From Methanosarcina acetivorans C2A (GTDB lineage Archaea > Halobacteriota > Methanosarcinia > Methanosarcinales > Methanosarcinaceae), in the NCBI RefSeq assembly GCF_000007345.1, contig NC_003552.1, positions 5,208,001 to 5,272,000 of the forward strand: a stretch of 64,000 bases of DNA, in the 5' to 3' direction. Below the pieces are notes generated by a model. It saw only the letters and a list, made by a program, of their open reading frames with translations. It was not told the origin of the DNA and ran no database searches. Each line of letters starts with the position of its first letter. Position 1 is the first letter of the stretch. This document shows, one piece after another, positions 1 to 64,000 of this stretch. The translations under genes were made by a program, and so were the position numbers.

Positions 1-150
1 CCAGTCGCTTCCTGCCTTCTTAAGGTCCGAAAAATTCTTGAGACAACAATCCAGTCCGATCAAAACCCCTCCTGAAAATTCAGATTTCAGATGACCGGGC
101 ATTTCCGCGCAGGCAGGCTTAACCCCTATGAAAAAAGAGGAGAAACGAAA
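1..150 (+). ncRNA. Structured 5' leader element, second type, of the first surface gene
   Basis: This is the second-type copy of the leader RNA repeated through the window. The 5' helix strand is AGTC (3-6) plus CCTGC (11-15). The GGTCCG motif is at 24-29. The 3' strands are GCAGG (109-113) followed by GGCT. The invariant ATTTCCGCGCAGG block is at 101-113. GTCCG can pair with CGGGC (96-100) through one G-U pair. It ends in CCCCTATGAAAAAAGAGGAG, which holds the ribosome-binding site of the next gene. Any tandem first-type copy would lie outside the window. The family is not one I recognise by name. Confidence 0.7.
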
Positions 151-152
151 AT

Positions 153-3100
153 ATGAACAAACATACATTGAAAATATTTCTGATTTGTCTAACATTGCTC
201 CTGGTGACGGCTGCTCAGCCGGTACTGGGCTCCGACTGGGCTCAGTTCCAGAGAGATGTCTATAACACAGGTGTAACTGCAGACAGGGCCCCTATAACGG
301 ACCCTATGAACTCCACACTTTCCTGGGAGTATAAACTGGGAGCAAACGTTGATTCGGCTCCTATAGTGGCCGGAGACATGATGTATGCTCTGGTGGGTAA
401 CAATCACATCTATGCTTTTAACAGGATCACAGGCGAACTTGTCTGGGAAGAATCCACAAGTGGGAGTCTCGGCTTCCTGATAGGAAATGCAGCTGTCGGA
501 AACGGGATAGTTTTTGTGCCGACCACTAACGGGCAGATCTTTGCTTTTGATGCAGAAACAGGGGACTTGAAATGGAATAAAACTGTAAGCAGCAAGCAGC
601 TTGATACTCCTATTGTTTATTCAGATGGCAAAATCTACTTCGGGGAAGCAATGGGTGGACGCAATTATTACTGCCTGGATGAGGACGGTAACGAAGTCTG
701 GAGCCGGACCGCAACAACCCAGGAAAGCAGTCAGGGATCCTACTATTGGGCAGGAGCTGCAGTAATCGGGAACAACCTGGTTTATGGAGACAATGATGGA
801 TACATTGTTTCCGTGAATAAGGATACTGGAACTGACATTGCTGAAATAAATGTCTCTGAAGAGTTCGGGGTAGACTGTAAAGAAATCCGGTCCTCAATCC
901 TTTATGTTGAAGACCTGGGAAGAGTTTACTTCACGTCTACGGGAGGATACTGCTTTGCTCTTGGTTTTAACCCTGCTGACGGGACCTTTAAGACTTCCGA
1001 CAAACACAGTGCAAACATCGCCTATGCCTCTACCACAACTCCTGCCTATTACAACGGAAGAGTCTACATAGGTTCGGGAGAAATAATGAAAGCCAATGGA
1101 AATGGGGTTTATTGCCTTGATGCCGATTTGACCGGTGTGATCTGGAATTACCCTGTGGGCGGCACAGGGATAGTTCAGTCCTCCCCGGCACTCTCCACAT
1201 ACTACGACGATGGGGACGGGGAAGTCTACATATACTTCACGGTAAACGCAAAACCCATAGGGGGCGTGTACTGTCTCAAGGACTTACCCGATTCAACGAG
1301 CCCCGAACTTGTCTGGAGTTACGTCGAAAGTGGCAAAACAGACTTTTCTCTTCCGGGAGTCGCAATCTCTGACGGCTGGGTCTATTACGGAACCGACAAC
1401 AAATACATCTTCGGACTCACAACTCCTGATTCGCAGGTACCTGAAGCACCTACCGCTGACTTCAGCGCGACACCCGTTTCTGGAGACGCACCTCTAACTG
1501 TCAGCTTCGCCGATCTTTCCACGGGCGATGGAATTACCACCTGGGCATGGGACTTTGAAAACGACGGAAATGTGGACTCTACAGAGCAGAACCCGAGCTA
1601 CACTTATTCCGATGCAGGAACCTACACCGTTAGCCTCACGGTTACCGGGGAAGGCGGAAGCGACTCTGAAGAAAAAGCTGACTACATCAGTGTATCCGAA
1701 TCATCTGCGCCTGTAGAACCGGTTGCTGCTTTCGCTGCGGATGTAACTAGCGGCACTGCTCCTCTGACCGTTAATTTCACGGACCAATCCACAGGTTCAC
1801 CTATTGCCTGGGCATGGGACTTTGACAACGACGGAAACGTGGACTCAAGCGAACAGAACCCGAGCTACACTTATTCCGATGCAGGTAGCTATACCGTAAA
1901 CCTAACAGTCACGAACGAAGCTGGAAGCAACAGTGCTGTGGAAACTGATTATATTACAGTATCCGAATCTTCCACACCTACAGAACCTGAACCGGTTGCT
2001 GCTTTCGCTGCGGATGTAACTAGTGGCACTGCTCCTCTAACCGTTAATTTCACGGACCAGTCCACAGGTTCACCTACTTCATGGGAATGGGACTTTGACA
2101 ACGATGGAAATGTGGACTCTACCGAGCAGAACCCGAGTTACACTTATTCCGATGCAGGCATCTATACCGTTAAACTGACTGTCAGCAACGAAAACGGTAG
2201 TGATGTCCTGGAAATTCTGGAAATGATCACAGTTAAAGAAACTGTAGTTTCCGAGGATGCCTGGTACCAGTTCCACAAAGACGCACAGCACAGCGGATAT
2301 AGTAGCTCTGATGCTCCTGACAGCGCTAACCTTGCCTGGATTGCCGAGCCTCTTAATGATACGTATTCCCTTGTTCCGAGTTCAAGCGTGGTTATTGCCG
2401 AAGGAATGGTCTTCGGACTCTGCAACGGCCCTGTCGACGAATATGGTAACCCTCTGACTTCAGAAGGCCAGCTTGTTGCCTTTGACGAGGAAACAGGAGA
2501 AGAAATCTGGAATGTAACCGTAATGGCGCCAGAATGGGGTTCATGGTCATGTCCTGCTTACGATGATGGAAAGGTTTTCGCATCTGCAGGGAAAAACACT
2601 TACTGTGTAAATGCTTCTACCGGAGATATCATCTGGACATTCCAGAACCCGAGTGAACTTGCATCATGTAACGGCGGCCCTTCAATAGGAGATGGAAAGG
2701 TATTTGCCAGCGACTGGGACGGAGGAAATTATTACTGTCTTGATGAAAACACGGGAGAACTTCTGTGGACTTTCAAGATAGATGGGCTCTATGCACAGTC
2801 TACTCCTGCTTACAAAGATGACAGGGTATATCTTTCAGGATGGACTACCGTAAATGCAGTCTACTGCGTAAATGCAACCACTGGAGAACTGATATGGGAA
2901 AATGAAGAGTTATCAAGCAACCCGTGCGGGTCCATAACAGTTACCGAGGAAGGGCTCTACCTTTCTATTTACAGTTTCGGGACAGAGGATGGGTTCTACA
3001 AGCTTGACCTGACCGACGGACATGAAATATGGGGAAGACCCGATATACCCCCTACGGATTCAACACCAGCTGTGGTAAATGGAAAAGTCTATTTGTCGGC

Positions 3101-4328
3101 GGGTACGGCGGGATACAGTGACCTCAATACCTATTGCCTTAATGCCTCTGACGGGAAAACAATATGGGTAACTGATTCTTCTGAGAATATAGGAGACTGG
3201 GTATGTTCACCTGCTGTTGCGGATGGAAAAGTCTTTACAGGAGGGGCAGCTGAAGGACTCTTTACTGGCTCTTCAACACTCTATGCTTTTGATGCAGAAA
3301 CAGGAGCAGTGGTCTGGAGTTATAAAGGCTGTGGAGGCTCACCGGCAGTTGCAGACGATATGGTATTCAGTACAGGAAGCGGAAAACTTTACGCTTTCAA
3401 GGAAGCAGAAGTACTTCTCCCTGAAGCAAAATTCAGCTCCAATGTAAGTTCAGGAGAAGCACCCCTGACTGTCGGCTTCACCGACGAATCAACTGGAGAA
3501 GGCATCACAGCCTGGGAATGGGACTTTGACAACGACGGAACCGTGGATTCCACTGAGCAGAACCCGATCCATACTTATGACAATGCAGGCAGTTACACTG
3601 TCAACCTCACCGTGACCAGTGCAGAGGGAATCGACTCTGAAGTAAAGATGGACTATATCAATGTTTCTGAGTCCTCAACACCTGGAGAGCCTGAACCAGT
3701 TGCTGCTTTCATTGCAAATGTGACTAGTGGCACTGCTCCTCTAACCGTTAATTTCACGGACCAGTCCACAGGTTCACCTACTTCATGGGAATGGGACTTT
3801 GACAACGACGGAAATGTGGATTCCACAGAGCAGAACCCGAGCTACACTTATTCCGATGCAGGCAGCTACACCGTGAACCTCACAGTTACAAACGCAGAGG
3901 GAAGCAATTCCGAAGTGAAGACTGAGTATATCACGGTTGAGGAAGCTTCTTCAGGGAGCCAGAACGGGTCATCAAGTGTGTCCCTGAATGTAACCATTGT
4001 TCCGGTGATTTCCCTTGAGGTCTCTCCTTCAGCCCTGGATTTCGGGGAACTGTACCCTGGAAAAACCAGTGAGCTCCAGTATCTAACTCTCAAAAACAGA
4101 GGGAGCTGTGACATAAATGTTACAGCCGTAGTCTGCGACTGCTCTGCTGAAGATGAGCTTTTCAGCCAGGGACTGCTACTGGACTCTCAGCTATGGAATA
4201 ATTACTGGAAAGTAGTAGGAAAGAACAGTCAGGAAAACACTTCAGTAGCTCTGCAGGTTCCGGCTGATTATGCCGGTTCCGGAAACAAAAAAGGGACAAT
4301 AACCTTCTGGGCGGAGGCAGCCGAATAA
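153..4328 (+). CDS. Secreted PQQ-propeller/PKD surface protein with a beta-rich C-terminal domain
   Basis: Exported modular protein of 1391 residues, probably part of the cell-surface layer; no catalytic residues are evident. The signal peptide is residues 1-26, cut after VLG. A PQQ-like beta-propeller spans about 28-425, with WxxxxxGxxxGxP-type blades and 'YALxxxTGEL.W' repeats. Three PKD domains (WDFDNDG...NPSYTY...YTVxLTV) span about 430-697, a second propeller about 700-1086, and two more PKD domains about 1090-1263. The C-terminal domain (about 1268-1391) begins LDFGELYPGK and resembles ASH/DUF1573-type beta-sandwiches; it has no membrane anchor. Unlike most paralogues here it lacks the cohesin/dockerin tail. 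The start follows GAGGAG of the leader hairpin. Residues about 650-1263 are nearly duplicated in the last gene of the window. Confidence 0.95.
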   Translation: MNKHTLKIFLICLTLLLVTAAQPVLGSDWAQFQRDVYNTGVTADRAPITDPMNSTLSWEYKLGANVDSAPIVAGDMMYALVGNNHIYAFNRITGELVWEESTSGSLGFLIGNAAVGNGIVFVPTTNGQIFAFDAETGDLKWNKTVSSKQLDTPIVYSDGKIYFGEAMGGRNYYCLDEDGNEVWSRTATTQESSQGSYYWAGAAVIGNNLVYGDNDGYIVSVNKDTGTDIAEINVSEEFGVDCKEIRSSILYVEDLGRVYFTSTGGYCFALGFNPADGTFKTSDKHSANIAYASTTTPAYYNGRVYIGSGEIMKANGNGVYCLDADLTGVIWNYPVGGTGIVQSSPALSTYYDDGDGEVYIYFTVNAKPIGGVYCLKDLPDSTSPELVWSYVESGKTDFSLPGVAISDGWVYYGTDNKYIFGLTTPDSQVPEAPTADFSATPVSGDAPLTVSFADLSTGDGITTWAWDFENDGNVDSTEQNPSYTYSDAGTYTVSLTVTGEGGSDSEEKADYISVSESSAPVEPVAAFAADVTSGTAPLTVNFTDQSTGSPIAWAWDFDNDGNVDSSEQNPSYTYSDAGSYTVNLTVTNEAGSNSAVETDYITVSESSTPTEPEPVAAFAADVTSGTAPLTVNFTDQSTGSPTSWEWDFDNDGNVDSTEQNPSYTYSDAGIYTVKLTVSNENGSDVLEILEMITVKETVVSEDAWYQFHKDAQHSGYSSSDAPDSANLAWIAEPLNDTYSLVPSSSVVIAEGMVFGLCNGPVDEYGNPLTSEGQLVAFDEETGEEIWNVTVMAPEWGSWSCPAYDDGKVFASAGKNTYCVNASTGDIIWTFQNPSELASCNGGPSIGDGKVFASDWDGGNYYCLDENTGELLWTFKIDGLYAQSTPAYKDDRVYLSGWTTVNAVYCVNATTGELIWENEELSSNPCGSITVTEEGLYLSIYSFGTEDGFYKLDLTDGHEIWGRPDIPPTDSTPAVVNGKVYLSAGTAGYSDLNTYCLNASDGKTIWVTDSSENIGDWVCSPAVADGKVFTGGAAEGLFTGSSTLYAFDAETGAVVWSYKGCGGSPAVADDMVFSTGSGKLYAFKEAEVLLPEAKFSSNVSSGEAPLTVGFTDESTGEGITAWEWDFDNDGTVDSTEQNPIHTYDNAGSYTVNLTVTSAEGIDSEVKMDYINVSESSTPGEPEPVAAFIANVTSGTAPLTVNFTDQSTGSPTSWEWDFDNDGNVDSTEQNPSYTYSDAGSYTVNLTVTNAEGSNSEVKTEYITVEEASSGSQNGSSSVSLNVTIVPVISLEVSPSALDFGELYPGKTSELQYLTLKNRGSCDINVTAVVCDCSAEDELFSQGLLLDSQLWNNYWKVVGKNSQENTSVALQVPADYAGSGNKKGTITFWAEAAE

Positions 4329-4352
4329 GGCTGTTATCCTCCTTTCTTTTTT
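4313..4352 (+). terminator. Probable terminator overlapping the stop codon
   Basis: GGAGGCAGCC pairs with GGCTG and CCTCC (4313-4342) to form a two-part hairpin followed by TTTCTTTTTT. The last codons and stop of the gene lie inside the hairpin. T-rich tracts are the main archaeal termination signal. Degenerate relatives of this hairpin follow four other genes in the window. Confidence 0.55.
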
Positions 4353-4880
4353 GAATGAAAGCTCAGATTTTTTATTGGAGAAAGGGCAACCCTACGAACA
4401 GTTCAATTATTGTGTATATAAGAATATTGTGTGCCTGAGGACTTATGAAGGAAAACTAAAAGCAATGTCATTAAGCATTAACAATTGTACCCACATAGAT
4501 TTTTTATCCAACTTATTTTCTTTTTACACAATATTCAGTAGTATTTTTTAATATATGTGAGAATACAAATATTTTGCTCTATTGCTGCCCCTGCTGATAT
4601 AACACCTCCAATATCGATGAAAAACTCCTGAAAAGTCGAGCTGAAACAGAAGTACAGAACAACGAATTGAATTCCAACCTGCAAAAAACTTAGTGCTCAT
4701 TTAACTGCATGAGCACACGGAAAACTTTTATAATTTATTTCTTCCCACAACAGCAGAAACCGGAGCATGCTCAATAACAGGGAAACGGGTACCCAGTGAA
4801 AAAAATCTGGAATAGAATCTGAAAAATTTTCTTCATTTTTTCAGGGTCCTGAAGGAGCGTGTTACCCATAAGAGTAAGAA
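4353..4880. other. Intergenic region without a supported gene; paralogous copy at about 33.17-33.69 kb
   Basis: AT-rich stretch that aligns along its whole length with about 33170-33690, downstream of the 27.3-33.0 kb gene. An ORF can be read near its start, but the paralogous copy carries indels that change the frame, so I do not call a gene. The copies show that whole gene-plus-flank units were duplicated. Confidence 0.6.
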
Positions 4881-4882
4881 TA

Positions 4883-4906
4883 ATTAGCCAAAGATTTTTA
4901 TTTGTA
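4883..4906 (+). promoter_or_regulatory. Putative promoter (BRE/TATA-like)
   Basis: ATTAGCCAAAGATTTTTATT occurs here and, with small changes, at five further places, each 108-151 bases before a first-type leader element. The purine-rich CCAAAG followed by TTTTTAT fits an archaeal BRE/TATA pair. Transcription would start about 25 bases downstream, giving a 5' untranslated region of roughly 700 bases. Confidence 0.5.
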
Positions 4907-5047
4907 GAAGCTACAAATATCAATCTGTTTAATTGTATCTATATTAGTTAAGTCAAATATTTCTGAAAAACTTGGAACATTTAGACAAAATCATTCCATA
5001 TATTGCTAATTTGTATCCAGCTAAGATACGAAAATTCCTGAATAACT

Positions 5048-5165
5048 TGGTTGGTCTGACGCTTCAAAAAGGTCCGAAACCTGAGTCGGTAGCCCCACCA
5101 TACACAAAATATGGTCCGATTCTTTCGCCCAGAACAACCGCCAACCCCATAAAAACATAGGAGGA
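5048..5165 (+). ncRNA. Structured 5' leader element, first type, of the 5.6-10.9 kb gene
   Basis: The 5' strand TGGTTGGTCTG (5048-5058) pairs with CAGAACAACCG (5130-5140) with a single mismatch. Inside are CTTCAAAAAGGTCCGAAACC and TTTCGCCC, where CGAAA and TTTCG can also pair. It ends in CCCCATAAAAACATAGGAGG, a weak hairpin with a strong Shine-Dalgarno sequence but no start codon after it. A second-type copy follows about 320 bases later. Confidence 0.65.
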
Positions 5166-5182
5166 ACTCAAAAAAAGAGACT

Positions 5183-5198
5183 AAAAACACTTGTTTTT
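5183..5198 (+). terminator. Attenuator-like hairpin with U-tract between the two leader elements
   Basis: AAAAAC and GTTTTT form a perfect 6-bp stem around ACTT, ending in a T run, about 20 bases after the first leader element. The same sequence is kept at 11423-11438, 18935-18950 and 34011-34026. A conditional termination site is an inference from position and the T tract. Confidence 0.35.
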
Positions 5199-5241
5199 AT
5201 ACACGGCTCTTGCTTGAAATTTGTTTTAAACGAACTGAAAG

Positions 5242-5279
5242 TCAGGTATGCCCTTCACCATCAGGTATGCCTTTCATCA
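5242..5279 (+). repeat. Tandem duplication of 19 bp in the leader
   Basis: TCAGGTATGCCCTTCACCA is followed directly by a near-identical unit. The leaders at about 11.48 and 19.0 kb also carry two units, while those at about 25.3 and 34.07 kb carry one. Copy number therefore varies between otherwise conserved leaders. Confidence 0.6.
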
Positions 5280-5484
5280 AAGATCTTGACAAGTATTGAA
5301 GCATTTTTGCCTAAAGGGCGAATTTTAATTTGAGCTGTGTTTTTCATATTCAGCATTTTTCCGGATTTTGAAATACTATCATTATCTGTTAGGTCACCGG
5401 AACTTTCTACAGCTAAGTAGTTCAAAACCGGCTGATCCCAGGAACTCAAAATCCGTGAGAATAAAAAAACAGATTAACAAAATT

Positions 5485-5625
5485 CAGTCGCTTCCTGCTT
5501 TCTTCAAAGGTCCGAAAATCCTTTAACCAAAAAAATTTCCTGCCCGAGCAAACCGATTATCAAATATTCGGGGATCCGGACATTTCCGCGCAGGTAGGCT
5601 GAAACCCTATGAAAAAATAGGAGAA
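5485..5625 (+). ncRNA. Structured 5' leader element, second type, of the 5.6-10.9 kb gene
   Basis: The closing helix is CAGTC (5485-5489) with GGCTG (5597-5601), and CCTGC (5494-5498) with GCAGG (5590-5594). GTCCG (5510-5514) pairs with CGGAC (5577-5581). The terminal hairpin CCTAT (5606-5610)/ATAGG (5617-5621) holds the ribosome-binding site AGGAG. The hairpin also contains a mini-ORF, ATG AAA AAA TAG. Confidence 0.7.
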
Positions 5626-5633
5626 ACGAAAAT

Positions 5634-8600
5634 ATGAACAAACATACACTGAAAATATTTCTAATTTGTGTAACATTGCTCCTGGTGGCGGCTGCTCAGC
5701 CGGTACTGGGTTCCGACTGGGCTCAGTTCCAGAAAGACACATACAACTCCGGAATAACCAATGAGGCTGGCCCGATAAGCAATAACGGCAGTTATGCTTT
5801 CGCTGTCCTTACAAAATCCAGTGGAATGAGCGGGATAGATACAACGCCTGTGGTCGTCGACGATGTCGTTTACACCGTCGCTCAGGGTGTAGCTTTAGCC
5901 TTCAACAAGACCACAGGGGATCAAATATGGAATCACTCTGTAGGTGGCGGGTTCACTCTGGCCACGCCTGTGGTCGCCGACGGCAAGCTCTTCGCCGGCT
6001 CCAACAACGGCATCATCGCCGCACTCAACATCTCTACCGGCGCAGAGGTTTGGATCAACTCTACCGGGCTAGGCGGCGAGAAGGCGCAGGTGAACACACC
6101 TATAGTCTACGACGCCGGTAACATCTACTTCGGAACCTGGTTTTCCTCCGGCAATCCCGGCTCATACTACTGCCTGAACGCCACTGACGGCTCGTTCGTA
6201 TGGGAGCGGGCCTGCACCAGCAGTGCGGGATACTACTGGGCCGGTGCTTGCGTGGTAGGCGACTATCTCGTATACGGTGGCGATGACGGCCACCTGGTCT
6301 CGGTCAACAAGTACACCGGGATGACCATGGAAGATGTGAGCACCGGCACCATCTTCAGCTCCGGCACCGGCAATATCCGTTCCTCCATGAGCTATGACCA
6401 ATCAACCGGGAGGCTGTACTTCGCTGCCGGTTCCTCCTGCTACTATGTTGGGTTCGACTCCGGCACCGGCACATTCGTGAAGAGCGTGAAGGGCTCCGGG
6501 ACGATGACGGGTTCCTCTACCTCCACCCCAGCCGTGTACAACGACCGTGCATATGTGGGCTGCGGAGGGTCTCTGTACTGCCTTGACGCCGATACCCTGG
6601 AAACAATATGGTTTTATACTGTAGGCGCCCAGGTGCAATCATCTCCTGCCATCTCGACCTACTATGATGATGGCAACGGGGAGATTTACATCTATTTCAC
6701 AACAAACGATGCCTCTTGCGGTATGTACTGCCTCAAGGACATACCGGGCAACACCGAACCCATCGTGCGGTTCGAGTTCTTCCCGCCGGGCAGTATGAAG
6801 CAGTATAGCCTGCAGGGTGCGGCGATCTCCGACGGCATGGTCTACTATGGCAATGATGCAGGTTACCTGTTCGCTCTTGCGGATCCTGAAATACACTTCA
6901 CTGCCAACACGACATACGGCTCCGCGCCGCTGACGGTTCAGTTCACCGACTATAGCGTCGGATCGACCGCATGGCAGTGGGACTTTGACAACGACGGGAA
7001 CGTGGACAGCACGGAGCGGAACCCCATATATACGTACAGTGCGGCAGGTAACTACTCCGTCAATCTGACGATTAACAAGTCGACAGGCAGCGTTCAGGAA
7101 CTCAAGACCGACTACATCACCGTGATCGAAGCGAAGCCTCTGGAAGATTATTTGACATATACCAGCGATAGCAGTTCGATAACAATCACCGGCTACACCG
7201 GCCCTGCCGGCGATCTGGTCATACCGGATGAGATAGATGGTCTTCCTGTCACAAAAATCGCCGACAGGGTGTTTCAAGGAACACCATTGACATCGGTGGT
7301 CATCCCTGACAGCGTCACCAACATTGGACTCTACCAGTTCCAGAACTGCGAGGACCTTATCTCGATCTACACGGGCGGAGTACCATCTATTTCAACGAAC
7401 AATATCCGGAACTGCCCCTCCTTAGAAACGATAACTGTTGGCCACAGGCTTTCTTCTATTACCAGCTACTCGATCCGTGACTGCCCCTCCCTGGACGCCA
7501 TGGTGTTTGAGGCCGAGGGCGACGCACCGAGTGCCAGTGGCAACTGGAACTATAATTGTCCCAATCTGGTGGTGTACTACTGTGAGAACGCTACCAGCTT
7601 CACCACACCGAGTTGGGCTGGCAAGCCGTGTTATCCAATAGGCTCTCCAACCGCTGACTTTTCGACCAACGCCATTTCCGGCAGCGCACCGCTCACGGTA
7701 CAGTTCACCTATTCGGGTGTGGGTGCGAACGCGCTGTCCTGGTACTTCGACGGCGACGCTACTGTGGACAGCACGGCGAGGAACCCCAGTTATACCTACG
7801 ATACACCGGGTACCTACTCGGCCACTCTGTATGTCAGCAACCCCTGGGGAAGCGACAGTAAGCTCAGTACAAACTATATTACCGTGACCGAGGCCCGCGC
7901 TGACGGTTGGGCTTACACCAGCGACGGCACCTCGGTGACCGTAACCGGCTACTCCGGATCGGACAGCGACGTGACCATACCCGGTGAGATCGATGGCCTG
8001 CCGGTGACCACTATCGGTGCCAGCGCGTGCAAGGCCCTCACCTCCCTGACCTCGGTGACCATACCGGACAGTGTCACCAATATCGACGCCAGTGCGTTCT
8101 ACGGCTGCACCAACCTGACCTCGGTGACTATACCGGACAGCGTCACCAATATCGGCTCCAGTGCGTTCTACGGCTGCACCGGCCTGATCTCGGTGACCAT
8201 ACCGGACAGTGTCACCAATATCGACAACAGCGCGTTCCGTGGCTGCACCGGTCTGGATTCCCTCACCATTGGCAATGGCGTCACCACCATCGGCTCCAGT
8301 GCGTTCTACGGCTGCACCGGCCTGACCTCGGTGACCATACCGAACAGCGTCACCACCATCGACACCAGTGCATTCTATGGCTGCACCAACCTTACTGTCA
8401 TGATGTTCAATGGCAATGCGCCGACGACGGTCGGCAGCAACTGGGCATCGGGCACCAACCTGGTGGCATATTACTCCGAAGGCGCTACTAACTTCACAAC
8501 CCCTGAATGGAACGAAGTCCCGTGCTACCCAGCACTCACCGCCGCGACCGCCGAGTTCACTTCGAACAGCGTCTATGGCAGCGCACCGCTCACGGTACAG

Positions 8601-10865
8601 TTCACCTATACGGGCGTGGGCGCTAACGCGATGGCCTGGGACTTTGGCAACGACGGAACTGTGGACAGCACGGCGAGGAACCCCGGTTACACCTATGATG
8701 TGCCGGGTACCTACTCGATCAAACTGAATGTCAGCAACCCCTGGGGCAGTGACAGTGAAGTAAAGACAGCCTATGTCACCGTAGCCGAACAGGTCGATAA
8801 CTTTACCTATACCTCCGATGGCACCTCGGTGACCATAACCGGTTACTCCGGGCCGGGCGGCGATGTCGTCATACCGAGCACGATAGGGGACCTGCCGGTC
8901 ACCGCTATCAGCGGCAGTGTGTTCAAGAGCAATACCAACATCAACTCGGTAACCATACCTGACAGCGTCACCACCATCGGCTCCAGTGCTTTCTACGGCT
9001 GCACCGGCCTGACCTCGGTGACCATACCGAACAGCGTGACTACCATCGGCAACAATGCGTTCAACGGCTGCACCGGCCTGACCTCGGTGACCATAGGAAA
9101 TAATGTCACTAAAATTGACGATAGAGTGTTCTACGGCTGCACCGCCCTGATCTCGGTGGTCATTCCTGACAGCGTCACCAGCATCGGCGACAGCGCGTTC
9201 TACCAGTGCAGTAACCTGGCTTCGGTGACCATACCTGACAGCGTCACCACCATCGACAGCTATGCGTTCCGTGACTGCACTGCACTGACCTCGGTAACTA
9301 TACCTGACAGTGTCACTAACGTCGAATCAAGGCTGTTCTACGGCTGCACCGGCCTGACCTCGGTGACCATAGGGATTGGCCTCGATGAGATCCCCTCTTA
9401 TATGTTCTACGGCTGCAGCGCCCTGACATCAGTAACCATACCGGACAACGTCACCGAGATAGGTATCAATGCGTTCCGCAAAACCGCCCTGACCTCGGTG
9501 ACCATAGGAAACAATGTCACAACCATTGGCAGCAGTGCGTTCCGCGACTGCACCGCTCTTACCTCGATGGTGTTCACGGGCGATGCTCCTTCTTCGGTGA
9601 GCAGCAGCTGGGTGGATGGATGTCCCGACCTGGTGGCGTACTACTACGAAGACGCTACCGGTTTCACCACGCCGACTTGGAACGGCGTCGCCTGTTACCC
9701 GCTGACAGCGGCACCGGTGGCGGACTTCGAGGCCGACGTGACATCAGGAATCGGACCTATGATTGTGAATTTCACCGACCAGTCAACAGGCATTGTTTCA
9801 TCCTATGCATGGGACTTTGATTCCGACGGAACTGTGGACTCAACTGAGCAGAACCCATCGTATACATATATTTCAGCCGGTACTTTCACTGTCAACCTTA
9901 CGGTTGCAAATGCAAACGGGACCGATTCCGAGGTAAAGACCGATTATATCACAGTATCCGAACCATCTACGCCTGCAGAACCGGTTGCTGCTTTCACTGC
10001 GGATGTAACTAGCGGCACTGCTCCTCTAACAGTTAACTTTACCGACCAGTCCTCAGGTACACCTACTGCCTGGGCATGGGACTTTGACAACGACGGAAAC
10101 GTGGACTCAAGCGAACAGAACCCGGGCTACACTTATAATGCAGCCGGAAATTACACCGTAAATCTGACTGTGGAAAATGCTGCAGGGACTGACTTTGAGT
10201 TAAAATCGGATTACATAGAAGTTTCCGAAGCTTCCGGGTCAACCGTTACTCTCTATTTCGATCCGGAAAGTTCCTCAGTTTCAGAAAACGAATTTACTGA
10301 AATAAATATCCTTGCCAGTAATTTCCCTGCAGGTCTTTCAGGCTACAACCTGACTGTTGCTATCGACGACCCGGCTGTTGCCGAGATAGTTGATATAGAG
10401 TACCCGACCTGGGCTCTGATTACTCAGAACTCTACCCTTCCAGGCTCTTCTATCTACATGAAGACTGTTGACCTGGAAGATGCCGTTCAGGAAGGAGCAG
10501 CAAATGTTGTGCTTGCTACTCTCACGGTTTCTGGAAAGGAGAAAGGATCTGCGAACCTTTCGATAGGGGTTAAACGTCTGGAAGAAGATTCCGGAGACTC
10601 TATCGAACCAGCTCTCCTGGCAGGGACAATTGAGGTGACCCCTCTGTCGCCCCTGCCTGATCAGGAATATGCCCCTAAGGACCTTGACGGAGATGGCCTC
10701 TACGAAGACCTCACAGGAAACGGGGAGTTCAGTTTCGTAGATATAGTGGCATACTTCCATAACATGGACTGGATAGAGGAAAATATGCCGGTGGAGTACT
10801 TCGACTTCAACGGAAATGGAAGGATAGACTTTGATGATGTGGTGGATATGTTTGCAATGATCTGA
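5634..10865 (+). CDS. Secreted propeller/PKD/BspA-LRR protein with cohesin-like and dockerin-like tail
   Basis: Exported mosaic of 1743 residues. The signal peptide is 1-26, nearly identical to that of its neighbours. A PQQ-like propeller spans about 27-415 and a PKD domain 418-500. Three blocks of BspA/TpLRR-type 23-residue repeats (about 504-672, 760-965, 1058-1358; unit like FYGCTGLTSVTIPDSVTNIG) are separated by two divergent PKD-like domains; two ordinary PKD domains follow at 1360-1532. The tail is a cohesin-like domain (about 1536-1675) and a dockerin-like pair of calcium loops (DLTGNGEFSFVD and DFNGNGRIDFDD, about 1680-1743). No membrane anchor is seen, so retention may depend on cohesin-dockerin contacts (inference). 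The part between about 5.8 and 9.7 kb is visibly richer in G and C than both ends, as if bacterial-type modules were inserted into a native frame. Confidence 0.95.
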   Translation: MNKHTLKIFLICVTLLLVAAAQPVLGSDWAQFQKDTYNSGITNEAGPISNNGSYAFAVLTKSSGMSGIDTTPVVVDDVVYTVAQGVALAFNKTTGDQIWNHSVGGGFTLATPVVADGKLFAGSNNGIIAALNISTGAEVWINSTGLGGEKAQVNTPIVYDAGNIYFGTWFSSGNPGSYYCLNATDGSFVWERACTSSAGYYWAGACVVGDYLVYGGDDGHLVSVNKYTGMTMEDVSTGTIFSSGTGNIRSSMSYDQSTGRLYFAAGSSCYYVGFDSGTGTFVKSVKGSGTMTGSSTSTPAVYNDRAYVGCGGSLYCLDADTLETIWFYTVGAQVQSSPAISTYYDDGNGEIYIYFTTNDASCGMYCLKDIPGNTEPIVRFEFFPPGSMKQYSLQGAAISDGMVYYGNDAGYLFALADPEIHFTANTTYGSAPLTVQFTDYSVGSTAWQWDFDNDGNVDSTERNPIYTYSAAGNYSVNLTINKSTGSVQELKTDYITVIEAKPLEDYLTYTSDSSSITITGYTGPAGDLVIPDEIDGLPVTKIADRVFQGTPLTSVVIPDSVTNIGLYQFQNCEDLISIYTGGVPSISTNNIRNCPSLETITVGHRLSSITSYSIRDCPSLDAMVFEAEGDAPSASGNWNYNCPNLVVYYCENATSFTTPSWAGKPCYPIGSPTADFSTNAISGSAPLTVQFTYSGVGANALSWYFDGDATVDSTARNPSYTYDTPGTYSATLYVSNPWGSDSKLSTNYITVTEARADGWAYTSDGTSVTVTGYSGSDSDVTIPGEIDGLPVTTIGASACKALTSLTSVTIPDSVTNIDASAFYGCTNLTSVTIPDSVTNIGSSAFYGCTGLISVTIPDSVTNIDNSAFRGCTGLDSLTIGNGVTTIGSSAFYGCTGLTSVTIPNSVTTIDTSAFYGCTNLTVMMFNGNAPTTVGSNWASGTNLVAYYSEGATNFTTPEWNEVPCYPALTAATAEFTSNSVYGSAPLTVQFTYTGVGANAMAWDFGNDGTVDSTARNPGYTYDVPGTYSIKLNVSNPWGSDSEVKTAYVTVAEQVDNFTYTSDGTSVTITGYSGPGGDVVIPSTIGDLPVTAISGSVFKSNTNINSVTIPDSVTTIGSSAFYGCTGLTSVTIPNSVTTIGNNAFNGCTGLTSVTIGNNVTKIDDRVFYGCTALISVVIPDSVTSIGDSAFYQCSNLASVTIPDSVTTIDSYAFRDCTALTSVTIPDSVTNVESRLFYGCTGLTSVTIGIGLDEIPSYMFYGCSALTSVTIPDNVTEIGINAFRKTALTSVTIGNNVTTIGSSAFRDCTALTSMVFTGDAPSSVSSSWVDGCPDLVAYYYEDATGFTTPTWNGVACYPLTAAPVADFEADVTSGIGPMIVNFTDQSTGIVSSYAWDFDSDGTVDSTEQNPSYTYISAGTFTVNLTVANANGTDSEVKTDYITVSEPSTPAEPVAAFTADVTSGTAPLTVNFTDQSSGTPTAWAWDFDNDGNVDSSEQNPGYTYNAAGNYTVNLTVENAAGTDFELKSDYIEVSEASGSTVTLYFDPESSSVSENEFTEINILASNFPAGLSGYNLTVAIDDPAVAEIVDIEYPTWALITQNSTLPGSSIYMKTVDLEDAVQEGAANVVLATLTVSGKEKGSANLSIGVKRLEEDSGDSIEPALLAGTIEVTPLSPLPDQEYAPKDLDGDGLYEDLTGNGEFSFVDIVAYFHNMDWIEENMPVEYFDFNGNGRIDFDDVVDMFAMI
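7145..9705 (+). repeat. Interrupted array of 69-bp LRR-coding repeats
   Basis: Repeats of 23 codons (unit like AFYGCTGLTSVTIPDSVTNI) occur in three blocks, with a few degenerate units, about 6 units and about 10 units respectively. Blocks are separated by PKD-like coding segments. The DNA is strongly repetitive and produces long spurious ORFs in other frames. Confidence 0.85.
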
Positions 10866-10943
10866 AGAAAAAGAAAAAAGAAAAAAAATAATGAAGTAGA
10901 GAAAAAGGAATTAAAAAGACTAAATAGAGAAAAACTTTCTCAT

Positions 10944-11040
10944 ATCCAGCTGATTATGCTGGTTGTGGGAATAAAAAAAAGGACAATGACATTCTGGGAG
11001 GAGAAAGCCGAATAGAGCTGTTTTCCTCCTTTCGTTTTTT
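10944..11040 (+). pseudogene. Remnant of a C-terminal coding tail, now terminator-like
   Basis: This stretch aligns with the last 90 or so bases of the first gene (CAGCTGATTATGC...GGACAATGAC...GAATAG) but is out of frame and outside any ORF. It still forms GGAGGA (10997-11002)/TCCTCC (11024-11029) with an inner AGC/GCT, followed by a T-rich tract. It is probably kept as the terminator of the upstream gene. Confidence 0.6.
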
Positions 11041-11122
11041 GAAATAAAGTTCAGGACAAAAAAATCAAGGATTTATATTAAAAGAGGTGACGGGGGAATT
11101 GTTAGTCAACTGACTAAGAATA

Positions 11123-11146
11123 ATTAGCCAAAGATTTTTATTTGTA
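11123..11146 (+). promoter_or_regulatory. Putative promoter (BRE/TATA-like)
   Basis: Copy of the GCCAAAGATTTTTAT motif, 141 bases before the first leader element of the next gene. The predicted leader transcript is about 720 bases. Confidence 0.5.
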
Positions 11147-11286
11147 GAAGCAACAAATATCAATCTGTTTAACTGTATCTAATTAGTTAAGTCAAATATT
11201 TCTGAAAAACTTGGAACATTTAGACAAAATCATTCCATATATTGCGAATTTGTATCCAGCTAAGATACGAAAATTCCTTAATAATT

Positions 11287-11404
11287 CGGTTGGTCTGACG
11301 CTTCAAAAAGGTCCGAAACCTGATCCGATAACCCCACCATACACCAAATATGGTCCGATTCTTTCGCCCAGAACAACCGCCAACCCCATAAAAACATAGG
11401 AGGA
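11287..11404 (+). ncRNA. Structured 5' leader element, first type, of the 11.9-18.4 kb gene
   Basis: CGGTTGGTCTG (11287-11297) pairs with CAGAACAACCG (11369-11379), 10 of 11 positions. The element contains CTTCAAAAAGGTCCGAAACC and TTTCGCCC and ends in CCCCATAAAAACATAGGAGG. It is nearly identical to the copy at 18800-18916. Confidence 0.65.
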
Positions 11405-11422
11405 TCTCAAAAAAAAGGGACT

Positions 11423-11438
11423 AAAAACACTTGTTTTT
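11423..11438 (+). terminator. Attenuator-like hairpin with U-tract
   Basis: AAAAAC/GTTTTT stem around ACTT ending in a T run, at the same distance after the first leader element as in the other copies. Termination is inferred only. Confidence 0.35.
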
Positions 11439-11723
11439 ATACACGGCTCTGCCTGAAATTTGTTTCAAACGAACTGAAAGTCAGGTATGCCCTTCACCAT
11501 TAGGTATGCCCATCATCAAAGATCTTGACAAGTATTGAAGCATTTTTACTTAAAGGGCGAATTTTGGTTCGAGCCGTGTTTTTCATATTCGGCATTTTTC
11601 CGGATTTTGAAATGCTATCATTATCTGTTAGGTCACCGGAACTTTCTACAGCTAAGTAGTTCAAAACCGGCTGATCCCAGAATCCTCAAAATCCGTGAGA
11701 ATAAAAAACAGAATAACAAAATT

Positions 11724-11863
11724 CAGTCATTTCCTGCTTTCTTCAAAGGTCCGAAAATCCTTAAACCAAAAAAATTTCCTGCCCGAGAAAACCGATTATC
11801 AAATATTCGGGGGTCCGGACATTTCCGCGCAGGCAGGCTGAAACCCTATGAAAAATAGGAGAA
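11724..11863 (+). ncRNA. Structured 5' leader element, second type, of the 11.9-18.4 kb gene
   Basis: CAGTC and CCTGC pair with GGCTG and GCAGG; GTCCG pairs with CGGAC. The terminal hairpin is CCTATGAAAAATAGG with the ribosome-binding site in its 3' arm. Here the ATG in the hairpin is in frame with the gene, so an eight-residue N-terminal extension can be read. Confidence 0.7.
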
Positions 11864-11871
11864 ACGAAAAT

Positions 11872-14800
11872 ATGAACAAACATACACTGAAAATATTTCT
11901 GATTTGTGTAATATTGTTCCTGGTGGCGGCTGCTCAGCCGGTACTGGGTTCCGACTGGGCTCAGTTCCAGAAAGATATCCACAACACGGGTGTAACTGCA
12001 GACAGAGCCCCTATAACTGACCCGACGAACTGCTCGCTTTCATGGAATTACAGCATGGGAGGAAATATCGATGTGACTCCGGTAGTAGCCGGGGATATGA
12101 CGTATGTTGTGGCGAGTAACAACCACCTCTGTGCCTTTAACAGAACTACAGGTACTCTGTTATGGGAAGAATCCACAAGTGGGGGAGGATTCCTGCTGGG
12201 AAATCTGGCGGTTGGAAATGGCATCGTCTTTGTGCCAACCGTCGACGGGAAGATCTTTGCTTTTGACGCAGAAACAGGGAGTCCGAAGTGGAATAAAACA
12301 TTAAGCAGTAAACAGCTTGACACTCCTATTCTTTATTATGACGGCAAAATCTACTTTGGGGAAGCGATGGGCGGACGCAAGTATTACTGCCTGGATGAGA
12401 CCGGCAACGAAGTCTGGAACCGGACTGCAACAACCCAGAACAGTGGGCAGGGGTCCTACTACTGGGCAGGAGCTGCCGTAATCGGGGACAGCCTAGTATA
12501 CGGAGATGATGACGGGCACCTGGTTTCCGTGAATAAGGATACTGGAACTGACATTGCCGAAATAGATGTTTCTGAAGAGTTCGGGATAACCTGTAAAGAA
12601 ATAAGATCCTCGGTACTCTATGTAGAAGAACTGAACAGGATATACTTCACATCCAAAGGCGGATACTGCTATGCTCTTGGTTTCAACGTGGAAGATGGGA
12701 CTTTTAACACATCTGAAAAGTACATAGCAAATATCGGATATTCGACCTCAACTCCCGCTTATTATAATGGGCGAGTTTACGTTGGTGCAGGCGGGATGTA
12801 CGGAGGGGGAAGCGGAATTTCCTGCCTTGATGAAAACCTTACTGACGAGATCTGGCACTACGCGGCAGGGGCGGTTCAGTCTTCCCCTGCAATCTCTACA
12901 TACTACGACGATGGGGATGGAGAGGCCTATATCTACTTCACGGTAAACAGTGCTACAGGTGGCGTGTTCTGTCTCAAAGACTACACAGGCTGTACGAACC
13001 CTGAGCTTGCCTGGAGTTATGCAGATGCCAGCAAAACAGCTTATACCCTTGCAGGAGCCGTAATCTCGGATGGGTGGATATACTACGGGACTGACAAGAG
13101 GTACCTTTTCGGGTTTACAACCGAGAAAGAACAAACCCCCTCAATTCCCGTAGCTAACTTCAGTGCAAATCCGCTTTCCGGGGATTCTCCGCTAACAGTC
13201 CAGTTCACTGACCTTTCCACAGGAGATGGAATAAATGTCTGGGCCTGGGACTTTAACAACGACGGAATTGTTGATAGCACTGAGCAGAACCCCTCACATA
13301 CGTACACACCAGCCGGAAATTACACTGTAAATCTGACTGTGGAAAATGCTAACGGTTCTGACTTCGAGGTGAAGACCGACCACATCACAGTCACCGACGG
13401 CAGTTCAGGAGGCGATGCTCCTGTTGCAGACTTCACGGCAAACGTCACGAGTGGCGTTGCTCCACTTACGATCAATTTCACAGATCAATCCACAAATGCT
13501 GAAAGCTGGGCTTGGGATTTTAATGGTGATGGAATTGTGGACTCCACAGAGCAGAATCCACAATATACATACTATCCCGGAAACTATACCGTCAATCTTG
13601 CGGTAAACAACTCGGCTGGTTCTGACACCGAAAGTAAAGAAGACTATATCTGGGTTATCGGGCCGTACTCCACAGCTGTGGCCAATGAGAATCCCGGGGC
13701 TCCCGATCCGGGAATACCCCAATATATAGGCCCAGACGGAGACGGGAAGCATGATGCTACCAATTATCCCAATAATTATAAGAATCCGATCTTCGTTGCA
13801 TCCTATACTTCAATCGTCGACTATTCACCCTCAACAGGTAGAGAACAGAATTCATATCGTTCCCTTGGTGACCTGTATCAGGAAGAGATCGATGCCGGTG
13901 CATCTCCCGGGGAGATCACTGTCTGGTTTGAAGCCCCGATATGTAATGGCGAAGGAGCTGATTTTGCCGCCTATGAAAATGGCTTCATAATCTCCGACAC
14001 TAACCTAATATTCGCAGAACTCGGGTATCTGGAGGTCTCCACGGACGGTGAACACTTTGTCCGGTTCCCGAGTGTATCCTATACTCCTGAAGCGGTCGGC
14101 GGTTATGGAGGTGTCGATGCAAGAAACGTATACAACCTTGTCGGAAAGCATGTTCACATGTATGGTGATTATTGGGGGACTCCGTTTAACCTGGACGACC
14201 TTGCAGACGACCCCGGCGTTCTCAACGGTTCTGTCGACCTGAATGAGATAAATTATGTCAAGATAGTTGATATTCCGGGAACCGGGTACTACAAGGACTC
14301 CCTCGGCAATCCGATATATGATGCATGGCCCACATACGGGACGGGAGGTCTTGAGTTCGGAGGGGTTGATATAATCCATTGTCGTCCGGCTGCCAATTTC
14401 ACAGCGGATGAGACCACAGGCTCCGGGTCGCTTACTGTGCAGTTCAATGACACTTCTACCGGCGGACCCACTTCCTGGTTCTGGGACTTCGGCGACGGCA
14501 ACACTTCAACGGAGCAAAACCCGGTACATGAGTACACTACCAATGGCACCTATACGGTCAGCCTGAAAGCCATAAATGAATTCGGCAATGATTCGGAAGT
14601 GAGGGAAGGGTACATAACTGTGGAATATAAAGACCCCCGAAGCCCGGTTGTGGACTTCACCGCTGATCCGGTTTCCGGTGCCTTCCCGCTGACAGTTAAT
14701 TTCACCGATGCTTCAACCGGGAATCCGACAGGCTGGTTCTGGGACTTTGGCGACGGCAACACTTCAACGGAGCAAAACCCAGTGCATGTATATGCAGACA

Positions 14801-17800
14801 GCGGAAAGTACACGGTAAAGCTTACAGCCACGAATGAATTCGGCAGCTCATATCTGGTGAAAACGGATTATATCGAGCCTTATGGCATCCTTGCGGATAC
14901 ACCCTGGCCAAAATTCCGTATGGATGCAAGGAACTCGGGGATATCGCCCTACACAGGCCCCCAGACCAATAATACGATATGGAACATTACCACGGACGCA
15001 TCATTCAGTTCCTCAAGTTCTTTTTCGATAGGTTCCGACGGCACAATATATTTCGGTGGCGGCTATTCAGACTACAATGTCTATGCCCTGAATCCCGACG
15101 GGACGCTTAAGTGGAATTACACTGTCGGGAAGTCGATCTACGGTACTCCGACGATCAGTTCCGACGGCACGATATATTTCGGAAGCAGTGACAAGAATTG
15201 CTATGCCCTGAACCCTGACGGGACACTCAAATGGTCGTACACCACAGATAGCACTCTCGCTGCCTCTCCAGCCATAGGTTCCGACGGCACGATATATTTC
15301 GGAGGGCAAAGTGGCCATGGCACCGACGGGACCGTATATGCCATGAATCCCGACGGGACACTCAAATGGTCGTACACTGACAGCGATGCTGCTATCGCTT
15401 CTGTTAGTCCTGCCATCGGTTCTGATGAAACCATATATGTACCTTTCCAGGACGGTACAGTATATGCCCTGAATCCCGACGGGACCGAGAAGTGGAATTT
15501 CAGCACCGGTAGTCAGATCTACAGCAGTGCCGTGCTGGATTCGGAGGATGTCCTGTATATTGGAACCAGGGGAGCTAAAGTATTTGCAATAAATCCTGAT
15601 GGGACTGAGAAGTGGAACTACACTGCAGGAGGATCTTTATCGTTCTTTTATATGTTCGATTACAGTTCCCCCATTGTTGGAACTGACGGTACGGTCTATA
15701 TCGGAACTTACGGATGGAATGATTTCTTCGCTCTGAATCCGAACGGAACCCTCAAATGGAGCAGCAGTGACATTGGTTCCAGTTTTAGCGGTTCTCCGGT
15801 CATGGGTGCTGATGGTACCATCTATATTGGCAGCAACGACAAGAAAGTATCTGCCATAAATCCGAACGGAACGATTAAGTGGACCTACACTACGGAAGCT
15901 TCGGTAGGCTGCACTCCTGCAATCGGATCCGACGGGACTCTTTACATTGGAACCGATACGGTTTACGATACCCATGGAGATTTCCTCGCTGGCGGTGTCC
16001 TCTACGCCTTCCGCGACCCCGCCGATCTCCCCGTCGCCAGCTTCACCTCGGACACCACCTCCGACGAAGTCCCGCTGTCCGTAAGCTTCACCGACACCTC
16101 CGAACGTGCCGAAAGCTGGGCCTGGGACTTTGACAGTGATGGAGTTGTAGACTCCACTGAGCAGAGCCCGACGTATACCTACATCAGTCCAGGCAATTAC
16201 ACCGTCACCCTCACCGTAAGCAATACCGGTGGCAGTGACGCCGTAATCAAAGAAGACTACATCAACGTGCTTGAAGCCCCGGCTTCTTCCTCGGCAGATG
16301 AAGACACCTGGTACCAGTTCAGGAAGACTGCCGAACACACCGGGTACACCACCTCGGATGCACCCGACACCAACACCCTCCTCTGGAGAAGCGCCAGACT
16401 CACCGACGATTTCACCCTCGTACCCTCCTCTTCTGTCGCTATAGCAGACGGCAAAGTCTTTGCCAATGCCATCATCGGCTCGGTAGACGAAGAAGGTAAT
16501 CCGGAAGAAGGTGCCATCGGCCAGCTCGTTGCTTTCAGCATGTACAATGGCCGAAAATACTGGAACACCACCATTGCAGTACCCGAATGGGGTTCCTGGT
16601 CTTCTCCTGCCTATGACAATGGTTTTGTCTTCACCTCCACGGGTGCGAACACCACCTGTATCAATGCGACCACAGGTGCCATCGAATGGACATTCACAAA
16701 TCCATCAGGCCGTGCTTCCTGCAATGGCGGGCCGGTAATTGCAGAGGGTAAAGTCCTGTGCAGTGACTGGGACGGCCTGCACTACTACTGCCTGGACGAA
16801 ACCACAGGTACCGAACTGTGGAACTATACGGTTGACAGCAGTGACAGTTACACCCAGGGAACCCCGGCTGTCAGCAACGGGACGATAATCCTCACAAGCT
16901 GGGATGACATCTACTGCCTCGACATGGACGGAAACCTTCTGTGGGCTAAACCCAACCCTTCGTCTTCTGGAAGCATTTGTGGTTCTCCTTCGATTGCAGG
17001 GGACATGTTCTACTTGACAACATATGATTTTGGCAGTGACGACAAACCTGCCCTATTCGCCTTTGACCTCGAAAACGGCACTGAGATATGGAATGCTACC
17101 ATCCAGAGAACCGATTCCACCCCTGCCATTGCAGACGGCTATCTATACGTATGCGGTGGATGTACAGGTTATTCTGAAAGCCAGACCTACTGCTTTGACG
17201 CCTTAAACGGCACTCTCATCTGGAGTACCCCCAAAGCAGATCAGGGAATAGGAGACTGGACTTGTTCTATTGCAGTTGCTGACGGCAAAGTCTTTGTTGG
17301 GAAGTCCGCAGGTTCTTCCTTCGGTCATAAAGGCCTCTATGCATTGAATGCTGAAACCGGCGATGAAATCTGGTATTCAGATTCTGCGGGTGATTCGCCT
17401 GCAATAGCAGATGATACGGTATTTTCGATAGGGCTTGACCAGGAAGATGTGGCATATTTGTATGCTTTCAAAGATGAAGAGTCGGGTATGCCTGTTGCAG
17501 ACTTTTCCGCAGATATCACTTCCGGTGTCACTCCGCTTACGGTTAACTTTACCGACCAGTCCACAGGCACACCGACCTCGTGGTTCTGGGAATTCGGGGA
17601 TGGAGGAAACTCTACCGAGCAGAACCCCTCGCATATCTATAATGCACCAGGTACTTACACCGTAAACCTGACTGTGGAAAATGCTGGCGGGACTGACTTT
17701 GAGTTGAAGTCGGATTACATAGAAGTTTCCGAAGCTTCCGGGTCAACCGTTACTCTCTATTTCGACCCGGAAAGTGCCTCTGTGGCAGAAAACGAATCCA

Positions 17801-18369
17801 CTGAAATAAATCTCGTTGCCAGTAATTTCCCTGCAGGTCTTTCAGGCTACAACCTGACCGTTGCTCTCGACGATCCGGATGTTGCCGAGATAGTCGATAT
17901 CGAGTACCCGACCTGGGCTCTTATTACTGAAAACTCTTCCCTGCCAGCGACTTCTATCTACATGAAGACTGTTGACTTGGAAGATGCCATTCAGGAAGGA
18001 GCAGCAGATGTTGTGCTTGCTACTCTCACTGTTTCTGGAAAGGAGAAAGGATCTGCGAACCTTTCGATAGGGGTTAAACGTCTGGAGGAAGATTCCGGAG
18101 ACTCTATCGAACCAGCTCTCCTGGCAGGGACAATTGAGGTGACCCTTCTGTCGCCCCTGCCTGATCAGGAATATGCCCCTAAGGACCTTAACGGAGATGG
18201 CCTCTATGAAGACCTCACCGGAAACGGGGAGTTCAGTTTCGTAGATATAGTGGCATACTTCCATAACATGGACTGGATAGAGGAAAATATGCCGGTGGAG
18301 TACTTCGACTTCAACGGAAATGGAAGGATAGACTTTGATGATGTGGTGGATATGTTTGCAATGATCTGA
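11872..18369 (+). CDS. Secreted three-propeller PKD protein with cohesin-like and dockerin-like tail
   Basis: Exported mosaic of 2165 residues. An ATG at 11848 is in frame, but 11872 is chosen because the protein then begins MNKHTLKIF like its paralogues, directly after TAGGAG, and 11848 lies inside the leader hairpin. The signal peptide is 1-26. A PQQ-like propeller covers 27-418, two PKD domains 423-595, and an uncharacterised domain with the motif 'FxxYENGF..AELGYLEVSTDG' 598-838. Two PKD domains follow (840-1000). A second propeller of different type has regular 'DGTIYFG..YALNPDGTLKW' blades (1006-1380). Then come a PKD domain, a third propeller (1476-1872), a PKD domain, a cohesin-like domain (1956-2094) and dockerin-like loops (2098-2165). 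It has no membrane anchor. It has the most propellers of any protein here, suggesting a rigid extended surface molecule (inference). Confidence 0.95.
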   Translation: MNKHTLKIFLICVILFLVAAAQPVLGSDWAQFQKDIHNTGVTADRAPITDPTNCSLSWNYSMGGNIDVTPVVAGDMTYVVASNNHLCAFNRTTGTLLWEESTSGGGFLLGNLAVGNGIVFVPTVDGKIFAFDAETGSPKWNKTLSSKQLDTPILYYDGKIYFGEAMGGRKYYCLDETGNEVWNRTATTQNSGQGSYYWAGAAVIGDSLVYGDDDGHLVSVNKDTGTDIAEIDVSEEFGITCKEIRSSVLYVEELNRIYFTSKGGYCYALGFNVEDGTFNTSEKYIANIGYSTSTPAYYNGRVYVGAGGMYGGGSGISCLDENLTDEIWHYAAGAVQSSPAISTYYDDGDGEAYIYFTVNSATGGVFCLKDYTGCTNPELAWSYADASKTAYTLAGAVISDGWIYYGTDKRYLFGFTTEKEQTPSIPVANFSANPLSGDSPLTVQFTDLSTGDGINVWAWDFNNDGIVDSTEQNPSHTYTPAGNYTVNLTVENANGSDFEVKTDHITVTDGSSGGDAPVADFTANVTSGVAPLTINFTDQSTNAESWAWDFNGDGIVDSTEQNPQYTYYPGNYTVNLAVNNSAGSDTESKEDYIWVIGPYSTAVANENPGAPDPGIPQYIGPDGDGKHDATNYPNNYKNPIFVASYTSIVDYSPSTGREQNSYRSLGDLYQEEIDAGASPGEITVWFEAPICNGEGADFAAYENGFIISDTNLIFAELGYLEVSTDGEHFVRFPSVSYTPEAVGGYGGVDARNVYNLVGKHVHMYGDYWGTPFNLDDLADDPGVLNGSVDLNEINYVKIVDIPGTGYYKDSLGNPIYDAWPTYGTGGLEFGGVDIIHCRPAANFTADETTGSGSLTVQFNDTSTGGPTSWFWDFGDGNTSTEQNPVHEYTTNGTYTVSLKAINEFGNDSEVREGYITVEYKDPRSPVVDFTADPVSGAFPLTVNFTDASTGNPTGWFWDFGDGNTSTEQNPVHVYADSGKYTVKLTATNEFGSSYLVKTDYIEPYGILADTPWPKFRMDARNSGISPYTGPQTNNTIWNITTDASFSSSSSFSIGSDGTIYFGGGYSDYNVYALNPDGTLKWNYTVGKSIYGTPTISSDGTIYFGSSDKNCYALNPDGTLKWSYTTDSTLAASPAIGSDGTIYFGGQSGHGTDGTVYAMNPDGTLKWSYTDSDAAIASVSPAIGSDETIYVPFQDGTVYALNPDGTEKWNFSTGSQIYSSAVLDSEDVLYIGTRGAKVFAINPDGTEKWNYTAGGSLSFFYMFDYSSPIVGTDGTVYIGTYGWNDFFALNPNGTLKWSSSDIGSSFSGSPVMGADGTIYIGSNDKKVSAINPNGTIKWTYTTEASVGCTPAIGSDGTLYIGTDTVYDTHGDFLAGGVLYAFRDPADLPVASFTSDTTSDEVPLSVSFTDTSERAESWAWDFDSDGVVDSTEQSPTYTYISPGNYTVTLTVSNTGGSDAVIKEDYINVLEAPASSSADEDTWYQFRKTAEHTGYTTSDAPDTNTLLWRSARLTDDFTLVPSSSVAIADGKVFANAIIGSVDEEGNPEEGAIGQLVAFSMYNGRKYWNTTIAVPEWGSWSSPAYDNGFVFTSTGANTTCINATTGAIEWTFTNPSGRASCNGGPVIAEGKVLCSDWDGLHYYCLDETTGTELWNYTVDSSDSYTQGTPAVSNGTIILTSWDDIYCLDMDGNLLWAKPNPSSSGSICGSPSIAGDMFYLTTYDFGSDDKPALFAFDLENGTEIWNATIQRTDSTPAIADGYLYVCGGCTGYSESQTYCFDALNGTLIWSTPKADQGIGDWTCSIAVADGKVFVGKSAGSSFGHKGLYALNAETGDEIWYSDSAGDSPAIADDTVFSIGLDQEDVAYLYAFKDEESGMPVADFSADITSGVTPLTVNFTDQSTGTPTSWFWEFGDGGNSTEQNPSHIYNAPGTYTVNLTVENAGGTDFELKSDYIEVSEASGSTVTLYFDPESASVAENESTEINLVASNFPAGLSGYNLTVALDDPDVAEIVDIEYPTWALITENSSLPATSIYMKTVDLEDAIQEGAADVVLATLTVSGKEKGSANLSIGVKRLEEDSGDSIEPALLAGTIEVTLLSPLPDQEYAPKDLNGDGLYEDLTGNGEFSFVDIVAYFHNMDWIEENMPVEYFDFNGNGRIDFDDVVDMFAMI

Positions 18370-18456
18370 AGAAAAAGAAAAAAAGAAAAAAAGAAAAAAA
18401 ATAATGAAGTAGAGAAAAAGGAATTAAAAAGACTAAATAGAGAAAAACTTTCTCAT

Positions 18457-18553
18457 ATCCAGCTGATTATGCTGGTTGTGGGAATAAAAAAAAGGACAAT
18501 GACATTCTGGGAGGAGAAAGCCGAATAGAGCTGTTTTCCTCCTTTCGTTTTTT
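18457..18553 (+). pseudogene. Remnant of a C-terminal coding tail, now terminator-like
   Basis: Near-identical to the remnant at 10944-11040. GGAGGA (18510-18515) pairs with TCCTCC before a T-rich tract. It derives from the C-terminal coding sequence seen intact in the first gene and probably terminates the upstream transcript. Confidence 0.6.
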
Positions 18554-18635
18554 GAAATAAAGTTCAGGACAAAAAAATCAAGGATTTATATTAAAAGAGG
18601 TGACGGGGGAATTGTTAGTCAACTGACTAAGAATA

Positions 18636-18659
18636 ATTAGCCAAAGATTTTTATTTGTA
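18636..18659 (+). promoter_or_regulatory. Putative promoter (BRE/TATA-like)
   Basis: Copy of the ATTAGCCAAAGATTTTTATT motif, 141 bases before the first-type leader element. Confidence 0.5.
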
Positions 18660-18799
18660 GAAGCAACAAATATCAATCTGTTTAACTGTATCTAATTAGT
18701 TAAGTCAAATATTTCTGAAAAACTTGGAACATTTAGACAAAATCATTCCATATATTGCGAATTTGTATCCAGCTAAGATACGAAAATTCCTTAATAATT

Positions 18800-18916
18800 C
18801 GGTTGGTCTGACGCTTCAAAAAGGTCCGAAACCTGATCCGGTAACCCCACCATACACCAAATATGGTCCGATTCTTTCGCCCAGAACAACCGCCAACCCC
18901 ATAAAAACATAGGAGG
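18800..18916 (+). ncRNA. Structured 5' leader element, first type, of the 19.5-24.8 kb gene
   Basis: CGGTTGGTCTG (18800-18810) pairs with CAGAACAACCG (18882-18892). It ends in CCCCATAAAAACATAGGAGG. This intergenic region is a duplicate of that at 10.9-11.9 kb, although the gene downstream belongs to a different subfamily. Confidence 0.65.
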
Positions 18917-18934
18917 ATCTCAAAAAAAGAGACT

Positions 18935-18950
18935 AAAAACACTTGTTTTT
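18935..18950 (+). terminator. Attenuator-like hairpin with U-tract
   Basis: AAAAAC/GTTTTT around ACTT, at the conserved position after the first leader element. Function inferred. Confidence 0.35.
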
Positions 18951-19168
18951 ATACACGGCTCTGCCTGAAATTTGTTTTAAACGAACTGAAAGTCAGGTAT
19001 GCCCTTCACCATTAGGTGTGCCCTTCATCAAAGATCTTGACAAGTATTGAAGCATTTTTACTTAAAGGGCGAATTTTGGTTCGAGCCGTGTTTTTCATAT
19101 TCGGCATTTTTCCGGATTTTGAAATGCTATCATTATCTGTTAGGTCACCGGAACTTTCTACAACTAAG

Positions 19169-19298
19169 AACCTATCCGAAAAGTGCTGCAGTTTGCTATA
19201 ACTTTTACATTGGGCAATAAGCAACCGGAACGGAACCCAGATAGTATATCCTTCTCGTAATCTTTGCAACATGCCATTATCGACTTTTCGGATAGGCT
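19169..19298. mobile_element. MITE-like insertion of 130 bp with terminal inverted repeats
   Basis: The ends AACCTATCCGAAAAGT and ACTTTTCGGATAGGCT are inverted repeats matching at 15 of 16 positions. The element is flanked by direct CTAAG copies (19164-19168 and 19299-19303). The duplicate leaders at 11.65 and 5.41 kb have the uninterrupted sequence with a single CTAAG, so the empty site is visible in the same window. It encodes no protein and must have been moved by a transposase elsewhere. It sits between the two leader elements, inside the predicted untranslated region. Confidence 0.85.
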
Positions 19299-19371
19299 CT
19301 AAGTAGTTCAAAACCGGCTGATCCCAGAATCCTCAAAATCCGGGAGAATAAAAAAACAGAATAACAAAATT

Positions 19372-19511
19372 CAGTCATTTCCTGCTTTCTTCAAAGGTCC
19401 GAAAATCCTTGAACCAAAAACAATTTTCTGTCCGAGCAAACCGATGATCAAATCTTCGGGGGTCCGGATATTTCCGCGCAGGCAGGCTGAAACCCTATGA
19501 AAAAAGAGGAA
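19372..19511 (+). ncRNA. Structured 5' leader element, second type, of the 19.5-24.8 kb gene
   Basis: CAGTC and CCTGC pair with GGCTG and GCAGG. GTCCG pairs with CGGAT through a G-U pair in place of the usual G-C. The terminal hairpin is ACCCTATGAAAAAAGAGGAA. The core is conserved although the following gene starts with an unrelated signal peptide. Confidence 0.7.
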
Positions 19512-19516
19512 TAGAA

Positions 19517-22500
19517 ATGCAAAAAAAAAGGTTTTTTGTTCTGACAACAGTAATGCTTTTACTTTCCATAGCAATGCTGGCCATGCCAGCTGTTGCTACC
19601 GGTGAAGCAACAATAACAAGAACGATTACTCCCTCAGAAGTATCTGACGGAGATACCTACAATGTAACCCTTACAGTTTCCTTCAATACTGACGAGGATT
19701 CCATCGTAATACGTGAAGCCCTTCCTGCAGACTGGAATCTTACTGAAGTTGACAGTGGACGCTACATCTGGAACACTTCCGAGGAAGATTATACATTCCT
19801 GGATTTTTACGGCACAGTCAACCTCACCGGAGTCACTGACACCATAACCTACAGTGTCACAGTGCCCGAAGGAACAGTATCCGGTACCTATGACTACGGA
19901 CCAAGCTATGTTGCAGGCGAATCTGCAAGTGAGGAGGAATTTGCATGGACGGTAAATACCACAGGTGATGGCACTGTGACCATCGACGCGACCATCCTCA
20001 GCATTTATTCTACAGCAATGGAAAATACCAATCCCGGGGCGCCTGATCCTGCCATACCGGCCAATTCCACCCGGTTCACCACATGGGCTTCCAAGGTGAT
20101 CGATTACTCACCGAGCCCTCAGGAGATTGATGGTGGTTTCGCCAATCCTAATTCATCCCTCGGCATCCCCGAGGGCACTTTCGCAGTTGTATGCCTGGGT
20201 GATCTTAGTCAAGAGATGATAGATTCAGGTATTGATCCCGGCTCTATAACTCTGGGCTTCAACGTGACGATTGTTAACGGCGACGGTCACGACTTTGCAG
20301 TCTTCGAGAACGGGTTCGGTACAAACGACGGGATTTTTGGCGAACTCGGGTACGTTGAAGTGTCAACCAACGGCGTCACCTTCGCACGCTTCCCGTCCGT
20401 CTCCCTGACCAGCGAAGCAACGGGAGGTTATGGAACTTTTTATTCCACTGACATATATAATCTGGCGGGGAAGCATGCCGCTATGTGGGGCACCCCCTTC
20501 GACCTGAGCGACCTTGCCCAGTCGTCGGAAGTGCTCAGCGGTGCGGTGGACCTGGATAACATCAACTACGTACGGATAGTAGATGTCCCCGGCACCGGGG
20601 ACTTCAAGGACTCTCTGGGCAATCCAATCTATGATGCATGGCTGACCTGGGGTACCGGTGGATTTGACCTCGATGCCGTGGGCGTGATCAACTCCCAGCA
20701 GAAAGCGTCGGATGGATTCTCCGCCTCTCCTACGAGTGGTGACACCCCCCTGACGGTGCAGTTCACCGACCTGAACGACGGCACCACCTCATGGGCCTGG
20801 GACTTCGATAACAACGGAGATGTGGACTCGACGGAACAAAACCCGATGCATACATACGAAACGCCGGGCACCTATGCTGTCAGGCTGAATGTCACATATA
20901 GTGAAGGAAGCGATGAGTGGGTCAAGACAGCATACATCACCGTGAATACGCCCGCTGCGAATTACTATACCTATACCGGCAGCGGTTCATCCGTAACCAT
21001 AACTGGCTATTCCGGGCCTGGTGGCGACGTAATCATACCCGGTGAGATTGAAGGTCTCCCTGTCACTGCCATCGATGACAGCGTGTTCATGGGTTATTCC
21101 AATATGACCTCGGTCACCCTACCCGATAATGTGACCGGCATAGGCAACAACGCGTTCCAGGGCTGCACCAATCTGACCTCGGTCACCTTCGGTGACAGCA
21201 TCACCGAAATCGGTTCAAGTGCGTTCCAAAGCACCGGTCTGACCTCGGTGGTCCTTCCTGACAGCGTAACCAGCATGGGCAGCTCCGTGTTCCAGGACTG
21301 CACCGGTCTGACTTCGGTCACGATTGGCAACGGCACCAGCAGCATCCCTGACAAGACCTTCTACAGGTGTGATCACCTGACCTCGATCACCATATCTGAT
21401 AGCGTAACCAGCATAGGCAAGTATGCGTTCCGCGATTGCACCAACCTGACGTCGGTGGTCCTTCCTGACAGCATAACCAGCATAGGTGCATACGCGTTCG
21501 AAGGCTGTACCGCCCTGACCTCGATCACGATACCGGACAGTGTGACCAGCATAGACAGGTATGCGTTCCGCGGTTGCACTGCTCTGACCTCGGCCACCAT
21601 CGGCAGCGGCGTCACCGGCATAGGGGTGGGTGTGTTCTACCAGTGCACCAACATGGCCTCTGTGACCATACCGGACAATGTTACCGAAATCGGCAACGAC
21701 GCATTCCACTGGTGCACCAACCTGACCTCGATGACCATAGGAAATAATGTCACCACCATCGGCAGCAGTGCGTTCAACGGCTGCACAGGTCTGGCTTCTG
21801 TGACCATACCGGACAGTGTCACCACCATCAACGACTTTGCGTTCTCCGGCTGCACCAATCTGACTTCGATCACCCTACCAAACAGTGTGATCAGCATAGG
21901 CAACTTTGTGTTCCAAGACTGCAGCGCCCTGACATCGGTGACATTTGGCAGTGGGCTCACCAGCATAGGCAGCAATGTGTTCCAGAGTTGCACTGCTTTG
22001 AATGCTATAAACGTCGATGCCAACAATACTGTGTATACCAGCATTGATGGAATTGTGTACAATAAAGATGTCACCGCTGTGGTGCTGTTCCCTTCTGCTA
22101 AGGCCGGTTCACTGGTTATCCCGGACAGCGTAACCAGCATCAGTAGCTATGCGTTCTACGGCTGCGCCGGTCTGACCTCTGTGACCATCGGAAACAGTGT
22201 CACCACCATCGGCGATCAGGCGTTCAACGGCTGCACTGCCCTGACCTCTATAACCATACCGGACAGAGTCACCGAAATTGGTATCTGTGCTTTCCAAGAC
22301 TGCAGCGCCCTGACATCAGCGACATTCGGAACCGGGCTCCTCACCATCGGGGAGAACGCATTCAACGGCTGCACTAATCTGACCTCCGCCATGATACCGA
22401 ATAACGTGACCACCATCGGGAAGAGCGCATTCAACGGCTGCACCAACCTGACCTCGGTCATGATCGGTAGCGGCGTGACAAGCATCGGCGCCAATGCAAA

Positions 22501-24757
22501 AATCGCATTCCACGGTTGCACCGCCCTGACTGAGGTCTCTGTCGATGCTACTAACACCGCGTACTCCAGCATAGACGGTGTCGTGTACGATAAGGCCGGA
22601 ACAACTCTCGTGTTCTGCCCGGAAGGAAAGAGCGGTTCGTTCGTCATTCCGGACAGCGTAACCAGCATAGGCGCATACGCGTTCTACGGCTGCACCGCCC
22701 TGACATCGGTCACCATACCGGACAGCGTGACAAGTATCGGACTCAACGCCTTCGAGCACAGCGGCCTGACTTCGGTCACGATACCAAACAGCGTGACCAG
22801 TTGGGGCAGCAACTCGTTCAGTGGCTGTAGCGCCCTTACCTCGGTGAACATATCGGGCAACGGCGCAACCAGCATAGGCTTTCAAGCGTTCTACTGCTGC
22901 ACCAATCTGACTTCGGTAACCATCGGCGACGGTGTCACCAGCATAGGCGGCAGTGCGTTCTATGCATGTGATGGCCTGACCTCGATCACGATACCGAACA
23001 GTGTGATCGCCATAGGCTCATCCGCATTCGACGACTGCCCCAACCTGGCATCAGTCGATATGGGCAACGTCACCAATATCGGTGCGTACGCGTTCCGCAG
23101 ATGCACCTCCCTTACTTCTGTGACCATACCGGGCAGTGTAGACTCCATAGGTAACAACGCTTTCGAAGGCTGCACTAATCTGAACTCGGTCACCCTCAGC
23201 GACGGCGTCCGCAGGATCGGAATGTACGCATTCCAAGACTGCAGCGCCCTTACCTCGATCGATATGGGCAACGTGACAGTCATCCAGCCGTATGCTTTCA
23301 AAGGCTGCACCGCCCTGACCTCTGTGACCATTCCGGACGGCGCTACCTACATCAGTGCCAGTATGTTCTACGGCTGCACTGCTCTGACCTCTGTGACCAT
23401 CCCGGACAGTGTCACCAACATTGGTGCCAGTGCGTTCTACGGCTGCACTGCTCTGACCTCGATGAAGTTCATGGGCAATGCGCCGACGGTCGGCCTCAAC
23501 TGGGCAAATGGATGCACCGACCTGGTGGTGTACTACTACGAAGGCGCTACCGGCTTCACCACACCGACGTGGAACGGCGTCGCCTGTTACCCGCTGACAG
23601 CGGCCCCGGTGGCGGACTTCGAGGCCGACGTGACATCAGGAATCGGACCTATGATTGTGAATTTCACCGACCTGTCCACCAGATCGCCGGATACGTGGGA
23701 ATGGGACTTTAATAACGACGGAACTGTGGATTCAACAGAGCAGAATCCCTCGCATACCTATGCTTCAGCCGGAAATTACACTGTCAACCTTACGGTTGCA
23801 AATGCAAACGGGACCGATTCCGAGGTAAAAACAGACTATATCACTGTATCCGAATCATCCACGCCTACAGAACCCGTTGCTGCTTTTACTGCTAATATAA
23901 TTGCCGGAACTGCTCCTCTCACTGTGAATTTCACGGACCAGTCCACAGGTTCACCTACTGCCTGGGCATGGGACTTTGACAACGACGGAAACGTGGACTC
24001 TACAGAGCAGAACCCGAGCTACACTTATAATGCAGCCGGAAATTACACCGTAAATCTGACTGTGGAAAGTGAAGCTGGTTCTGACTTTGAGTTAAAAACG
24101 GATTACATAGAAGTTTCCGAAGCTTCCGGGTCAACGATTACTCTCTATTTCGACCCTGAAAGTTCCTCAGTTTCAGAAAACGAATCTACTGAAATAAGTG
24201 TCCTTGCCAGTAATTTCCCTGCAGGGTTCTCAGGCTACAACCTGACCGTTGCTTTTGACGACCCGGCTGTTGCCGAGATAATTGATATCGAGTATCCCTC
24301 CTGGACTCTGATCACTGGGAACTCCACCCTTCCAGGGACTTCGATCTACCTGAAGGCTGTTGACCTGGAAGACGTCGTTAAGGAAGGGACAGCAGATGTT
24401 GTACTTGCAACTCTCACGGTTTCTGGAAAAGAATCAGGATCAGCGAACCTTTCTATAGGAGTTGACCGCCTGGATGACGATTTGGGAGAAGCTATAGAGC
24501 CAGAGTTATTGACCGGAAAAATTGAAGTGACCCTTCTGTCGCCCCTGCCAGATCAGGAATATGCTCCAAAAGACCTTGACGGAGACGGACTCTATGAAGA
24601 CCTCACCGGAAAAGGGGAGTTCAGTTTCGTAGACATAGTGGCGTACTTCCACAACATGGACTGGATAGAGGCAAATATGCCGGTGGAGTATTTCGACTTC
24701 AATGGTAACGGAAGGATAGACTTTGATGATGTTGTGGATATGTTTGCAATGATATAA
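19517..24757 (+). CDS. Secreted BspA-LRR protein with a long repeat array and cohesin/dockerin-like tail
   Basis: Exported mosaic of 1746 residues. The signal peptide is 1-27 (MQKKRFF start, cut after AVA). Residues 29-155 form a beta-rich domain of the kind found in surface proteins (ITPSEVSDGDTYNVTLTVSF). Residues 158-393 are the uncharacterised 'FENGF' domain, followed by a PKD domain (395-477). About 32 leucine-rich repeats of 23 residues fill 480-1361, with two 'Y.SIDGIVY' inserts typical of BspA proteins. Two PKD domains follow, then a cohesin-like domain (1537-1673) and a dockerin-like tail (1677-1746). The first calcium loop reads DLTGKGEFSFVD: a lysine replaces the asparagine seen in every paralogue here, which may weaken calcium binding. 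BspA repeats are generally linked to binding of host or matrix proteins; the ligand here is unknown. Confidence 0.95.
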   Translation: MQKKRFFVLTTVMLLLSIAMLAMPAVATGEATITRTITPSEVSDGDTYNVTLTVSFNTDEDSIVIREALPADWNLTEVDSGRYIWNTSEEDYTFLDFYGTVNLTGVTDTITYSVTVPEGTVSGTYDYGPSYVAGESASEEEFAWTVNTTGDGTVTIDATILSIYSTAMENTNPGAPDPAIPANSTRFTTWASKVIDYSPSPQEIDGGFANPNSSLGIPEGTFAVVCLGDLSQEMIDSGIDPGSITLGFNVTIVNGDGHDFAVFENGFGTNDGIFGELGYVEVSTNGVTFARFPSVSLTSEATGGYGTFYSTDIYNLAGKHAAMWGTPFDLSDLAQSSEVLSGAVDLDNINYVRIVDVPGTGDFKDSLGNPIYDAWLTWGTGGFDLDAVGVINSQQKASDGFSASPTSGDTPLTVQFTDLNDGTTSWAWDFDNNGDVDSTEQNPMHTYETPGTYAVRLNVTYSEGSDEWVKTAYITVNTPAANYYTYTGSGSSVTITGYSGPGGDVIIPGEIEGLPVTAIDDSVFMGYSNMTSVTLPDNVTGIGNNAFQGCTNLTSVTFGDSITEIGSSAFQSTGLTSVVLPDSVTSMGSSVFQDCTGLTSVTIGNGTSSIPDKTFYRCDHLTSITISDSVTSIGKYAFRDCTNLTSVVLPDSITSIGAYAFEGCTALTSITIPDSVTSIDRYAFRGCTALTSATIGSGVTGIGVGVFYQCTNMASVTIPDNVTEIGNDAFHWCTNLTSMTIGNNVTTIGSSAFNGCTGLASVTIPDSVTTINDFAFSGCTNLTSITLPNSVISIGNFVFQDCSALTSVTFGSGLTSIGSNVFQSCTALNAINVDANNTVYTSIDGIVYNKDVTAVVLFPSAKAGSLVIPDSVTSISSYAFYGCAGLTSVTIGNSVTTIGDQAFNGCTALTSITIPDRVTEIGICAFQDCSALTSATFGTGLLTIGENAFNGCTNLTSAMIPNNVTTIGKSAFNGCTNLTSVMIGSGVTSIGANAKIAFHGCTALTEVSVDATNTAYSSIDGVVYDKAGTTLVFCPEGKSGSFVIPDSVTSIGAYAFYGCTALTSVTIPDSVTSIGLNAFEHSGLTSVTIPNSVTSWGSNSFSGCSALTSVNISGNGATSIGFQAFYCCTNLTSVTIGDGVTSIGGSAFYACDGLTSITIPNSVIAIGSSAFDDCPNLASVDMGNVTNIGAYAFRRCTSLTSVTIPGSVDSIGNNAFEGCTNLNSVTLSDGVRRIGMYAFQDCSALTSIDMGNVTVIQPYAFKGCTALTSVTIPDGATYISASMFYGCTALTSVTIPDSVTNIGASAFYGCTALTSMKFMGNAPTVGLNWANGCTDLVVYYYEGATGFTTPTWNGVACYPLTAAPVADFEADVTSGIGPMIVNFTDLSTRSPDTWEWDFNNDGTVDSTEQNPSHTYASAGNYTVNLTVANANGTDSEVKTDYITVSESSTPTEPVAAFTANIIAGTAPLTVNFTDQSTGSPTAWAWDFDNDGNVDSTEQNPSYTYNAAGNYTVNLTVESEAGSDFELKTDYIEVSEASGSTITLYFDPESSSVSENESTEISVLASNFPAGFSGYNLTVAFDDPAVAEIIDIEYPSWTLITGNSTLPGTSIYLKAVDLEDVVKEGTADVVLATLTVSGKESGSANLSIGVDRLDDDLGEAIEPELLTGKIEVTLLSPLPDQEYAPKDLDGDGLYEDLTGKGEFSFVDIVAYFHNMDWIEANMPVEYFDFNGNGRIDFDDVVDMFAMI
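20955..23600 (+). repeat. Array of about 32 LRR-coding 69-bp repeats
   Basis: Units of 23 codons of the form AF.GCT.LTSVTIPDSVT.IG run almost without interruption. Units differ by many substitutions, so most of the array is not a very recent expansion. Confidence 0.85.
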
Positions 24758-24825
24758 GAAAAAGAAAAAAATAATGAAGTAGAGAAAAAGGAATGAAAGA
24801 AGGCAAAATAGAGAAAAACTTTCTC

Positions 24826-24921
24826 ATAACCAGCTGATTATGCGGTTCCGGAAACAAAAAAGGGACAATAACCTTCTGGGCGGAGGCAGCCGAATAGGGC
24901 TGTTTTCCTCCCTTCTTTTTT
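24826..24921 (+). pseudogene. Remnant of a C-terminal coding tail, now terminator-like
   Basis: Aligns with the last codons of the first gene (GGTTCCGGAAACAAAAAAGG...TTCTGGGCGGAGGCAGCC) with a small deletion that breaks the frame. GGAGG (24882-24886) pairs with CCTCC (24907-24911), followed by a T-rich run. Confidence 0.65.
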
Positions 24922-24988
24922 GAATTAAAATTCGGGATTTATATAAAAATATTCAAATAGGAAGTTGTTATCCAAAGGGTCAATAATA

Positions 24989-25012
24989 ATTAGCCAAAGA
25001 TTTTTATCTGTA
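24989..25012 (+). promoter_or_regulatory. Putative promoter (BRE/TATA-like)
   Basis: ATTAGCCAAAGATTTTTATC, 108 bases before the first leader element of the short propeller gene. The predicted 5' untranslated region is about 900 bases, the longest in the window. Confidence 0.5.
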
Positions 25013-25120
25013 AAAGGCAAAATAATCAATTAGTTCAATCAGATACAATTAGTTCAATCAATTATTTCAGGAAATATCAAAATTTCCGCAGCATATGTTC
25101 CGGATAAACTTTTAAAACCC

Positions 25121-25240
25121 CAGTTGTTCTGACACTTCAAAAAGGTCCGAAACCTTATCCTCACTGCAATATAGAATTCGAAATGCAGACAGACTCTTTC
25201 GCTCAGACCAACCGACAAACCCCTATAAAAACACAGGAGG
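25121..25240 (+). ncRNA. Structured 5' leader element, first type, divergent copy
   Basis: CAGTTGTTCTG (25121-25131) pairs with CAGACCAACCG (25204-25214) at 9 of 11 positions. GGTCCG, CTTTCGCTC and the final CCCCTATAAAAACACAGGAGG-like block are kept although the interior is unrelated to the other copies. Conservation of the helix and motifs with a changed interior supports a structured RNA. Confidence 0.6.
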
Positions 25241-25363
25241 TCTTCAAAAAGATCAGAAACTGAGCACTTATTTTTCTTTACACGGTTCTATGCCTGAATT
25301 TATTCCTGAATTCCGGAAAGTCAGGCATGTCTTTCAGCAAAAATCTAGATGAATATATTAGAT

Positions 25364-25477
25364 AGGACTTACGACTTGAAATGCAAAATCAGGCACAAGC
25401 AAACTCGTCAATATTATTTGAGTTTATACAGTTAAGTCTTTCTCGCTCGTGGTTTTTAATTCAATTGCGTAAGTCCT
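25364..25477. mobile_element. MITE-like insertion of 114 bp
   Basis: Perfect 10-bp terminal inverted repeats (AGGACTTACG and CGTAAGTCCT) are flanked by a 7-bp direct repeat ATTAGAT (25357-25363 and 25478-25484). It has no coding capacity. It lies between the two leader elements of the short propeller gene. Confidence 0.8.
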
Positions 25478-25801
25478 ATTAGATTTTGGCAGTATCGCGA
25501 ATTTGCTGTAATTTAAAGTCGATTTTTTGGACACGGTATGTAGAACTAATCTACGGGTCTTGAATTTTTGACTTAATGAAATTCTAAAATTTGTAATTAT
25601 TTAGAAAAATTGGTACACTGCCAGACTTTTGTTTGAAGACTATATTTTGAATTTTTAATTAGAGCCGTGTTTTTCAGATTCGGCATTTTTTGGATTTTGA
25701 AATGCTATAATCTTCCACCTGGTCGCCGGAAGCACCCGAAAATGGGCTTCAAAACCGGCTGACCTCTAAAATCCAGATGAATAAAAAAGAAAAACAAAAT
25801 T

Positions 25802-25937
25802 CGCCGGGTCCTGCTCTCTTCAAAAGGCCGAAAAATCCTCAACTAAAAAATCCTCTTTCGATAAAAATAACTTTTCAAATCTTCAGGGGATCACACATTT
25901 CCGCGCAGGCCGGTCGAATCTTTATGAAAAATAGGAG
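25802..25937 (+). ncRNA. Structured 5' leader element, second type, divergent copy
   Basis: The inner helix CCTGC (25810-25814)/GCAGG (25905-25909) is kept. The outer helix changes to CGCCGG (25802-25807)/CCGGTCG (25910-25916), so both strands changed together relative to CAGTC/GGCTG. The end is TTTATGAAAAATAGGAG. The GGTCCG motif is GGCCG here and its usual partner is not recognisable. Confidence 0.6.
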
Positions 25938-25947
25938 ATACGAAAAT

Positions 25948-27249
25948 ATGAATAAATACACACTGACAATATTCATGATTTGTCTAACCTTGCTCCTGGT
26001 GGCGGCTGCTCAGCCGGCGCTGGGCTCGGACTGGGCACAGTTCCAGAATGATAAAAATAATAGTGGGGTTACAGCCGATACGGCACCTATTGAAGAAGAG
26101 GATCTCGCCAACCGGTCAGTTGATATTAATGCGGCACTTGATGCCGCTCCGGTGACAGGAGATGGAAAGGTTTATGAAGTCGCCGCAAGCGGGGACGTCT
26201 CCGCTTATTACCTGAACAACTGGACACTAGCCTGGAAGAACGAAGAGATTCAAGGAACCGGGGGCTTTGAACTTTCAACTCCAGCTTACAACGATGGGAC
26301 GCTTTACGTGGCACTCTCAAGAGGGAATGCAAGCACGCATACTGAGACCCATGCCCTTTACACCTGTAATGGTTCCGTAAAATGGTCAAACACCAGTCTC
26401 GGGACCTACCAGACAAATACCCCAATAACATATTCCAATGACAGGATCTTCTTCGGAACCGCCAACGTGGATACTATCTCCACTACTAACGCAGGTGACT
26501 ACTATTGCTTCGATGCAAGTACAGGTCAATTTATATGGAAGCGCCCCAGCGAGACCTCTTCAGGTTATTACTGGGCAGGAGCGGCTGTTGCAGGCAACTA
26601 TGTGATCTACGGTGATGACGCAGGCCATGTAGTTTCCGTGGAGTGGAACAATGTAACCGACGGAGTTGTCTGGAAACAAGATGAGATAAACGTTTCTGGC
26701 TTATACGGTGTCAGTGGTAAAATCAGGTCTTCCATCTGCTACTCCGAAGAAGAAGGTCGTATCTACTTCGCAACAAGATCAGGAAGCCATACCTGTTATG
26801 TTGGCTTTAACGCAACCACAGGTAACTTCGTTCCCGATGATAAAGATTACAACAATATAGGCTACACCTCCACCCCGGCGGTCTATAACGGAAGAGTATA
26901 TGTCGGAGCCGGAGGCTGGGCGCAAGGAGCCAAACTCTACTGTCTGAACGCCGACACCCTGGATCAAATCTGGGTATATACCGGCTCCACAGGTGGAATA
27001 CAGGGTTCTCCCGCAATTTCCACATACTATGATAATGGAGATGGTGAGGTTTATATTTATTTCACAAATAACGGACCAAGCGGTAGCTTATACTGTCTGA
27101 GAGATGAAACTGGACAAACATCTGCGGATCTCCAGTGGACCTTTACACCTGACGACGCGACATACACATTGCAGGGTCCTGCAATTTCAGGTGGTTCTGC
27201 GTTCTTTGGAAATGACAATGGCTATTTGTATGAAGTATATACTGCATAA
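25948..27249 (+). CDS. Secreted propeller-only protein
   Basis: Exported protein of 433 residues. The frame stays open upstream to 25777, but the chosen start gives MNKYTLTIF, matching the signal peptides of the paralogues, right after TAGGAG of the leader. The signal peptide is 1-26. The rest is one PQQ-like beta-propeller with blade motifs such as 'YCFDASTGQFIWKR' and 'LYCLNADTLDQIW'. It ends soon after the last blade (LYEVYTA) with no PKD, cohesin, dockerin or membrane segment. It may be a truncated family member or a soluble partner. A second secreted gene starts 59 bases downstream without its own leader element, so the two are probably co-transcribed. Confidence 0.92.
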   Translation: MNKYTLTIFMICLTLLLVAAAQPALGSDWAQFQNDKNNSGVTADTAPIEEEDLANRSVDINAALDAAPVTGDGKVYEVAASGDVSAYYLNNWTLAWKNEEIQGTGGFELSTPAYNDGTLYVALSRGNASTHTETHALYTCNGSVKWSNTSLGTYQTNTPITYSNDRIFFGTANVDTISTTNAGDYYCFDASTGQFIWKRPSETSSGYYWAGAAVAGNYVIYGDDAGHVVSVEWNNVTDGVVWKQDEINVSGLYGVSGKIRSSICYSEEEGRIYFATRSGSHTCYVGFNATTGNFVPDDKDYNNIGYTSTPAVYNGRVYVGAGGWAQGAKLYCLNADTLDQIWVYTGSTGGIQGSPAISTYYDNGDGEVYIYFTNNGPSGSLYCLRDETGQTSADLQWTFTPDDATYTLQGPAISGGSAFFGNDNGYLYEVYTA

Positions 27250-27308
27250 ATTTCCAGGGGTTGTATTTACTTTAATACTCCCTTCTTTTATTTTTTGAGG
27301 TATACACT

Positions 27309-30300
27309 ATGAATTTGACAAAATACCTTCTGCTCCTTTTTTTTGCAGGCTTTCTGCTCATTATGCCTGCATCCGCAACGACATATGATCTCTACCCGGA
27401 TGATCCTTCCGGAACAGCATACGATATCCTGCAGAATCAGACTCAGTCTGGAGATACGCTCTTTTTCCATGCCGGAACTTATACACGGAATGAATTGGGA
27501 ATTTATTTCTGTTCTTTTCGATATGATGATATTGTCTTAGAAGGAGAAAATTACTCTACTGTGACTTTTGATCTGGGAGATACATTTTATATGGGGACTG
27601 CCGGAAGTATAACAAATAATTCTACAATAAGTAATATTACTTTTATACCGAATGCTGACAAAAAAGCAGACCTGAACCTGCGTTACTCTTCTGATTGCAT
27701 TATCAAAAACTGTGAATTTAGTGGGAAACAAACACGTCCTTTTATTGATTTTTATAATGGTGGTTCGAACAATACTTTAGTATTCAATCAAATTAAAGAT
27801 AATGCAGACAGAGGCATTCGTTTCTACAATGGAAGCGCTGGTGTTTACAATGGAATAGCTGATAATAGGATCTACCTAAACAATTTCCAGAATAATACAC
27901 AAGATGTTTATGAAAAAGGAATGGAAAATATGCCTAATCCCGTTTACTGGCATTCTCCCGAACCCCTGGCGTATACTTACAAAGGCAAGACCTTTACAGG
28001 CTACATGGGAAATTACTGGGATAAGTATACGGGAGTTGATGCCAATGGAGACGGGATCGGGGATACTCCCTATGACCTCGGTGATTGCGGCCAGGACGAC
28101 TATCCTCTCATGGCTCCTTTTGAAAATTATACAATAACCGAATCTCCCTCTGAACTCTTTTTTGAACCTTCGGATACCGTGATGGCAGGCCCTGGAGATA
28201 CTGCTGAAATAGAACTTCTTGCTGACGAACTGCCCGAAGGTTTCTCTACTTACGTACTGAATATAAGTGTAACCGATCCCGAGATCGCCCGGATTTCGGG
28301 AGTTTCCTTCCCTGCATGGGCGGACACAACCAGTTCAACTGAAATTCCGGCAGCGTCTGTGGAGATCAAAGCTTCCGACCTTAACCAGCAGGTAGAAGCC
28401 GGGGCTTCGAACGTGACCCTTGCAACCATAGGCCTCGAATCCCTGGGCTACGGGACTTCGAATCTCACAGTAAGCGTGGAGAGTTTTAAAGACGATTCTG
28501 AAAACCCCGTGACACTCAGGACTATGGAAGCAGGCCTCAAAATCCCTGATTCCGACTGGTCCCAGTTCCAGAAAGACAGCTCCAACACCGGGTACGGCTT
28601 CAGTTCTGCCCCAACCCGGGACCCGGAAGTCCTCTGGCAGAACCTTACTTCTTCGGAGCAGGAACCCTGCGGGAGCGGAGGCATAAATGCCCCGCCAGTG
28701 GTTTCAGGAAATACTGTTTTCGTAACTGCCGGAAATGCCTCGGTCTGGGCCTTTGATAAAGATACGGGAGACCTGATCTGGTCAAAAGAAATGGGCGGCA
28801 GTTTAACACAGACAGCAACTCCTGCCCTGGGAGACGGAAAACTCTTTGTCCCGACCCTTGGAGGAGACCTCTACGCCCTTGACCCGGAAACCGGAAACGA
28901 GCTCTGGAACACACACATAACTGACGGAAGCCTGGAATGTCCCCTTACCTATTACGACCATAAGCTCTACATCGGAGACGGCCTTAAAGGAGGAAACGGA
29001 ACCAAATACTACTATTGCTACGACGACAACGGTAGTTTCATCTGGAAACACGAAAACACAAACAGTTCCGGCTTTATATGGAGCGGCTCGGTAGTTGTCG
29101 GAAATTACCTGGTCTACCCTGTCTTCGAAGGCAAGATGGTTTGTCTCGAAAAAGATACCGGAACCTTTGTAGATGAGGTTGATTTCAGTAAGAGTTCGGA
29201 TGTCTCTTTTGCACTTTCCGACCCCGGGATGTTCAGAAGTTCGGTAACCTATGCTGATGGTGCATTGTATACATCCTCGGAAAGAGGCCAGGAAACAGGA
29301 TACTGCTTCAAAGTAGGGTTCAACCCTGATACAGGCCAGTTCCTGGATACCGGCTGGACAGCTTCAATAGGGTTTTCAACCTCGACTCCCGTAGTGTATA
29401 ACGGAAGGGTCTATGTGGGACATGGAGAACACGGCGAGACCGGGTCAATGTTCTGCCTGAACGATTCCGACGGGGCAATCATCTGGGAGACTCCGATCAG
29501 CGGAGGAATAAAGTCTTCACCTGTTATTTCGGTCGAAGATGGCAACCCGTACATCTATTTCACAGAAGCCATAGTGGATGGCTCGATTTACTGTCTGAAC
29601 CCTGACGGGACCCTTGCCTGGCACTACAACCCTCCTGAGGATTCCGCATACACTCTGCAGGGTGCAGCTCTTTCCGACGAAAAGGTCTATTACGGAACAG
29701 ATAACGGGTACCTATACTGCATCGGGCAGGGAGAAGCCCTTCCCCCAACGGCAGACTTCAGTTCGGACAAACAGACAGGGTCTTTCCCTCTGACTGTTTC
29801 CTTCAAAGATATGTCCTTTAATGCAAACAAATTCCTCTGGGACTTCGGGGACGGAAACACTTCAACTGAGGTAAACCCGGTCCACACATATACTGCCGCG
29901 GGCAGCTACACCGTAACCCTTACCGTTGAAAACAACCATGGAGAGGACACCAAAGTTGTAGAAGATTACATTTACGCAGTCAAAGTCCCAACCATCTGGC
30001 CGGTTAAAAGCGGAGGGTCTATCCAGGCAGCTATTAATTCAGCCGATTCAGGAGATATCATCAAGGTCTATCCCGGGGAGTACCACGAAGTCCTGACCAT
30101 CGACAAGAATCTGACCCTAAAAGGCATCAGGGACCCTGTCCTGAATGCTTCGGGTTTCACAGGCTCTTCAGGAATAACCATAAGCGCTGACGATGTCGAG
30201 ATCAGCGGCTTTGAAATTACAGGGACCGAAGAGATGTGCTTTGCAATTAACGTCAATGCAAAGAACGCACTGATAGAGGACAACCTTATAGATGACTGTG

Positions 30301-33005
30301 CCGAAGGGGTATGGTTACAGGGGACTGAAAACACTCTCCGGCAGAATAACATCTCTAACTGCTGGGACTTTGCAGCCGTGCTTGACGCTGCAGGAGGAAA
30401 CCGGATCTACCAGAACACCTTCCTCAATAACAATGGAGAATATGAAGGATCAAGCAGCCATATTTCAGGAGGTTCAGGTTCCTCCTTCCAGAGCCCCGAA
30501 CCCGTAGAATACCTCTGGGAAGGAGAAAAACTGACAGGGTACATGGGTAATTACTACGATGACTACACAGGAAATGACTCTGATGGAGACGGAATAGGGG
30601 ATACGGCTTACGCTGCAGGTGCAGGAACCGATCAGTACCCGCTTGTGATGCCGTACTCAAATTATGTTGAAGAGCAAAACGAGTCCATTCCTGAAGATTC
30701 CTGGTACCAGTTCCACGGAAAGATTGACCACCTTGGCTACTCCGAAAGCGGGCCAAAAACAAACCGGACCGAGTGGATAAGTGAGGATATTGACGCTATC
30801 AGCAGTTCTTCTAGCGTAATTGCTGAAGGGAAAGTCTTCGTGATATGTGGTGGCTCAGGAATGGAGGACAGTACGGACAGCACTTCCCGGTTAGCAGCCC
30901 TAGACGAATTTACAGGGGAACTGGTATGGAACGCCACCATCCCGGCAACAGTATACGGTTCGTGGGCCTCCCCTGCTTACGATAACGGCATGGTATTTAC
31001 AGCAACGGGACCGGAACTCGGATGTTACAATGCGGAAACCGGAGAGAAACTCTGGAGCTTTAACAACACGGTTGGAAGCAAGGGGGCGGTTAATAGTGGA
31101 CCGGCTATCGCAGATGGTATGGTGGTCTTCAGCGACTGGGACGGAAGCCATTATTACTGTCTTGACGAGGACACAGGATACCTGCTCTGGAGTTTTGAAG
31201 CAGAAGGATATGCGCAGTCAGTACCGGCATACGAGGACGGAAAGTTCTACCTGGCAAGCTGGGAATATGGGGATTTAAATCAGGGACATGCTTACTGCGT
31301 GGATGCAATAACAGGGGATCCGATCTGGCATATCAATCTCGAACAGAACTTCTGCGGGTCTCCTGCCTACAGAGACGGCGTCCTCTACCTGACAACCTAC
31401 AACTTCTACGGGACGAGTGACTTTCTTGCCCTGGACGCCACTGACGGCAGCGTAATCTGGCAGCAGACTATCGAAAGTACGGATTCAACTCCTGCTTTTG
31501 CCTATGGAAATGTCTACGTTTGCGGAGGCTGCGAAGGCTTTTCCAATGTGCAGACCTACTGTTTCAACGCAAGTACGGGAGAAAAAGTCTGGGAAACCCC
31601 TTCCCTGACAGGAGAGGAAGGAGGAATAGGAGGCTGGACATGTTCGGTTGCGGTAGCTGACGGGCTTGCCTACGTCGGGACCGAAGGCGGCGGATATTTC
31701 AGTTACAATGACCTCTATGCCCTGGACGCCTTTACGGGAGAAGTGGTCTGGCACATCCCCCATGCAGGATCGACCCCGGCACTTTCGGACGGTATGCTTT
31801 TCAGCATAGGAGCGGACCAGAAAGTCTATGCCTTCAAGGACTCACTCTCTTCACCTATTGCCAACTTCTCTGCAGACATAACATCAGGCAATGCACCGTT
31901 GACAGTCAACTTCACCGACCAGTCAACAGGCACTGTTTCGTCCTATTCGTGGGACTTTGATAACGACGGAACTGTGGACTCAACTGAGAAGAACCCCTCG
32001 TATACATATACTTCAGCCGGTACTTACACTGCCAACCTTACGGTTACAAATGCAGAAGGAAGAGATTCCGAGGTAAAGACCGATTATATCACAGTATCCG
32101 AACCATCTACGCCTGCAGAACCGGTTGCTGCTTTCACTGCGGATGTAACTAGCGGCACTGCTCCTCTAACAGTTAACTTTACCGACCAGTCCTCAGGTAC
32201 ACCTACTGCCTGGGCATGGGACTTTGACAACGACGGAAACGTGGACTCAAGCGAACAGAACCCGGGCTACACTTATAATGCAGCCGGAAATTACACCGTA
32301 AATCTGACTGTGGAAAATGCTGCAGGGACTGACTTTGAGTTAAAATCGGATTACATAGAAGTTTCCGAAGCTTCCGGGTCAACCGTTACTCTCTATTTCG
32401 ATCCGGAAAGTTCCTCAGTTTCAGAAAACGAATTTACTGAAATAAATATCGTTGCCAGTAATTTCCCTGCAGGTCTTTCAGGCTACAACCTGACTGTTGC
32501 TATCGACGACCCGGCTGTTGCCGAGATAGTTGATATAGAGTACCCGACCTGGGCTCTGATTACTCAGAACTCTACCCTTCCAGGCTCTTCTATCTACATG
32601 AAGACTGTTGACCTGGAAGATGCCGTTCAGGAAGGAGCAGCAAATGTTGTGCTTGCTACTCTCACGGTTTCTGGAAAGGAGAAAGGATCTGCGAACCTTT
32701 CGATAGGGGTTAAACGTCTGGAAGAAGATTCCGGAGACTCTATCGAACCAGCTCTCCTGGCAGGGACAATTGAGGTGACCCTTCTGTCGCCCCTGCCTGA
32801 TCAGGAATATGCCCCTAAGGACCTTGACGGAGATGGCCTCTACGAAGACCTCACAGGAAACGGGGAGTTCAGTTTCGTAGATATAGTGGCATACTTCCAT
32901 AACATGGACTGGATAGAGGAAAATATGCCGGTGGAGTACTTCGACTTCAACGGGAATGGGAGGATAGACTTTGATGATGTTGTGGACATGTTTGGAATGA
33001 TATAA
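27309..33005 (+). CDS. Secreted beta-helix/propeller/PKD protein with two cohesin-like domains and a dockerin-like tail
   Basis: Exported mosaic of 1898 residues. The ribosome-binding site GAGGT precedes ATG by eight bases. The signal peptide is 1-23. A NosD-like right-handed beta-helix (24-270) ends in 'YMGNYWDKYTGVDANGDGIGD', a motif typical of NosD-like archaeal surface proteins. A first cohesin-like domain (280-410) has the SELFFEPSD...GFSTYVLNISV pattern. Then come a PQQ-like propeller (415-812), a PKD domain, a second NosD-like helix (896-1118), a second propeller (1128-1515), two PKD domains (1517-1690), a second cohesin-like domain (1693-1828) and dockerin-like loops (1832-1898). Having an internal and a terminal cohesin plus one dockerin makes it a candidate branching scaffold (inference). 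Its last 870 or so bases are almost identical to the 3' end of the 5.6-10.9 kb gene. Confidence 0.95.
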   Translation: MNLTKYLLLLFFAGFLLIMPASATTYDLYPDDPSGTAYDILQNQTQSGDTLFFHAGTYTRNELGIYFCSFRYDDIVLEGENYSTVTFDLGDTFYMGTAGSITNNSTISNITFIPNADKKADLNLRYSSDCIIKNCEFSGKQTRPFIDFYNGGSNNTLVFNQIKDNADRGIRFYNGSAGVYNGIADNRIYLNNFQNNTQDVYEKGMENMPNPVYWHSPEPLAYTYKGKTFTGYMGNYWDKYTGVDANGDGIGDTPYDLGDCGQDDYPLMAPFENYTITESPSELFFEPSDTVMAGPGDTAEIELLADELPEGFSTYVLNISVTDPEIARISGVSFPAWADTTSSTEIPAASVEIKASDLNQQVEAGASNVTLATIGLESLGYGTSNLTVSVESFKDDSENPVTLRTMEAGLKIPDSDWSQFQKDSSNTGYGFSSAPTRDPEVLWQNLTSSEQEPCGSGGINAPPVVSGNTVFVTAGNASVWAFDKDTGDLIWSKEMGGSLTQTATPALGDGKLFVPTLGGDLYALDPETGNELWNTHITDGSLECPLTYYDHKLYIGDGLKGGNGTKYYYCYDDNGSFIWKHENTNSSGFIWSGSVVVGNYLVYPVFEGKMVCLEKDTGTFVDEVDFSKSSDVSFALSDPGMFRSSVTYADGALYTSSERGQETGYCFKVGFNPDTGQFLDTGWTASIGFSTSTPVVYNGRVYVGHGEHGETGSMFCLNDSDGAIIWETPISGGIKSSPVISVEDGNPYIYFTEAIVDGSIYCLNPDGTLAWHYNPPEDSAYTLQGAALSDEKVYYGTDNGYLYCIGQGEALPPTADFSSDKQTGSFPLTVSFKDMSFNANKFLWDFGDGNTSTEVNPVHTYTAAGSYTVTLTVENNHGEDTKVVEDYIYAVKVPTIWPVKSGGSIQAAINSADSGDIIKVYPGEYHEVLTIDKNLTLKGIRDPVLNASGFTGSSGITISADDVEISGFEITGTEEMCFAINVNAKNALIEDNLIDDCAEGVWLQGTENTLRQNNISNCWDFAAVLDAAGGNRIYQNTFLNNNGEYEGSSSHISGGSGSSFQSPEPVEYLWEGEKLTGYMGNYYDDYTGNDSDGDGIGDTAYAAGAGTDQYPLVMPYSNYVEEQNESIPEDSWYQFHGKIDHLGYSESGPKTNRTEWISEDIDAISSSSSVIAEGKVFVICGGSGMEDSTDSTSRLAALDEFTGELVWNATIPATVYGSWASPAYDNGMVFTATGPELGCYNAETGEKLWSFNNTVGSKGAVNSGPAIADGMVVFSDWDGSHYYCLDEDTGYLLWSFEAEGYAQSVPAYEDGKFYLASWEYGDLNQGHAYCVDAITGDPIWHINLEQNFCGSPAYRDGVLYLTTYNFYGTSDFLALDATDGSVIWQQTIESTDSTPAFAYGNVYVCGGCEGFSNVQTYCFNASTGEKVWETPSLTGEEGGIGGWTCSVAVADGLAYVGTEGGGYFSYNDLYALDAFTGEVVWHIPHAGSTPALSDGMLFSIGADQKVYAFKDSLSSPIANFSADITSGNAPLTVNFTDQSTGTVSSYSWDFDNDGTVDSTEKNPSYTYTSAGTYTANLTVTNAEGRDSEVKTDYITVSEPSTPAEPVAAFTADVTSGTAPLTVNFTDQSSGTPTAWAWDFDNDGNVDSSEQNPGYTYNAAGNYTVNLTVENAAGTDFELKSDYIEVSEASGSTVTLYFDPESSSVSENEFTEINIVASNFPAGLSGYNLTVAIDDPAVAEIVDIEYPTWALITQNSTLPGSSIYMKTVDLEDAVQEGAANVVLATLTVSGKEKGSANLSIGVKRLEEDSGDSIEPALLAGTIEVTLLSPLPDQEYAPKDLDGDGLYEDLTGNGEFSFVDIVAYFHNMDWIEENMPVEYFDFNGNGRIDFDDVVDMFGMI

Positions 33006-33078
33006 GAGAAAGAAAAAAATAATGAAGTAGAGAAAAAAGAATTAAAGAAGACTAAATAGAGAATAACCTTCTCATAAC

Positions 33079-33166
33079 CAGCTGATTATGCTGGTTCCGG
33101 AAACAAAAAAGACAATAACCTTCCGGTGGAGACAGCAGAATATAGCTGTTTCCTCCTTTCTTTTTT
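33079..33166 (+). pseudogene. Remnant of a C-terminal coding tail, now terminator-like
   Basis: CAGCTGATTATGCTGGTTCC and the following GAAACAAAAAAGACAATAAC match the end of the first gene but with frame-breaking deletions. GGAGACAGC pairs with GCTG and TCCTCC before TTTCTTTTTT. Confidence 0.6.
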
Positions 33167-33169
33167 GAA

Positions 33170-33695
33170 TGAAAGTTCAGGACTTTTTATCGGAGAAAAG
33201 GCAACCTGACCGAGAACGATTCAATTATTGCATAAATCAGAATATTGTGTATCTGAGGACTTATGCAGGTGAACTGAAAGCCATGTCATTAAGCATTAAC
33301 AATTTGTGCCCACATAGATTTTTTATCCAACTAATTTTCTTTTTACACAATATTCATTAGTATTTTTTTATGCATGTGACAATTCCAATATTTTGATCTG
33401 TTGCTGCCCTTGCTGATATAACATCTCCAAGATCGATGAAAAACTCCTGTAAGTTGAGCTGAAACAGAAGTACGGAACAAAGAATTGAATTCCAACCTGC
33501 AAAAACTTAGTGCCCATTTAACTGCACGAGCGCACGGAAAACTTTTATAATTTATTTTTTCCCACAACAGCAGAAACCGGAGCATGCTCAATAACAGGGA
33601 AACGGGTACCCAGTGAAAAAAATCTGGAATAGAATCTGAAAAATTTTCTTCATTTCTTCAGGGTTCTGAAAGAGCATGTTACCCATAAGAGTAAG
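33170..33695. other. Intergenic region without a supported gene; paralogous to 4353-4880
   Basis: AT-rich stretch aligning with the region after the first gene. Small insertions and deletions between the copies argue against a conserved reading frame. I see no gene in it. Confidence 0.6.
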
Positions 33696-33699
33696 AATA

Positions 33700-33723
33700 A
33701 TTAGCCAAAGTTTTTTATTTTCA
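33700..33723 (+). promoter_or_regulatory. Putative promoter (BRE/TATA-like)
   Basis: ATTAGCCAAAGTTTTTTATT, 151 bases before the first leader element of the 34.4-40.5 kb gene. Confidence 0.5.
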
Positions 33724-33874
33724 GAAGCAACAAATATCAATCTGTTTAATTGTATCTAATATAGTTAAATAAAATATTTCAGGAAAACTTGGAATATTTA
33801 GACAAAGTTATTCTATATATTGGAATTGTATCCAGCTAAGATACCAGCTAAGATACGAAAATTCCTTAATAATT

Positions 33875-33991
33875 CGGTTGATCTGACGCTTCAAAAAGGT
33901 CCGAAACCTGATTTGGCAGCCCCACAATACACAAAATGCGGCCCAATTCTTTCGCCCAGAACAACCGCCAACCCCATAAAAACATAGGAGG
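33875..33991 (+). ncRNA. Structured 5' leader element, first type, of the 34.4-40.5 kb gene
   Basis: CGGTTGATCTG (33875-33885) pairs with CAGAACAACCG (33957-33967). The one substitution relative to other copies falls exactly on the mismatched position of the helix. It ends in CCCCATAAAAACATAGGAGG. Just upstream a short duplication (AGCTAAGATACC twice) breaks the small ORF readable in sister copies. Confidence 0.65.
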
Positions 33992-34010
33992 ATCTCAAAA
34001 AAAGAAACTA

Positions 34011-34026
34011 AAAAACACTTGTTTTT
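34011..34026 (+). terminator. Attenuator-like hairpin with U-tract
   Basis: AAAAAC/GTTTTT around ACTT at the conserved position after the first leader element. Function inferred. Confidence 0.35.
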
Positions 34027-34293
34027 ATACACGGCTCTGCCTGAAATTTGTTTTAAACGAACTGAAAGTCAGGTATGCCCTTCATCAAAAATAGTGACAA
34101 GTATTGAAGCATTTTTGCCTAGAGGACGAATTTTAATTTGAGCTGTGTTTTTCATATTCAGCATTTTTCCGGATTTTGAAATGCTATCATTATCTGTTAG
34201 GCCACCGGAACTTTCTACAGCTAAATAGTCCAAAACCGGCTGATCCCAGAATCCTCAGAATCCGTGAGAATAAAAAAACAGAATAACAAAATT

Positions 34294-34433
34294 CAGTCGC
34301 TTCCTGCTTTCTTCAAAGGTCCGAAAATCCTTGAACCAAAAACAATATTCTGTCCGAGCAAACCGTATACCAAATCTTCGGGGGTCCGGACATTTCCGCG
34401 CAGGCAGGCTGAAACCCTATGAAAAAAGAGGAA
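34294..34433 (+). ncRNA. Structured 5' leader element, second type, of the 34.4-40.5 kb gene
   Basis: CAGTC and CCTGC pair with GGCTG and GCAGG; GTCCG pairs with CGGAC. It ends in ACCCTATGAAAAAAGAGGAA, the ribosome-binding site of the gene. Confidence 0.7.
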
Positions 34434-34438
34434 TAGAA

Positions 34439-37400
34439 ATGCAAAAAAAAAGGTTTTTTGTTCTGACAACAATAATGCTTTTACTTTCCATAGCCATGCT
34501 GGCCATGCCAGCTGTTGCTATCGGTGAAGCAACAATAACAAGAACGATCACTCCCTCAGAAGTATCTGACGGAGATACCTACAATGTAACCCTTACAGTT
34601 TCTTTCAACATCGATGAGGATTCCATCGCAATACATGAAGCCCTTCCTGCAGACTGGAATCTTACTGAAGTTGACAGTGGACGTTACATCTGGAACACTT
34701 CCGAGGAAGATTATACATTTCTGGATTTTTACGGCACAGCCAACCTCACCGGCGTCACTGACACCATAACCTACAGTGTCACAGTGCCCGACGGAACAGT
34801 ATCCGGTACCTATGACTACGGACCAAGCTATGTTGCCGGTGAATCTGCAAGTGAGGAGGAATTTGCATGGACGGAAAATACCATAGGTGATAACACTGTG
34901 ACCGTCAACGGGACCATCCTCAACATTTATTCTACTGCACTGGAGAACACCAATCCTGGGGCGCCAGATCCGGGAATACCAGGTTTCGTAGGTCCGAACG
35001 GTGACGGCAAGACCGACTGCGGCACCGTGAACCCTATATTTATAACCTGGGCCAGCACGGTCGTGGACTACTCTCCAGCCAACCAGAGCATCACGGCAGG
35101 ATTTTCTAATCCGAGCCTCGCCCTCGGTCCGGTGACCGGCGATAACTTCAACATCGTCAGCCTGGGAGATCTCGATCAAGATCAGATAAATGCAGGCGAA
35201 CTACCTGGATCCGTAACTCTCGGGTTCGATTTACCCATAGCTAACGGCGAAGGACCGGACCTGGCGGTTTTTGAAAATGGTTTCATCGCCACAGGCACGG
35301 AGAAAATATTCGCCGAGCTCGCTTATGTGGAGGTATCCACTGACGGCATCGTCTTCGCGCGCTTCCCCTCGATATTCCTGACTTCCGGAGAGGTAGGCGG
35401 ATATGGAAGTATAGATCCCACCGATGTATACAACCTGGCAGGGAAGCACGTCAATGCTTATGGAGATTCCTGGGGTACGCCCTTCGACCTGAGCACCCTT
35501 GCGCAGGCACCCGAAGTGCTGAATGGGAGCGTGAACCTTAACTCCATCAACTACGTCCGCATCGTGGATATTCCGGGCAGCGGGGACTTCAAGGACTCCC
35601 GGGGCAATCCCATTTATGATGCCTGGGTGACCTGGGGTTCAGGCGGATTGGACCTGGAGGCGGTTGGCGTCATAAACGTTGGTGTGGTTAGTGCACCAGT
35701 GGCGAACTTCACCCCCGATGTGACCTCCGGGACCGCACCGCTTACGGTACATTTCAATGACGAGAGCACTGGCGTAATATTTGACTATGCCTGGGACTTC
35801 AATAACGATGGGATTGTGGACTCAACCTTACAGAACCCCTCGTTCACCTACGAGGCCCCCGGCACATACACTGTCTCACTGACGGTATCCAACACAGGCG
35901 GATCGAGCACCGAAACCAAGGCCGATTACATCGTCGCCGCCCTGCCGGACTCACCGGTAGCCGATTTCTCCGTTGATGTGACCAGTGGCTCCGCTCCCCT
36001 GACCGTGCAGTTCACTGACCTTACCACCAACGGACCGGTCAGCTGGGCCTGGGACTTTGAGTCCGATGGCATAATCGACTCGTACGAGCAGAATCCCTCC
36101 TGGACATATAATGCCGCTGGTAACTATACAGTGACTATGACAGCCACTAACCTGGTGGCTTCGGATACTGTCACCAGGGTCAATCTGACCTCCGTGGAAA
36201 ATTTGCCACCGATGGCTGATTTCTCAGCTGATCCTGTGGCCACTTTAATAGGATGCAGCGTGCAGTTCACTGACCTGTCTACGAACTCTCCGACCTCCTG
36301 GCAGTGGGACTTCAACAATGACGGTACAATTGACAGTACGATGCAGAATCCGAGCTACACATATACGACCGCGGGAACATACACCGTCAATCTGACGGTG
36401 AGCAATCCTGCAGGAAGCGGTGACGAAGTCAAGACTGACTACATCGTCGTGAAAGAGCAGGCCTCTCATGCCAGTGATTTTACATATACCAGTGACGGCA
36501 GCTCTATCACCATCACTGAATACACGGGGTCGGATGGTATTGTCATCATACCCGCGGAGATCGAGGGACTGCCTGTCACTACTATCGGTGCCAGCGCGTT
36601 CTACGGCTGCTCTGCCCCGACAACTGTAACCATCCCGAACAGCGTCACAACCATCGGCGACAGCGCGTTCCAAGATTGCTCCGCTCTGACAACAGTGAGC
36701 ATCCCCGACAGCGTCACAACCATTGGCGATAATGCATTCATGAGCTGCTCCGCTCTGACAACTGTGAACATCCCCGACAGCGTCACAACCATTGGCAATT
36801 ATGCATTCCAGGATTGCTCCGCTCTGACAACAGTGACAATCGGTAGTGGCGTCACTACCATCGGCACCAGCGCGTTCCAGGATTGCTCCGCTCTGGCAAC
36901 AGTGACAATCGGTAGCGGCGTCACTACTATCGGTACCAGCGCGTTCCAGGATTGCTCCGCTCTGACAACTGTAACCATCCCGGACAGCGTCACAACCATC
37001 GGCGACAGCGCGTTCGGCGGCTGCTCCGGACTGACAATAGTTACCATCGGCAGCGGTGTTACGAGCATCGGCGGGGTTACGAGCAGCAGCAGTTTTGTGT
37101 TCTCTGATTGCCCTACTCTGATTGCGATCGATGTTGATACCGATAACAGTGCGTATGCCAGCATCGACGGAATCTTGTACAGCAAAGACGCCACAACTTT
37201 GATACGATGTCCATTAGGAAAGACCGGTCCAGTATCCGTCCCGAACAGCGTCACAACCATTGAAAGGGTTGCGTTCTCTGGCTGCACCGGTCTTACCTCT
37301 GTGGCTATTCCGGACAGCATCACCAGCATAGGCGATTATGCGTTCAGTTCTTGCTCTGCTCTGACCGCGATCGATGTCGATACCGATAACAGTGTGTACG

Positions 37401-40400
37401 CCAGCATCGACGGAATCCTGTACAACAAGGACATCACAACTTTGATACGATGTCCGCCAGGAAAGACCGATCCTGTAACCATCCCGGACAGCGTCACCAC
37501 CATTGATGTCTCTGCGTTCTCTGGCTGCACCGGTCTTACCTCTGTGACCATTCCGGACGGTGTCACCAGCATCGGCACCTATGCGTTCTACGGCTGCTCC
37601 GGACTGGCAACCGTGACCATCCCGGACAGCGTCACCACCATTGATGCCAGTGCGTTCCGTGACTGCACCGCCCTTGCCTCTGTGACCATCGGAAACAATG
37701 TAACCAGCATCGGCTACTATGCGTTCCGCGACTGCTCCGGACTGACAACAGTGACCATCCCGGACAGCGTCACCAGCATCCCAAGCTATGCGTTCAGTGG
37801 CTGCTCCGGACTGACAGCAGTAACCATCGGCAGCGGAGTCACCAGCATAGGTGAGAATGCGTTCTCTGGTTGCTCTGCTCTGGCCGCAATCGATGTCGAT
37901 ACCGATAACAGTGTGTACGCCAGCATCGATGGTATCCTGTACAACAAGGCCATCACAACGCTGATACAATGTCCCTCTGGACAGACAGGTTCTGTAACCA
38001 TCCCGGACAGCGTCACCAGTATCGGGAGACTTGCGTTCCTCGACTGCAGTGCCCCGATTGTCATGGTGTTCGAGGGCAACGCGCCGACGGTAGCCACGTA
38101 CTGGAATTATAATTGCCCTAATATAGCAGTCTACTACTACGAAGGGGCTACCGGCTTCACAACCCCGCTGTGGAATGGTGTTCCGTGCTACCCTGCTCTC
38201 GTCGCCGCGACCGGCAATTTCAGCTCGAACATCGTCTATGGCAGCGCACCGCTCACGGTAGAGTTCACCTATACGGGCGTGGGAGCGAACACGTTCGCCT
38301 GGGACTTCGGCAATGACGGCACGGTGGACAGCACGGCGAGGAACCCCGGTTATACCTATAATGTACCCGGTACCTACTCGGTCAGGCTGAATGTCAGCAA
38401 CCCCTGGGGCAGCGACAGTGAGGTCAAGACCGACTACATCACCATAGTCGAACCGGTCGATAACTTTACCTATATCTCCGACGGCACCTCGGTGACCATA
38501 ACCGGTTACACTGGTCCGGTCGGCGATGTCGTCATACCGAGCACGATCAAGGGCATGCCTGTTACAACCATCAGCGCCAGTGCGTTTAAGAGCAATACCA
38601 ACATCACCTCGGCGACCACACCGGACAGCGTCACCAGCATAGGTGACAACGCGTTCCAAAGCTGCTCCGGACTGACAACAGTGACCATCGGCAGCGGAGT
38701 CACCAGCATCGGCGACAGCGCGTTCTACGGCTGCAACGCCCTGACCTCGGTGACCATAGGAAACAATGTCACCACCATCGGCACCTATGCGTTCCGCGGC
38801 TGCACCGCCCTTACTTCGGTGACCATCCCGGACAGCGTCACCAGCATCGGCACCTATGCGTTCTATGGCTGCACCTATCTTACCTCGGTGACCATCGGAA
38901 ACAATGTCACCAGCGTCGGCAGTAGTGCGTTTCAGGACTGCAGCGTTCTGACCTCGGTAACCATCCCGAACAGTGTCACCGAAATCGGCAGCCATGCGTT
39001 CCGCGACTGCACCACCCTTACTTCGGTGATCATCCCGGACAGCGTCACCAGCATCGGCAGCAGTGTGTTCCGTGACTGCAGCGCTCTGACCTCGGTTACC
39101 GTAGGAAACAATGTCACCAGCATCGGCAGCAGTATGTTCCGCGACTGCACCGCCCTTACCTCGGTGATGTTCACGGGCAATGCTCCTGATTCTGTGAGCA
39201 GCAGCTGGGTGGATGGATGTCCCGACCTGGTGGTGTACTACTACGAAGGTGCCACCGGCTTCACCACACCGATGTGGAACGGCGTCGCCTGTTACCCGCT
39301 GGCAGTGGCACCGGTGGCGGACTTCGAGGCCGACGTGATATCAGGAATCGGCCCTATGATTGTGAATTTCACCGACCTGTCCACCAGATCTCCGGATACC
39401 TGGGAATGGGACTTTGATAACGACGGAACTGTGGACTCAACTGAGCAGAACCCCTCGTATACATATACTTCAGCCGGTACTTACACTGTCAACCTTACGG
39501 TTGCGAATGCAAACGGTACCGATTCCGAGCTAAAGACTGATTACATCATTGTATCTTCTACACCTGCAGAACCTGAACCGATTGCTGCTTTTACTGCTAA
39601 TATAATTGCCGGAACTGCTCCTCTCACTGTGAATTTCACGGACCAGTCCACAGGTTCACCTACTGCCTGGGCATGGGACTTTGACAACGACGGAAACGTG
39701 GACTCAAGCGAACAGAACCCGAGCTACACTTATAATGCAGCCGGAAATTACACCGTAAATCTGACTGTAGAAAATGCCGCTGGCATGGACTTCGAGTTAA
39801 AAACGGATTACATAGAAGTTTCCGAAGCTTCCGGGTCAACTGTAACTCTCTATTTCGACCCGGAAAGTTCCTCAGTTGCAGAAAACGAATCTACTGAAAT
39901 AAATCTCGTTGCAAGCAATTTCCCTGAAGGCTTTTCGGGCTACAACCTGACCATTGCTATCGACGACCCGGCTGTTGCCGAGATCGTGGACATCGAGTAC
40001 CCGACCTGGGCTTTGATTACTGAAAACTCTTCCCTGCCCTGGACTTCAATCTACCTGAAGGCTGTTGACGGAGAAGATACCGTAAAGGAAGGAGGAACAG
40101 ATGTTGTGCTTGCAACTCTTACGGTTTCTGGAAAGGAGAAAGGATCTGCGAATCTATCCATAGGAGTTGACCGTCTGGATGACGATTCAGGAGAAACTAT
40201 AGAGCCAGAGTTTTTAACCGGAAAAATTGAAGTAACCCTTCTTTCTCCTCTTCCTGATCAGGAATATGCTCCAAAAGATCTCAATGGAGATGGACTATAT
40301 GAAGACCTTACTGGGAACGGCGAGTTCAGTTTTGTGGATATTGTGGCGTACTTCCATAACATGGACTGGATAGAGGAAAATATGCCGGTGGAGTACTTCG

Positions 40401-40462
40401 ACTTCAACGGAAATGGAAGGATAGACTTTGATGATGTGGTGGATATGTTTGCAATGATATAA
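34439..40462 (+). CDS. Secreted FENGF/PKD/BspA-LRR protein with cohesin-like and dockerin-like tail
   Basis: Exported mosaic of 2007 residues, a sister of the 19.5-24.8 kb gene. The frame is open upstream to 34331 but that part is leader RNA; the chosen ATG gives MQKKRFFVL as in the sister and follows GAGGAAT. The signal peptide is 1-27 and a beta-rich domain covers 29-155. The 'FENGF' domain is about 160-415, with NGEGPDLAVFENGF and 'FAELAYVEVSTDG'. Three PKD domains follow (417-675), then about 17 LRRs (677-1254) with 'YASIDGILYNK' inserts, a PKD-like domain, about nine more LRRs (1340-1623), two PKD domains, a cohesin-like domain (1797-1935) and dockerin-like loops (1939-2007). Compared with the sister the array is split and extra PKD domains are present, so modules shuffle between paralogues. 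Confidence 0.95.
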   Translation: MQKKRFFVLTTIMLLLSIAMLAMPAVAIGEATITRTITPSEVSDGDTYNVTLTVSFNIDEDSIAIHEALPADWNLTEVDSGRYIWNTSEEDYTFLDFYGTANLTGVTDTITYSVTVPDGTVSGTYDYGPSYVAGESASEEEFAWTENTIGDNTVTVNGTILNIYSTALENTNPGAPDPGIPGFVGPNGDGKTDCGTVNPIFITWASTVVDYSPANQSITAGFSNPSLALGPVTGDNFNIVSLGDLDQDQINAGELPGSVTLGFDLPIANGEGPDLAVFENGFIATGTEKIFAELAYVEVSTDGIVFARFPSIFLTSGEVGGYGSIDPTDVYNLAGKHVNAYGDSWGTPFDLSTLAQAPEVLNGSVNLNSINYVRIVDIPGSGDFKDSRGNPIYDAWVTWGSGGLDLEAVGVINVGVVSAPVANFTPDVTSGTAPLTVHFNDESTGVIFDYAWDFNNDGIVDSTLQNPSFTYEAPGTYTVSLTVSNTGGSSTETKADYIVAALPDSPVADFSVDVTSGSAPLTVQFTDLTTNGPVSWAWDFESDGIIDSYEQNPSWTYNAAGNYTVTMTATNLVASDTVTRVNLTSVENLPPMADFSADPVATLIGCSVQFTDLSTNSPTSWQWDFNNDGTIDSTMQNPSYTYTTAGTYTVNLTVSNPAGSGDEVKTDYIVVKEQASHASDFTYTSDGSSITITEYTGSDGIVIIPAEIEGLPVTTIGASAFYGCSAPTTVTIPNSVTTIGDSAFQDCSALTTVSIPDSVTTIGDNAFMSCSALTTVNIPDSVTTIGNYAFQDCSALTTVTIGSGVTTIGTSAFQDCSALATVTIGSGVTTIGTSAFQDCSALTTVTIPDSVTTIGDSAFGGCSGLTIVTIGSGVTSIGGVTSSSSFVFSDCPTLIAIDVDTDNSAYASIDGILYSKDATTLIRCPLGKTGPVSVPNSVTTIERVAFSGCTGLTSVAIPDSITSIGDYAFSSCSALTAIDVDTDNSVYASIDGILYNKDITTLIRCPPGKTDPVTIPDSVTTIDVSAFSGCTGLTSVTIPDGVTSIGTYAFYGCSGLATVTIPDSVTTIDASAFRDCTALASVTIGNNVTSIGYYAFRDCSGLTTVTIPDSVTSIPSYAFSGCSGLTAVTIGSGVTSIGENAFSGCSALAAIDVDTDNSVYASIDGILYNKAITTLIQCPSGQTGSVTIPDSVTSIGRLAFLDCSAPIVMVFEGNAPTVATYWNYNCPNIAVYYYEGATGFTTPLWNGVPCYPALVAATGNFSSNIVYGSAPLTVEFTYTGVGANTFAWDFGNDGTVDSTARNPGYTYNVPGTYSVRLNVSNPWGSDSEVKTDYITIVEPVDNFTYISDGTSVTITGYTGPVGDVVIPSTIKGMPVTTISASAFKSNTNITSATTPDSVTSIGDNAFQSCSGLTTVTIGSGVTSIGDSAFYGCNALTSVTIGNNVTTIGTYAFRGCTALTSVTIPDSVTSIGTYAFYGCTYLTSVTIGNNVTSVGSSAFQDCSVLTSVTIPNSVTEIGSHAFRDCTTLTSVIIPDSVTSIGSSVFRDCSALTSVTVGNNVTSIGSSMFRDCTALTSVMFTGNAPDSVSSSWVDGCPDLVVYYYEGATGFTTPMWNGVACYPLAVAPVADFEADVISGIGPMIVNFTDLSTRSPDTWEWDFDNDGTVDSTEQNPSYTYTSAGTYTVNLTVANANGTDSELKTDYIIVSSTPAEPEPIAAFTANIIAGTAPLTVNFTDQSTGSPTAWAWDFDNDGNVDSSEQNPSYTYNAAGNYTVNLTVENAAGMDFELKTDYIEVSEASGSTVTLYFDPESSSVAENESTEINLVASNFPEGFSGYNLTIAIDDPAVAEIVDIEYPTWALITENSSLPWTSIYLKAVDGEDTVKEGGTDVVLATLTVSGKEKGSANLSIGVDRLDDDSGETIEPEFLTGKIEVTLLSPLPDQEYAPKDLNGDGLYEDLTGNGEFSFVDIVAYFHNMDWIEENMPVEYFDFNGNGRIDFDDVVDMFAMI
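36470..39310 (+). repeat. Split array of about 26 LRR-coding 69-bp repeats
   Basis: About 17 units (36470-38200) and about nine units (38460-39310) flank a PKD-like segment. Several units in 36600-37000 are almost identical at the DNA level, for example repeated GCGTTCCAGGATTGCTCCGC, pointing to recent local expansion. Confidence 0.85.
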
Positions 40463-40483
40463 GAAAAAGAAAAAAGATGACGG

Positions 40484-40540
40484 GAAAATGGAGAAAACTT
40501 TCCCATGTTCCCTTCTATTTTTTCCCTTTTTTTCCTTTTT
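40484..40540 (+). terminator. Possible terminator after the 34.4-40.5 kb gene
   Basis: GGGAAA and TTTCCC form a hairpin, followed by several T-rich runs (ATTTTTTCCCTTTTTTTCC). This replaces the remnant-type terminator found after other genes. Confidence 0.4.
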
Positions 40541-40554
40541 GAGTCTCATGGAGC

Positions 40555-40740
40555 CGGAAAAGCTCTTAGAAGTTTCCCTGAATATCATCATCGTTTCGGT
40601 GATTTCCCTTGAGGTCTCCCTTTCAGCCCCGGATTTCACAAAACTGTACCCTGGAAAAAACAGTAGGCTCCGGTGTCTCATCTCAAAAACATAGGGAACT
40701 GCGACGTAAATTTTACACCCATAGTGTGAATGTACGAAAC
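40555..40740 (+). pseudogene. Fragment of the beta-rich C-terminal domain gene
   Basis: This stretch aligns with about 3965-4150 of the first gene: TCCCTGAAT...GGTGATTTCCCTTGAGGTCTC...CTGTACCCTGGAAAAA...AACTGCGACGTAAATTTTAC. Frame and stop codons are broken. It is the longest remnant of the C-terminal domain outside an intact gene and shows that this locus once ended like the first gene. Confidence 0.75.
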
Positions 40741-40857
40741 AAAGAATGTGCAGGTAATTGAGGCTCTAATATGGACAGCAATCATAACACAAATCGTTAG
40801 CTGAAGAATTTATTCCCTTAATACTTGTTAGAAATTCAACAGCTCGTCCTGAAAAAA

Positions 40858-41166
40858 ATGGCTCAATCCACACCGTCGCGTTGGAGCACAATATTTGAAG
40901 AGAGTGCATCAAATATATTTACAGTAATTCTTCAGAGATGTATAACTCAAAAAAATTTTGAAGCTGTGATGAATGTATACGAAAGTCAAGCGTTAGACCC
41001 GCATGTAAAAAGAGAAAGGTTCAGAGAAATTGTTTGAATAAGAAATAGAGGAATTGATCCAAAAAGAGTAAGAGGAAAAGGAATGAAATCCTTAACCTGT
41101 GACCAATGTATTAAACTCTTACTCAAAACACTTACAGGAAATACTTTACTGAGACTTTCATCATAA
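40858..41166 (+). pseudogene. Possible broken small gene
   Basis: From ATG at 40858 a frame reads MAQSTPSRWSTIFEE... to a TGA at 41035, then continues without a break (IRNRGIDPKRVRGKGMK...) to TAA at 41164. The composition and continuation look protein-like, suggesting one gene split by a nonsense mutation. I do not recognise the family. Its end overlaps the stop of the convergent minus-strand gene. Confidence 0.3.
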
Positions 41167-42288
41167 ACGCTTTCTCTTTACTATTATTACAGCAGAAATT
41201 ATAATTCCCGCTCCTGTGAGAATAGAGCAAAATCCGGGACTGGCTTCCGCATCATTTTCTTCTTCATTTTCACTTTCAACAGAATTTCTGGTCTCCATTT
41301 CTTGAATACCGGATTCTTCTTCATCTGCTTTGACTTCAGTTGAATATCCAGTTTTCTGTCCGGTTATGGCAAATGGAGAGAAACCGGAAGTTTTAGCCTC
41401 GAAATAGAAATATTCATCATCTTCATCCACTTTTTCAGCCGAAAGTGAATTCCATATATCATCATCAAAGTGCTGGAGAGTGATTGAATCTATATCAATC
41501 TCATTTTCTGTGACCCAAGCTTTGCTTACCTTGAAACCAACGCTTGAATTCTCAATGTTTTCCGGGGTTGCAAAACCTTCGTTTCCTACCCAGATATTCA
41601 GGTACCGATAAATATTTCCTTCGGGTTCGGTTGGAGTTAGCGTCGATTTTTCTTTCAACTCTTCAACAATAGTGGTGATTTTTCCTGCACTCTTTTTGGC
41701 ATCAAATTCTATATAAGTAACTGGAGTGGCGTTCTGCGGAAACTCAAATTTAATATGATTTCCGTTTGTAACAAACTGCTGGGAAATTTCCTTTACCTTA
41801 ACGTTACTGGCGGGTTCGGGAGAACCTCCACCGCCGCCAGAAGAACTGCTGGAAGAACCACCGGAAGAACCACCGGAAGAACTGCCGGAATTGGAATTAA
41901 CCACATCAACATGGACCGGGACCCGTATCCCGGTCATCACTTCAGTTCCGGAAGTTGGATAAACCAAAATTTTACAGTCCACATCAGTTTCGGCAGAAGA
42001 AGGCACAGCGAGTATTACTTTTACTTCTTTGTTTTCCCCGGCCTGGAGAGTAAAAGAAGAGGGAGATATAGAGAACCAGCTCTCATATGTAGAATTATCG
42101 ATATTGATTTCATAACTTGCAGATTCGCTGCCAGTATTAATCACGTATAACAATTGTTCTTCCTGAGCCCCGGGATTAAGCTCGAAACTCATCTTTCCAG
42201 GGCTGACTCCTACTCCTACCTCTGCTGCAGATACAGCCTGTACCGATATGAGAAATATGGTCATAATTATTGCAATTTTTTTAAGCAT
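41161..42288 (-). CDS. Membrane-anchored PGF-pre-PGF domain protein
   Basis: Exported protein of 375 residues. The signal peptide is 1-22 (cut after VSA). A beta-sandwich (about 23-130, VGVSPGKMSFELNPG...) is followed by a Ser/Gly linker (131-157). Residues about 158-310 match the PGF-pre-PGF domain of archaeal surface proteins (HIKFEFPQNATPVTYIEFDA...'YFEAKTSGFSPFAITG'). An acidic stalk leads to the C-terminal tail ASPGFCSILTGAG, a hydrophobic helix and KRKRL, which is a PGF-CTERM-like archaeosortase sorting signal. The protein is therefore probably processed and lipid-anchored at the outer membrane face. GAGGT lies nine bases before the start. The propeller gene lies 143 bases upstream on the same strand and may share its transcript. 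Confidence 0.93.
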   Translation of the reverse strand: MLKKIAIIMTIFLISVQAVSAAEVGVGVSPGKMSFELNPGAQEEQLLYVINTGSESASYEINIDNSTYESWFSISPSSFTLQAGENKEVKVILAVPSSAETDVDCKILVYPTSGTEVMTGIRVPVHVDVVNSNSGSSSGGSSGGSSSSSSGGGGGSPEPASNVKVKEISQQFVTNGNHIKFEFPQNATPVTYIEFDAKKSAGKITTIVEELKEKSTLTPTEPEGNIYRYLNIWVGNEGFATPENIENSSVGFKVSKAWVTENEIDIDSITLQHFDDDIWNSLSAEKVDEDDEYFYFEAKTSGFSPFAITGQKTGYSTEVKADEEESGIQEMETRNSVESENEEENDAEASPGFCSILTGAGIIISAVIIVKRKRL

Positions 42289-42431
42289 ATTATATACCTC
42301 AAAGTGTTTTTTATCTTAATACATACAGAACTTTACAATAATTTGAAAATTAAAATAATGAAGTCAGGAGGGACTTTGGGATATTTCATAACGTATTCCA
42401 CACCTGAAATATGGGATAGAAAGAACAGGTT

Positions 42432-43925
42432 TTATACCTCCTCCCCCCAGAAAATCAAACTTTCTCCTGCTTGATCCAGCTCTCCTTCGTATCCGGCAGG
42501 CACATCAAGCACGAGTTCCACTTCTTCCGTGTTTAGGCTTGAGATCAGCTGTGAATATTGGTTCCAGAAATTGGACCCTAAGAAGAGCGAATCATTGTAC
42601 AGCTGAGTGTTGCCTTCTTCAGGTTCGGCTGAAATGGTCACATTAGAGTTTCCGGCATTAGTGATATTCAGGTGTACGACGCTTCTCTCGCCAGAAGCCA
42701 GAGACCCAAAATCAAGATCGGACATATTGCACTTGATAGAAACCGATGGCAAAACTTCTTCAGGGTCGGCAAAGGCATAGACCCGTCCGTCAGCTCCAAT
42801 TGTGAAGAGTATCCCGTCGGAAATTGCAGGTGAAGCGCCCCCAGAGGGATAACTCCAGACTACATCCCCTGTATAAGCATCGAGAGCATATGTGTCAGCG
42901 TATCCGAAGTAATCATCTTCGGCGTATTTTCCTACAAAAACCATACCATCTGCAACCGCAACTGATGCGGTCCAGCCCCCGATCTTATCTTCGGCAGAAG
43001 TATTCCAGACCAGTTCATGGGTTGTTGCGTCGAAACAGTAAGTTTCGATTGTGCTAAATCCGGGGCATCCACCCGAGATATAGACATTACCGTAAGCAAT
43101 AGCCGGGGTGGTAGAAACATCGGTGCTTGGAACGGTTTCACTCCAGAGGATTGAACCGTCTTCGGCGTCCAGGGCGTAAAGATTTCCGTCGTAAGTGGTT
43201 GCATAGACAACCCCCTCAGAAACTGCAGGAGACCCGCCTGCCTCGTAAGATAGCGTCTGGTTCCAGAGCTCGTCCCCATTCTCCGCATCGACGCAGTAAA
43301 CGTGACCCGGAGAACTAAAGAGTGGCCCGCTTGTCATGTAAACCTTTCCTTCGCAATAAGCTGGTGTGCCAATGGCAACCCCGGTAACTGTAAAGTTCCA
43401 GAGTTCCTCTTCGGTTTCGGCGTCCCTACAGTAATAATGGTGAGATTCTCCATCACTATCGAATACTTTCCCATCTGCAACCATTGCCCCACCGTTGAGA
43501 GCATCCGCCCGTCCATACCATATCTTTCCGTTGTCATAGCAAAGAGAAGACCAACAGGGTGTAACCAGACCTATTTCGTCGGAAGAAATTACATTGCCCG
43601 TAAATTCATCAATGGTCACTATCCTTAATTCATCGGGATTTGTTGACATCGAGTCGGGAGCGTGGTCTACTCCACACTTGACAAAGACTTTCCCGTCAGC
43701 TATAACAGGCGAAGAGCTGGGAATTGCCCAGATAGGATCGCTTACCCAGAGCAGTTTATCAGTATCAGGAGCTTCACCCGAGGAGAAACCGGTGTGTGCA
43801 ACGTCTTTATGGAACTGGCTCCAGGTATCGGTATTGTTAGAAGCCATGGTTGTTGAGGAAAGTAATAAAATGAACAGAAAAAACAGAATAACTGGAATAA
43901 ATTTTATTTTTACATTCAGATTCAT
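42432..43925 (-). CDS. Secreted PQQ-propeller protein with a beta-rich C-terminal domain
   Basis: Exported protein of 497 residues. The signal peptide is about 1-28, a hydrophobic stretch ending in TTMAS. One PQQ-like propeller (about 32-385) begins 'DTWSQFHKDVAHTGFSSGEAP', like the second propeller of the first gene. The C-terminal domain (about 390-497; LDFGSLASGE...LFLGSNFWNQY...VPAGYEGE) is homologous to that of the first gene (LDFGELYPGK...WNNYWK...VPADYAG), so this family exists in a minimal propeller-plus-tail form. No PKD or membrane anchor is present. It could resemble the ancestral architecture from which the large mosaics grew (inference). Confidence 0.93.
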   Translation of the reverse strand: MNLNVKIKFIPVILFFLFILLLSSTTMASNNTDTWSQFHKDVAHTGFSSGEAPDTDKLLWVSDPIWAIPSSSPVIADGKVFVKCGVDHAPDSMSTNPDELRIVTIDEFTGNVISSDEIGLVTPCWSSLCYDNGKIWYGRADALNGGAMVADGKVFDSDGESHHYYCRDAETEEELWNFTVTGVAIGTPAYCEGKVYMTSGPLFSSPGHVYCVDAENGDELWNQTLSYEAGGSPAVSEGVVYATTYDGNLYALDAEDGSILWSETVPSTDVSTTPAIAYGNVYISGGCPGFSTIETYCFDATTHELVWNTSAEDKIGGWTASVAVADGMVFVGKYAEDDYFGYADTYALDAYTGDVVWSYPSGGASPAISDGILFTIGADGRVYAFADPEEVLPSVSIKCNMSDLDFGSLASGERSVVHLNITNAGNSNVTISAEPEEGNTQLYNDSLFLGSNFWNQYSQLISSLNTEEVELVLDVPAGYEGELDQAGESLIFWGEEV

Positions 43926-43958
43926 ATTTTAGCCTTCCCGATTCCAATGATTGAAATT

Positions 43959-43973
43959 TTTCATATAATTACT
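43959..43973 (-). promoter_or_regulatory. Possible TATA box of the minus-strand propeller gene
   Basis: On the minus strand AGTAATTATATGAA lies about 37 bases before the start codon, with GGAAGG between as a likely ribosome-binding site. A short leader is implied, in contrast to the long plus-strand leaders. Confidence 0.35.
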
Positions 43974-44520
43974 CGAAATTGTTCGTACAAATTCTATAGT
44001 CAGAGGGAGAAAACTTTGGAACAGATGCGGTAAAATTCCCGGAAAGAGTCAGAATGTAGAAAATGCCTGCAAAGCTAACCTGTCATTATGTTCTGATACC
44101 TGAGAGATCCTGACAAATACCGGAAAGATCACTTTTCCATCCTTAAACCTCAATTTAGTTTTCAGCCCTGTTATCGAGTTTTCATACGCTGTAATTTAAA
44201 AAGCAGGATTTCGAAAATCAATGTTTATTTTAAAACAAACTTGATATAGAATTGGATTTGAATAACAAGCGTTATCTTTCAGAATAAGCATTTATTCAAT
44301 TTCTTTTTAGTTGCGAATTTTTTAACTGGTTCTTAAACAAATCAAATATTTTTAACTTAAATATTTTTAACTGGGGAATTTTTTCCGGGTCAAAAAGTAT
44401 ATGAAAATTGATACGAAAAAAATCCAGAAAATTCAGGTGTTAAGCTCTGCAAAGGTAATAAAAATACAGAAGCTTGAAAACACTTTTTTCAATGACAAGA
44501 GTATGAAAAAGAAAAAAGTG
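43974..44520. other. Intergenic region without a supported gene
   Basis: AT-rich. The only structure noted is a 15-bp tandem repeat, AAATATTTTTAACTT and AAATATTTTTAACTG, at about 44344-44373. No ORF or RNA gene is supported. Confidence 0.5.
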
Positions 44521-44547
44521 AAACCTGACCTTTCAATCGAAGGTCAG
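44500..44547 (-). terminator. Terminator hairpin of the CobN-like gene
   Basis: CTGACCTT (44525-44532) and AAGGTCAG (44540-44547) form a perfect 8-bp stem around a 7-base loop. On the minus strand it overlaps the stop codon and is followed by CACTTTTTTCTTTTTC, a T-rich tract. Confidence 0.55.
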
Positions 44548-47500
44548 AGTTTCTTTCTTCTTATCCCTATATAGATTGCACTGAGACTTGCAATTACAAA
44601 GAGCACCCCCACGATATCGGCTCCTGAAAAAGACATCCCCGAAGAGGGACTTTCTTTCTGGATGGCTTCTTTTTGCATCTCATACCCTTCAATATAATTG
44701 GAGTCCCCCGTTTTCTGTGTGTCCGGGACAGGCTGGCTTGTGTCCGTGCCGTACCCTACATCCGAAATGTCTGCTTGCGTCTGGTTTCCCGAGCCGGAAA
44801 CAACTTCGGCTTTCCCAGTGCTACTGCCAGAATGGGACTTATTTTCCTCTTCCTCAGGTTCACTGGGCGTTGTAGGATCTTTGTTATCGAGTTCACTGGA
44901 TGTTGTAGCATCTTCCATTGCTTGACTGAAGCCGGGTATGGATACAAGACCTTCCACAAATTCGGTGAGAAGGACGTTCCCGCAGGTATGATGACAGCAG
45001 GTTGCCCCGTTTTCTGCAACAGACTCGGCATATGCTGTTGCAAGACTCTCAAGAGTCCCGGAGTCACAGTCCCAGTAACCTTTGCGGGCAGCTTCCAGCA
45101 TCCTTCCCGTGATTGATTGGAATGATCCGGGGCTGTTGTCATCAAACCATTCCTGCATCTCAGGGTCATCGATATAGGTCTCATAGATATTTTCCCAGAC
45201 CTCGTCGCTGATGAGGTCAGTGGTGACCTCCCAGCCCCAGACATTATCTACAAACTCGGAAAACATGGAGGCACCGGAGTACCCGGATCCCATCATGCCT
45301 TCTATCCACTTGTCGTTAAAGTAAGTGGAACGCAGGTTTTTACTGAGGTATTCTTGCAGGGTGACCATTTCAGCGCCATCCGCGTCTCTGGTATCCGAGA
45401 CATACATCTCGGGATATTCCCCGGTAAGGTAGTAGACCGCAAGGTTCAGGCCTCCGAAATACTGGAAGAAATCATCGTTATCAAAAGCATCGTAGAGGTT
45501 TGATGTCGAGGAATGGACGCTGGCGTCCACATCCGCAAGGTTCTGGGCAAAAAGCTCCGAACTTTCATAACCCCATATTTCGCTTCCGTAAGCATACCCC
45601 ATGGTGTTCAGGTAAAGTTCCGCAATCGCCTCCTCATCGTCCCAGTTTCCGCTGGCCTCTACCAGGTTGGATACCCCGAGCTCGTAGGTCCCGTCTTTCA
45701 CGGCATAACAGCGCATGGTAGAAAGGGTTTCCGCAAGAGCGGCAGCCTCCGTGGCGTTTCCGGTCTCATTTAAGTATTCTTCATATAGTTCGTCGTAGAG
45801 TGCCTGCGTGCTTTCATTCACATAGTTCGGATAGTTGCCAGCCGGTGCAAGGTTTGCAAGCTTTACCGCATCATCAACCATCTCGATTTTATCCGGAAAA
45901 GCATCCCTCATCCCGGCCGTTACGTAAACAATGTCTATCCGCGGTCTTCCGGGCATTGAAGAATCGTAGCTGGGCAAAAGCTCTTCTTCCGGGATCAGTT
46001 CCACTCCCTGGACTACACCGTTATCGTCCCAGACAGGCTTTACCCCCAGCAGGTAAAGAATCTCGGCTTCAAGGGTCCCGTGGTCCTGAATAAAGTCCAC
46101 CCCGAACCTGGAGAATGCAACTTTGTGAGGATAATCTCCATATTTCTCATAATAGTCCACTAGCAGCCCCTGGGCCAGGAGTTTTCCCATCTTCCAGGTG
46201 GCTTCCGAGGGATAGAGCTCCGGGTTTATTCCATAAAAGTTTCGGCCGGTGGGGACGGCATCCGTCCGGGATACCGGATCGTTTCCGGGCCCAGGAGGGA
46301 TATAGCAGCCGTCGAGGGCAGAAAGAATACGCTCCAGTTCCACATCCGAATCCAGAAGTCTCTGTTTGTACTCAAGCCCGGTAAGCAGGTCCTCGCTTAT
46401 AGTGTCGTTTGTGGTCCCATAGACGGCCAGCTGTGCCTCTTCAGGGTTGGAATCCATGACGATCACTTCCCTGATCATCCTGTCGACCTTTGTGTCAGTA
46501 AGGGGAACTCCCAGCGGATACTCCGTGGTATTCGAATAGAAAGCCGCTTCGACTCGAGATTCAAAAGAGCTCCCGAGCATTGAACGGACCATGTATGCCA
46601 GTTCATCCCAGTGGGGATAAAGGATCTGGTCTTTGTAATCAGCCCCGAATTCGAGATCTGCTGTTACCGAGGAATTGTTCCAGCCGTATAACTGGTTCTG
46701 GGCTTCTTCAGAGTCTGCACTCTCACAAACCACTTTCCAGAGAAGATCATCCGGTTTCGTATCGTTTTCCGGGATTCCTTCCGGGTATCCGGTGGTATTT
46801 GAATAGAATGCGGTTTCGAGATCAGCTCTGAGTTCTTCTCCCACGATTAGCTTGACGAGAGAGAACAGTTCCGAATCATCGGGTTCAAGTACCGAGTCCA
46901 GATATCCGAGCCCCCGTTCAAGGTCCGAACTTACCAGGGGGTCACTCCGGCCGTAGACCAGGTTCTGAGCTTCCTGAACATCCGTTCCGTCACGTATCAC
47001 TTCCCAGATCAGGTTATTGACCTTCGTATCATTCTCAGGTATCCCTTCCGGATACTCCTGATAAAAGGCATTCGTCAAATTAGCCTCAAAGCTGCTGCCC
47101 AGCAGGGCTCTGATAACGTCAGTAAGTTCGTCCTCCTGAGGGTCAAGGCTGTTACAGGAAGGAACCTCGGATAGGACGTGCATTCCATAGGCGATGTAAT
47201 CTCCCTCGATATCTTCAATGTACTGATGCAGAACGTCCCTTACGAAGAGATCAAACTCGGTGGTGTTATAGGCAATCAGTTCGGTTGTGTTGACTCCGAG
47301 TTCCTCGTCAAGGGACAGGCTGTCCATTTCTTCAATAATCTCCGCCTGGTAGGCAACTTTGGTCTGAGTGTTCATCTCGAGCCCGTAATATTCCTGCATG
47401 AGCCTTGTGAGGTTTTCCAGTTCCGCGTATGCCCCTGCCCTTTCCATAGTAGGAGTAAGGTGGTCGATAATAAGGGCATTTCCACGATATTCTGCAGTCT

Positions 47501-50500
47501 GCCCCTCTCCCACATTAGCCACGATATAGGGGTAGATATTGGGAAGGTCCCCGAGCAAAATAGGGGACCATTCACTCGTCCTGTTCATCCCGCAGGCCTG
47601 GCCGGGCAGCCATTCATGGGTGCCGTGGGTCCCCATATGGATTATTGCATCCGCCTTGAACTCGTTATTTAACCACATGTAAAAGGCAATGTACTGATGA
47701 GTAGGTGGGGTCTCACTGCTGTGATACAGAGCCTCCTCATCCTGGAAGAATCCTCTTGCAGGCTGAGGCATAAGCCAGACACTTCCGCACCTGACGGCCG
47801 GGAGTACAACATATCTTCCACTACTGTTTTCCCATATCATGGGGCTGGAGTCCATCTCATCGGATTTATTCCAGGGCTCTCCCCATTTTTCTACCACAGA
47901 GGTTTGAAGCTCTTCGGGAAGGGTTTCAAACCATTTGTGGTAGGTTTCTATGGGAACCAGTTCAACACCCCAGTCCTCCCTGTTTTCCACGAGGTTATCG
48001 AGCATACCTTCGGCCCAGGACCCTGCGTTGTAGCCCTGAAGCATTAACCGATCCAGAAGTTCGTCCGAATCTTCAGGGACATAATCTATGTCATAGCCGT
48101 TTTCCTTCATAACCTCAAGAAGTTTACATAGACTTGTTACGCCGTCAAGATAGCTTGCAGTTGCGACATTATCTTTGCCTGAAGGATAGTTGTAATAGAT
48201 TACTACGACTTTCTTTTCGGAATTCTCCTTGCGCTTGAGCTCGGCCCATTTGATGGAGCGGTTCGTAATCCAATCTACCTGGGCAGGCATCGGGACGTAC
48301 TCATAAAAACCGGTGGTACTGTTTTTTTCACTCTCGCCAAGAACAATATATTCGAAGATCCCGTCCATGTCAGGGCTGATAGTTTTGCGGACGACCTGAT
48401 CGGTAGGAATCCCGCGGCTGCTGTCTGCAATGTCCTCATATTCTATTTCTTCAACCACAATACCCCTCAGGACCGAAACATTGAGATTTTCAAGTTCTTC
48501 AATTCCCTGTTCGGGGTTGTTGTAATTTAGCCTGAAACTTTTAAGGGAAATCATGCACTGAACCAGGGGGGCCCCGCTTTCATCACAGTAATACTCCGTG
48601 ATGTTGTCGAAAGTGTCAAAACCTGCAATCACATTACAGTCCCTGTCTTCAAGATCCCGGATCAGGGCATCAACAACTCCGGTATATCCGTTTTGAATGT
48701 CAGTCCTATGGAACCAGATCCCGATGGTGGGCCTTTCAGGGTCATAGCTCCTGTGGCTTTCAGCACCAAGCTCGTACCAGGCAAGGTATGTTGAAGTGTC
48801 CTCAAAATAAAAGGACTCGTTTTCAGAGCCGGGATAATAGAGCCCCACCATCGGGATACTGCTTCCGGAACTTTCGATATATGACCAGTCTCCGGTAAGG
48901 TCCTGGTTCTTGCCGTATGTTTTTGAGAGATAGATCAGCAAGTTCTCGGCGTTTTCGAGCCCTTCATCTGTTTCTGCACTCATATTGAGGAAGTAACTGC
49001 AAAAGGTATTGTTCTCCGAACCGTCGTAAGCATAATCCACATAGTCAGGAGCAAGGGATGGTGGATCAAATGAATAGATATCTATGACTGTCGTCCCGTT
49101 TGCATGTGCTTTTTCTAAATATTCCCCGAGGGCTTCATAGATATCGCTGCTCAACATATCACATACAACAACGTCCTGCATTTCCAAAAGCCCGGATTCT
49201 CCAGCAATTAATGCCTCATCACTCGGGCCTGAACTGCCGTTATATGCATTAAGGTTCAAAAGTTCGATACCGGAGCTATAAGGGTTTGTCTGCTCTGCAA
49301 GTTCAAGGGCAGAGTTGGCTCCATAGCCCAGGTACGCTATATGAACCAGATCCCAGTCATTGGTTATTTCCGGGCGGTTAGCATAGTTTTCCGCAAGATA
49401 GTGCAGGAGGTATTCGGCGTTCTTCTGCCGGACCGTCCCATCAGTGCCCATATAGCGATATAAATTACAAATAGGGTCATCGGCAAGGCCATCGGAAACA
49501 TAATCAAAATAAGAAGGAGTGCCTGAGGAATTGAAGCTTACAAAAGCCGTTCCCTCTGTGTGCGCCTGCCAGAAGGTATCATTCAGGGTCCCGTAGATTG
49601 AAGATGAAAACCGGTCACAGAATATCAGGTCCTGTTCTTCGATCAGTCCGCTTTCTGCTGCTGACAGCAGATCAGCGCTGGGATCTCCGCTACTGTCGTA
49701 TGCCTTGATGTTGGTAAACTCAATCAAATTGCTGTATCGGCTGTTGTTGGCCGCCAGCTCAAGGGCATCGTTTGACTCCGGGCCCAGATACATAATTTTG
49801 ATTTCGTCCAGGTCTTCGAAAGTCCAGTCCTCTGTTAATATCGGGCGGAAGCCGTATTCTTTGGAGAGGTAGATCAACAGGTTTTCCGCGTTGTTTTTTT
49901 CTTCTCCGGTATCGATGCCCATGTTGTCATAGTAATAACCGATAGTAGTATCATAGTCTACCGGTCCCCCAAACTGCCCGGAAGTTGTTTCGTTGGTTTC
50001 ATAAGCATACACATAATTAAAAAAATTTTTCCAGGTCAATGCATGATCCTGGGGCTCAATATTTACAATATAAACTCCAGCGTTGCAGATATCAGAAAAC
50101 AGGTTTGAGTCATAATTGTAAATTGAACTGGAAAGATTATCACAGATCAGGATATCCTGCTCTTCCAGAATCCCGCTCGCGGCTGCAGTTTTCAGTTCGT
50201 CACCGGGGCCGTCTCCTGCCTCGTTGTAAGCTTCAAGGACCTGGAACTCGATATCGTCTCTGTAACGATTTGTTTGGTTTGCCAGTTCCAGAGAAGGGCA
50301 CCCGTTGTGCCCCAGATAAAGGATTTTTATTTTTGCCCAGTCCGCCTGATTAATGAGGCTTACGTTCCATTCGGCAGTGATATCCGACCGGTTTGCATAG
50401 TCCTTTGCAAGGCAGATAAGCAATTTTTCTGCATAATCAAGGCCTGTTCCACTGCCTCCCATTCTGTCATAATAGTAGCGAACAGGGTTTTTTCGCGAGT

Positions 50501-50900
50501 CCCTGTATACATAATCAAAAAATTCGGGCTCATTTTCAGACCGGATATCCACAAAAACGGTTCCGTTGTCATGGGCTCTTTTTAATGCGTCTTCTACACT
50601 ATCATATATGGGACTGTAAAGCATATCGCATAATATAACATCCTGTTCTTCGATAAGCCCGCTTTCAGCTGCATTCAGCAGGGAAGAGCTGGCCGCATAG
50701 GAGGAGCCGTATGCATTGACATTAGTGAAATTTATGTACTCACTATACTCATTCGTAGTGCTGGCTTTTTTCAGGGCGTAATTTTCTCCGTAACCCACAT
50801 ACATTACATTTATCTGATTTTCCGAAGCTGAAACAGCCGGTACAAGCAAAAAAACAAACAGTGCAATTAGTAACAATAAACTGTATTTAATTTTACTCAT
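44544..50900 (-). CDS. cobN: Secreted, membrane-anchored CobN-like chelatase large subunit
   Basis: A 2118-residue member of the CobN/BchH family, the ATP-dependent chelatase subunits that bind the tetrapyrrole ring during cobalt or magnesium insertion. The signal peptide is 1-26 (cut after VSA). Four related segments of about 160 residues (from about 30, 190, 368 and 518; motifs 'YLGYGANSALELA', 'ESGLIEEQDVI.CD') precede the CobN core at about 678-1975. The core has the family motifs GTHGTHEWLPGQACGMN (about 1092), 'PPGPGNDPVSRTDAVPTGRNF', 'GRPRIDIVYVTAGMRDAFP', 'FGGLNLAV' and 'WIEGMMGSGYSGA'. An acidic Ser/Thr linker leads to one transmembrane helix (about 2093-2112) and RRKKL. The export signal and anchor put the chelatase core outside the cell, where ATP is scarce; capturing tetrapyrroles or corrinoids is an alternative role (inference). 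No ChlI/ChlD-type AAA partner is in the window. The symbol denotes the family; the cobaltochelatase activity is unproven. Confidence 0.93.
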   Translation of the reverse strand: MSKIKYSLLLLIALFVFLLVPAVSASENQINVMYVGYGENYALKKASTTNEYSEYINFTNVNAYGSSYAASSSLLNAAESGLIEEQDVILCDMLYSPIYDSVEDALKRAHDNGTVFVDIRSENEPEFFDYVYRDSRKNPVRYYYDRMGGSGTGLDYAEKLLICLAKDYANRSDITAEWNVSLINQADWAKIKILYLGHNGCPSLELANQTNRYRDDIEFQVLEAYNEAGDGPGDELKTAAASGILEEQDILICDNLSSSIYNYDSNLFSDICNAGVYIVNIEPQDHALTWKNFFNYVYAYETNETTSGQFGGPVDYDTTIGYYYDNMGIDTGEEKNNAENLLIYLSKEYGFRPILTEDWTFEDLDEIKIMYLGPESNDALELAANNSRYSNLIEFTNIKAYDSSGDPSADLLSAAESGLIEEQDLIFCDRFSSSIYGTLNDTFWQAHTEGTAFVSFNSSGTPSYFDYVSDGLADDPICNLYRYMGTDGTVRQKNAEYLLHYLAENYANRPEITNDWDLVHIAYLGYGANSALELAEQTNPYSSGIELLNLNAYNGSSGPSDEALIAGESGLLEMQDVVVCDMLSSDIYEALGEYLEKAHANGTTVIDIYSFDPPSLAPDYVDYAYDGSENNTFCSYFLNMSAETDEGLENAENLLIYLSKTYGKNQDLTGDWSYIESSGSSIPMVGLYYPGSENESFYFEDTSTYLAWYELGAESHRSYDPERPTIGIWFHRTDIQNGYTGVVDALIRDLEDRDCNVIAGFDTFDNITEYYCDESGAPLVQCMISLKSFRLNYNNPEQGIEELENLNVSVLRGIVVEEIEYEDIADSSRGIPTDQVVRKTISPDMDGIFEYIVLGESEKNSTTGFYEYVPMPAQVDWITNRSIKWAELKRKENSEKKVVVIYYNYPSGKDNVATASYLDGVTSLCKLLEVMKENGYDIDYVPEDSDELLDRLMLQGYNAGSWAEGMLDNLVENREDWGVELVPIETYHKWFETLPEELQTSVVEKWGEPWNKSDEMDSSPMIWENSSGRYVVLPAVRCGSVWLMPQPARGFFQDEEALYHSSETPPTHQYIAFYMWLNNEFKADAIIHMGTHGTHEWLPGQACGMNRTSEWSPILLGDLPNIYPYIVANVGEGQTAEYRGNALIIDHLTPTMERAGAYAELENLTRLMQEYYGLEMNTQTKVAYQAEIIEEMDSLSLDEELGVNTTELIAYNTTEFDLFVRDVLHQYIEDIEGDYIAYGMHVLSEVPSCNSLDPQEDELTDVIRALLGSSFEANLTNAFYQEYPEGIPENDTKVNNLIWEVIRDGTDVQEAQNLVYGRSDPLVSSDLERGLGYLDSVLEPDDSELFSLVKLIVGEELRADLETAFYSNTTGYPEGIPENDTKPDDLLWKVVCESADSEEAQNQLYGWNNSSVTADLEFGADYKDQILYPHWDELAYMVRSMLGSSFESRVEAAFYSNTTEYPLGVPLTDTKVDRMIREVIVMDSNPEEAQLAVYGTTNDTISEDLLTGLEYKQRLLDSDVELERILSALDGCYIPPGPGNDPVSRTDAVPTGRNFYGINPELYPSEATWKMGKLLAQGLLVDYYEKYGDYPHKVAFSRFGVDFIQDHGTLEAEILYLLGVKPVWDDNGVVQGVELIPEEELLPSYDSSMPGRPRIDIVYVTAGMRDAFPDKIEMVDDAVKLANLAPAGNYPNYVNESTQALYDELYEEYLNETGNATEAAALAETLSTMRCYAVKDGTYELGVSNLVEASGNWDDEEAIAELYLNTMGYAYGSEIWGYESSELFAQNLADVDASVHSSTSNLYDAFDNDDFFQYFGGLNLAVYYLTGEYPEMYVSDTRDADGAEMVTLQEYLSKNLRSTYFNDKWIEGMMGSGYSGASMFSEFVDNVWGWEVTTDLISDEVWENIYETYIDDPEMQEWFDDNSPGSFQSITGRMLEAARKGYWDCDSGTLESLATAYAESVAENGATCCHHTCGNVLLTEFVEGLVSIPGFSQAMEDATTSSELDNKDPTTPSEPEEEENKSHSGSSTGKAEVVSGSGNQTQADISDVGYGTDTSQPVPDTQKTGDSNYIEGYEMQKEAIQKESPSSGMSFSGADIVGVLFVIASLSAIYIGIRRKKL

Positions 50901-50983
50901 GTTATCCCCAAGCGATGTTAATCCCTGGAATCCGGAAGAATATTACCGGGGTCTCAAACACCTTTTTTCCATCTTCGATCATG

Positions 50984-51000
50984 TTGAATATTATATGGAA
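50984..51000 (-). promoter_or_regulatory. Possible TATA box of the CobN-like gene
   Basis: On the minus strand TTCCATATAATATTCAAC lies about 90 bases before the start codon. GGGGAT just before ATG may be the ribosome-binding site. Confidence 0.3.
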
Positions 51001-52190
51001 CCTTGTTACGTGAAAAGTCCAGCAAAGCCAGGTTTCAAAAAATGAAACTGGAAATTTCTCGAGATCTTACAGGGGACAGAAACAAAAGTAACAGACAAGT
51101 GATTCTTCCCAACTTAAAGTGCACAGCCACCTGAGTTTAACATATTTTCAGAGAATTTACAGCCGGAACTTAAGCTAAAAGCCGGAATACCATAAAGCAG
51201 TATCGTCAACCGGTTCCTCTAAAACTATTGACTTGTGTTGAACCATAAGAAAAGAAAATATAAAAAAAGCAGTTTTTGGATCATAAACATTAGTTTTTTA
51301 AGTTACACAGTCAATTTCCTTCCGTCGAATACCCCGTTAGTTTGCTACGAGGATGAAAAATTCTCAAACCAACCGTTGTTAGATAACTGGGTTATTGATA
51401 ATATTTTCGAAGTAATTATTTATAATCACATGGGATTTTTGGGTTTACAGCTATCAGAACATTAATCCAGTATTCACCTTGTTGCAAAAATATTTTCTTA
51501 TGTAAGAGAGCTGGATCATATGTTTACCAGCTTAAAATCGTAGTACATACTTATTGAGTATTCCCAAAAAGATGTAAAAAAAATCAGATTTATTGCATTA
51601 GCTCATCGGTGTGAAGTGATGAAAGCAGCTTCAAAGAGATTTTGATCATATTACCTTTAAGGTTCAAACTTATTATCATTTTTATTAGATTTATATCCTG
51701 TGACTTAGATACGTAATTGTCGGAAGTAGAAGTGTAAGACAGTTAAACTTATTGTAACCACATAGCGAACTTAGAGGGAACAAAAGTTGAGCTTATACTT
51801 CCCAGACGCTTCCTACATAAGTGCCAGTTAAACCCTGTATGAAAAAGGCAGGGAATAACTAATGCATCAGGAGTTTATGCGGAAGAGGCTGAGGATCGGT
51901 ATTTTCCGCATGAACTCTAATCCCCTTCGTTGGTCATCGGTTAAGCATTAAATTCTCTTTCTTGTAAACCCACTTTTCGCAGTATTTTTCGTATAATCAT
52001 TATTTTTCTTGCCATCGATTTTCGTCCTAACATGAATTTATTGGATTTCTGTGCAGGAGTCAAAAATAGCTATATGGTGTATTCAGAGACCAAAAAACGT
52101 AGTATTCAATTTTTATCAAAATCTTCTCTGTTTCTTTTTTTCAGTTTTCATGGGCAAGGTTGGCAAGGTTCATACTGAGTAGATAGTTAT
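51001..52190. other. Gene-poor region with two minor hairpins
   Basis: Low-complexity AT-rich DNA without a supported gene. AACCCTGTATGAAAAAGGCA (51831-51850) extends to a CCCTG/CAGGG hairpin with a loop like that of the leader elements and may be a far-decayed copy. ATGCGGAA (51877-51884) and TTCCGCAT (51904-51911) form a perfect inverted repeat. Neither can be assigned a function. Confidence 0.4.
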
Positions 52191-52193
52191 GGA

Positions 52194-52601
52194 TTGAATT
52201 CTGTTATGGGCCTATATTCCGCAGTATTTTTTGAGAAACAATATTCTCCCGATAGCGTTTTTCAAAAATCCTCAAAAAAGAGAACCAAACTGAGAAAATG
52301 GTGCAGATACGAACATGAACGCAGCATGTTTGCTGCAAACATCGATTGGCATGAAAAACTCCGAGTTAGGGCTGCAAGTCTGTACCATTCCTGACGATTT
52401 ATCAGGAAATGAGAATTGCAGGTGGAGAATATGTTCATTGTAACACGAAGAACACCATTAAAGCAGTTAATGAACCTGTCAGAGAATACTGAGGCGTATG
52501 CCCTTTAAGAGAGCTCATCATGGATCATGAATCATGGATCATGGAAGGGAGTTCGGAGCTCACAGAACCAATAAGAATGATTCATGGGATCGTGAGTTTA
52601 A
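52194..52601 (+). pseudogene. Degenerate IS481-like (rve integrase core) transposase
   Basis: Fragments in shifting frames read RYEHERSMFAANIDWHE (first catalytic Asp region), GGEYVHCNTKNTIKAVNE, then LRELIMDH and, after a 15-bp tandem duplication near 52509-52538 (ATCATGGATCATG twice), FGAHRTNKNDSWDREFK (second Asp region). This order and these motifs match DDE/rve transposases common in Methanosarcina. Several frameshifts and stops, and the missing C-terminal part with the catalytic Glu, show it is dead. No terminal repeats were identified. Confidence 0.7.
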
Positions 52602-52835
52602 AATAGATTGCCAATAGAAGCAAAATTCAGAATCGGAGGGGATTGTTTGGGTGGTGAAAAGATAGACAAAAGGAAAAAAGTTTCAAGGTAAAATGATTTC
52701 AGGACAAAACAAAAATAGTTCCATGAATTTTTTTTCAAAATATTGGGCAAAATTTGGAAATGGGATCGAAACAAGCAATGGCTCCTTTGTTGAAGTCCCC
52801 AATCTTCCTTATCATTCTCACATTTTCGGGATAAC

Positions 52836-52955
52836 GGTTAGCCTGCCGCTTCAAGGAGGTCCGAATTCCTTTCCCGGACACACCCTAATCTGGACGTGAC
52901 CGAGATTCCGCACAGGCTAACCAAACCCCTATGAAAACATAGGAGAAATAAGATT
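52836..52955 (+). ncRNA. Orphan structured leader element
   Basis: GGTTAGCCTG (52836-52845) and CAGGCTAACC (52913-52922) are perfect complements enclosing CTTCAAGGAGGTCCGAATTCC and GAGATTCCGC. GTCC also pairs with GGAC. The terminal hairpin CCTATGAAAACATAGG has a perfect 6-bp stem and holds AGGAG. It has the sequence and layout of the leader elements, but the following ATG (52956) opens a frame of only nine codons. Confidence 0.7.
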
Positions 52956-52985
52956 ATGAAATCAGGAAATATAAAATTTTCGTAA
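52956..52985 (+). pseudogene. Nine-codon remnant behind the orphan leader
   Basis: ATG follows AGGAG at normal spacing and reads MKSGNIKFS then TAA. No continuation resembling a signal peptide or surface protein is found downstream, so the original gene appears to have been deleted or replaced. Confidence 0.35.
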
Positions 52986-52989
52986 CTAA

Positions 52990-53890
52990 CAGTAATTCCG
53001 ACTGTCCTTGATAGAGTCATAAAAGTAGATAATGGCCAGCCATCATAAAAATTTCAGCGCAAAACTTCGCATTTCAGAAATATCCTCCAACTTTTGGGGA
53101 CATTTCATCAAAACTATAACATGTTAAATTGTCGGAGAGCAGTAGGGATGAAGGAGGAGTCTATTCAAGTCGAACAATTCCATAAGTTACGAAAACTATT
53201 CTCCCATCCTGTGCTTTTATTATGAAAATGCAACTATAGTTAAAGTTACATCTTACCCTCCATACGAGTTATGAATTTTGATTTAGAATAATAAATTGTT
53301 AACATGACATAGATTGTTAACCTGACTTTGACAGTCCTCACTAACATGCTCATTTCATGGATTCAGCTTCTTCAAGCGTGATGTGCTACACAGCTTTGTA
53401 CAATGTCATACTTGAAATATTTCTAGTGCATCGATTCCAAAATAGATCCATTGGTTAATAGAAAATTCATTGATCAATAGATCTATGCAAAACAAAGGCT
53501 TATGAACGTGCTTTGGTATCACAGTACCAGTTCATCGATTCTTGATTAATTCTTCTTTCTTTTAGACTATGATTCTTCCAGGCATTTCGTCCCTTTCTTC
53601 CAGTTTATATTTTCCATATAAGAATGACTGGATATTCATCAATCTGATCTATATGTTGACTAATTCATTCCCTTAATTCATGTACTGATTCGACTCTTAA
53701 ACTGGCCAAAGTGTGGAAAAATTAAACCACCATTGAAAATAATGCCGTATATATGATTCAAAATCCGGTTTTTTCAGTACTAAAAATACTGTAAAGTTAG
53801 GGGACTGAATAAAATAGGGAAAGAAAAAATCCCGAAGAACTCTCTAATTTTTTTCGCAATTGGGGATATCGTTGTTAGTAATAAAGCTAA
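52990..53890. other. Intergenic region without a supported gene
   Basis: AT-rich, with many stop codons in all frames that I followed. I see no RNA gene, repeat array or conserved leader motif until the promoter at about 53.9 kb. Confidence 0.5.
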
Positions 53891-53895
53891 GGGTC

Positions 53896-53919
53896 ATTAG
53901 CCAAATATTTTTATCTGTA
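53896..53919 (+). promoter_or_regulatory. Putative promoter (BRE/TATA-like)
   Basis: ATTAGCCAAATATTTTTATC, the most diverged of six copies, 153 bases before the first leader element of the 54.6-60.1 kb gene. Confidence 0.5.
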
Positions 53920-54072
53920 AGAAAGCTTAACAGTTAACTGTTTGAGAAAGATATATTCGACAAATTCCTAAACTTAAAAAATGAATTTTCATTCCAACTC
54001 TTGAAGGTACAGGTAAAAAATTTCGGAAACAGAAAAATTTCCGGAACAGTCTTTCCAAATCCTTCAAAAAAC

Positions 54073-54191
54073 CGGTTGTTCCAAACGCTTCGAAAAGGTC
54101 CGAAACCTCATCCTTTCGCAGCCTGATGCCTGAAGTGCAGAAGGCATTCTTTCGTATAGGACAACCGCCAACCCCATGAAAACAGAGGAGG
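54073..54191 (+). ncRNA. Structured 5' leader element, first type, divergent copy
   Basis: CGGTTGTTCC (54073-54082) pairs with GGACAACCG (54159-54167). The inner base pairs differ from the TCTG/CAGA of other copies on both strands, so pairing is kept by compensating changes. GGTCCGAAACCT and CTTTCG are kept. It ends in CCCCATGAAAACAGAGGAGG. Confidence 0.65.
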
Positions 54192-54240
54192 TCTCAAAAA
54201 GATAAGAAACTACTGAACATATTTTTTTACTTTACACGGC

Positions 54241-54326
54241 TCCATGTCCAAAAGTTTCCTCTAATAAAAAGGATGTTTGGCGCTCCATGTCCAAATTTTT
54301 CCTCTAATAAAAAGGATGTTTGGCAT
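54241..54326 (+). repeat. Direct tandem duplication of 43 bp
   Basis: Two units beginning TCCATGTCCAAA and ending AAAAAGGATGTTTGG lie head to tail between the two leader elements, differing at only a few positions. No other leader in the window has this duplication. Confidence 0.8.
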
Positions 54327-54477
54327 GCCTCCGGGAAAAATTTGACGAACATTAAACGTCTTTACCGAAACGGGAATACATTATATTTTTTTGGATTTTT
54401 AATTCCATATTCAAGTAGGAAAATATAAAATTCAAAAGAAGTCAAAAAAAGCAAAGTAGAAAAAAGAAAAAGATTAA

Positions 54478-54613
54478 CAGGCCGCCTCTGCTCCCTTCAA
54501 AGGTCCGAAAAGCTCTTGAAGTAGAAAACTTTGCCCGATCAAAAAATTCCTTAATTTTCAGGCAATCTTGGATTTCCGCGCAGACCGGCTGAACCCTATG
54601 AGAAAATAGGAGA
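54478..54613 (+). ncRNA. Structured 5' leader element, second type, of the 54.6-60.1 kb gene
   Basis: The inner helix is TCTGC/GCAGA (3' strand 54580-54584), a compensated change from CCTGC/GCAGG. The outer helix is GGCCG/CGGCT. GGTCCGA pairs with TTGGATT through G-U pairs. It ends in CCCTATGAGAAAATAGGAG. Confidence 0.7.
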
Positions 54614-54622
54614 AACTAAAAT

Positions 54623-57600
54623 ATGAACAAACATACATTGAAAATATTTCTGATTTGTCTAACATTGCTCCTGGTGACGGCTGCTCAGCCGGTACTGGGC
54701 TCCGACTGGGCTCAGTTCCAGAGAGATGTCTATAACACAGGTGTAACTGCAGACAGGGCCCCTATAACGGACCCTATGAACTCCACACTTTCCTGGGAGT
54801 ATAAACTGGGAGCAAACGTTGATTCGGCTCCTATAGTGGCCGGAGACATGATGTATGCTCTGGCGGGTAACAATCACATCTATGCTTTTAACAGGACCAC
54901 AGGCGAACTTGTCTGGGAAGAATCCACAAGTGGGAGTCTCGGCTTCCTTATCGGGAACGCAGCAGTTGGAAACGGAACAGTCTTTGTGCCAACGTCCAAT
55001 GGGAAGATTTTTGCTTTTGACGCGCAAACAGGTAGCCCAAAGTGGAATAAAACCGTAAGCAGCTACACATATAATCAGATTGATACTCCTATTACTTATT
55101 CTGACGGCAAAATCTACTTCGGGGAAGCAATGGGACAATCCCGCAATTATTTCTGCCTGGACGAAAACGGCAACCAAGTCTGGAGCCGCCCTGCAACGAC
55201 TAAAGTAAGCAGTCAGGGGCCCTACTATTGGGCAGGAGCTACAGTAATCGGGGACTACCTCGTTTATGGAGACAATGATGGACACATTGTTTCCGTGAAT
55301 AAGGATACTGGAACTGACATTGCTGAAATAAATGTCTCTGAAGAGTTCGGGGTAGACTGTAAAGAAATCCGATCCTCAATCCTTTATGTTGAAGACCTGG
55401 GAAGAGTCTACTTCACGTCTACGGGAGGATACTGCTTTGCTCTTGGTTTTAACCCTGCCGACGGGACCTTTAAGACATCCGACAAACACAGTGTAAACAT
55501 TGCCTATACCTCTACCACAACTCCTGCCTATTACAACGGAAGAATCTACATAGGTTCGGGAGAAATAATGAAAGCCAATGGAAATGGGGTTTATTGCCTT
55601 GATGCCGATCTGACCGGCGTGATCTGGAATTACCCTGTTGGCGGCACAGGTCTAGTTCAGTCTTCCCCGGCAATCTCCACATACTACGACAATGGGGACG
55701 GAGAAGTCTACATATACTTCACGGTAAACGCAAAACCCATAGGGGGCGTGTACTGTCTCAAGGACTTACCAGGTTCAACGAGCCCTGAACTTGTCTGGAG
55801 TTACGTCGAAAGTGGCAAAACAGACTTTTCTCTTCCGGGAGTCGCAATCTCTGATGGCTGGGTCTATTACGGAACCGACAACAAATACATCTTCGGACTC
55901 ACAACTCCTGATTTGCAGGTTCCTGAAGCACCTACCGCTGACTTCAGCGCGACACCCGTTTCTGGAGAAGCACCTCTAACTGTCAGCTTCACCGATCTTT
56001 CCATGGGCGATGGAATTACCACCTGGGCATGGGACTTTGATTCCGACGGAAACGTGGACTCAAGCGAACAGAACCCAAGCTATACCTATAACGATGCAGG
56101 TAGCTATACCGTTAAACTGACTGTCAGCAACGAAAACGGTAGTGATGTCCTGGAAATTCCGGAAATGATCACAGTTAAAGAAACTGTAGTTTCCGACGAT
56201 ACATGGTACCAGTTCCACAAAGACGCACAGCACAGCGGGTATAGTAGCTCTGATGCTCCTGACAGCGCTGACCTTGCATGGATTGCCGAGCCTCTTAATA
56301 ATACGTATTCCCTTGTTCCGAGTTCAAGCGTGGTTATTGCCGAAGGAATGGTCTTCGGGCTCTGCAACGGCCCTGTCGATGACTATGGTAACCCTCTGAC
56401 TTCCGAGGGCCAGCTTGTTGCCTTTGACGAGAACACGGGAGAAGAAATCTGGAATGTAACCGTTATGGCTCCGGAATGGGGTTCATGGTCATGTCCTGCT
56501 TACGATGATGGAAAGGTTTTCGCATCTGCAGGGAAAAACACTTACTGTGTAAATGCTTCCACCGGAGATATCATCTGGACATTCCAGAACCCGAGTGAAC
56601 TTGCATCATGTAACGGCGGCCCTTCAATAGGAGATGGAAAGGTATTTGCCAGCGACTGGGACGGAGGAAATTATTACTGTCTTGATGAAAACACGGGAGA
56701 ACTTCTGTGGACTTTCAAGATAGATGGGCTCTATGCACAGTCTACTCCTGCTTACAAAGATGACAGGGTATATCTTTCAGGATGGACTACCGTAAATGCA
56801 GTCTACTGCGTAAATGCAACCACTGGAGAACTGATATGGGAAAATGAAGAGTTATCAAGCAACCCGTGCGGGTCCATAACAGTTACCGAGGAAGGGCTCT
56901 ACCTTTCTATTTACAGTTTCGGGACAGAGGATGGGTTCTACAAGCTTGACCTGACCGACGGACATGAAATATGGGGAAGACCCGATATACCCCCTACGGA
57001 TTCAACACCAGCTGTGGTAAATGGAAAAGTCTATTTGTCGGCGGGTACGGCAGGATACAGTGACCTCAATACCTATTGCCTGAATGCCTCTGACGGGAAA
57101 ACAATATGGGTAACTGATTCTTCTGAGAATATAGGAGACTGGGTATGTTCACCTGCTGTTGCGGATGGAAAAGTCTTTACAGGAGGGGCAGCTGAAGGAC
57201 TTTTTACTGGCTCTTCAACACTCTATGCTTTTGATGCAGAAACAGGAGCAGTGATCTGGAGTTATAAAGGCTGTGGAGGCTCACCGGCAGTTGCAGACGA
57301 TATGGTATTCAGTACAGGAAGCGGAAAACTTTACGCTTTCAAAGAAGCAGAAGTACTTCTCCCTGAAGCAAAATTCAGCTCCAATGTGAGTTCAGGAGAA
57401 GCTCCCCTGACTGTCGGCTTCACCGACGAATCAACTGGAGAAGGCATCACAGCCTGGGAATGGGACTTTGACAACGACGGAAACGTGGATTCCATTGAGC
57501 AGAACCCGATCCATACTTATGACAATGCAGGCAGTTACACTGTCAACCTCACCGTGACCAGTGCAGAGGGAAGCGATTCCGAGGTGAAGGATGCATATAT

Positions 57601-60076
57601 TGTTGTTAGCGAATCTCTGCCTGAATCTCCGGTTGCCAACTTTACAGCAACGCCTACATCTGGAAATGCCCCACTGACAGTGAACTTTACCGATGCATCA
57701 ACCGGTACTGTCTCTTCCTATGCATGGGACTTTGACAACGACGGAACTGTTGATAGCACTGAACAGAGCCCCTCACATACCTATGCTGCAGTCGGTACTT
57801 ATACTGTCAACCTTACAGTAACCGGGGCTGCAGGTAGTGATTCTGAGGTGAAAGTGGACCTTGTCGAGGTCTCAAAGTCCCTGGTGAATAGTTATTCTAC
57901 TTCCATGAATAACACTAACCCCGGTGCTCCTGACCCCGCTATACCTGGTTTCGTTGGGCCTGATGGTGATGGTAAGTGCTTGGGTAGCGGGCCTAATAAC
58001 GTGGTTAATCCGGCATTCTTGGAATGGGCTTCCGTTGTCGTCGATTATTCGCTTGCCAATCAGAGCATCAACCCAAATTTTGCTGACCCCGCCAAGGCTC
58101 TCGGCCCTGTGACTGGAAGCAACATGGATATCGTTTCCCTGGGAGACCTTGAAGAGAGTCAGCTCCTGGCCGGCGAGCAGCCGGGTTCGGTAACTTTCGG
58201 ATTTGATGTGCCTATTGCTAACGGTGATGGTCCCGACCTGGCTCTCTTTGAGAATGGTTTCATGAGTGGTTCAGGGATATTTGCCGAGTTAGCCTTCGTG
58301 GAGGTATCCACAGATAACATCACCTTTGTGCGTTTCCCGGCTGTCTCGCTGACGCCTGGTTTGGTGGGAGGTTATGGGACAATTGATCCTACCAATGTGA
58401 CCAATCTGGTGGGAAAGCATGTCAATGCTTATGGTAATTCGTGGGGTACACCGTTCGATCTCAGTTGCCTGGAGAACACAACAGAGGTCCTGAACGGTAG
58501 TGTGGATCTGAACGATATCAACTACGTGAGAGTAGTCGACATACCTGGCAACGGTTTCTTCAAGGATTCTCTTGGAAATCCCATCTACGATGCGTGGGTT
58601 ACCTGGGGATCCGGGGGTCTGGATCTGGAGGCCGTTGGCGTAATTAATACAGCATATTTGCCGGTGTCTGCCGCCGAATTTTCTGTCAATGTGACTTCCG
58701 GATATGCCCCATTAACTGTCCAGTTCACCGACCAATCAACGTACAGCCCTACTTCCTGGGCATGGGACTTTGATAATGACGGTAATGTAGATAGTACTGA
58801 ACAGAATCCCTCGTATACCTACGCAACTTCAGGAAATTATTCAGTCAATCTTACGGTCACGAATGCAGGCGGCAGTGACTCCGAGGTGAAAGAAGAGTAT
58901 ATCATCGTCAGTGAACCTCTCCCAGCACCACCCATTACAGCTTTCACAGCAACTCCTACTTCAGGTGATTCTCCGCTGACAGTCAACTTCACAGATGAAT
59001 CTACAGGTATACCTTCATCGTGGGCCTGGGACTTTGATAATGACGGTTCGATTGACAGTACTGAGCAGAATCCCTCGTATACCTATACTTCAGCCGGAAA
59101 TTACACGGTCAACCTTACGGTTGCCAATGCAGCTGGAAGCGATTCCGAGGTGAAGACCGATTATATCATGGTATCTGAATCTTCTACTCCTGCAGAACCT
59201 ATTGCTATGTTTACTGCTGACGTAACCGGCGGGACTGTTCCTCTTACTGTGAATTTCACGGACCAGTCCGCAGGTTCCCCAACTTCCTGGTTCTGGGACT
59301 TCGGGGACGGAGCAAACTCAACTGAGCAGAACCCCTCTCATACGTACACATCAGCCGGAAATTACACTGTAAATCTGACTGTGGAAAGTGAAGCTGGTTC
59401 TGACTTTGAGTTAAAATCGGATTACATAGAAGTTTCCGAAGCTTCCGGGCCAACCGTTACTCTCTATTTCGACCCTGAAAATTCCTCAGTTGCAGAAAAC
59501 GAATCTACTGAAATAAGTATCATTGCCAGCAATTTCCCTGCAGGTTTCTCAGGCTACAACATGACCGTTACTCTCGACGACCCGGCTGTTGCTGAGATAG
59601 TCGACATCGAGTACCCTTCCTGGGCTCTTATTACTGAAAACTCTTCCCTGCCAGCGACTTCTATCTACCTGAAGGCTGTTGACGGAGAAGATGCCGTTAA
59701 GGAAGGAGCAGCAGATGTTGTGCTTGCCACTCTCACGGTTTCTGGGAAGGAGAAAGGATCTGCGAACCTATCCATAGGAGTTGACCGTCTGGATGACGAT
59801 TCAGGAAACGTCATCGAGCCGACATTTTTAACAGGAAAAATTGAGGTGACCCTTCTGTCCCCACTGCCGGGCCAGGAATATGCCCCCAGGGACCTTGACG
59901 GAGACGGACTCTACGAAGATCTTACCGGAAACGGGGAGTTCAGCTTCGTAGATGTAGTGGCATACTTCCACAACATGGACTGGATAGAGGAAAACATGCC
60001 GGTGGAGTACTTTGACTTCAACGGAAACGGAAGGATAGACTTTGATGATGTAGTGGACATGTTTGCAATGATCTGA
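54623..60076 (+). CDS. Secreted propeller/PKD/FENGF protein with cohesin-like and dockerin-like tail
   Basis: Exported mosaic of 1817 residues, first gene of a probable three-gene operon. The signal peptide (1-26) and first propeller (27-427) closely match the first gene of the window, starting with the same DNA sequence for over 200 bases. Then follow a PKD domain (435-520), a second propeller (524-912) nearly identical to those of the first and last genes, and two PKD domains (914-1087). The uncharacterised 'FENGF' domain (1088-1344; NGDGPDLALFENGF) is followed by three PKD domains, a cohesin-like domain (1609-1745) and dockerin-like loops (1750-1817; DLTGNGEFSFVD, DFNGNGRIDFDD). It is in effect a hybrid of the first gene's front, the FENGF domain of the 34.4 kb gene and the common tail. 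It has no membrane anchor; the downstream gene encodes an anchored cohesin. Confidence 0.95.
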   Translation: MNKHTLKIFLICLTLLLVTAAQPVLGSDWAQFQRDVYNTGVTADRAPITDPMNSTLSWEYKLGANVDSAPIVAGDMMYALAGNNHIYAFNRTTGELVWEESTSGSLGFLIGNAAVGNGTVFVPTSNGKIFAFDAQTGSPKWNKTVSSYTYNQIDTPITYSDGKIYFGEAMGQSRNYFCLDENGNQVWSRPATTKVSSQGPYYWAGATVIGDYLVYGDNDGHIVSVNKDTGTDIAEINVSEEFGVDCKEIRSSILYVEDLGRVYFTSTGGYCFALGFNPADGTFKTSDKHSVNIAYTSTTTPAYYNGRIYIGSGEIMKANGNGVYCLDADLTGVIWNYPVGGTGLVQSSPAISTYYDNGDGEVYIYFTVNAKPIGGVYCLKDLPGSTSPELVWSYVESGKTDFSLPGVAISDGWVYYGTDNKYIFGLTTPDLQVPEAPTADFSATPVSGEAPLTVSFTDLSMGDGITTWAWDFDSDGNVDSSEQNPSYTYNDAGSYTVKLTVSNENGSDVLEIPEMITVKETVVSDDTWYQFHKDAQHSGYSSSDAPDSADLAWIAEPLNNTYSLVPSSSVVIAEGMVFGLCNGPVDDYGNPLTSEGQLVAFDENTGEEIWNVTVMAPEWGSWSCPAYDDGKVFASAGKNTYCVNASTGDIIWTFQNPSELASCNGGPSIGDGKVFASDWDGGNYYCLDENTGELLWTFKIDGLYAQSTPAYKDDRVYLSGWTTVNAVYCVNATTGELIWENEELSSNPCGSITVTEEGLYLSIYSFGTEDGFYKLDLTDGHEIWGRPDIPPTDSTPAVVNGKVYLSAGTAGYSDLNTYCLNASDGKTIWVTDSSENIGDWVCSPAVADGKVFTGGAAEGLFTGSSTLYAFDAETGAVIWSYKGCGGSPAVADDMVFSTGSGKLYAFKEAEVLLPEAKFSSNVSSGEAPLTVGFTDESTGEGITAWEWDFDNDGNVDSIEQNPIHTYDNAGSYTVNLTVTSAEGSDSEVKDAYIVVSESLPESPVANFTATPTSGNAPLTVNFTDASTGTVSSYAWDFDNDGTVDSTEQSPSHTYAAVGTYTVNLTVTGAAGSDSEVKVDLVEVSKSLVNSYSTSMNNTNPGAPDPAIPGFVGPDGDGKCLGSGPNNVVNPAFLEWASVVVDYSLANQSINPNFADPAKALGPVTGSNMDIVSLGDLEESQLLAGEQPGSVTFGFDVPIANGDGPDLALFENGFMSGSGIFAELAFVEVSTDNITFVRFPAVSLTPGLVGGYGTIDPTNVTNLVGKHVNAYGNSWGTPFDLSCLENTTEVLNGSVDLNDINYVRVVDIPGNGFFKDSLGNPIYDAWVTWGSGGLDLEAVGVINTAYLPVSAAEFSVNVTSGYAPLTVQFTDQSTYSPTSWAWDFDNDGNVDSTEQNPSYTYATSGNYSVNLTVTNAGGSDSEVKEEYIIVSEPLPAPPITAFTATPTSGDSPLTVNFTDESTGIPSSWAWDFDNDGSIDSTEQNPSYTYTSAGNYTVNLTVANAAGSDSEVKTDYIMVSESSTPAEPIAMFTADVTGGTVPLTVNFTDQSAGSPTSWFWDFGDGANSTEQNPSHTYTSAGNYTVNLTVESEAGSDFELKSDYIEVSEASGPTVTLYFDPENSSVAENESTEISIIASNFPAGFSGYNMTVTLDDPAVAEIVDIEYPSWALITENSSLPATSIYLKAVDGEDAVKEGAADVVLATLTVSGKEKGSANLSIGVDRLDDDSGNVIEPTFLTGKIEVTLLSPLPGQEYAPRDLDGDGLYEDLTGNGEFSFVDVVAYFHNMDWIEENMPVEYFDFNGNGRIDFDDVVDMFAMI

Positions 60077-60188
60077 TTGAGGAGAAAAAGGGAATGAAAA
60101 AACAAGGGGAATAGAGAAAATTTTTCTCAAATTTCCCACAACTTTTTCCTTTCTTTTATTTAAAATATATTTATAGTGAGGTGATTCT

Positions 60189-61091
60189 TTGCAAAAAAGG
60201 TCCGGAGTTTTAATTTCAATACTTTTAGCTTTTGCTACCCTTCTTTCTGCCCTGATCTGTACTGGACTTGCAGAAGCTTCTCCTTCTCTTATAATAGAGC
60301 CATCGGAGGAAATTTCCCTGGGGACCGGGGAAATCTGTGAGCTGTCTCTGAGTGCGGATAGCCTGCCTGAAGGACTTTCTGGTTATAAGCTGACCGTGGA
60401 ACTGAATGATCCGGATGTCGCTGAAATACAAGCCGTTAACTTTCCCGAGTGGGCGAGTCTGACTGATGTGTCCGAGCTTCCTGCTTCCTCCGTGAAGTTA
60501 AAAGCAGTCGACCTTCAGGAAGCCATAGACGGAGAGGCGGAAGATGTAGAACTTGCAGTCCTTACCTTAAAAGGGCTCGAAGGCGGATCTACCGGAATCA
60601 CCGTCACAGTATCCAAAATGGATGACGACTCTGAGAATACGATCATCCTCGAAGGAGCGGAATATCCGAAAGAAGATGGAGGAGATTCGGAAGAAGATGG
60701 AGGAGATTCGGAAGAAGATGACGGAGATTCGGAAGAAAATACATCTGTCGAGGGCGATGTCGAAACTTCAGATAGTGTCAAAACTTCAGATCCTCTGAGT
60801 CAATCGGACAGTAGCACCATGTCAGTAATACAGGAAGATCCTAATGAAACCGCGGAGGAAATGAAAAACTCCGCTGATGAAAACTCCTCCTTAAAAAAGG
60901 AGGTAGAAATCTCAAGTTCCGAAACTTCCGATAGACAGGATAATCTCATAAACTCTGATGAGGAGGCTGATGAAAGTAAAAATGATACAGGTAACAGTAC
61001 AGGAAACAGTACCCTTCCCGGGTTCGGATTCATCTATTCGATATCAGTTTTCGTTTTTTTTGTGGTAATTTACTCAAGATCAAAAAAATGA
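60189..61091 (+). CDS. Membrane-anchored cohesin-domain protein
   Basis: Exported protein of 300 residues starting at TTG, five bases after GAGGTGA. The signal peptide is about 1-30. A cohesin-like domain (about 32-157) has the same pattern as the tails of the large proteins (EGLSGYKLTVELNDPDVAEI, LPASSVKLKAVDLQEA, 'DDDSENTI'). It is followed by an acidic repeat (EDGGDSE three times) and a long Ser/Glu-rich stalk to about 275. The C-terminus is LPGFGF, a hydrophobic helix and RSKK, a PGF-CTERM-like sorting signal. It thus resembles an anchoring scaffoldin: one cohesin held off the membrane by a stalk. It lies 112 bases after a dockerin-bearing protein and 20 bases before a two-cohesin protein, which supports a shared assembly (inference). 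Confidence 0.93.
   Translation: MQKRSGVLISILLAFATLLSALICTGLAEASPSLIIEPSEEISLGTGEICELSLSADSLPEGLSGYKLTVELNDPDVAEIQAVNFPEWASLTDVSELPASSVKLKAVDLQEAIDGEAEDVELAVLTLKGLEGGSTGITVTVSKMDDDSENTIILEGAEYPKEDGGDSEEDGGDSEEDDGDSEENTSVEGDVETSDSVKTSDPLSQSDSSTMSVIQEDPNETAEEMKNSADENSSLKKEVEISSSETSDRQDNLINSDEEADESKNDTGNSTGNSTLPGFGFIYSISVFVFFVVIYSRSKK
60672..60734 (+). repeat. Three tandem 21-bp repeats coding an acidic stalk
   Basis: Units GAAGATGGAGGAGATTCGG plus AA at 60672, 60693 and 60714; the third has one change (GACGGA). Each codes for EDGGDSE or EDDGDSE. Copy number is likely to vary between strains. Confidence 0.9.
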
Positions 61092-61111
61092 GAAAAATAT
61101 AAAGGAATTTT

Positions 61112-64000
61112 ATGGAAAGATTTAACATGAAACTAACAAGAAAAAAGTTTACAGGAAACTTACTGAGGAGCCTTGCAGTCCTTCTGCTGTTCAGCCTTGT
61201 TGTGTGTACGGCTGCCGGTGAAGAACTCTATTTTGAGCCCCAAGAGGCTGTTTTTTCAGATACCGGCTCCGTAGCAAGTCTGAGCCTTTATCTTGATCAA
61301 GCGCCTTCCGGGCTTGCAGGATACAAACTTAATCTCAGTATAAGCGATCCTTCAGTTGCCCAGATAACGGGAGTGGAGTTCCCCTCCTGGTCAGGCATAA
61401 ATAATAGTTCAAGTCTTCCGGCGGATTTGGTCCAGATCAAAGCTGTTGATCTGGAAGAAAAAATAAATGCAGGAGATTTAGATGTCTTTTTAGGTACGGT
61501 AACTGTAGAATCCCTCGCTTCCGGGGAAGCAAATCTCACCGTATCCGTTGACCGGTTGGATGATGACTCCGAAAATACGATCTCTGTCACCGTCCGGGAA
61601 GCAAAACTGACTTCTGGAACGACTTCCGAGAACCCGGTTGTTTCTATTCTTCCGGCAGAATCTACCCTTTCTTCGGGCGCATCCCAGGTCTTTGAGATCA
61701 GGGCGGATAAATTCACAGAAGGTATTTCTGGCTATGACTTTAACCTCACCCTCGAGAATCCGGCTGTTGGAAAGTTCACGAGTGTGGAGTATCCCTCCTG
61801 GGTTGGTCTTTCGGAAAACTCCAGTATGCCCAATACTTCGATAAAAGTAAAAGCGGTGGATACTAACGACGTTGTTAAGGCTGGTGATGAAAACGTTCTC
61901 CTGGCAAATGTCACTTTTGTGGCTGAAACTCCGGGGGAAAGTGAAATATCTCTTACTTTCAACCGCCTGGATGACGATTCAGGCAGTAACATAAACGCCG
62001 CCACTGAAGCATCAAGTATTAAGGTTCAGGGTTCTTCAACTCTGCCTGTCGCCAAATTCACTGCAACTCCTACTTCCGGAGATTCCCCCCTGACTGTCCA
62101 GTTCACTGATGAGTCTACCGGCTCGCCTACTGCCTGGGCATGGGACTTTGACAATGACGGAAATGTGGACTCTACAGAGCAGAACCCGAGTTACACTTAT
62201 TCCGATGCAGGCATCTATACCGTTAAACTGACTGTCAGCAACGAAAACGGTAGTGATGTCCTGGAAATTCTGGAAATGATCACAGTTAAAGAAACTGTAG
62301 TTTCCGAGGATGCCTGGTACCAGTTCCACAAAGACGCACAGCACAGCGGATATAGTAGCTCTGATGCTCCTGACAGCGCTAACCTTGCCTGGATTGCCGA
62401 GCCTCTTAATAATACGTATTCCCTTGTTCCGAGTTCAAGCGTGGTTATTGCCGAAGGAATGGTCTTCGGACTCTGCAACGGCCCTGTCGACGAATATGGT
62501 AACCCTCTGACTTCAGAAGGCCAGCTTGTTGCCTTTGACGAGGAAACAGGAGAAGAAATCTGGAATGTAACCGTAATGGCGCCAGAATGGGGTTCATGGT
62601 CATGTCCTGCTTACGATGATGGAAAGGTTTTCGCATCTGCAGGGAAAAACACTTACTGTGTAAATGCTTCCACCGGAGATATCATCTGGACATTCCAGAA
62701 CCCGAGTGAACTTGCATCATGTAACGGCGGCCCTTCAATAGGAGATGGAAAGGTATTTGCCAGCGACTGGGACGGAGGAAATTATTACTGTCTTGATGAA
62801 AACACGGGAGAACTTCTGTGGACTTTCAAGATAGATGGGCTCTATGCACAGTCTACTCCTGCTTACAAAGATGACAGGGTATATCTTTCAGGATGGACTA
62901 CCGTAAATGCAGTCTACTGCGTAAATGCAACCACTGGAGAACTGATATGGGAAAATGAAGAGTTATCAAGCAACCCGTGCGGGTCCATAACAGTTACCGA
63001 GGAAGGGCTCTACCTTTCTATTTACAGTTTCGGGACAGAGGATGGGTTCTACAAGCTTGACCTGACCGACGGACATGAAATATGGGGAAGACCCGATATA
63101 CCCCCTACGGATTCAACACCAGCTGTGGTAAATGGAAAAGTCTATTTGTCGGCGGGTACGGCAGGATACAGTGACCTCAATACCTATTGCCTGAATGCCT
63201 CTGACGGGAAAACAATATGGGTAACTGATTCTTCTGAGAATATAGGAGACTGGGTATGTTCACCTGCTGTTGCGGATGGAAAAGTCTTTACAGGAGGGGC
63301 AGCTGAAGGACTCTTTACTGGCTCTTCAACACTCTATGCTTTTGATGCAGAAACAGGAGCAGTGATCTGGAGTTATAAAGGCTGTGGAGGCTCACCGGCA
63401 GTTGCAGACGATATGGTATTCAGTACAGGAAGCGGAAAACTTTACGCTTTCAAGGAAGCAGAAGTACTTCTCCCTGAAGCAAAATTCAGCTCCAATGTAA
63501 GTTCAGGAGAAGCACCCCTGACTGTCGGCTTCACCGACGAATCAACTGGAGAAGGCATCACAGCCTGGGAATGGGACTTTGACAACGACGGAAACGTGGA
63601 TTCCACAGAGCAGAACCCGGTCCATACTTATGACAATGCAGGCAGTTACACTGTCAACCTCACCGTGACCAGTGCAGAGGGAAGCGACTCTGAAGTAAAG
63701 ATGGACTATATCAATGTTTCTGAGTCCTCAACACCTGGAGAGCCTGAACCAGTTGCTGCTTTCATTGCAAATGTGACTAGTGGCACTGCTCCTCTAACCG
63801 TTAATTTCACGGACCAGTCCACAGGTTCACCTACTTCATGGGAATGGGACTTTGACAACGACGGAAATGTGGATTCCACAGAGCAGAACCCGGTCCATAC
63901 TTACACTGCCGCAGGTAATTACACCGTTAGCCTCACGGTTACAAACGCAGAGGGAAGCGACTCTGAAGTAAAAGCTGATTATATCACTGTTTCTGAGGCC
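61112..64000 (+). CDS. Secreted two-cohesin propeller/PKD protein, cut by the window end
   Basis: The frame is open from ATG at 61112 to the last base, at least 963 codons. AAGGAA lies six bases before the start; a second in-frame ATG is at 61127. The signal peptide is about 1-37 (LAVLLLFSLVVCTAAG). Two cohesin-like domains follow (about 38-170 and 173-315; second with EGISGYDFNLTLENPAVGKF and LDDDSGS). Then come a PKD domain (about 317-395), a propeller (about 397-785) and two PKD domains up to the window edge. From about 62150 on, the DNA is nearly identical to 2095-3950 of the first gene, so the unseen C-terminus may match that gene. Two N-terminal cohesins and no visible dockerin suggest a scaffold that receives dockerin-bearing partners (inference). 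Confidence 0.93.
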   Translation, partial: MERFNMKLTRKKFTGNLLRSLAVLLLFSLVVCTAAGEELYFEPQEAVFSDTGSVASLSLYLDQAPSGLAGYKLNLSISDPSVAQITGVEFPSWSGINNSSSLPADLVQIKAVDLEEKINAGDLDVFLGTVTVESLASGEANLTVSVDRLDDDSENTISVTVREAKLTSGTTSENPVVSILPAESTLSSGASQVFEIRADKFTEGISGYDFNLTLENPAVGKFTSVEYPSWVGLSENSSMPNTSIKVKAVDTNDVVKAGDENVLLANVTFVAETPGESEISLTFNRLDDDSGSNINAATEASSIKVQGSSTLPVAKFTATPTSGDSPLTVQFTDESTGSPTAWAWDFDNDGNVDSTEQNPSYTYSDAGIYTVKLTVSNENGSDVLEILEMITVKETVVSEDAWYQFHKDAQHSGYSSSDAPDSANLAWIAEPLNNTYSLVPSSSVVIAEGMVFGLCNGPVDEYGNPLTSEGQLVAFDEETGEEIWNVTVMAPEWGSWSCPAYDDGKVFASAGKNTYCVNASTGDIIWTFQNPSELASCNGGPSIGDGKVFASDWDGGNYYCLDENTGELLWTFKIDGLYAQSTPAYKDDRVYLSGWTTVNAVYCVNATTGELIWENEELSSNPCGSITVTEEGLYLSIYSFGTEDGFYKLDLTDGHEIWGRPDIPPTDSTPAVVNGKVYLSAGTAGYSDLNTYCLNASDGKTIWVTDSSENIGDWVCSPAVADGKVFTGGAAEGLFTGSSTLYAFDAETGAVIWSYKGCGGSPAVADDMVFSTGSGKLYAFKEAEVLLPEAKFSSNVSSGEAPLTVGFTDESTGEGITAWEWDFDNDGNVDSTEQNPVHTYDNAGSYTVNLTVTSAEGSDSEVKMDYINVSESSTPGEPEPVAAFIANVTSGTAPLTVNFTDQSTGSPTSWEWDFDNDGNVDSTEQNPVHTYTAAGNYTVSLTVTNAEGSDSEVKADYITVSEA

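Follow-up and report, generated by a model that had tools for sequence, protein, structure and literature searches.

GOLLD and OLE are large non-coding RNAs that are structured but have no known function, and, to our knowledge, few natural riboswitch-like leaders have been described in archaea. The RNA analyzed here resembles GOLLD and OLE in being several hundred nucleotides long, multi-domain, and covarying, but it lies in cis directly 5' of coding genes, is repeated in one genome, and has no Rfam match. In tandem riboswitches, such as T-box and c-di-GMP pairs, the first unit usually carries a terminator and is far from the ribosome-binding site (RBS) (PMC12452182). Our leaders likewise contain one sensor-like fold twice, the first copy with a putative termination signal far from the RBS and the second near the RBS. 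They differ from tandem riboswitches in being archaeal, in having no known ligand or Rfam match, in having a U-tract without a canonical terminator hairpin, and in the conserved middle domain between the two copies. The Methanosarcina CO dehydrogenase/acetyl-CoA synthase operon also has a 5' leader (J Bacteriol 2009, cited in PMC5112694). It is likewise a long regulatory Methanosarcina leader, but of a single operon, and is likened here by description only.

No Rfam 15 family matched the window at the gathering threshold, and a search with one leader and the orphan copy (C, below) up to E=5 gave chance-level matches only, which agrees with an earlier note on this DNA that could assign no named RNA family. 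The cobalamin riboswitch (RF00174) gave no match at the gathering score in the window and none up to E=5 in one leader or C. Neighboring CobN and DUF4430 genes hint at a tetrapyrrole theme, but the fold and motifs differ from those of RF00174. Rfam also recognized no group I or II intron or ribozyme core in the window or in one leader. The literature searched, which was covered in part, contained no description of this RNA and no archaeal case of a tandem sensor whose outputs are of two kinds. Methanosarcina is absent from the main text of a 2010 survey of 104 motifs.

The window, the whole stretch of 64,000 nucleotides that was analyzed, is 5208001-5272000 of one 5,751,492-base contig of Methanosarcina acetivorans C2A. 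Giant surface-protein genes are clustered in it, and their domains are of the PKD, PQQ beta-propeller, BspA-type leucine-rich, and NosD/beta-helix types. All 14 copies of the leader element claimed earlier were located, all on the + strand, as were the parts of the leaders listed below for the window. They form six pairs of an A and a B element, rather than the five tandem pairs counted before, plus a B cut short by the left edge and an orphan copy, C. The exact motif CTTCAAAN{0,4}GGTCCGAAA occurs 17 times in the forward orientation and never in reverse in the whole genome, all within 5.21-5.31 Mb, and a reversed-pattern control of the same motif gave no matches in the whole genome. The C-terminal modules of the surface genes are 85-100% identical (10105-10404, 17609-17908, 23997-24296, 32245-32544, 39702-40001, and 59316-59615), with 10105-10404 and 32245-32544 scoring 100%, which suggests from the sequences a recent duplication or gene conversion.

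Copies were scored with two covariance models, R1, built from A and C copies only, and R2, built from all types. Genes are named by their position in the window. The leader of gene 5634 begins with an A element, a three-way junction, at 5042..5163 (R1 122.8 bits). Its closing helix P1 pairs TTGGTTGGTCTG (5047-5058) with CAGAACAACCG (5130-5140) and covaries, as detailed below, and its P4 hairpin holds GGAGG at 5160-5164. A U5 tract, the putative termination stage, follows at 5194..5198, approximately 30 nt 3' of the GGAGG. The RBS-type B element (5479..5623, R1 match) has its GGAG immediately 5' of the ATG at 5634. The A and B elements of gene 11872 are at 11281..11402 (R1 131.6 bits) and 11718..11861, those of gene 19517 at 18794..18915 and 19366..19511, and those of gene 34439 at 33869..33990 (R1 133.1 bits) and 34288..34433; the copies without a score here are R1 matches. 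The operon 25948/27309 is served by one leader, with A at 25115..25239 (R1 match) and B before gene 25948 at 25796..25937 (weak with R1, 18.6 bits; R2 48 bits). Gene 54623 has an A of a divergent subtype at 54067..54190 (R1 105.3 bits) and a B at 54473..54612 (R1 match; R2 51.5 bits). The partial pair reported earlier at the left edge proved to be a truncated B before gene 153 (1..142; genomic copy 5207996-5208142, R2 54.9 bits), and its A lies outside the window, at window -417 (match from window -437 to -319, genomic 5207563, R2 86 bits). The single orphan noted earlier is the C element at 52829..52945 (R1 83.5 bits), which has the fold of A and no long ORF 3' of it. The claim that every large + strand surface gene has a leader did not hold, since the large + strand PKD gene at 61112 has none and gene 27309 has none of its own.

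A, B, and C share one plan: P1 (~10 bp), CUUC(AAA), a short P2 with a UCCGAA loop, a variable P3, UU[UC]CGC, the 3' arm of P1, and then, 3' of P1, P4, a CCYAU..AUAGGAG hairpin. The long-range closing helix and the CTTCAAA and TTTC(C)GC motifs of the earlier note are thus found in all types. The core motifs were kept in most of 63 copies (CUUC in 59, UCCGAA in 57, and UU[UC]CGC in 52) and the stems vary. An initial joint MAFFT alignment misplaced A against B at CUUC, so that RNAalifold found no structure in it, and the model was therefore built from A and C first. R1 then recovered the unseen B copies (best E=1.7e-4), showing that A and B are of one architecture. The P2 loop, UCCGAAA, has a likeness to the tRNA T-loop, as a resemblance only. 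Many P4 hairpins (e.g. 52920-52945) spell ATG AAA ACA TAG or ATG AAA AAA TAG, a three-codon mini-ORF that is probably a by-product of the CTATG..CATAG palindrome.

In the 63 copies aligned to the model, an alignment that leans toward the model it was fitted to, changes on both sides were seen in 20 of 26 pairs compared to 15.0 in column shuffles (reached by 1 of 500 shuffles), and 84% of cells were paired, with G-U pairs common. Because of this leaning, helices were also tested on a sequence-only alignment of A and C, and on a separate MAFFT alignment of the whole leader, against a null made by redistributing the substitutions along the tree. P1 of A passed this test for both pairing and compensation (p=0.003 for each, where approximately 0.003 is the smallest reachable value and p values are uncorrected for the number of helices). 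P1 of B also passed (p=0.013 and 0.017), and the slid P1 and slid P3 controls failed. P2 and P3 gave p values of 0.07-0.17 and are suggestive. P4, the Shine-Dalgarno hairpin, was unsupported (p=0.44) and showed no compensatory change. A generic pairwise covariation scan of A and C with a phylogeny null found no significant pairs, and the claim of covariation therefore rests on whole helices. The earlier observation that helix strands change together is borne out, since the compensatory changes it quoted are present in the sequence and P1 covaries beyond phylogeny in both A and B. A conserved, covarying structured domain, as expected of a riboswitch, is thus found in the 5' leader. We are nearly certain that this is a real and uncatalogued archaeal structured leader RNA.

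A and B, taken as two separate elements in the earlier note, are the end domains of one structured leader of ~580 nt (A - M1/M2 - B). Alignment of whole A-to-B regions revealed that the ~300-430 nt between them, overlooked before, are a conserved and covarying domain. With RNAalifold, M1 is ACACGGCUC paired with GAGCCGUGU, followed by a U-run, and M2 is CGGAUUUUG paired with CAAAAUCCG. Before gene 5634, M1 occupies 5201..5344 (ACACGGCTC at 5201-5209 with GAGCTGTGT at 5332-5340, then U5) and M2 occupies 5362..5455 (CGGATTTTG at 5362-5370 with CAAAATCCG at 5447-5455). In the tree-based test, which favors these helices since they were picked from the RNAalifold fold of the same alignment, M1 gave p=0.003 for pairing and 0.017 for compensation, and M2 gave p=0.003 and 0.010. 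A middle-domain profile (nhmmer) was found 3' of nearly every A, including A copies that lack a B. The matches in the window are 11415..11713 for gene 11872 (E=3.8e-71), 18927..19355 in pieces for gene 19517, 25253..25790, interrupted, for the operon 25948/27309, 34003..34281 for gene 34439 (E=1.5e-68), and a divergent 54222..54404 for gene 54623 (weak, E=0.0015). The profile had no match after the A of locus L063. A different block lies 3' of A there, in L061 (~14.0-14.8 kb), and in L006 (near 10.0 kb), which makes A a 5' module open to combination with various 3' parts.

Several natural variants of the leader were seen. In L070 (~3069-3309), a MITE-like insertion of ~240 nt, whose ends are inverted (GAGGCTGTCTTAAAATTCAA..TTGAATTTTAAGACACGCTC), interrupts the leader 3' of the U-tract of A. 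In L007 (8438-8501), A has lost ~60 nt of its core in a natural deletion, and P4, the middle domain, and B are kept. Short tandem units of the ATTAGTTCAATCAGATACA type, variable in number, lie 5' of several A copies (L057, L055, and window 25030-25090). Just past the GGAGG of A copies, after P4 (e.g. window 25239-25265), CTTCAAAAAGATCAGAAACTGA resembles the A core CTTCAAAAAGGTCCGAAACCTGA and, judged by its letters, could be a partial internal repeat or a pairing competitor.

A and B differ in what follows the shared fold. GGAG(G) is present in all 37 A copies, and a start codon lies within 18 nt of it in only 5. A U-run follows A in 36 of 37 copies, 25-33 nt past the GGAG in 34 of them. All 23 B copies have an AUG within 18 nt, and 5 of them have a U-run. 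C resembles A, with a U-run in 7 of 8 copies at 28-30 nt; a U-run was present in 30% of random 55-nt intergenic windows used as a control. The spacing from GGAG to the U-tract is kept in A and C despite their sequence differences. The hairpin said earlier to hold the Shine-Dalgarno sequence is therefore functional in this sense in B only, as 32 of the 37 A copies have a GGAGG without a start codon; the hairpin also lacks covariation support. The reading of a structured leader that is riboswitch-like or protein-binding stands, but it missed the distinct outputs of A (U-tract) and B (RBS).

R2 found 69 copies in 6 of 31 Methanosarcina genomes, including M. spelaei MC-15 and MAG165_SZBP, and no other genus carried it among 238 genomes of the class or 393 sampled from the phylum; these many-genome searches used strict filters with which distant relatives could be missed. 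A scan of 84,980 species with the exact pattern matched two Methanosarcina species and some bacteria, and the bacterial matches were judged to be due to chance. The exact pattern had no matches in viral contigs. A-B pairs, two complete units of one fold per leader, occur in four genomes. The elements precede large surface ORFs in several Methanosarcina species, an outcome that the earlier note had named as support for its reading, and its placement of the leaders before surface genes stands, although it had missed the restriction to six species. Since only six species of one genus carry the leaders, the similarity among them is largely explained by duplication with their genes.

The distance between the C element and a divergent cobN-like gene is ~1.2-1.4 kb in genomes G002, G003, G004, and G028 and 1.9 kb in the window. 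In addition, G024 has an A copy next to cobN, and G004 has an A-like copy next to a second cobN. The - strand genes divergent from C in the window are a giant CobN/Mg-chelatase-like gene (44547-50900), a PQQ beta-propeller gene (42435-43925), and an Ig-like gene (41164-42288), and this gene order recurs in G004 (L058). C is highly conserved across species and its flanks diverge. A conserved non-coding region of a few hundred nucleotides is found 5' of C on the same strand in L060, L062, L063, and L069, and more weakly in L005, the window, and L064, so there may be a longer non-coding RNA that has C as its 3' end. A direct dependence on cobN is weakened by G030 and G026, where cobN is 90-95% identical and the C block is absent, and by most Methanosarcina, which have CobN homologues without the RNA. 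The link between the RNA and cobN is thus one of neighborhood.

The DUF4430 domain is related to transcobalamin. G000, G002, and G003 have DUF4430 genes within their clusters, and in G024 such genes lie near the cluster. The DUF4430 proteins located within leader clusters, in three genomes, are encoded at L006:7626-8375, L063:9338-10129, and L061:10161-10994. A theme of corrinoid capture is possible. The CobN-like BtuS proteins of M. barkeri are reported to be upregulated, and its PKD surface proteins to be regulated, depending on the iron and sulfur source (PMC10846266). Because of the CobN/DUF4430 neighborhood and this response, a metal or tetrapyrrole signal is weakly suggested, as a lead and nothing more.

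The best mechanism for the leader is an orphan riboswitch-like RNA that would work in two stages, transcription termination at A and translation at B, which we propose tentatively, as plausible but short of probable. It is proposed because of the U-run/AUG split, the layout of tandem riboswitches (PMC12452182), and the finding that hairpin-free U-rich tracts mark the ends of transcripts in Methanosarcina mazei and other archaea (PMC8716108). It builds on the shared fold, the covarying P1, M1, and M2, and the positions of the elements. One A - M1/M2 - B RNA of ~580 nt would be transcribed ahead of each surface gene or operon concerned, and A and B would be two versions of one three-way-junction sensor fold with different outputs. 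The junction would bind a signal, perhaps the one suggested above. The U-tract 25-33 nt after the GGAG hairpin of A would act as an archaeal termination signal, so that A would set the passage of RNA polymerase into the gene. B, which abuts the start codon, could sequester the Shine-Dalgarno sequence in its hairpin and set translation initiation. Together, the two would form a two-stage gate, as in tandem riboswitches in which the first unit is a terminator and the second controls the RBS. No clear mutually exclusive switching helices emerged; the U-tract (A and C) and the RBS (B) lie at fixed places, and P4 does not covary.

The main rival, a possible but doubtful one, is that the leader binds a protein that represses or stabilizes the surface mRNAs, with free-standing C elements as sponge RNAs that titrate it. 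The properties of C fit a decoy: it has the same fold, no ORF, the U-run at 28-30 nt in 7 of 8 copies, and strong conservation between diverging flanks; several leaders in one genome would also share one regulator. However, no candidate RNA-binding protein was recognized near the clusters among the genes scanned, and C, itself a putative transcript, adjoins cobN and not a regulator. It is unlikely that the leader is passive, duplicated along with its genes when the gene family recently expanded and serving mRNA stability or processing only, without sensing a signal. The near identity of some paralogous leaders (Ma11/Ma18) and of gene ends and the narrow taxonomic range are consistent with such copying, but helices that covary beyond the tree-based null, junction and loop motifs that stay constant while stems change, and a GGAG-to-U-tract spacing kept in A and C though their sequences differ argue against it.

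Insertion of a mobile or selfish RNA or DNA element 5' of genes is very unlikely. It would apply to C especially, as a block present or absent beside cobN, and the near-identical cobN genes of G030 and G026 without the block are in its favor. Yet no intron, IS, or terminal-repeat signature was recognized, Rfam found nothing, A and B run in the same direction as the surface gene, and all 23 B copies end at the start codon. Even less credible is a DNA-level operator in which P1 is the site of a dimeric regulator. The arms of P1 are indeed inverted repeats, but they lie ~65-110 nt apart, the element has many G-U pairs and falls within the presumed transcript, and B stops precisely at the RBS.

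The two-stage riboswitch-like leader can be extended to a new archaeal riboswitch class that has termination and translation outputs in series, senses a metal or metal-tetrapyrrole signal, and chooses which giant surface proteins are displayed, with C as a related regulatory RNA. In this full form, we regard it as distinctly unlikely. If the tandem reading with two outputs is correct, it would reveal how a large family of giant surface proteins is controlled in a methanogen amenable to genetics, and it would provide an archaeal example of RNA structure gating U-tract termination. The good genetics of Methanosarcina acetivorans C2A make the leader directly testable.

Follow-up and report, generated by a model that had tools for sequence, protein, structure and literature searches.

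A membrane-anchored, exported relative of HmuS with multiplied chelatase head domains, predicted in Methanosarcina acetivorans C2A

The nearest characterised exported proteins of CobN type are HmuS/BtuS of Bacteroidota (PMC12583661, PMC6460266). HmuS, a membrane-anchored heme de-chelatase that converts heme to protoporphyrin, depends on NADH and not on ATP, runs in the direction of metal removal and is inactive as the H538A variant (PMC12583661). The hmu operon is annotated with an ExbB-type HmuU and a DUF2149 HmuV (PMC10434189), and in our own assignments Bacteroides HmuU likewise fell in the MotA_ExbB family and HmuV in DUF2149. Archaea have been stated to be without this operon (PMC12583661). 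Homologues in M. barkeri have already been named BtuS, for metalloporphyrin salvage; these CobN-like proteins vary with the iron/sulfur source and were said to have to act on internal heme (PMC10846266). An earlier note on the DNA studied here, made from the sequence alone, took an exported CobN-type protein as an oddity. With HmuS and BtuS as precedent it is not one, and the missing AAA partner, which that note reported correctly for the surroundings of the gene, is expected.

The gene lies in a window of 64,000 nucleotides, the whole stretch of DNA that was analysed. Its features and two of its neighbours are, in window positions:

44544-50900, minus strand: whole gene, ATG start, for an exported, membrane-anchored CobN/HmuS-type protein of 2118 amino acids
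50826-50900, minus strand: signal peptide spanning roughly residues 1-25, with cleavage near AVSA-SE (hydropathy and direct sequence reading)
50385-50819, minus strand: extra head domain 1, residues 28-172 (repeat comparison, AlphaFold model, PDB matches)
49836-50339, minus strand: extra head domain 2, residues 188-355 (repeat comparison, HMM)
49368-49811, minus strand: extra head domain 3, residues 364-511 (repeat comparison, HMM)
48897-49352, minus strand: canonical head domain immediately ahead of the neck, residues 517-668 (repeat comparison, HMM, position in a paralogue)
45057-48965, minus strand: CobN/Mg-chelatase core PF02514, residues 646-1948 (Pfam profile match)
47610-47639, minus strand: HMGTHGTHEW, residues 1088-1097, with H1092 aligned to the catalytic His538 of HmuS
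46401-47150, minus strand: domain IV region with three tandem repeats of about 75 amino acids, residues about 1251-1500 (read by eye)
45450-45506, minus strand: TSNLYDAFDNDDFFQYFGG, residues 1799-1817, with S1800 aligned to HmuS S1199, D1810 to H1209 and Q1813 to E1212
44977-44999, minus strand: CCHHTCGN motif, residues 1968-1975, immediately before the stalk (motif comparison)
44631-44948, minus strand: acidic stalk bearing sequons, residues about 1985-2090 (sequence)
44562-44630, minus strand: C-terminal transmembrane helix, residues about 2091-2113, followed by RRKKL (hydropathy)
42432-43925, minus strand: exported PQQ_2 beta-propeller protein, a neighbour conserved in other Methanosarcina
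41161-42288, minus strand: PGF-pre-PGF surface protein, a neighbour conserved in other Methanosarcina

Hydropathy windows above 1.6 were restricted to residues 1-28 and 2088-2115, with the maximum of the signal peptide (2.7) at residues 7-8. The signal peptide and the C-terminal stalk with helix described in the earlier note hold. The core, which had been called complete, matched PF02514 with 1016 bits over profile positions 7-1088 of 1090, and the four named motifs were located at residues 1088 (HMGTHGTHEWLPG), 1535 (PPGPGNDP), 1651 (GRPRIDI) and 1873 (GYSGA). The protein contains 38 N-glycosylation sequons, against 16.5+/-3.7 in shuffled sequences. Three further Methanosarcina genomes encode full-length orthologues, 79-88% identical; dN/dS among them is 0.13, and the stalk evolves fastest of the parts compared. 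Our search of the surface-proteome literature found no mention of the protein.

Twelve PF02514 genes were found in the genome, ten for exported and two for cytoplasmic proteins. Sequons were enriched in 10/10 exported paralogues, and the two cytoplasmic CobNs hold 2 and 3. The latter adjoin ABC-transporter-type genes, as read directly from the ORFs, and lie near one of the three AAA_lid_2 (ChlI-type) genes of the genome, a ChlI-like protein with AAA and VWA parts; all three AAA_lid_2 genes are away from the window gene. The family tree was built from 62 proteins, comprising archaeal exported, bacterial DUF2149-linked exported, HmuS and cytoplasmic CobN/ChlH sequences. Exported proteins, HmuS included, separated from cytoplasmic CobN/ChlH with a support of 0.985-0.988. 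Within the exported part HmuS formed a clade of its own (support 1.0) with the window protein placed in the sister group, and the exported proteins other than HmuS grouped together at 0.91-0.95. In the C-terminal half the score was highest for HmuS (274 bits), followed by CobN (228) and ChlH (195).

The earlier note had also counted four duplicated segments before the core. All four were confirmed, segments 2-4 being 35-45% identical to the first, but the fourth is the core's own head, located where the paralogue at 465002-469360 has its single head, so the extra copies number three. An HMM seeded with the four repeats and iterated on archaeal exported proteins only found 1-5 copies per exported protein, always N-terminal. 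It matched 51/82 HmuS heads at E<1e-3 (profile comparison probability 96%) and, among about 3,650 other ORFs, nothing except one HmuS fragment. Because neither an HMM nor hhalign detected HmuS heads from the four window repeats alone, the link to HmuS needed the wider archaeal set and a structure comparison. AlphaFold modelled repeat 1, from an alignment of the four repeats only, with a pLDDT of 86.9. The best six PDB matches of this model were heads of ChlH (Z 11.5), HmuS (9.5) and CobN (9.2), the next one being an unrelated Rossmann-like fold at Z 9.1 and other unrelated folds lower; in Foldseek HmuS was the sole match below 1e-3. Profiles and the predicted fold identify all four N-terminal repeats as copies of the head found in class I chelatases. 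In the head tree every window head paired with the orthologue's head of equal number, and the fourfold state is therefore older than the split between the two species. Other proteins carry near-identical, recent copies, hence head amplification occurred repeatedly. All four window heads are under purifying selection (dN/dS 0.08-0.30). M582 of the canonical head and M93 of head 1 fall one residue off the position of HmuS Met79 in a loop; a Met near this position is present in 35/42 canonical archaeal heads vs 15/47 extra heads. Equating the YxxxMG of the repeats with Met79-Gly80 of HmuS was rejected, as Met79 belongs to the loop that follows strand three.

The likeness to HmuS (PDB 9d26) comprises export, a C-terminal membrane helix, a class I core, membership in the common exported clade, and sister copies in the same genome adjoining HmuU- and HmuV-type genes. 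In the alignment both the catalytic His of HxGTHG (H1092) and the propionate-site Ser (S1800) are retained. There are also differences. HmuS has one head and the window protein four; the HmuS motif LSLDHxxEFMGG, with His1209 and Glu1212, is replaced by AFDNDDFFQYFGG with Asp and Gln; and neck His254 of the HGR motif is absent, the aligned segment ISLKSFRLN being without His. The Met-rich insert is also absent: residues 1251-1500 contain 4 Met, against 19 within a span of 130 residues in B. faecis HmuS, and the domain IV repeats sit where HmuS has the insert. Self-BLAST of the window protein did not report these repeats, and an AlphaFold model covering residues 900-1965 of the body, made with nine HmuS sequences, reached a mean pLDDT of 54.7, failed in domain IV and was set aside. 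Since H1092 is kept yet the second active-site His, the neck His and the Met-rich insert are absent, sequence comparison identifies the window protein as HmuS-like, not HmuS. The replacement of His1209/Glu1212 by Asp/Gln and the absence of His254 and of the insert also mean that direction and substrate are not readable from the sequence; heme, F430 or a corrinoid may be the substrate.

The motif before the stalk, CCHHTCGN, which like the domain IV repeats is absent from the earlier note, occurred in 39/42 archaeal exported proteins and 0/7 cytoplasmic ones. At this site HmuS reads CSGFVCDN and the Trichlorobacter relative CCDHTCNN; the site is not discussed in two papers on HmuS. CCHHTCGN is a candidate site for metal hand-off or for a disulfide.

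The earlier note proposed looking for corrinoid or iron transport genes beside the gene in related genomes. What three other Methanosarcina genomes keep there is the beta-propeller gene and the PGF-pre-PGF gene, and neither a transporter or metal gene nor hmuU/hmuV was found in the neighbourhood of the window gene. Inferring the metal from these neighbours was accordingly dropped. The lack of HmuUV beside the window gene itself is an observation that speaks against HmuS-type removal. The suggestion of an extracellular role in tetrapyrrole or metal exchange keeps the backing of the exported clade, the sequons and the HmuS precedent, while the adjacent surface proteins, which had been part of it, give no clue to a metal.

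At three other loci of the genome, genes for DUF2162, MotA/TolQ/ExbB and DUF2149 proteins adjoin exported CobNs. Among 41 Methanosarcinaceae, 34/42 DUF2149 genes were located within 6 kb of a CobN of exported size, all on the same strand, and six of the remaining eight were on contigs without CobN. DUF2149 was present within 20 kb of 52/80 long CobNs vs 0/12 short ones in these genomes (Fisher p=1.5e-5). In a sample of 197 genomes from the phylum all 64 genomes with DUF2149 also had PF02514 (64/64; hypergeometric p = 6e-18, genome relatedness not corrected). Profile comparison detected no homology between HmuT and DUF2162, and for this reason our claim of shared components is limited to HmuU and HmuV. 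As family assignments and gene order indicate, archaea possess that half of the Hmu arrangement which belongs to the inner membrane. For the other half there is no place, as these cells have no outer membrane; TonB receptor and HmuY are absent from the archaeon, as is HmuTUV from the window gene. The membrane part of the hmu operon thus accompanies archaeal exported copies. This modifies two published statements, one on the absence of the operon from archaea (PMC12583661) and one that confines M. barkeri BtuS to internal heme (PMC10846266).

We give a probability of roughly 0.55 to the reading that the window protein is an extracytoplasmic, membrane-anchored relative of HmuS that strips a tetrapyrrole of its metal on the outer side of the membrane, with its extra heads capturing the substrate. 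This reading builds on computed parts, namely the export signals, membership in the exported clade, intact His1092, the four heads and CCHHTCGN, and on the association of exported sister copies with HmuUV. A metallated tetrapyrrole would be bound from outside the cell, the heads serving as tethered capture or holding sites. The divalent metal would be removed in the body cavity, where His1092 would face Asp1810, without ATP or AAA partners, and would pass to a membrane importer, perhaps via the Cys/His motif. This importer could be FeoB, for which the genome has two genes, or the predicted DUF2162 transporter encoded beside sister copies, and the ExbB-like/DUF2149 pair might supply proton-motive energy or coupling. 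We know of no electron donor outside the cell, which counts against a removal mechanism, and the protein may instead serve metal insertion or storage only.

In favour of a strict heme de-chelatase, an archaeal HmuS that draws its iron from heme, are the shared clade, the HmuU/HmuV neighbours of the sister copies and the response of M. barkeri BtuS to the iron/sulfur source (PMC10846266). We consider it unlikely, given the absence of His254, His1209 and the Met-rich insert, and because bacterial relatives other than HmuS are found beside NikR, a NicO-like permease with hyp genes, or cobamide genes. Similarly doubtful is a non-catalytic surface binder, a tethered receptor or hemophore for tetrapyrroles that relies on its heads alone. 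The repeated and independent amplification of heads fits such a binder, and in the sister lineage of 448684-453309, with relatives in two other genera, the catalytic His was lost and the protein kept, so binding alone can be selected. In the window protein, however, His1092 and S1800 are intact and constraint is strongest in the body, with dN/dS of 0.07-0.12 for neck+III and V+VI.

Decidedly improbable is an exported chelatase that inserts metal, for instance to re-metallate scavenged rings prior to their import. CobN of M. tuberculosis and ChlH of Synechocystis (PDB 7c6o, 4zhj), of the enzyme types that supply vitamin B12 and chlorophyll with their metals, share the core fold family, the head and the His of HxGTHG with the window protein. 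The comparison of ring- and metal-binding residues proposed in the earlier note found the Asp1810/Gln1813 pair to be as in cytoplasmic CobN (D..Q), unlike HmuS (H..E). Metal insertion by CobN and ChlH depends on ATP-driven AAA partners, however; these are absent outside the cell and sit near the cytoplasmic CobNs, and the nearest characterised exported relative works in the removal direction (PMC12583661). CobN and ChlH further differ in being cytoplasmic, in their biosynthetic neighbourhood and in having one head and neither signal peptide nor anchor. That a cytoplasmic cobaltochelatase or Mg-chelatase was misread as exported is highly improbable, in spite of automatic annotation naming such proteins CobN, in view of the signal peptide, the C-terminal helix, the sequon count, the separate clade, the absence of biosynthetic-CobN traits (cytoplasmic location, AAA partners, cob genes nearby), and bit scores that stay under the curated thresholds of every equivalog model for CobN and BchH (TIGR02257, 557 against 822 bits; NF004645, 1169 against 1619; TIGR02025 for BchH/ChlH, 609 against 829).

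As to the metal, the DUF2149-linked exported CobNs of bacteria (Azospirillum, Diaphorobacter, Trichlorobacter, Runella) span Proteobacteria, Desulfuromonadia and Cytophagales. They mostly have the D..Q active site, have ExbB-like and DUF2149 neighbours like the sister copies of the window gene, and fall with the archaeal proteins in the tree (support 0.95); they differ in having at most one head, TonB receptors, and neighbours hinting at nickel or cobalt. Three examples carry the hint: the Azospirillum gene adjoins NikR, with TonB and ABC genes, the Runella gene hyp genes together with a NicO-like permease recognised by a weak Pfam match, and the Trichlorobacter gene lies in a cobamide gene region. 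By analogy with these neighbours there is a hint of nickel as the metal; the neighbours of further bacterial exported non-HmuS relatives examined gave no metal clue. Azospirillum retains the HmuS-like H..E pair, and the active-site pair is therefore not diagnostic of the metal. It seems quite unlikely that the ten multi-headed exported chelatases form a surface system that takes nickel out of F430 left by dead methanogens, or cobalt out of corrinoids, with tandem heads as a capture antenna and CCHHTCGN passing the metal on to an importer of its own; such a cofactor-metal recycling route is not known from any organism. Confirmation of the main reading, metal removal outside the membrane, would show that archaea mine metals from the cofactors of other cells at their own surface and that the chelatase head domain is a separable module, open to multiplication. 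One further sister, at 5460162-5464352, bears a TAG for which pyrrolysine was considered and rejected; a TAA is also present and the gene is a pseudogene, as has already been argued for a CobN homologue with TAG and TAA (PMC1914089).

Among the exported CobN-type proteins, one sister lineage of the window chelatase was found in three genera, one of them represented by M. acetivorans itself:
G000:C1:448684-453309 (-), M. acetivorans copy
L156:2060-6652 and L159:13662-17957, copies in two other genera
In this lineage the HxGTHG motif, which carries the catalytic histidine, was lost and replaced by FTIF, and CCHHTCGN was still present. These proteins are apparently catalytically dead chelatases, conserved across the three genera.

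Further exported CobN genes were the following:
L145:12864-18884 (-), five-headed protein from another genome
L182:3602-15560, Azospirillum brasilense plasmid p4 locus, with exported CobN, ExbB-like and DUF2149 genes
G000:C1:5460162-5464352 (-), M. acetivorans pseudogene with in-frame TAG and TAA
The first three heads of the five-headed protein are nearly identical to each other, a case of recent tandem amplification. The p4 locus encodes NikR, an ABC transporter and a TonB receptor as well, and has the appearance of a nickel-chelate uptake locus. A CobN homologue with TAG and TAA had at one time been put forward as a pyrrolysine-containing protein before being ruled a pseudogene (PMC1914089).

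Other genes in the window were:
41161-43925, beta-propeller and PGF-pre-PGF genes adjoining the chelatase
5634-10865, 11848-18369, 19517-24757, 27309-33005, 34331-40462 and 54623-60076, six giant surface proteins
The former pair is fused into a single 809-aa gene in another Methanosarcina (L140:1194-3623). The giant proteins have in common a near-identical, dockerin/EF-hand-like C-terminal tail, NMPVEYFDFNGNGRIDFDDVVDMFxMI.
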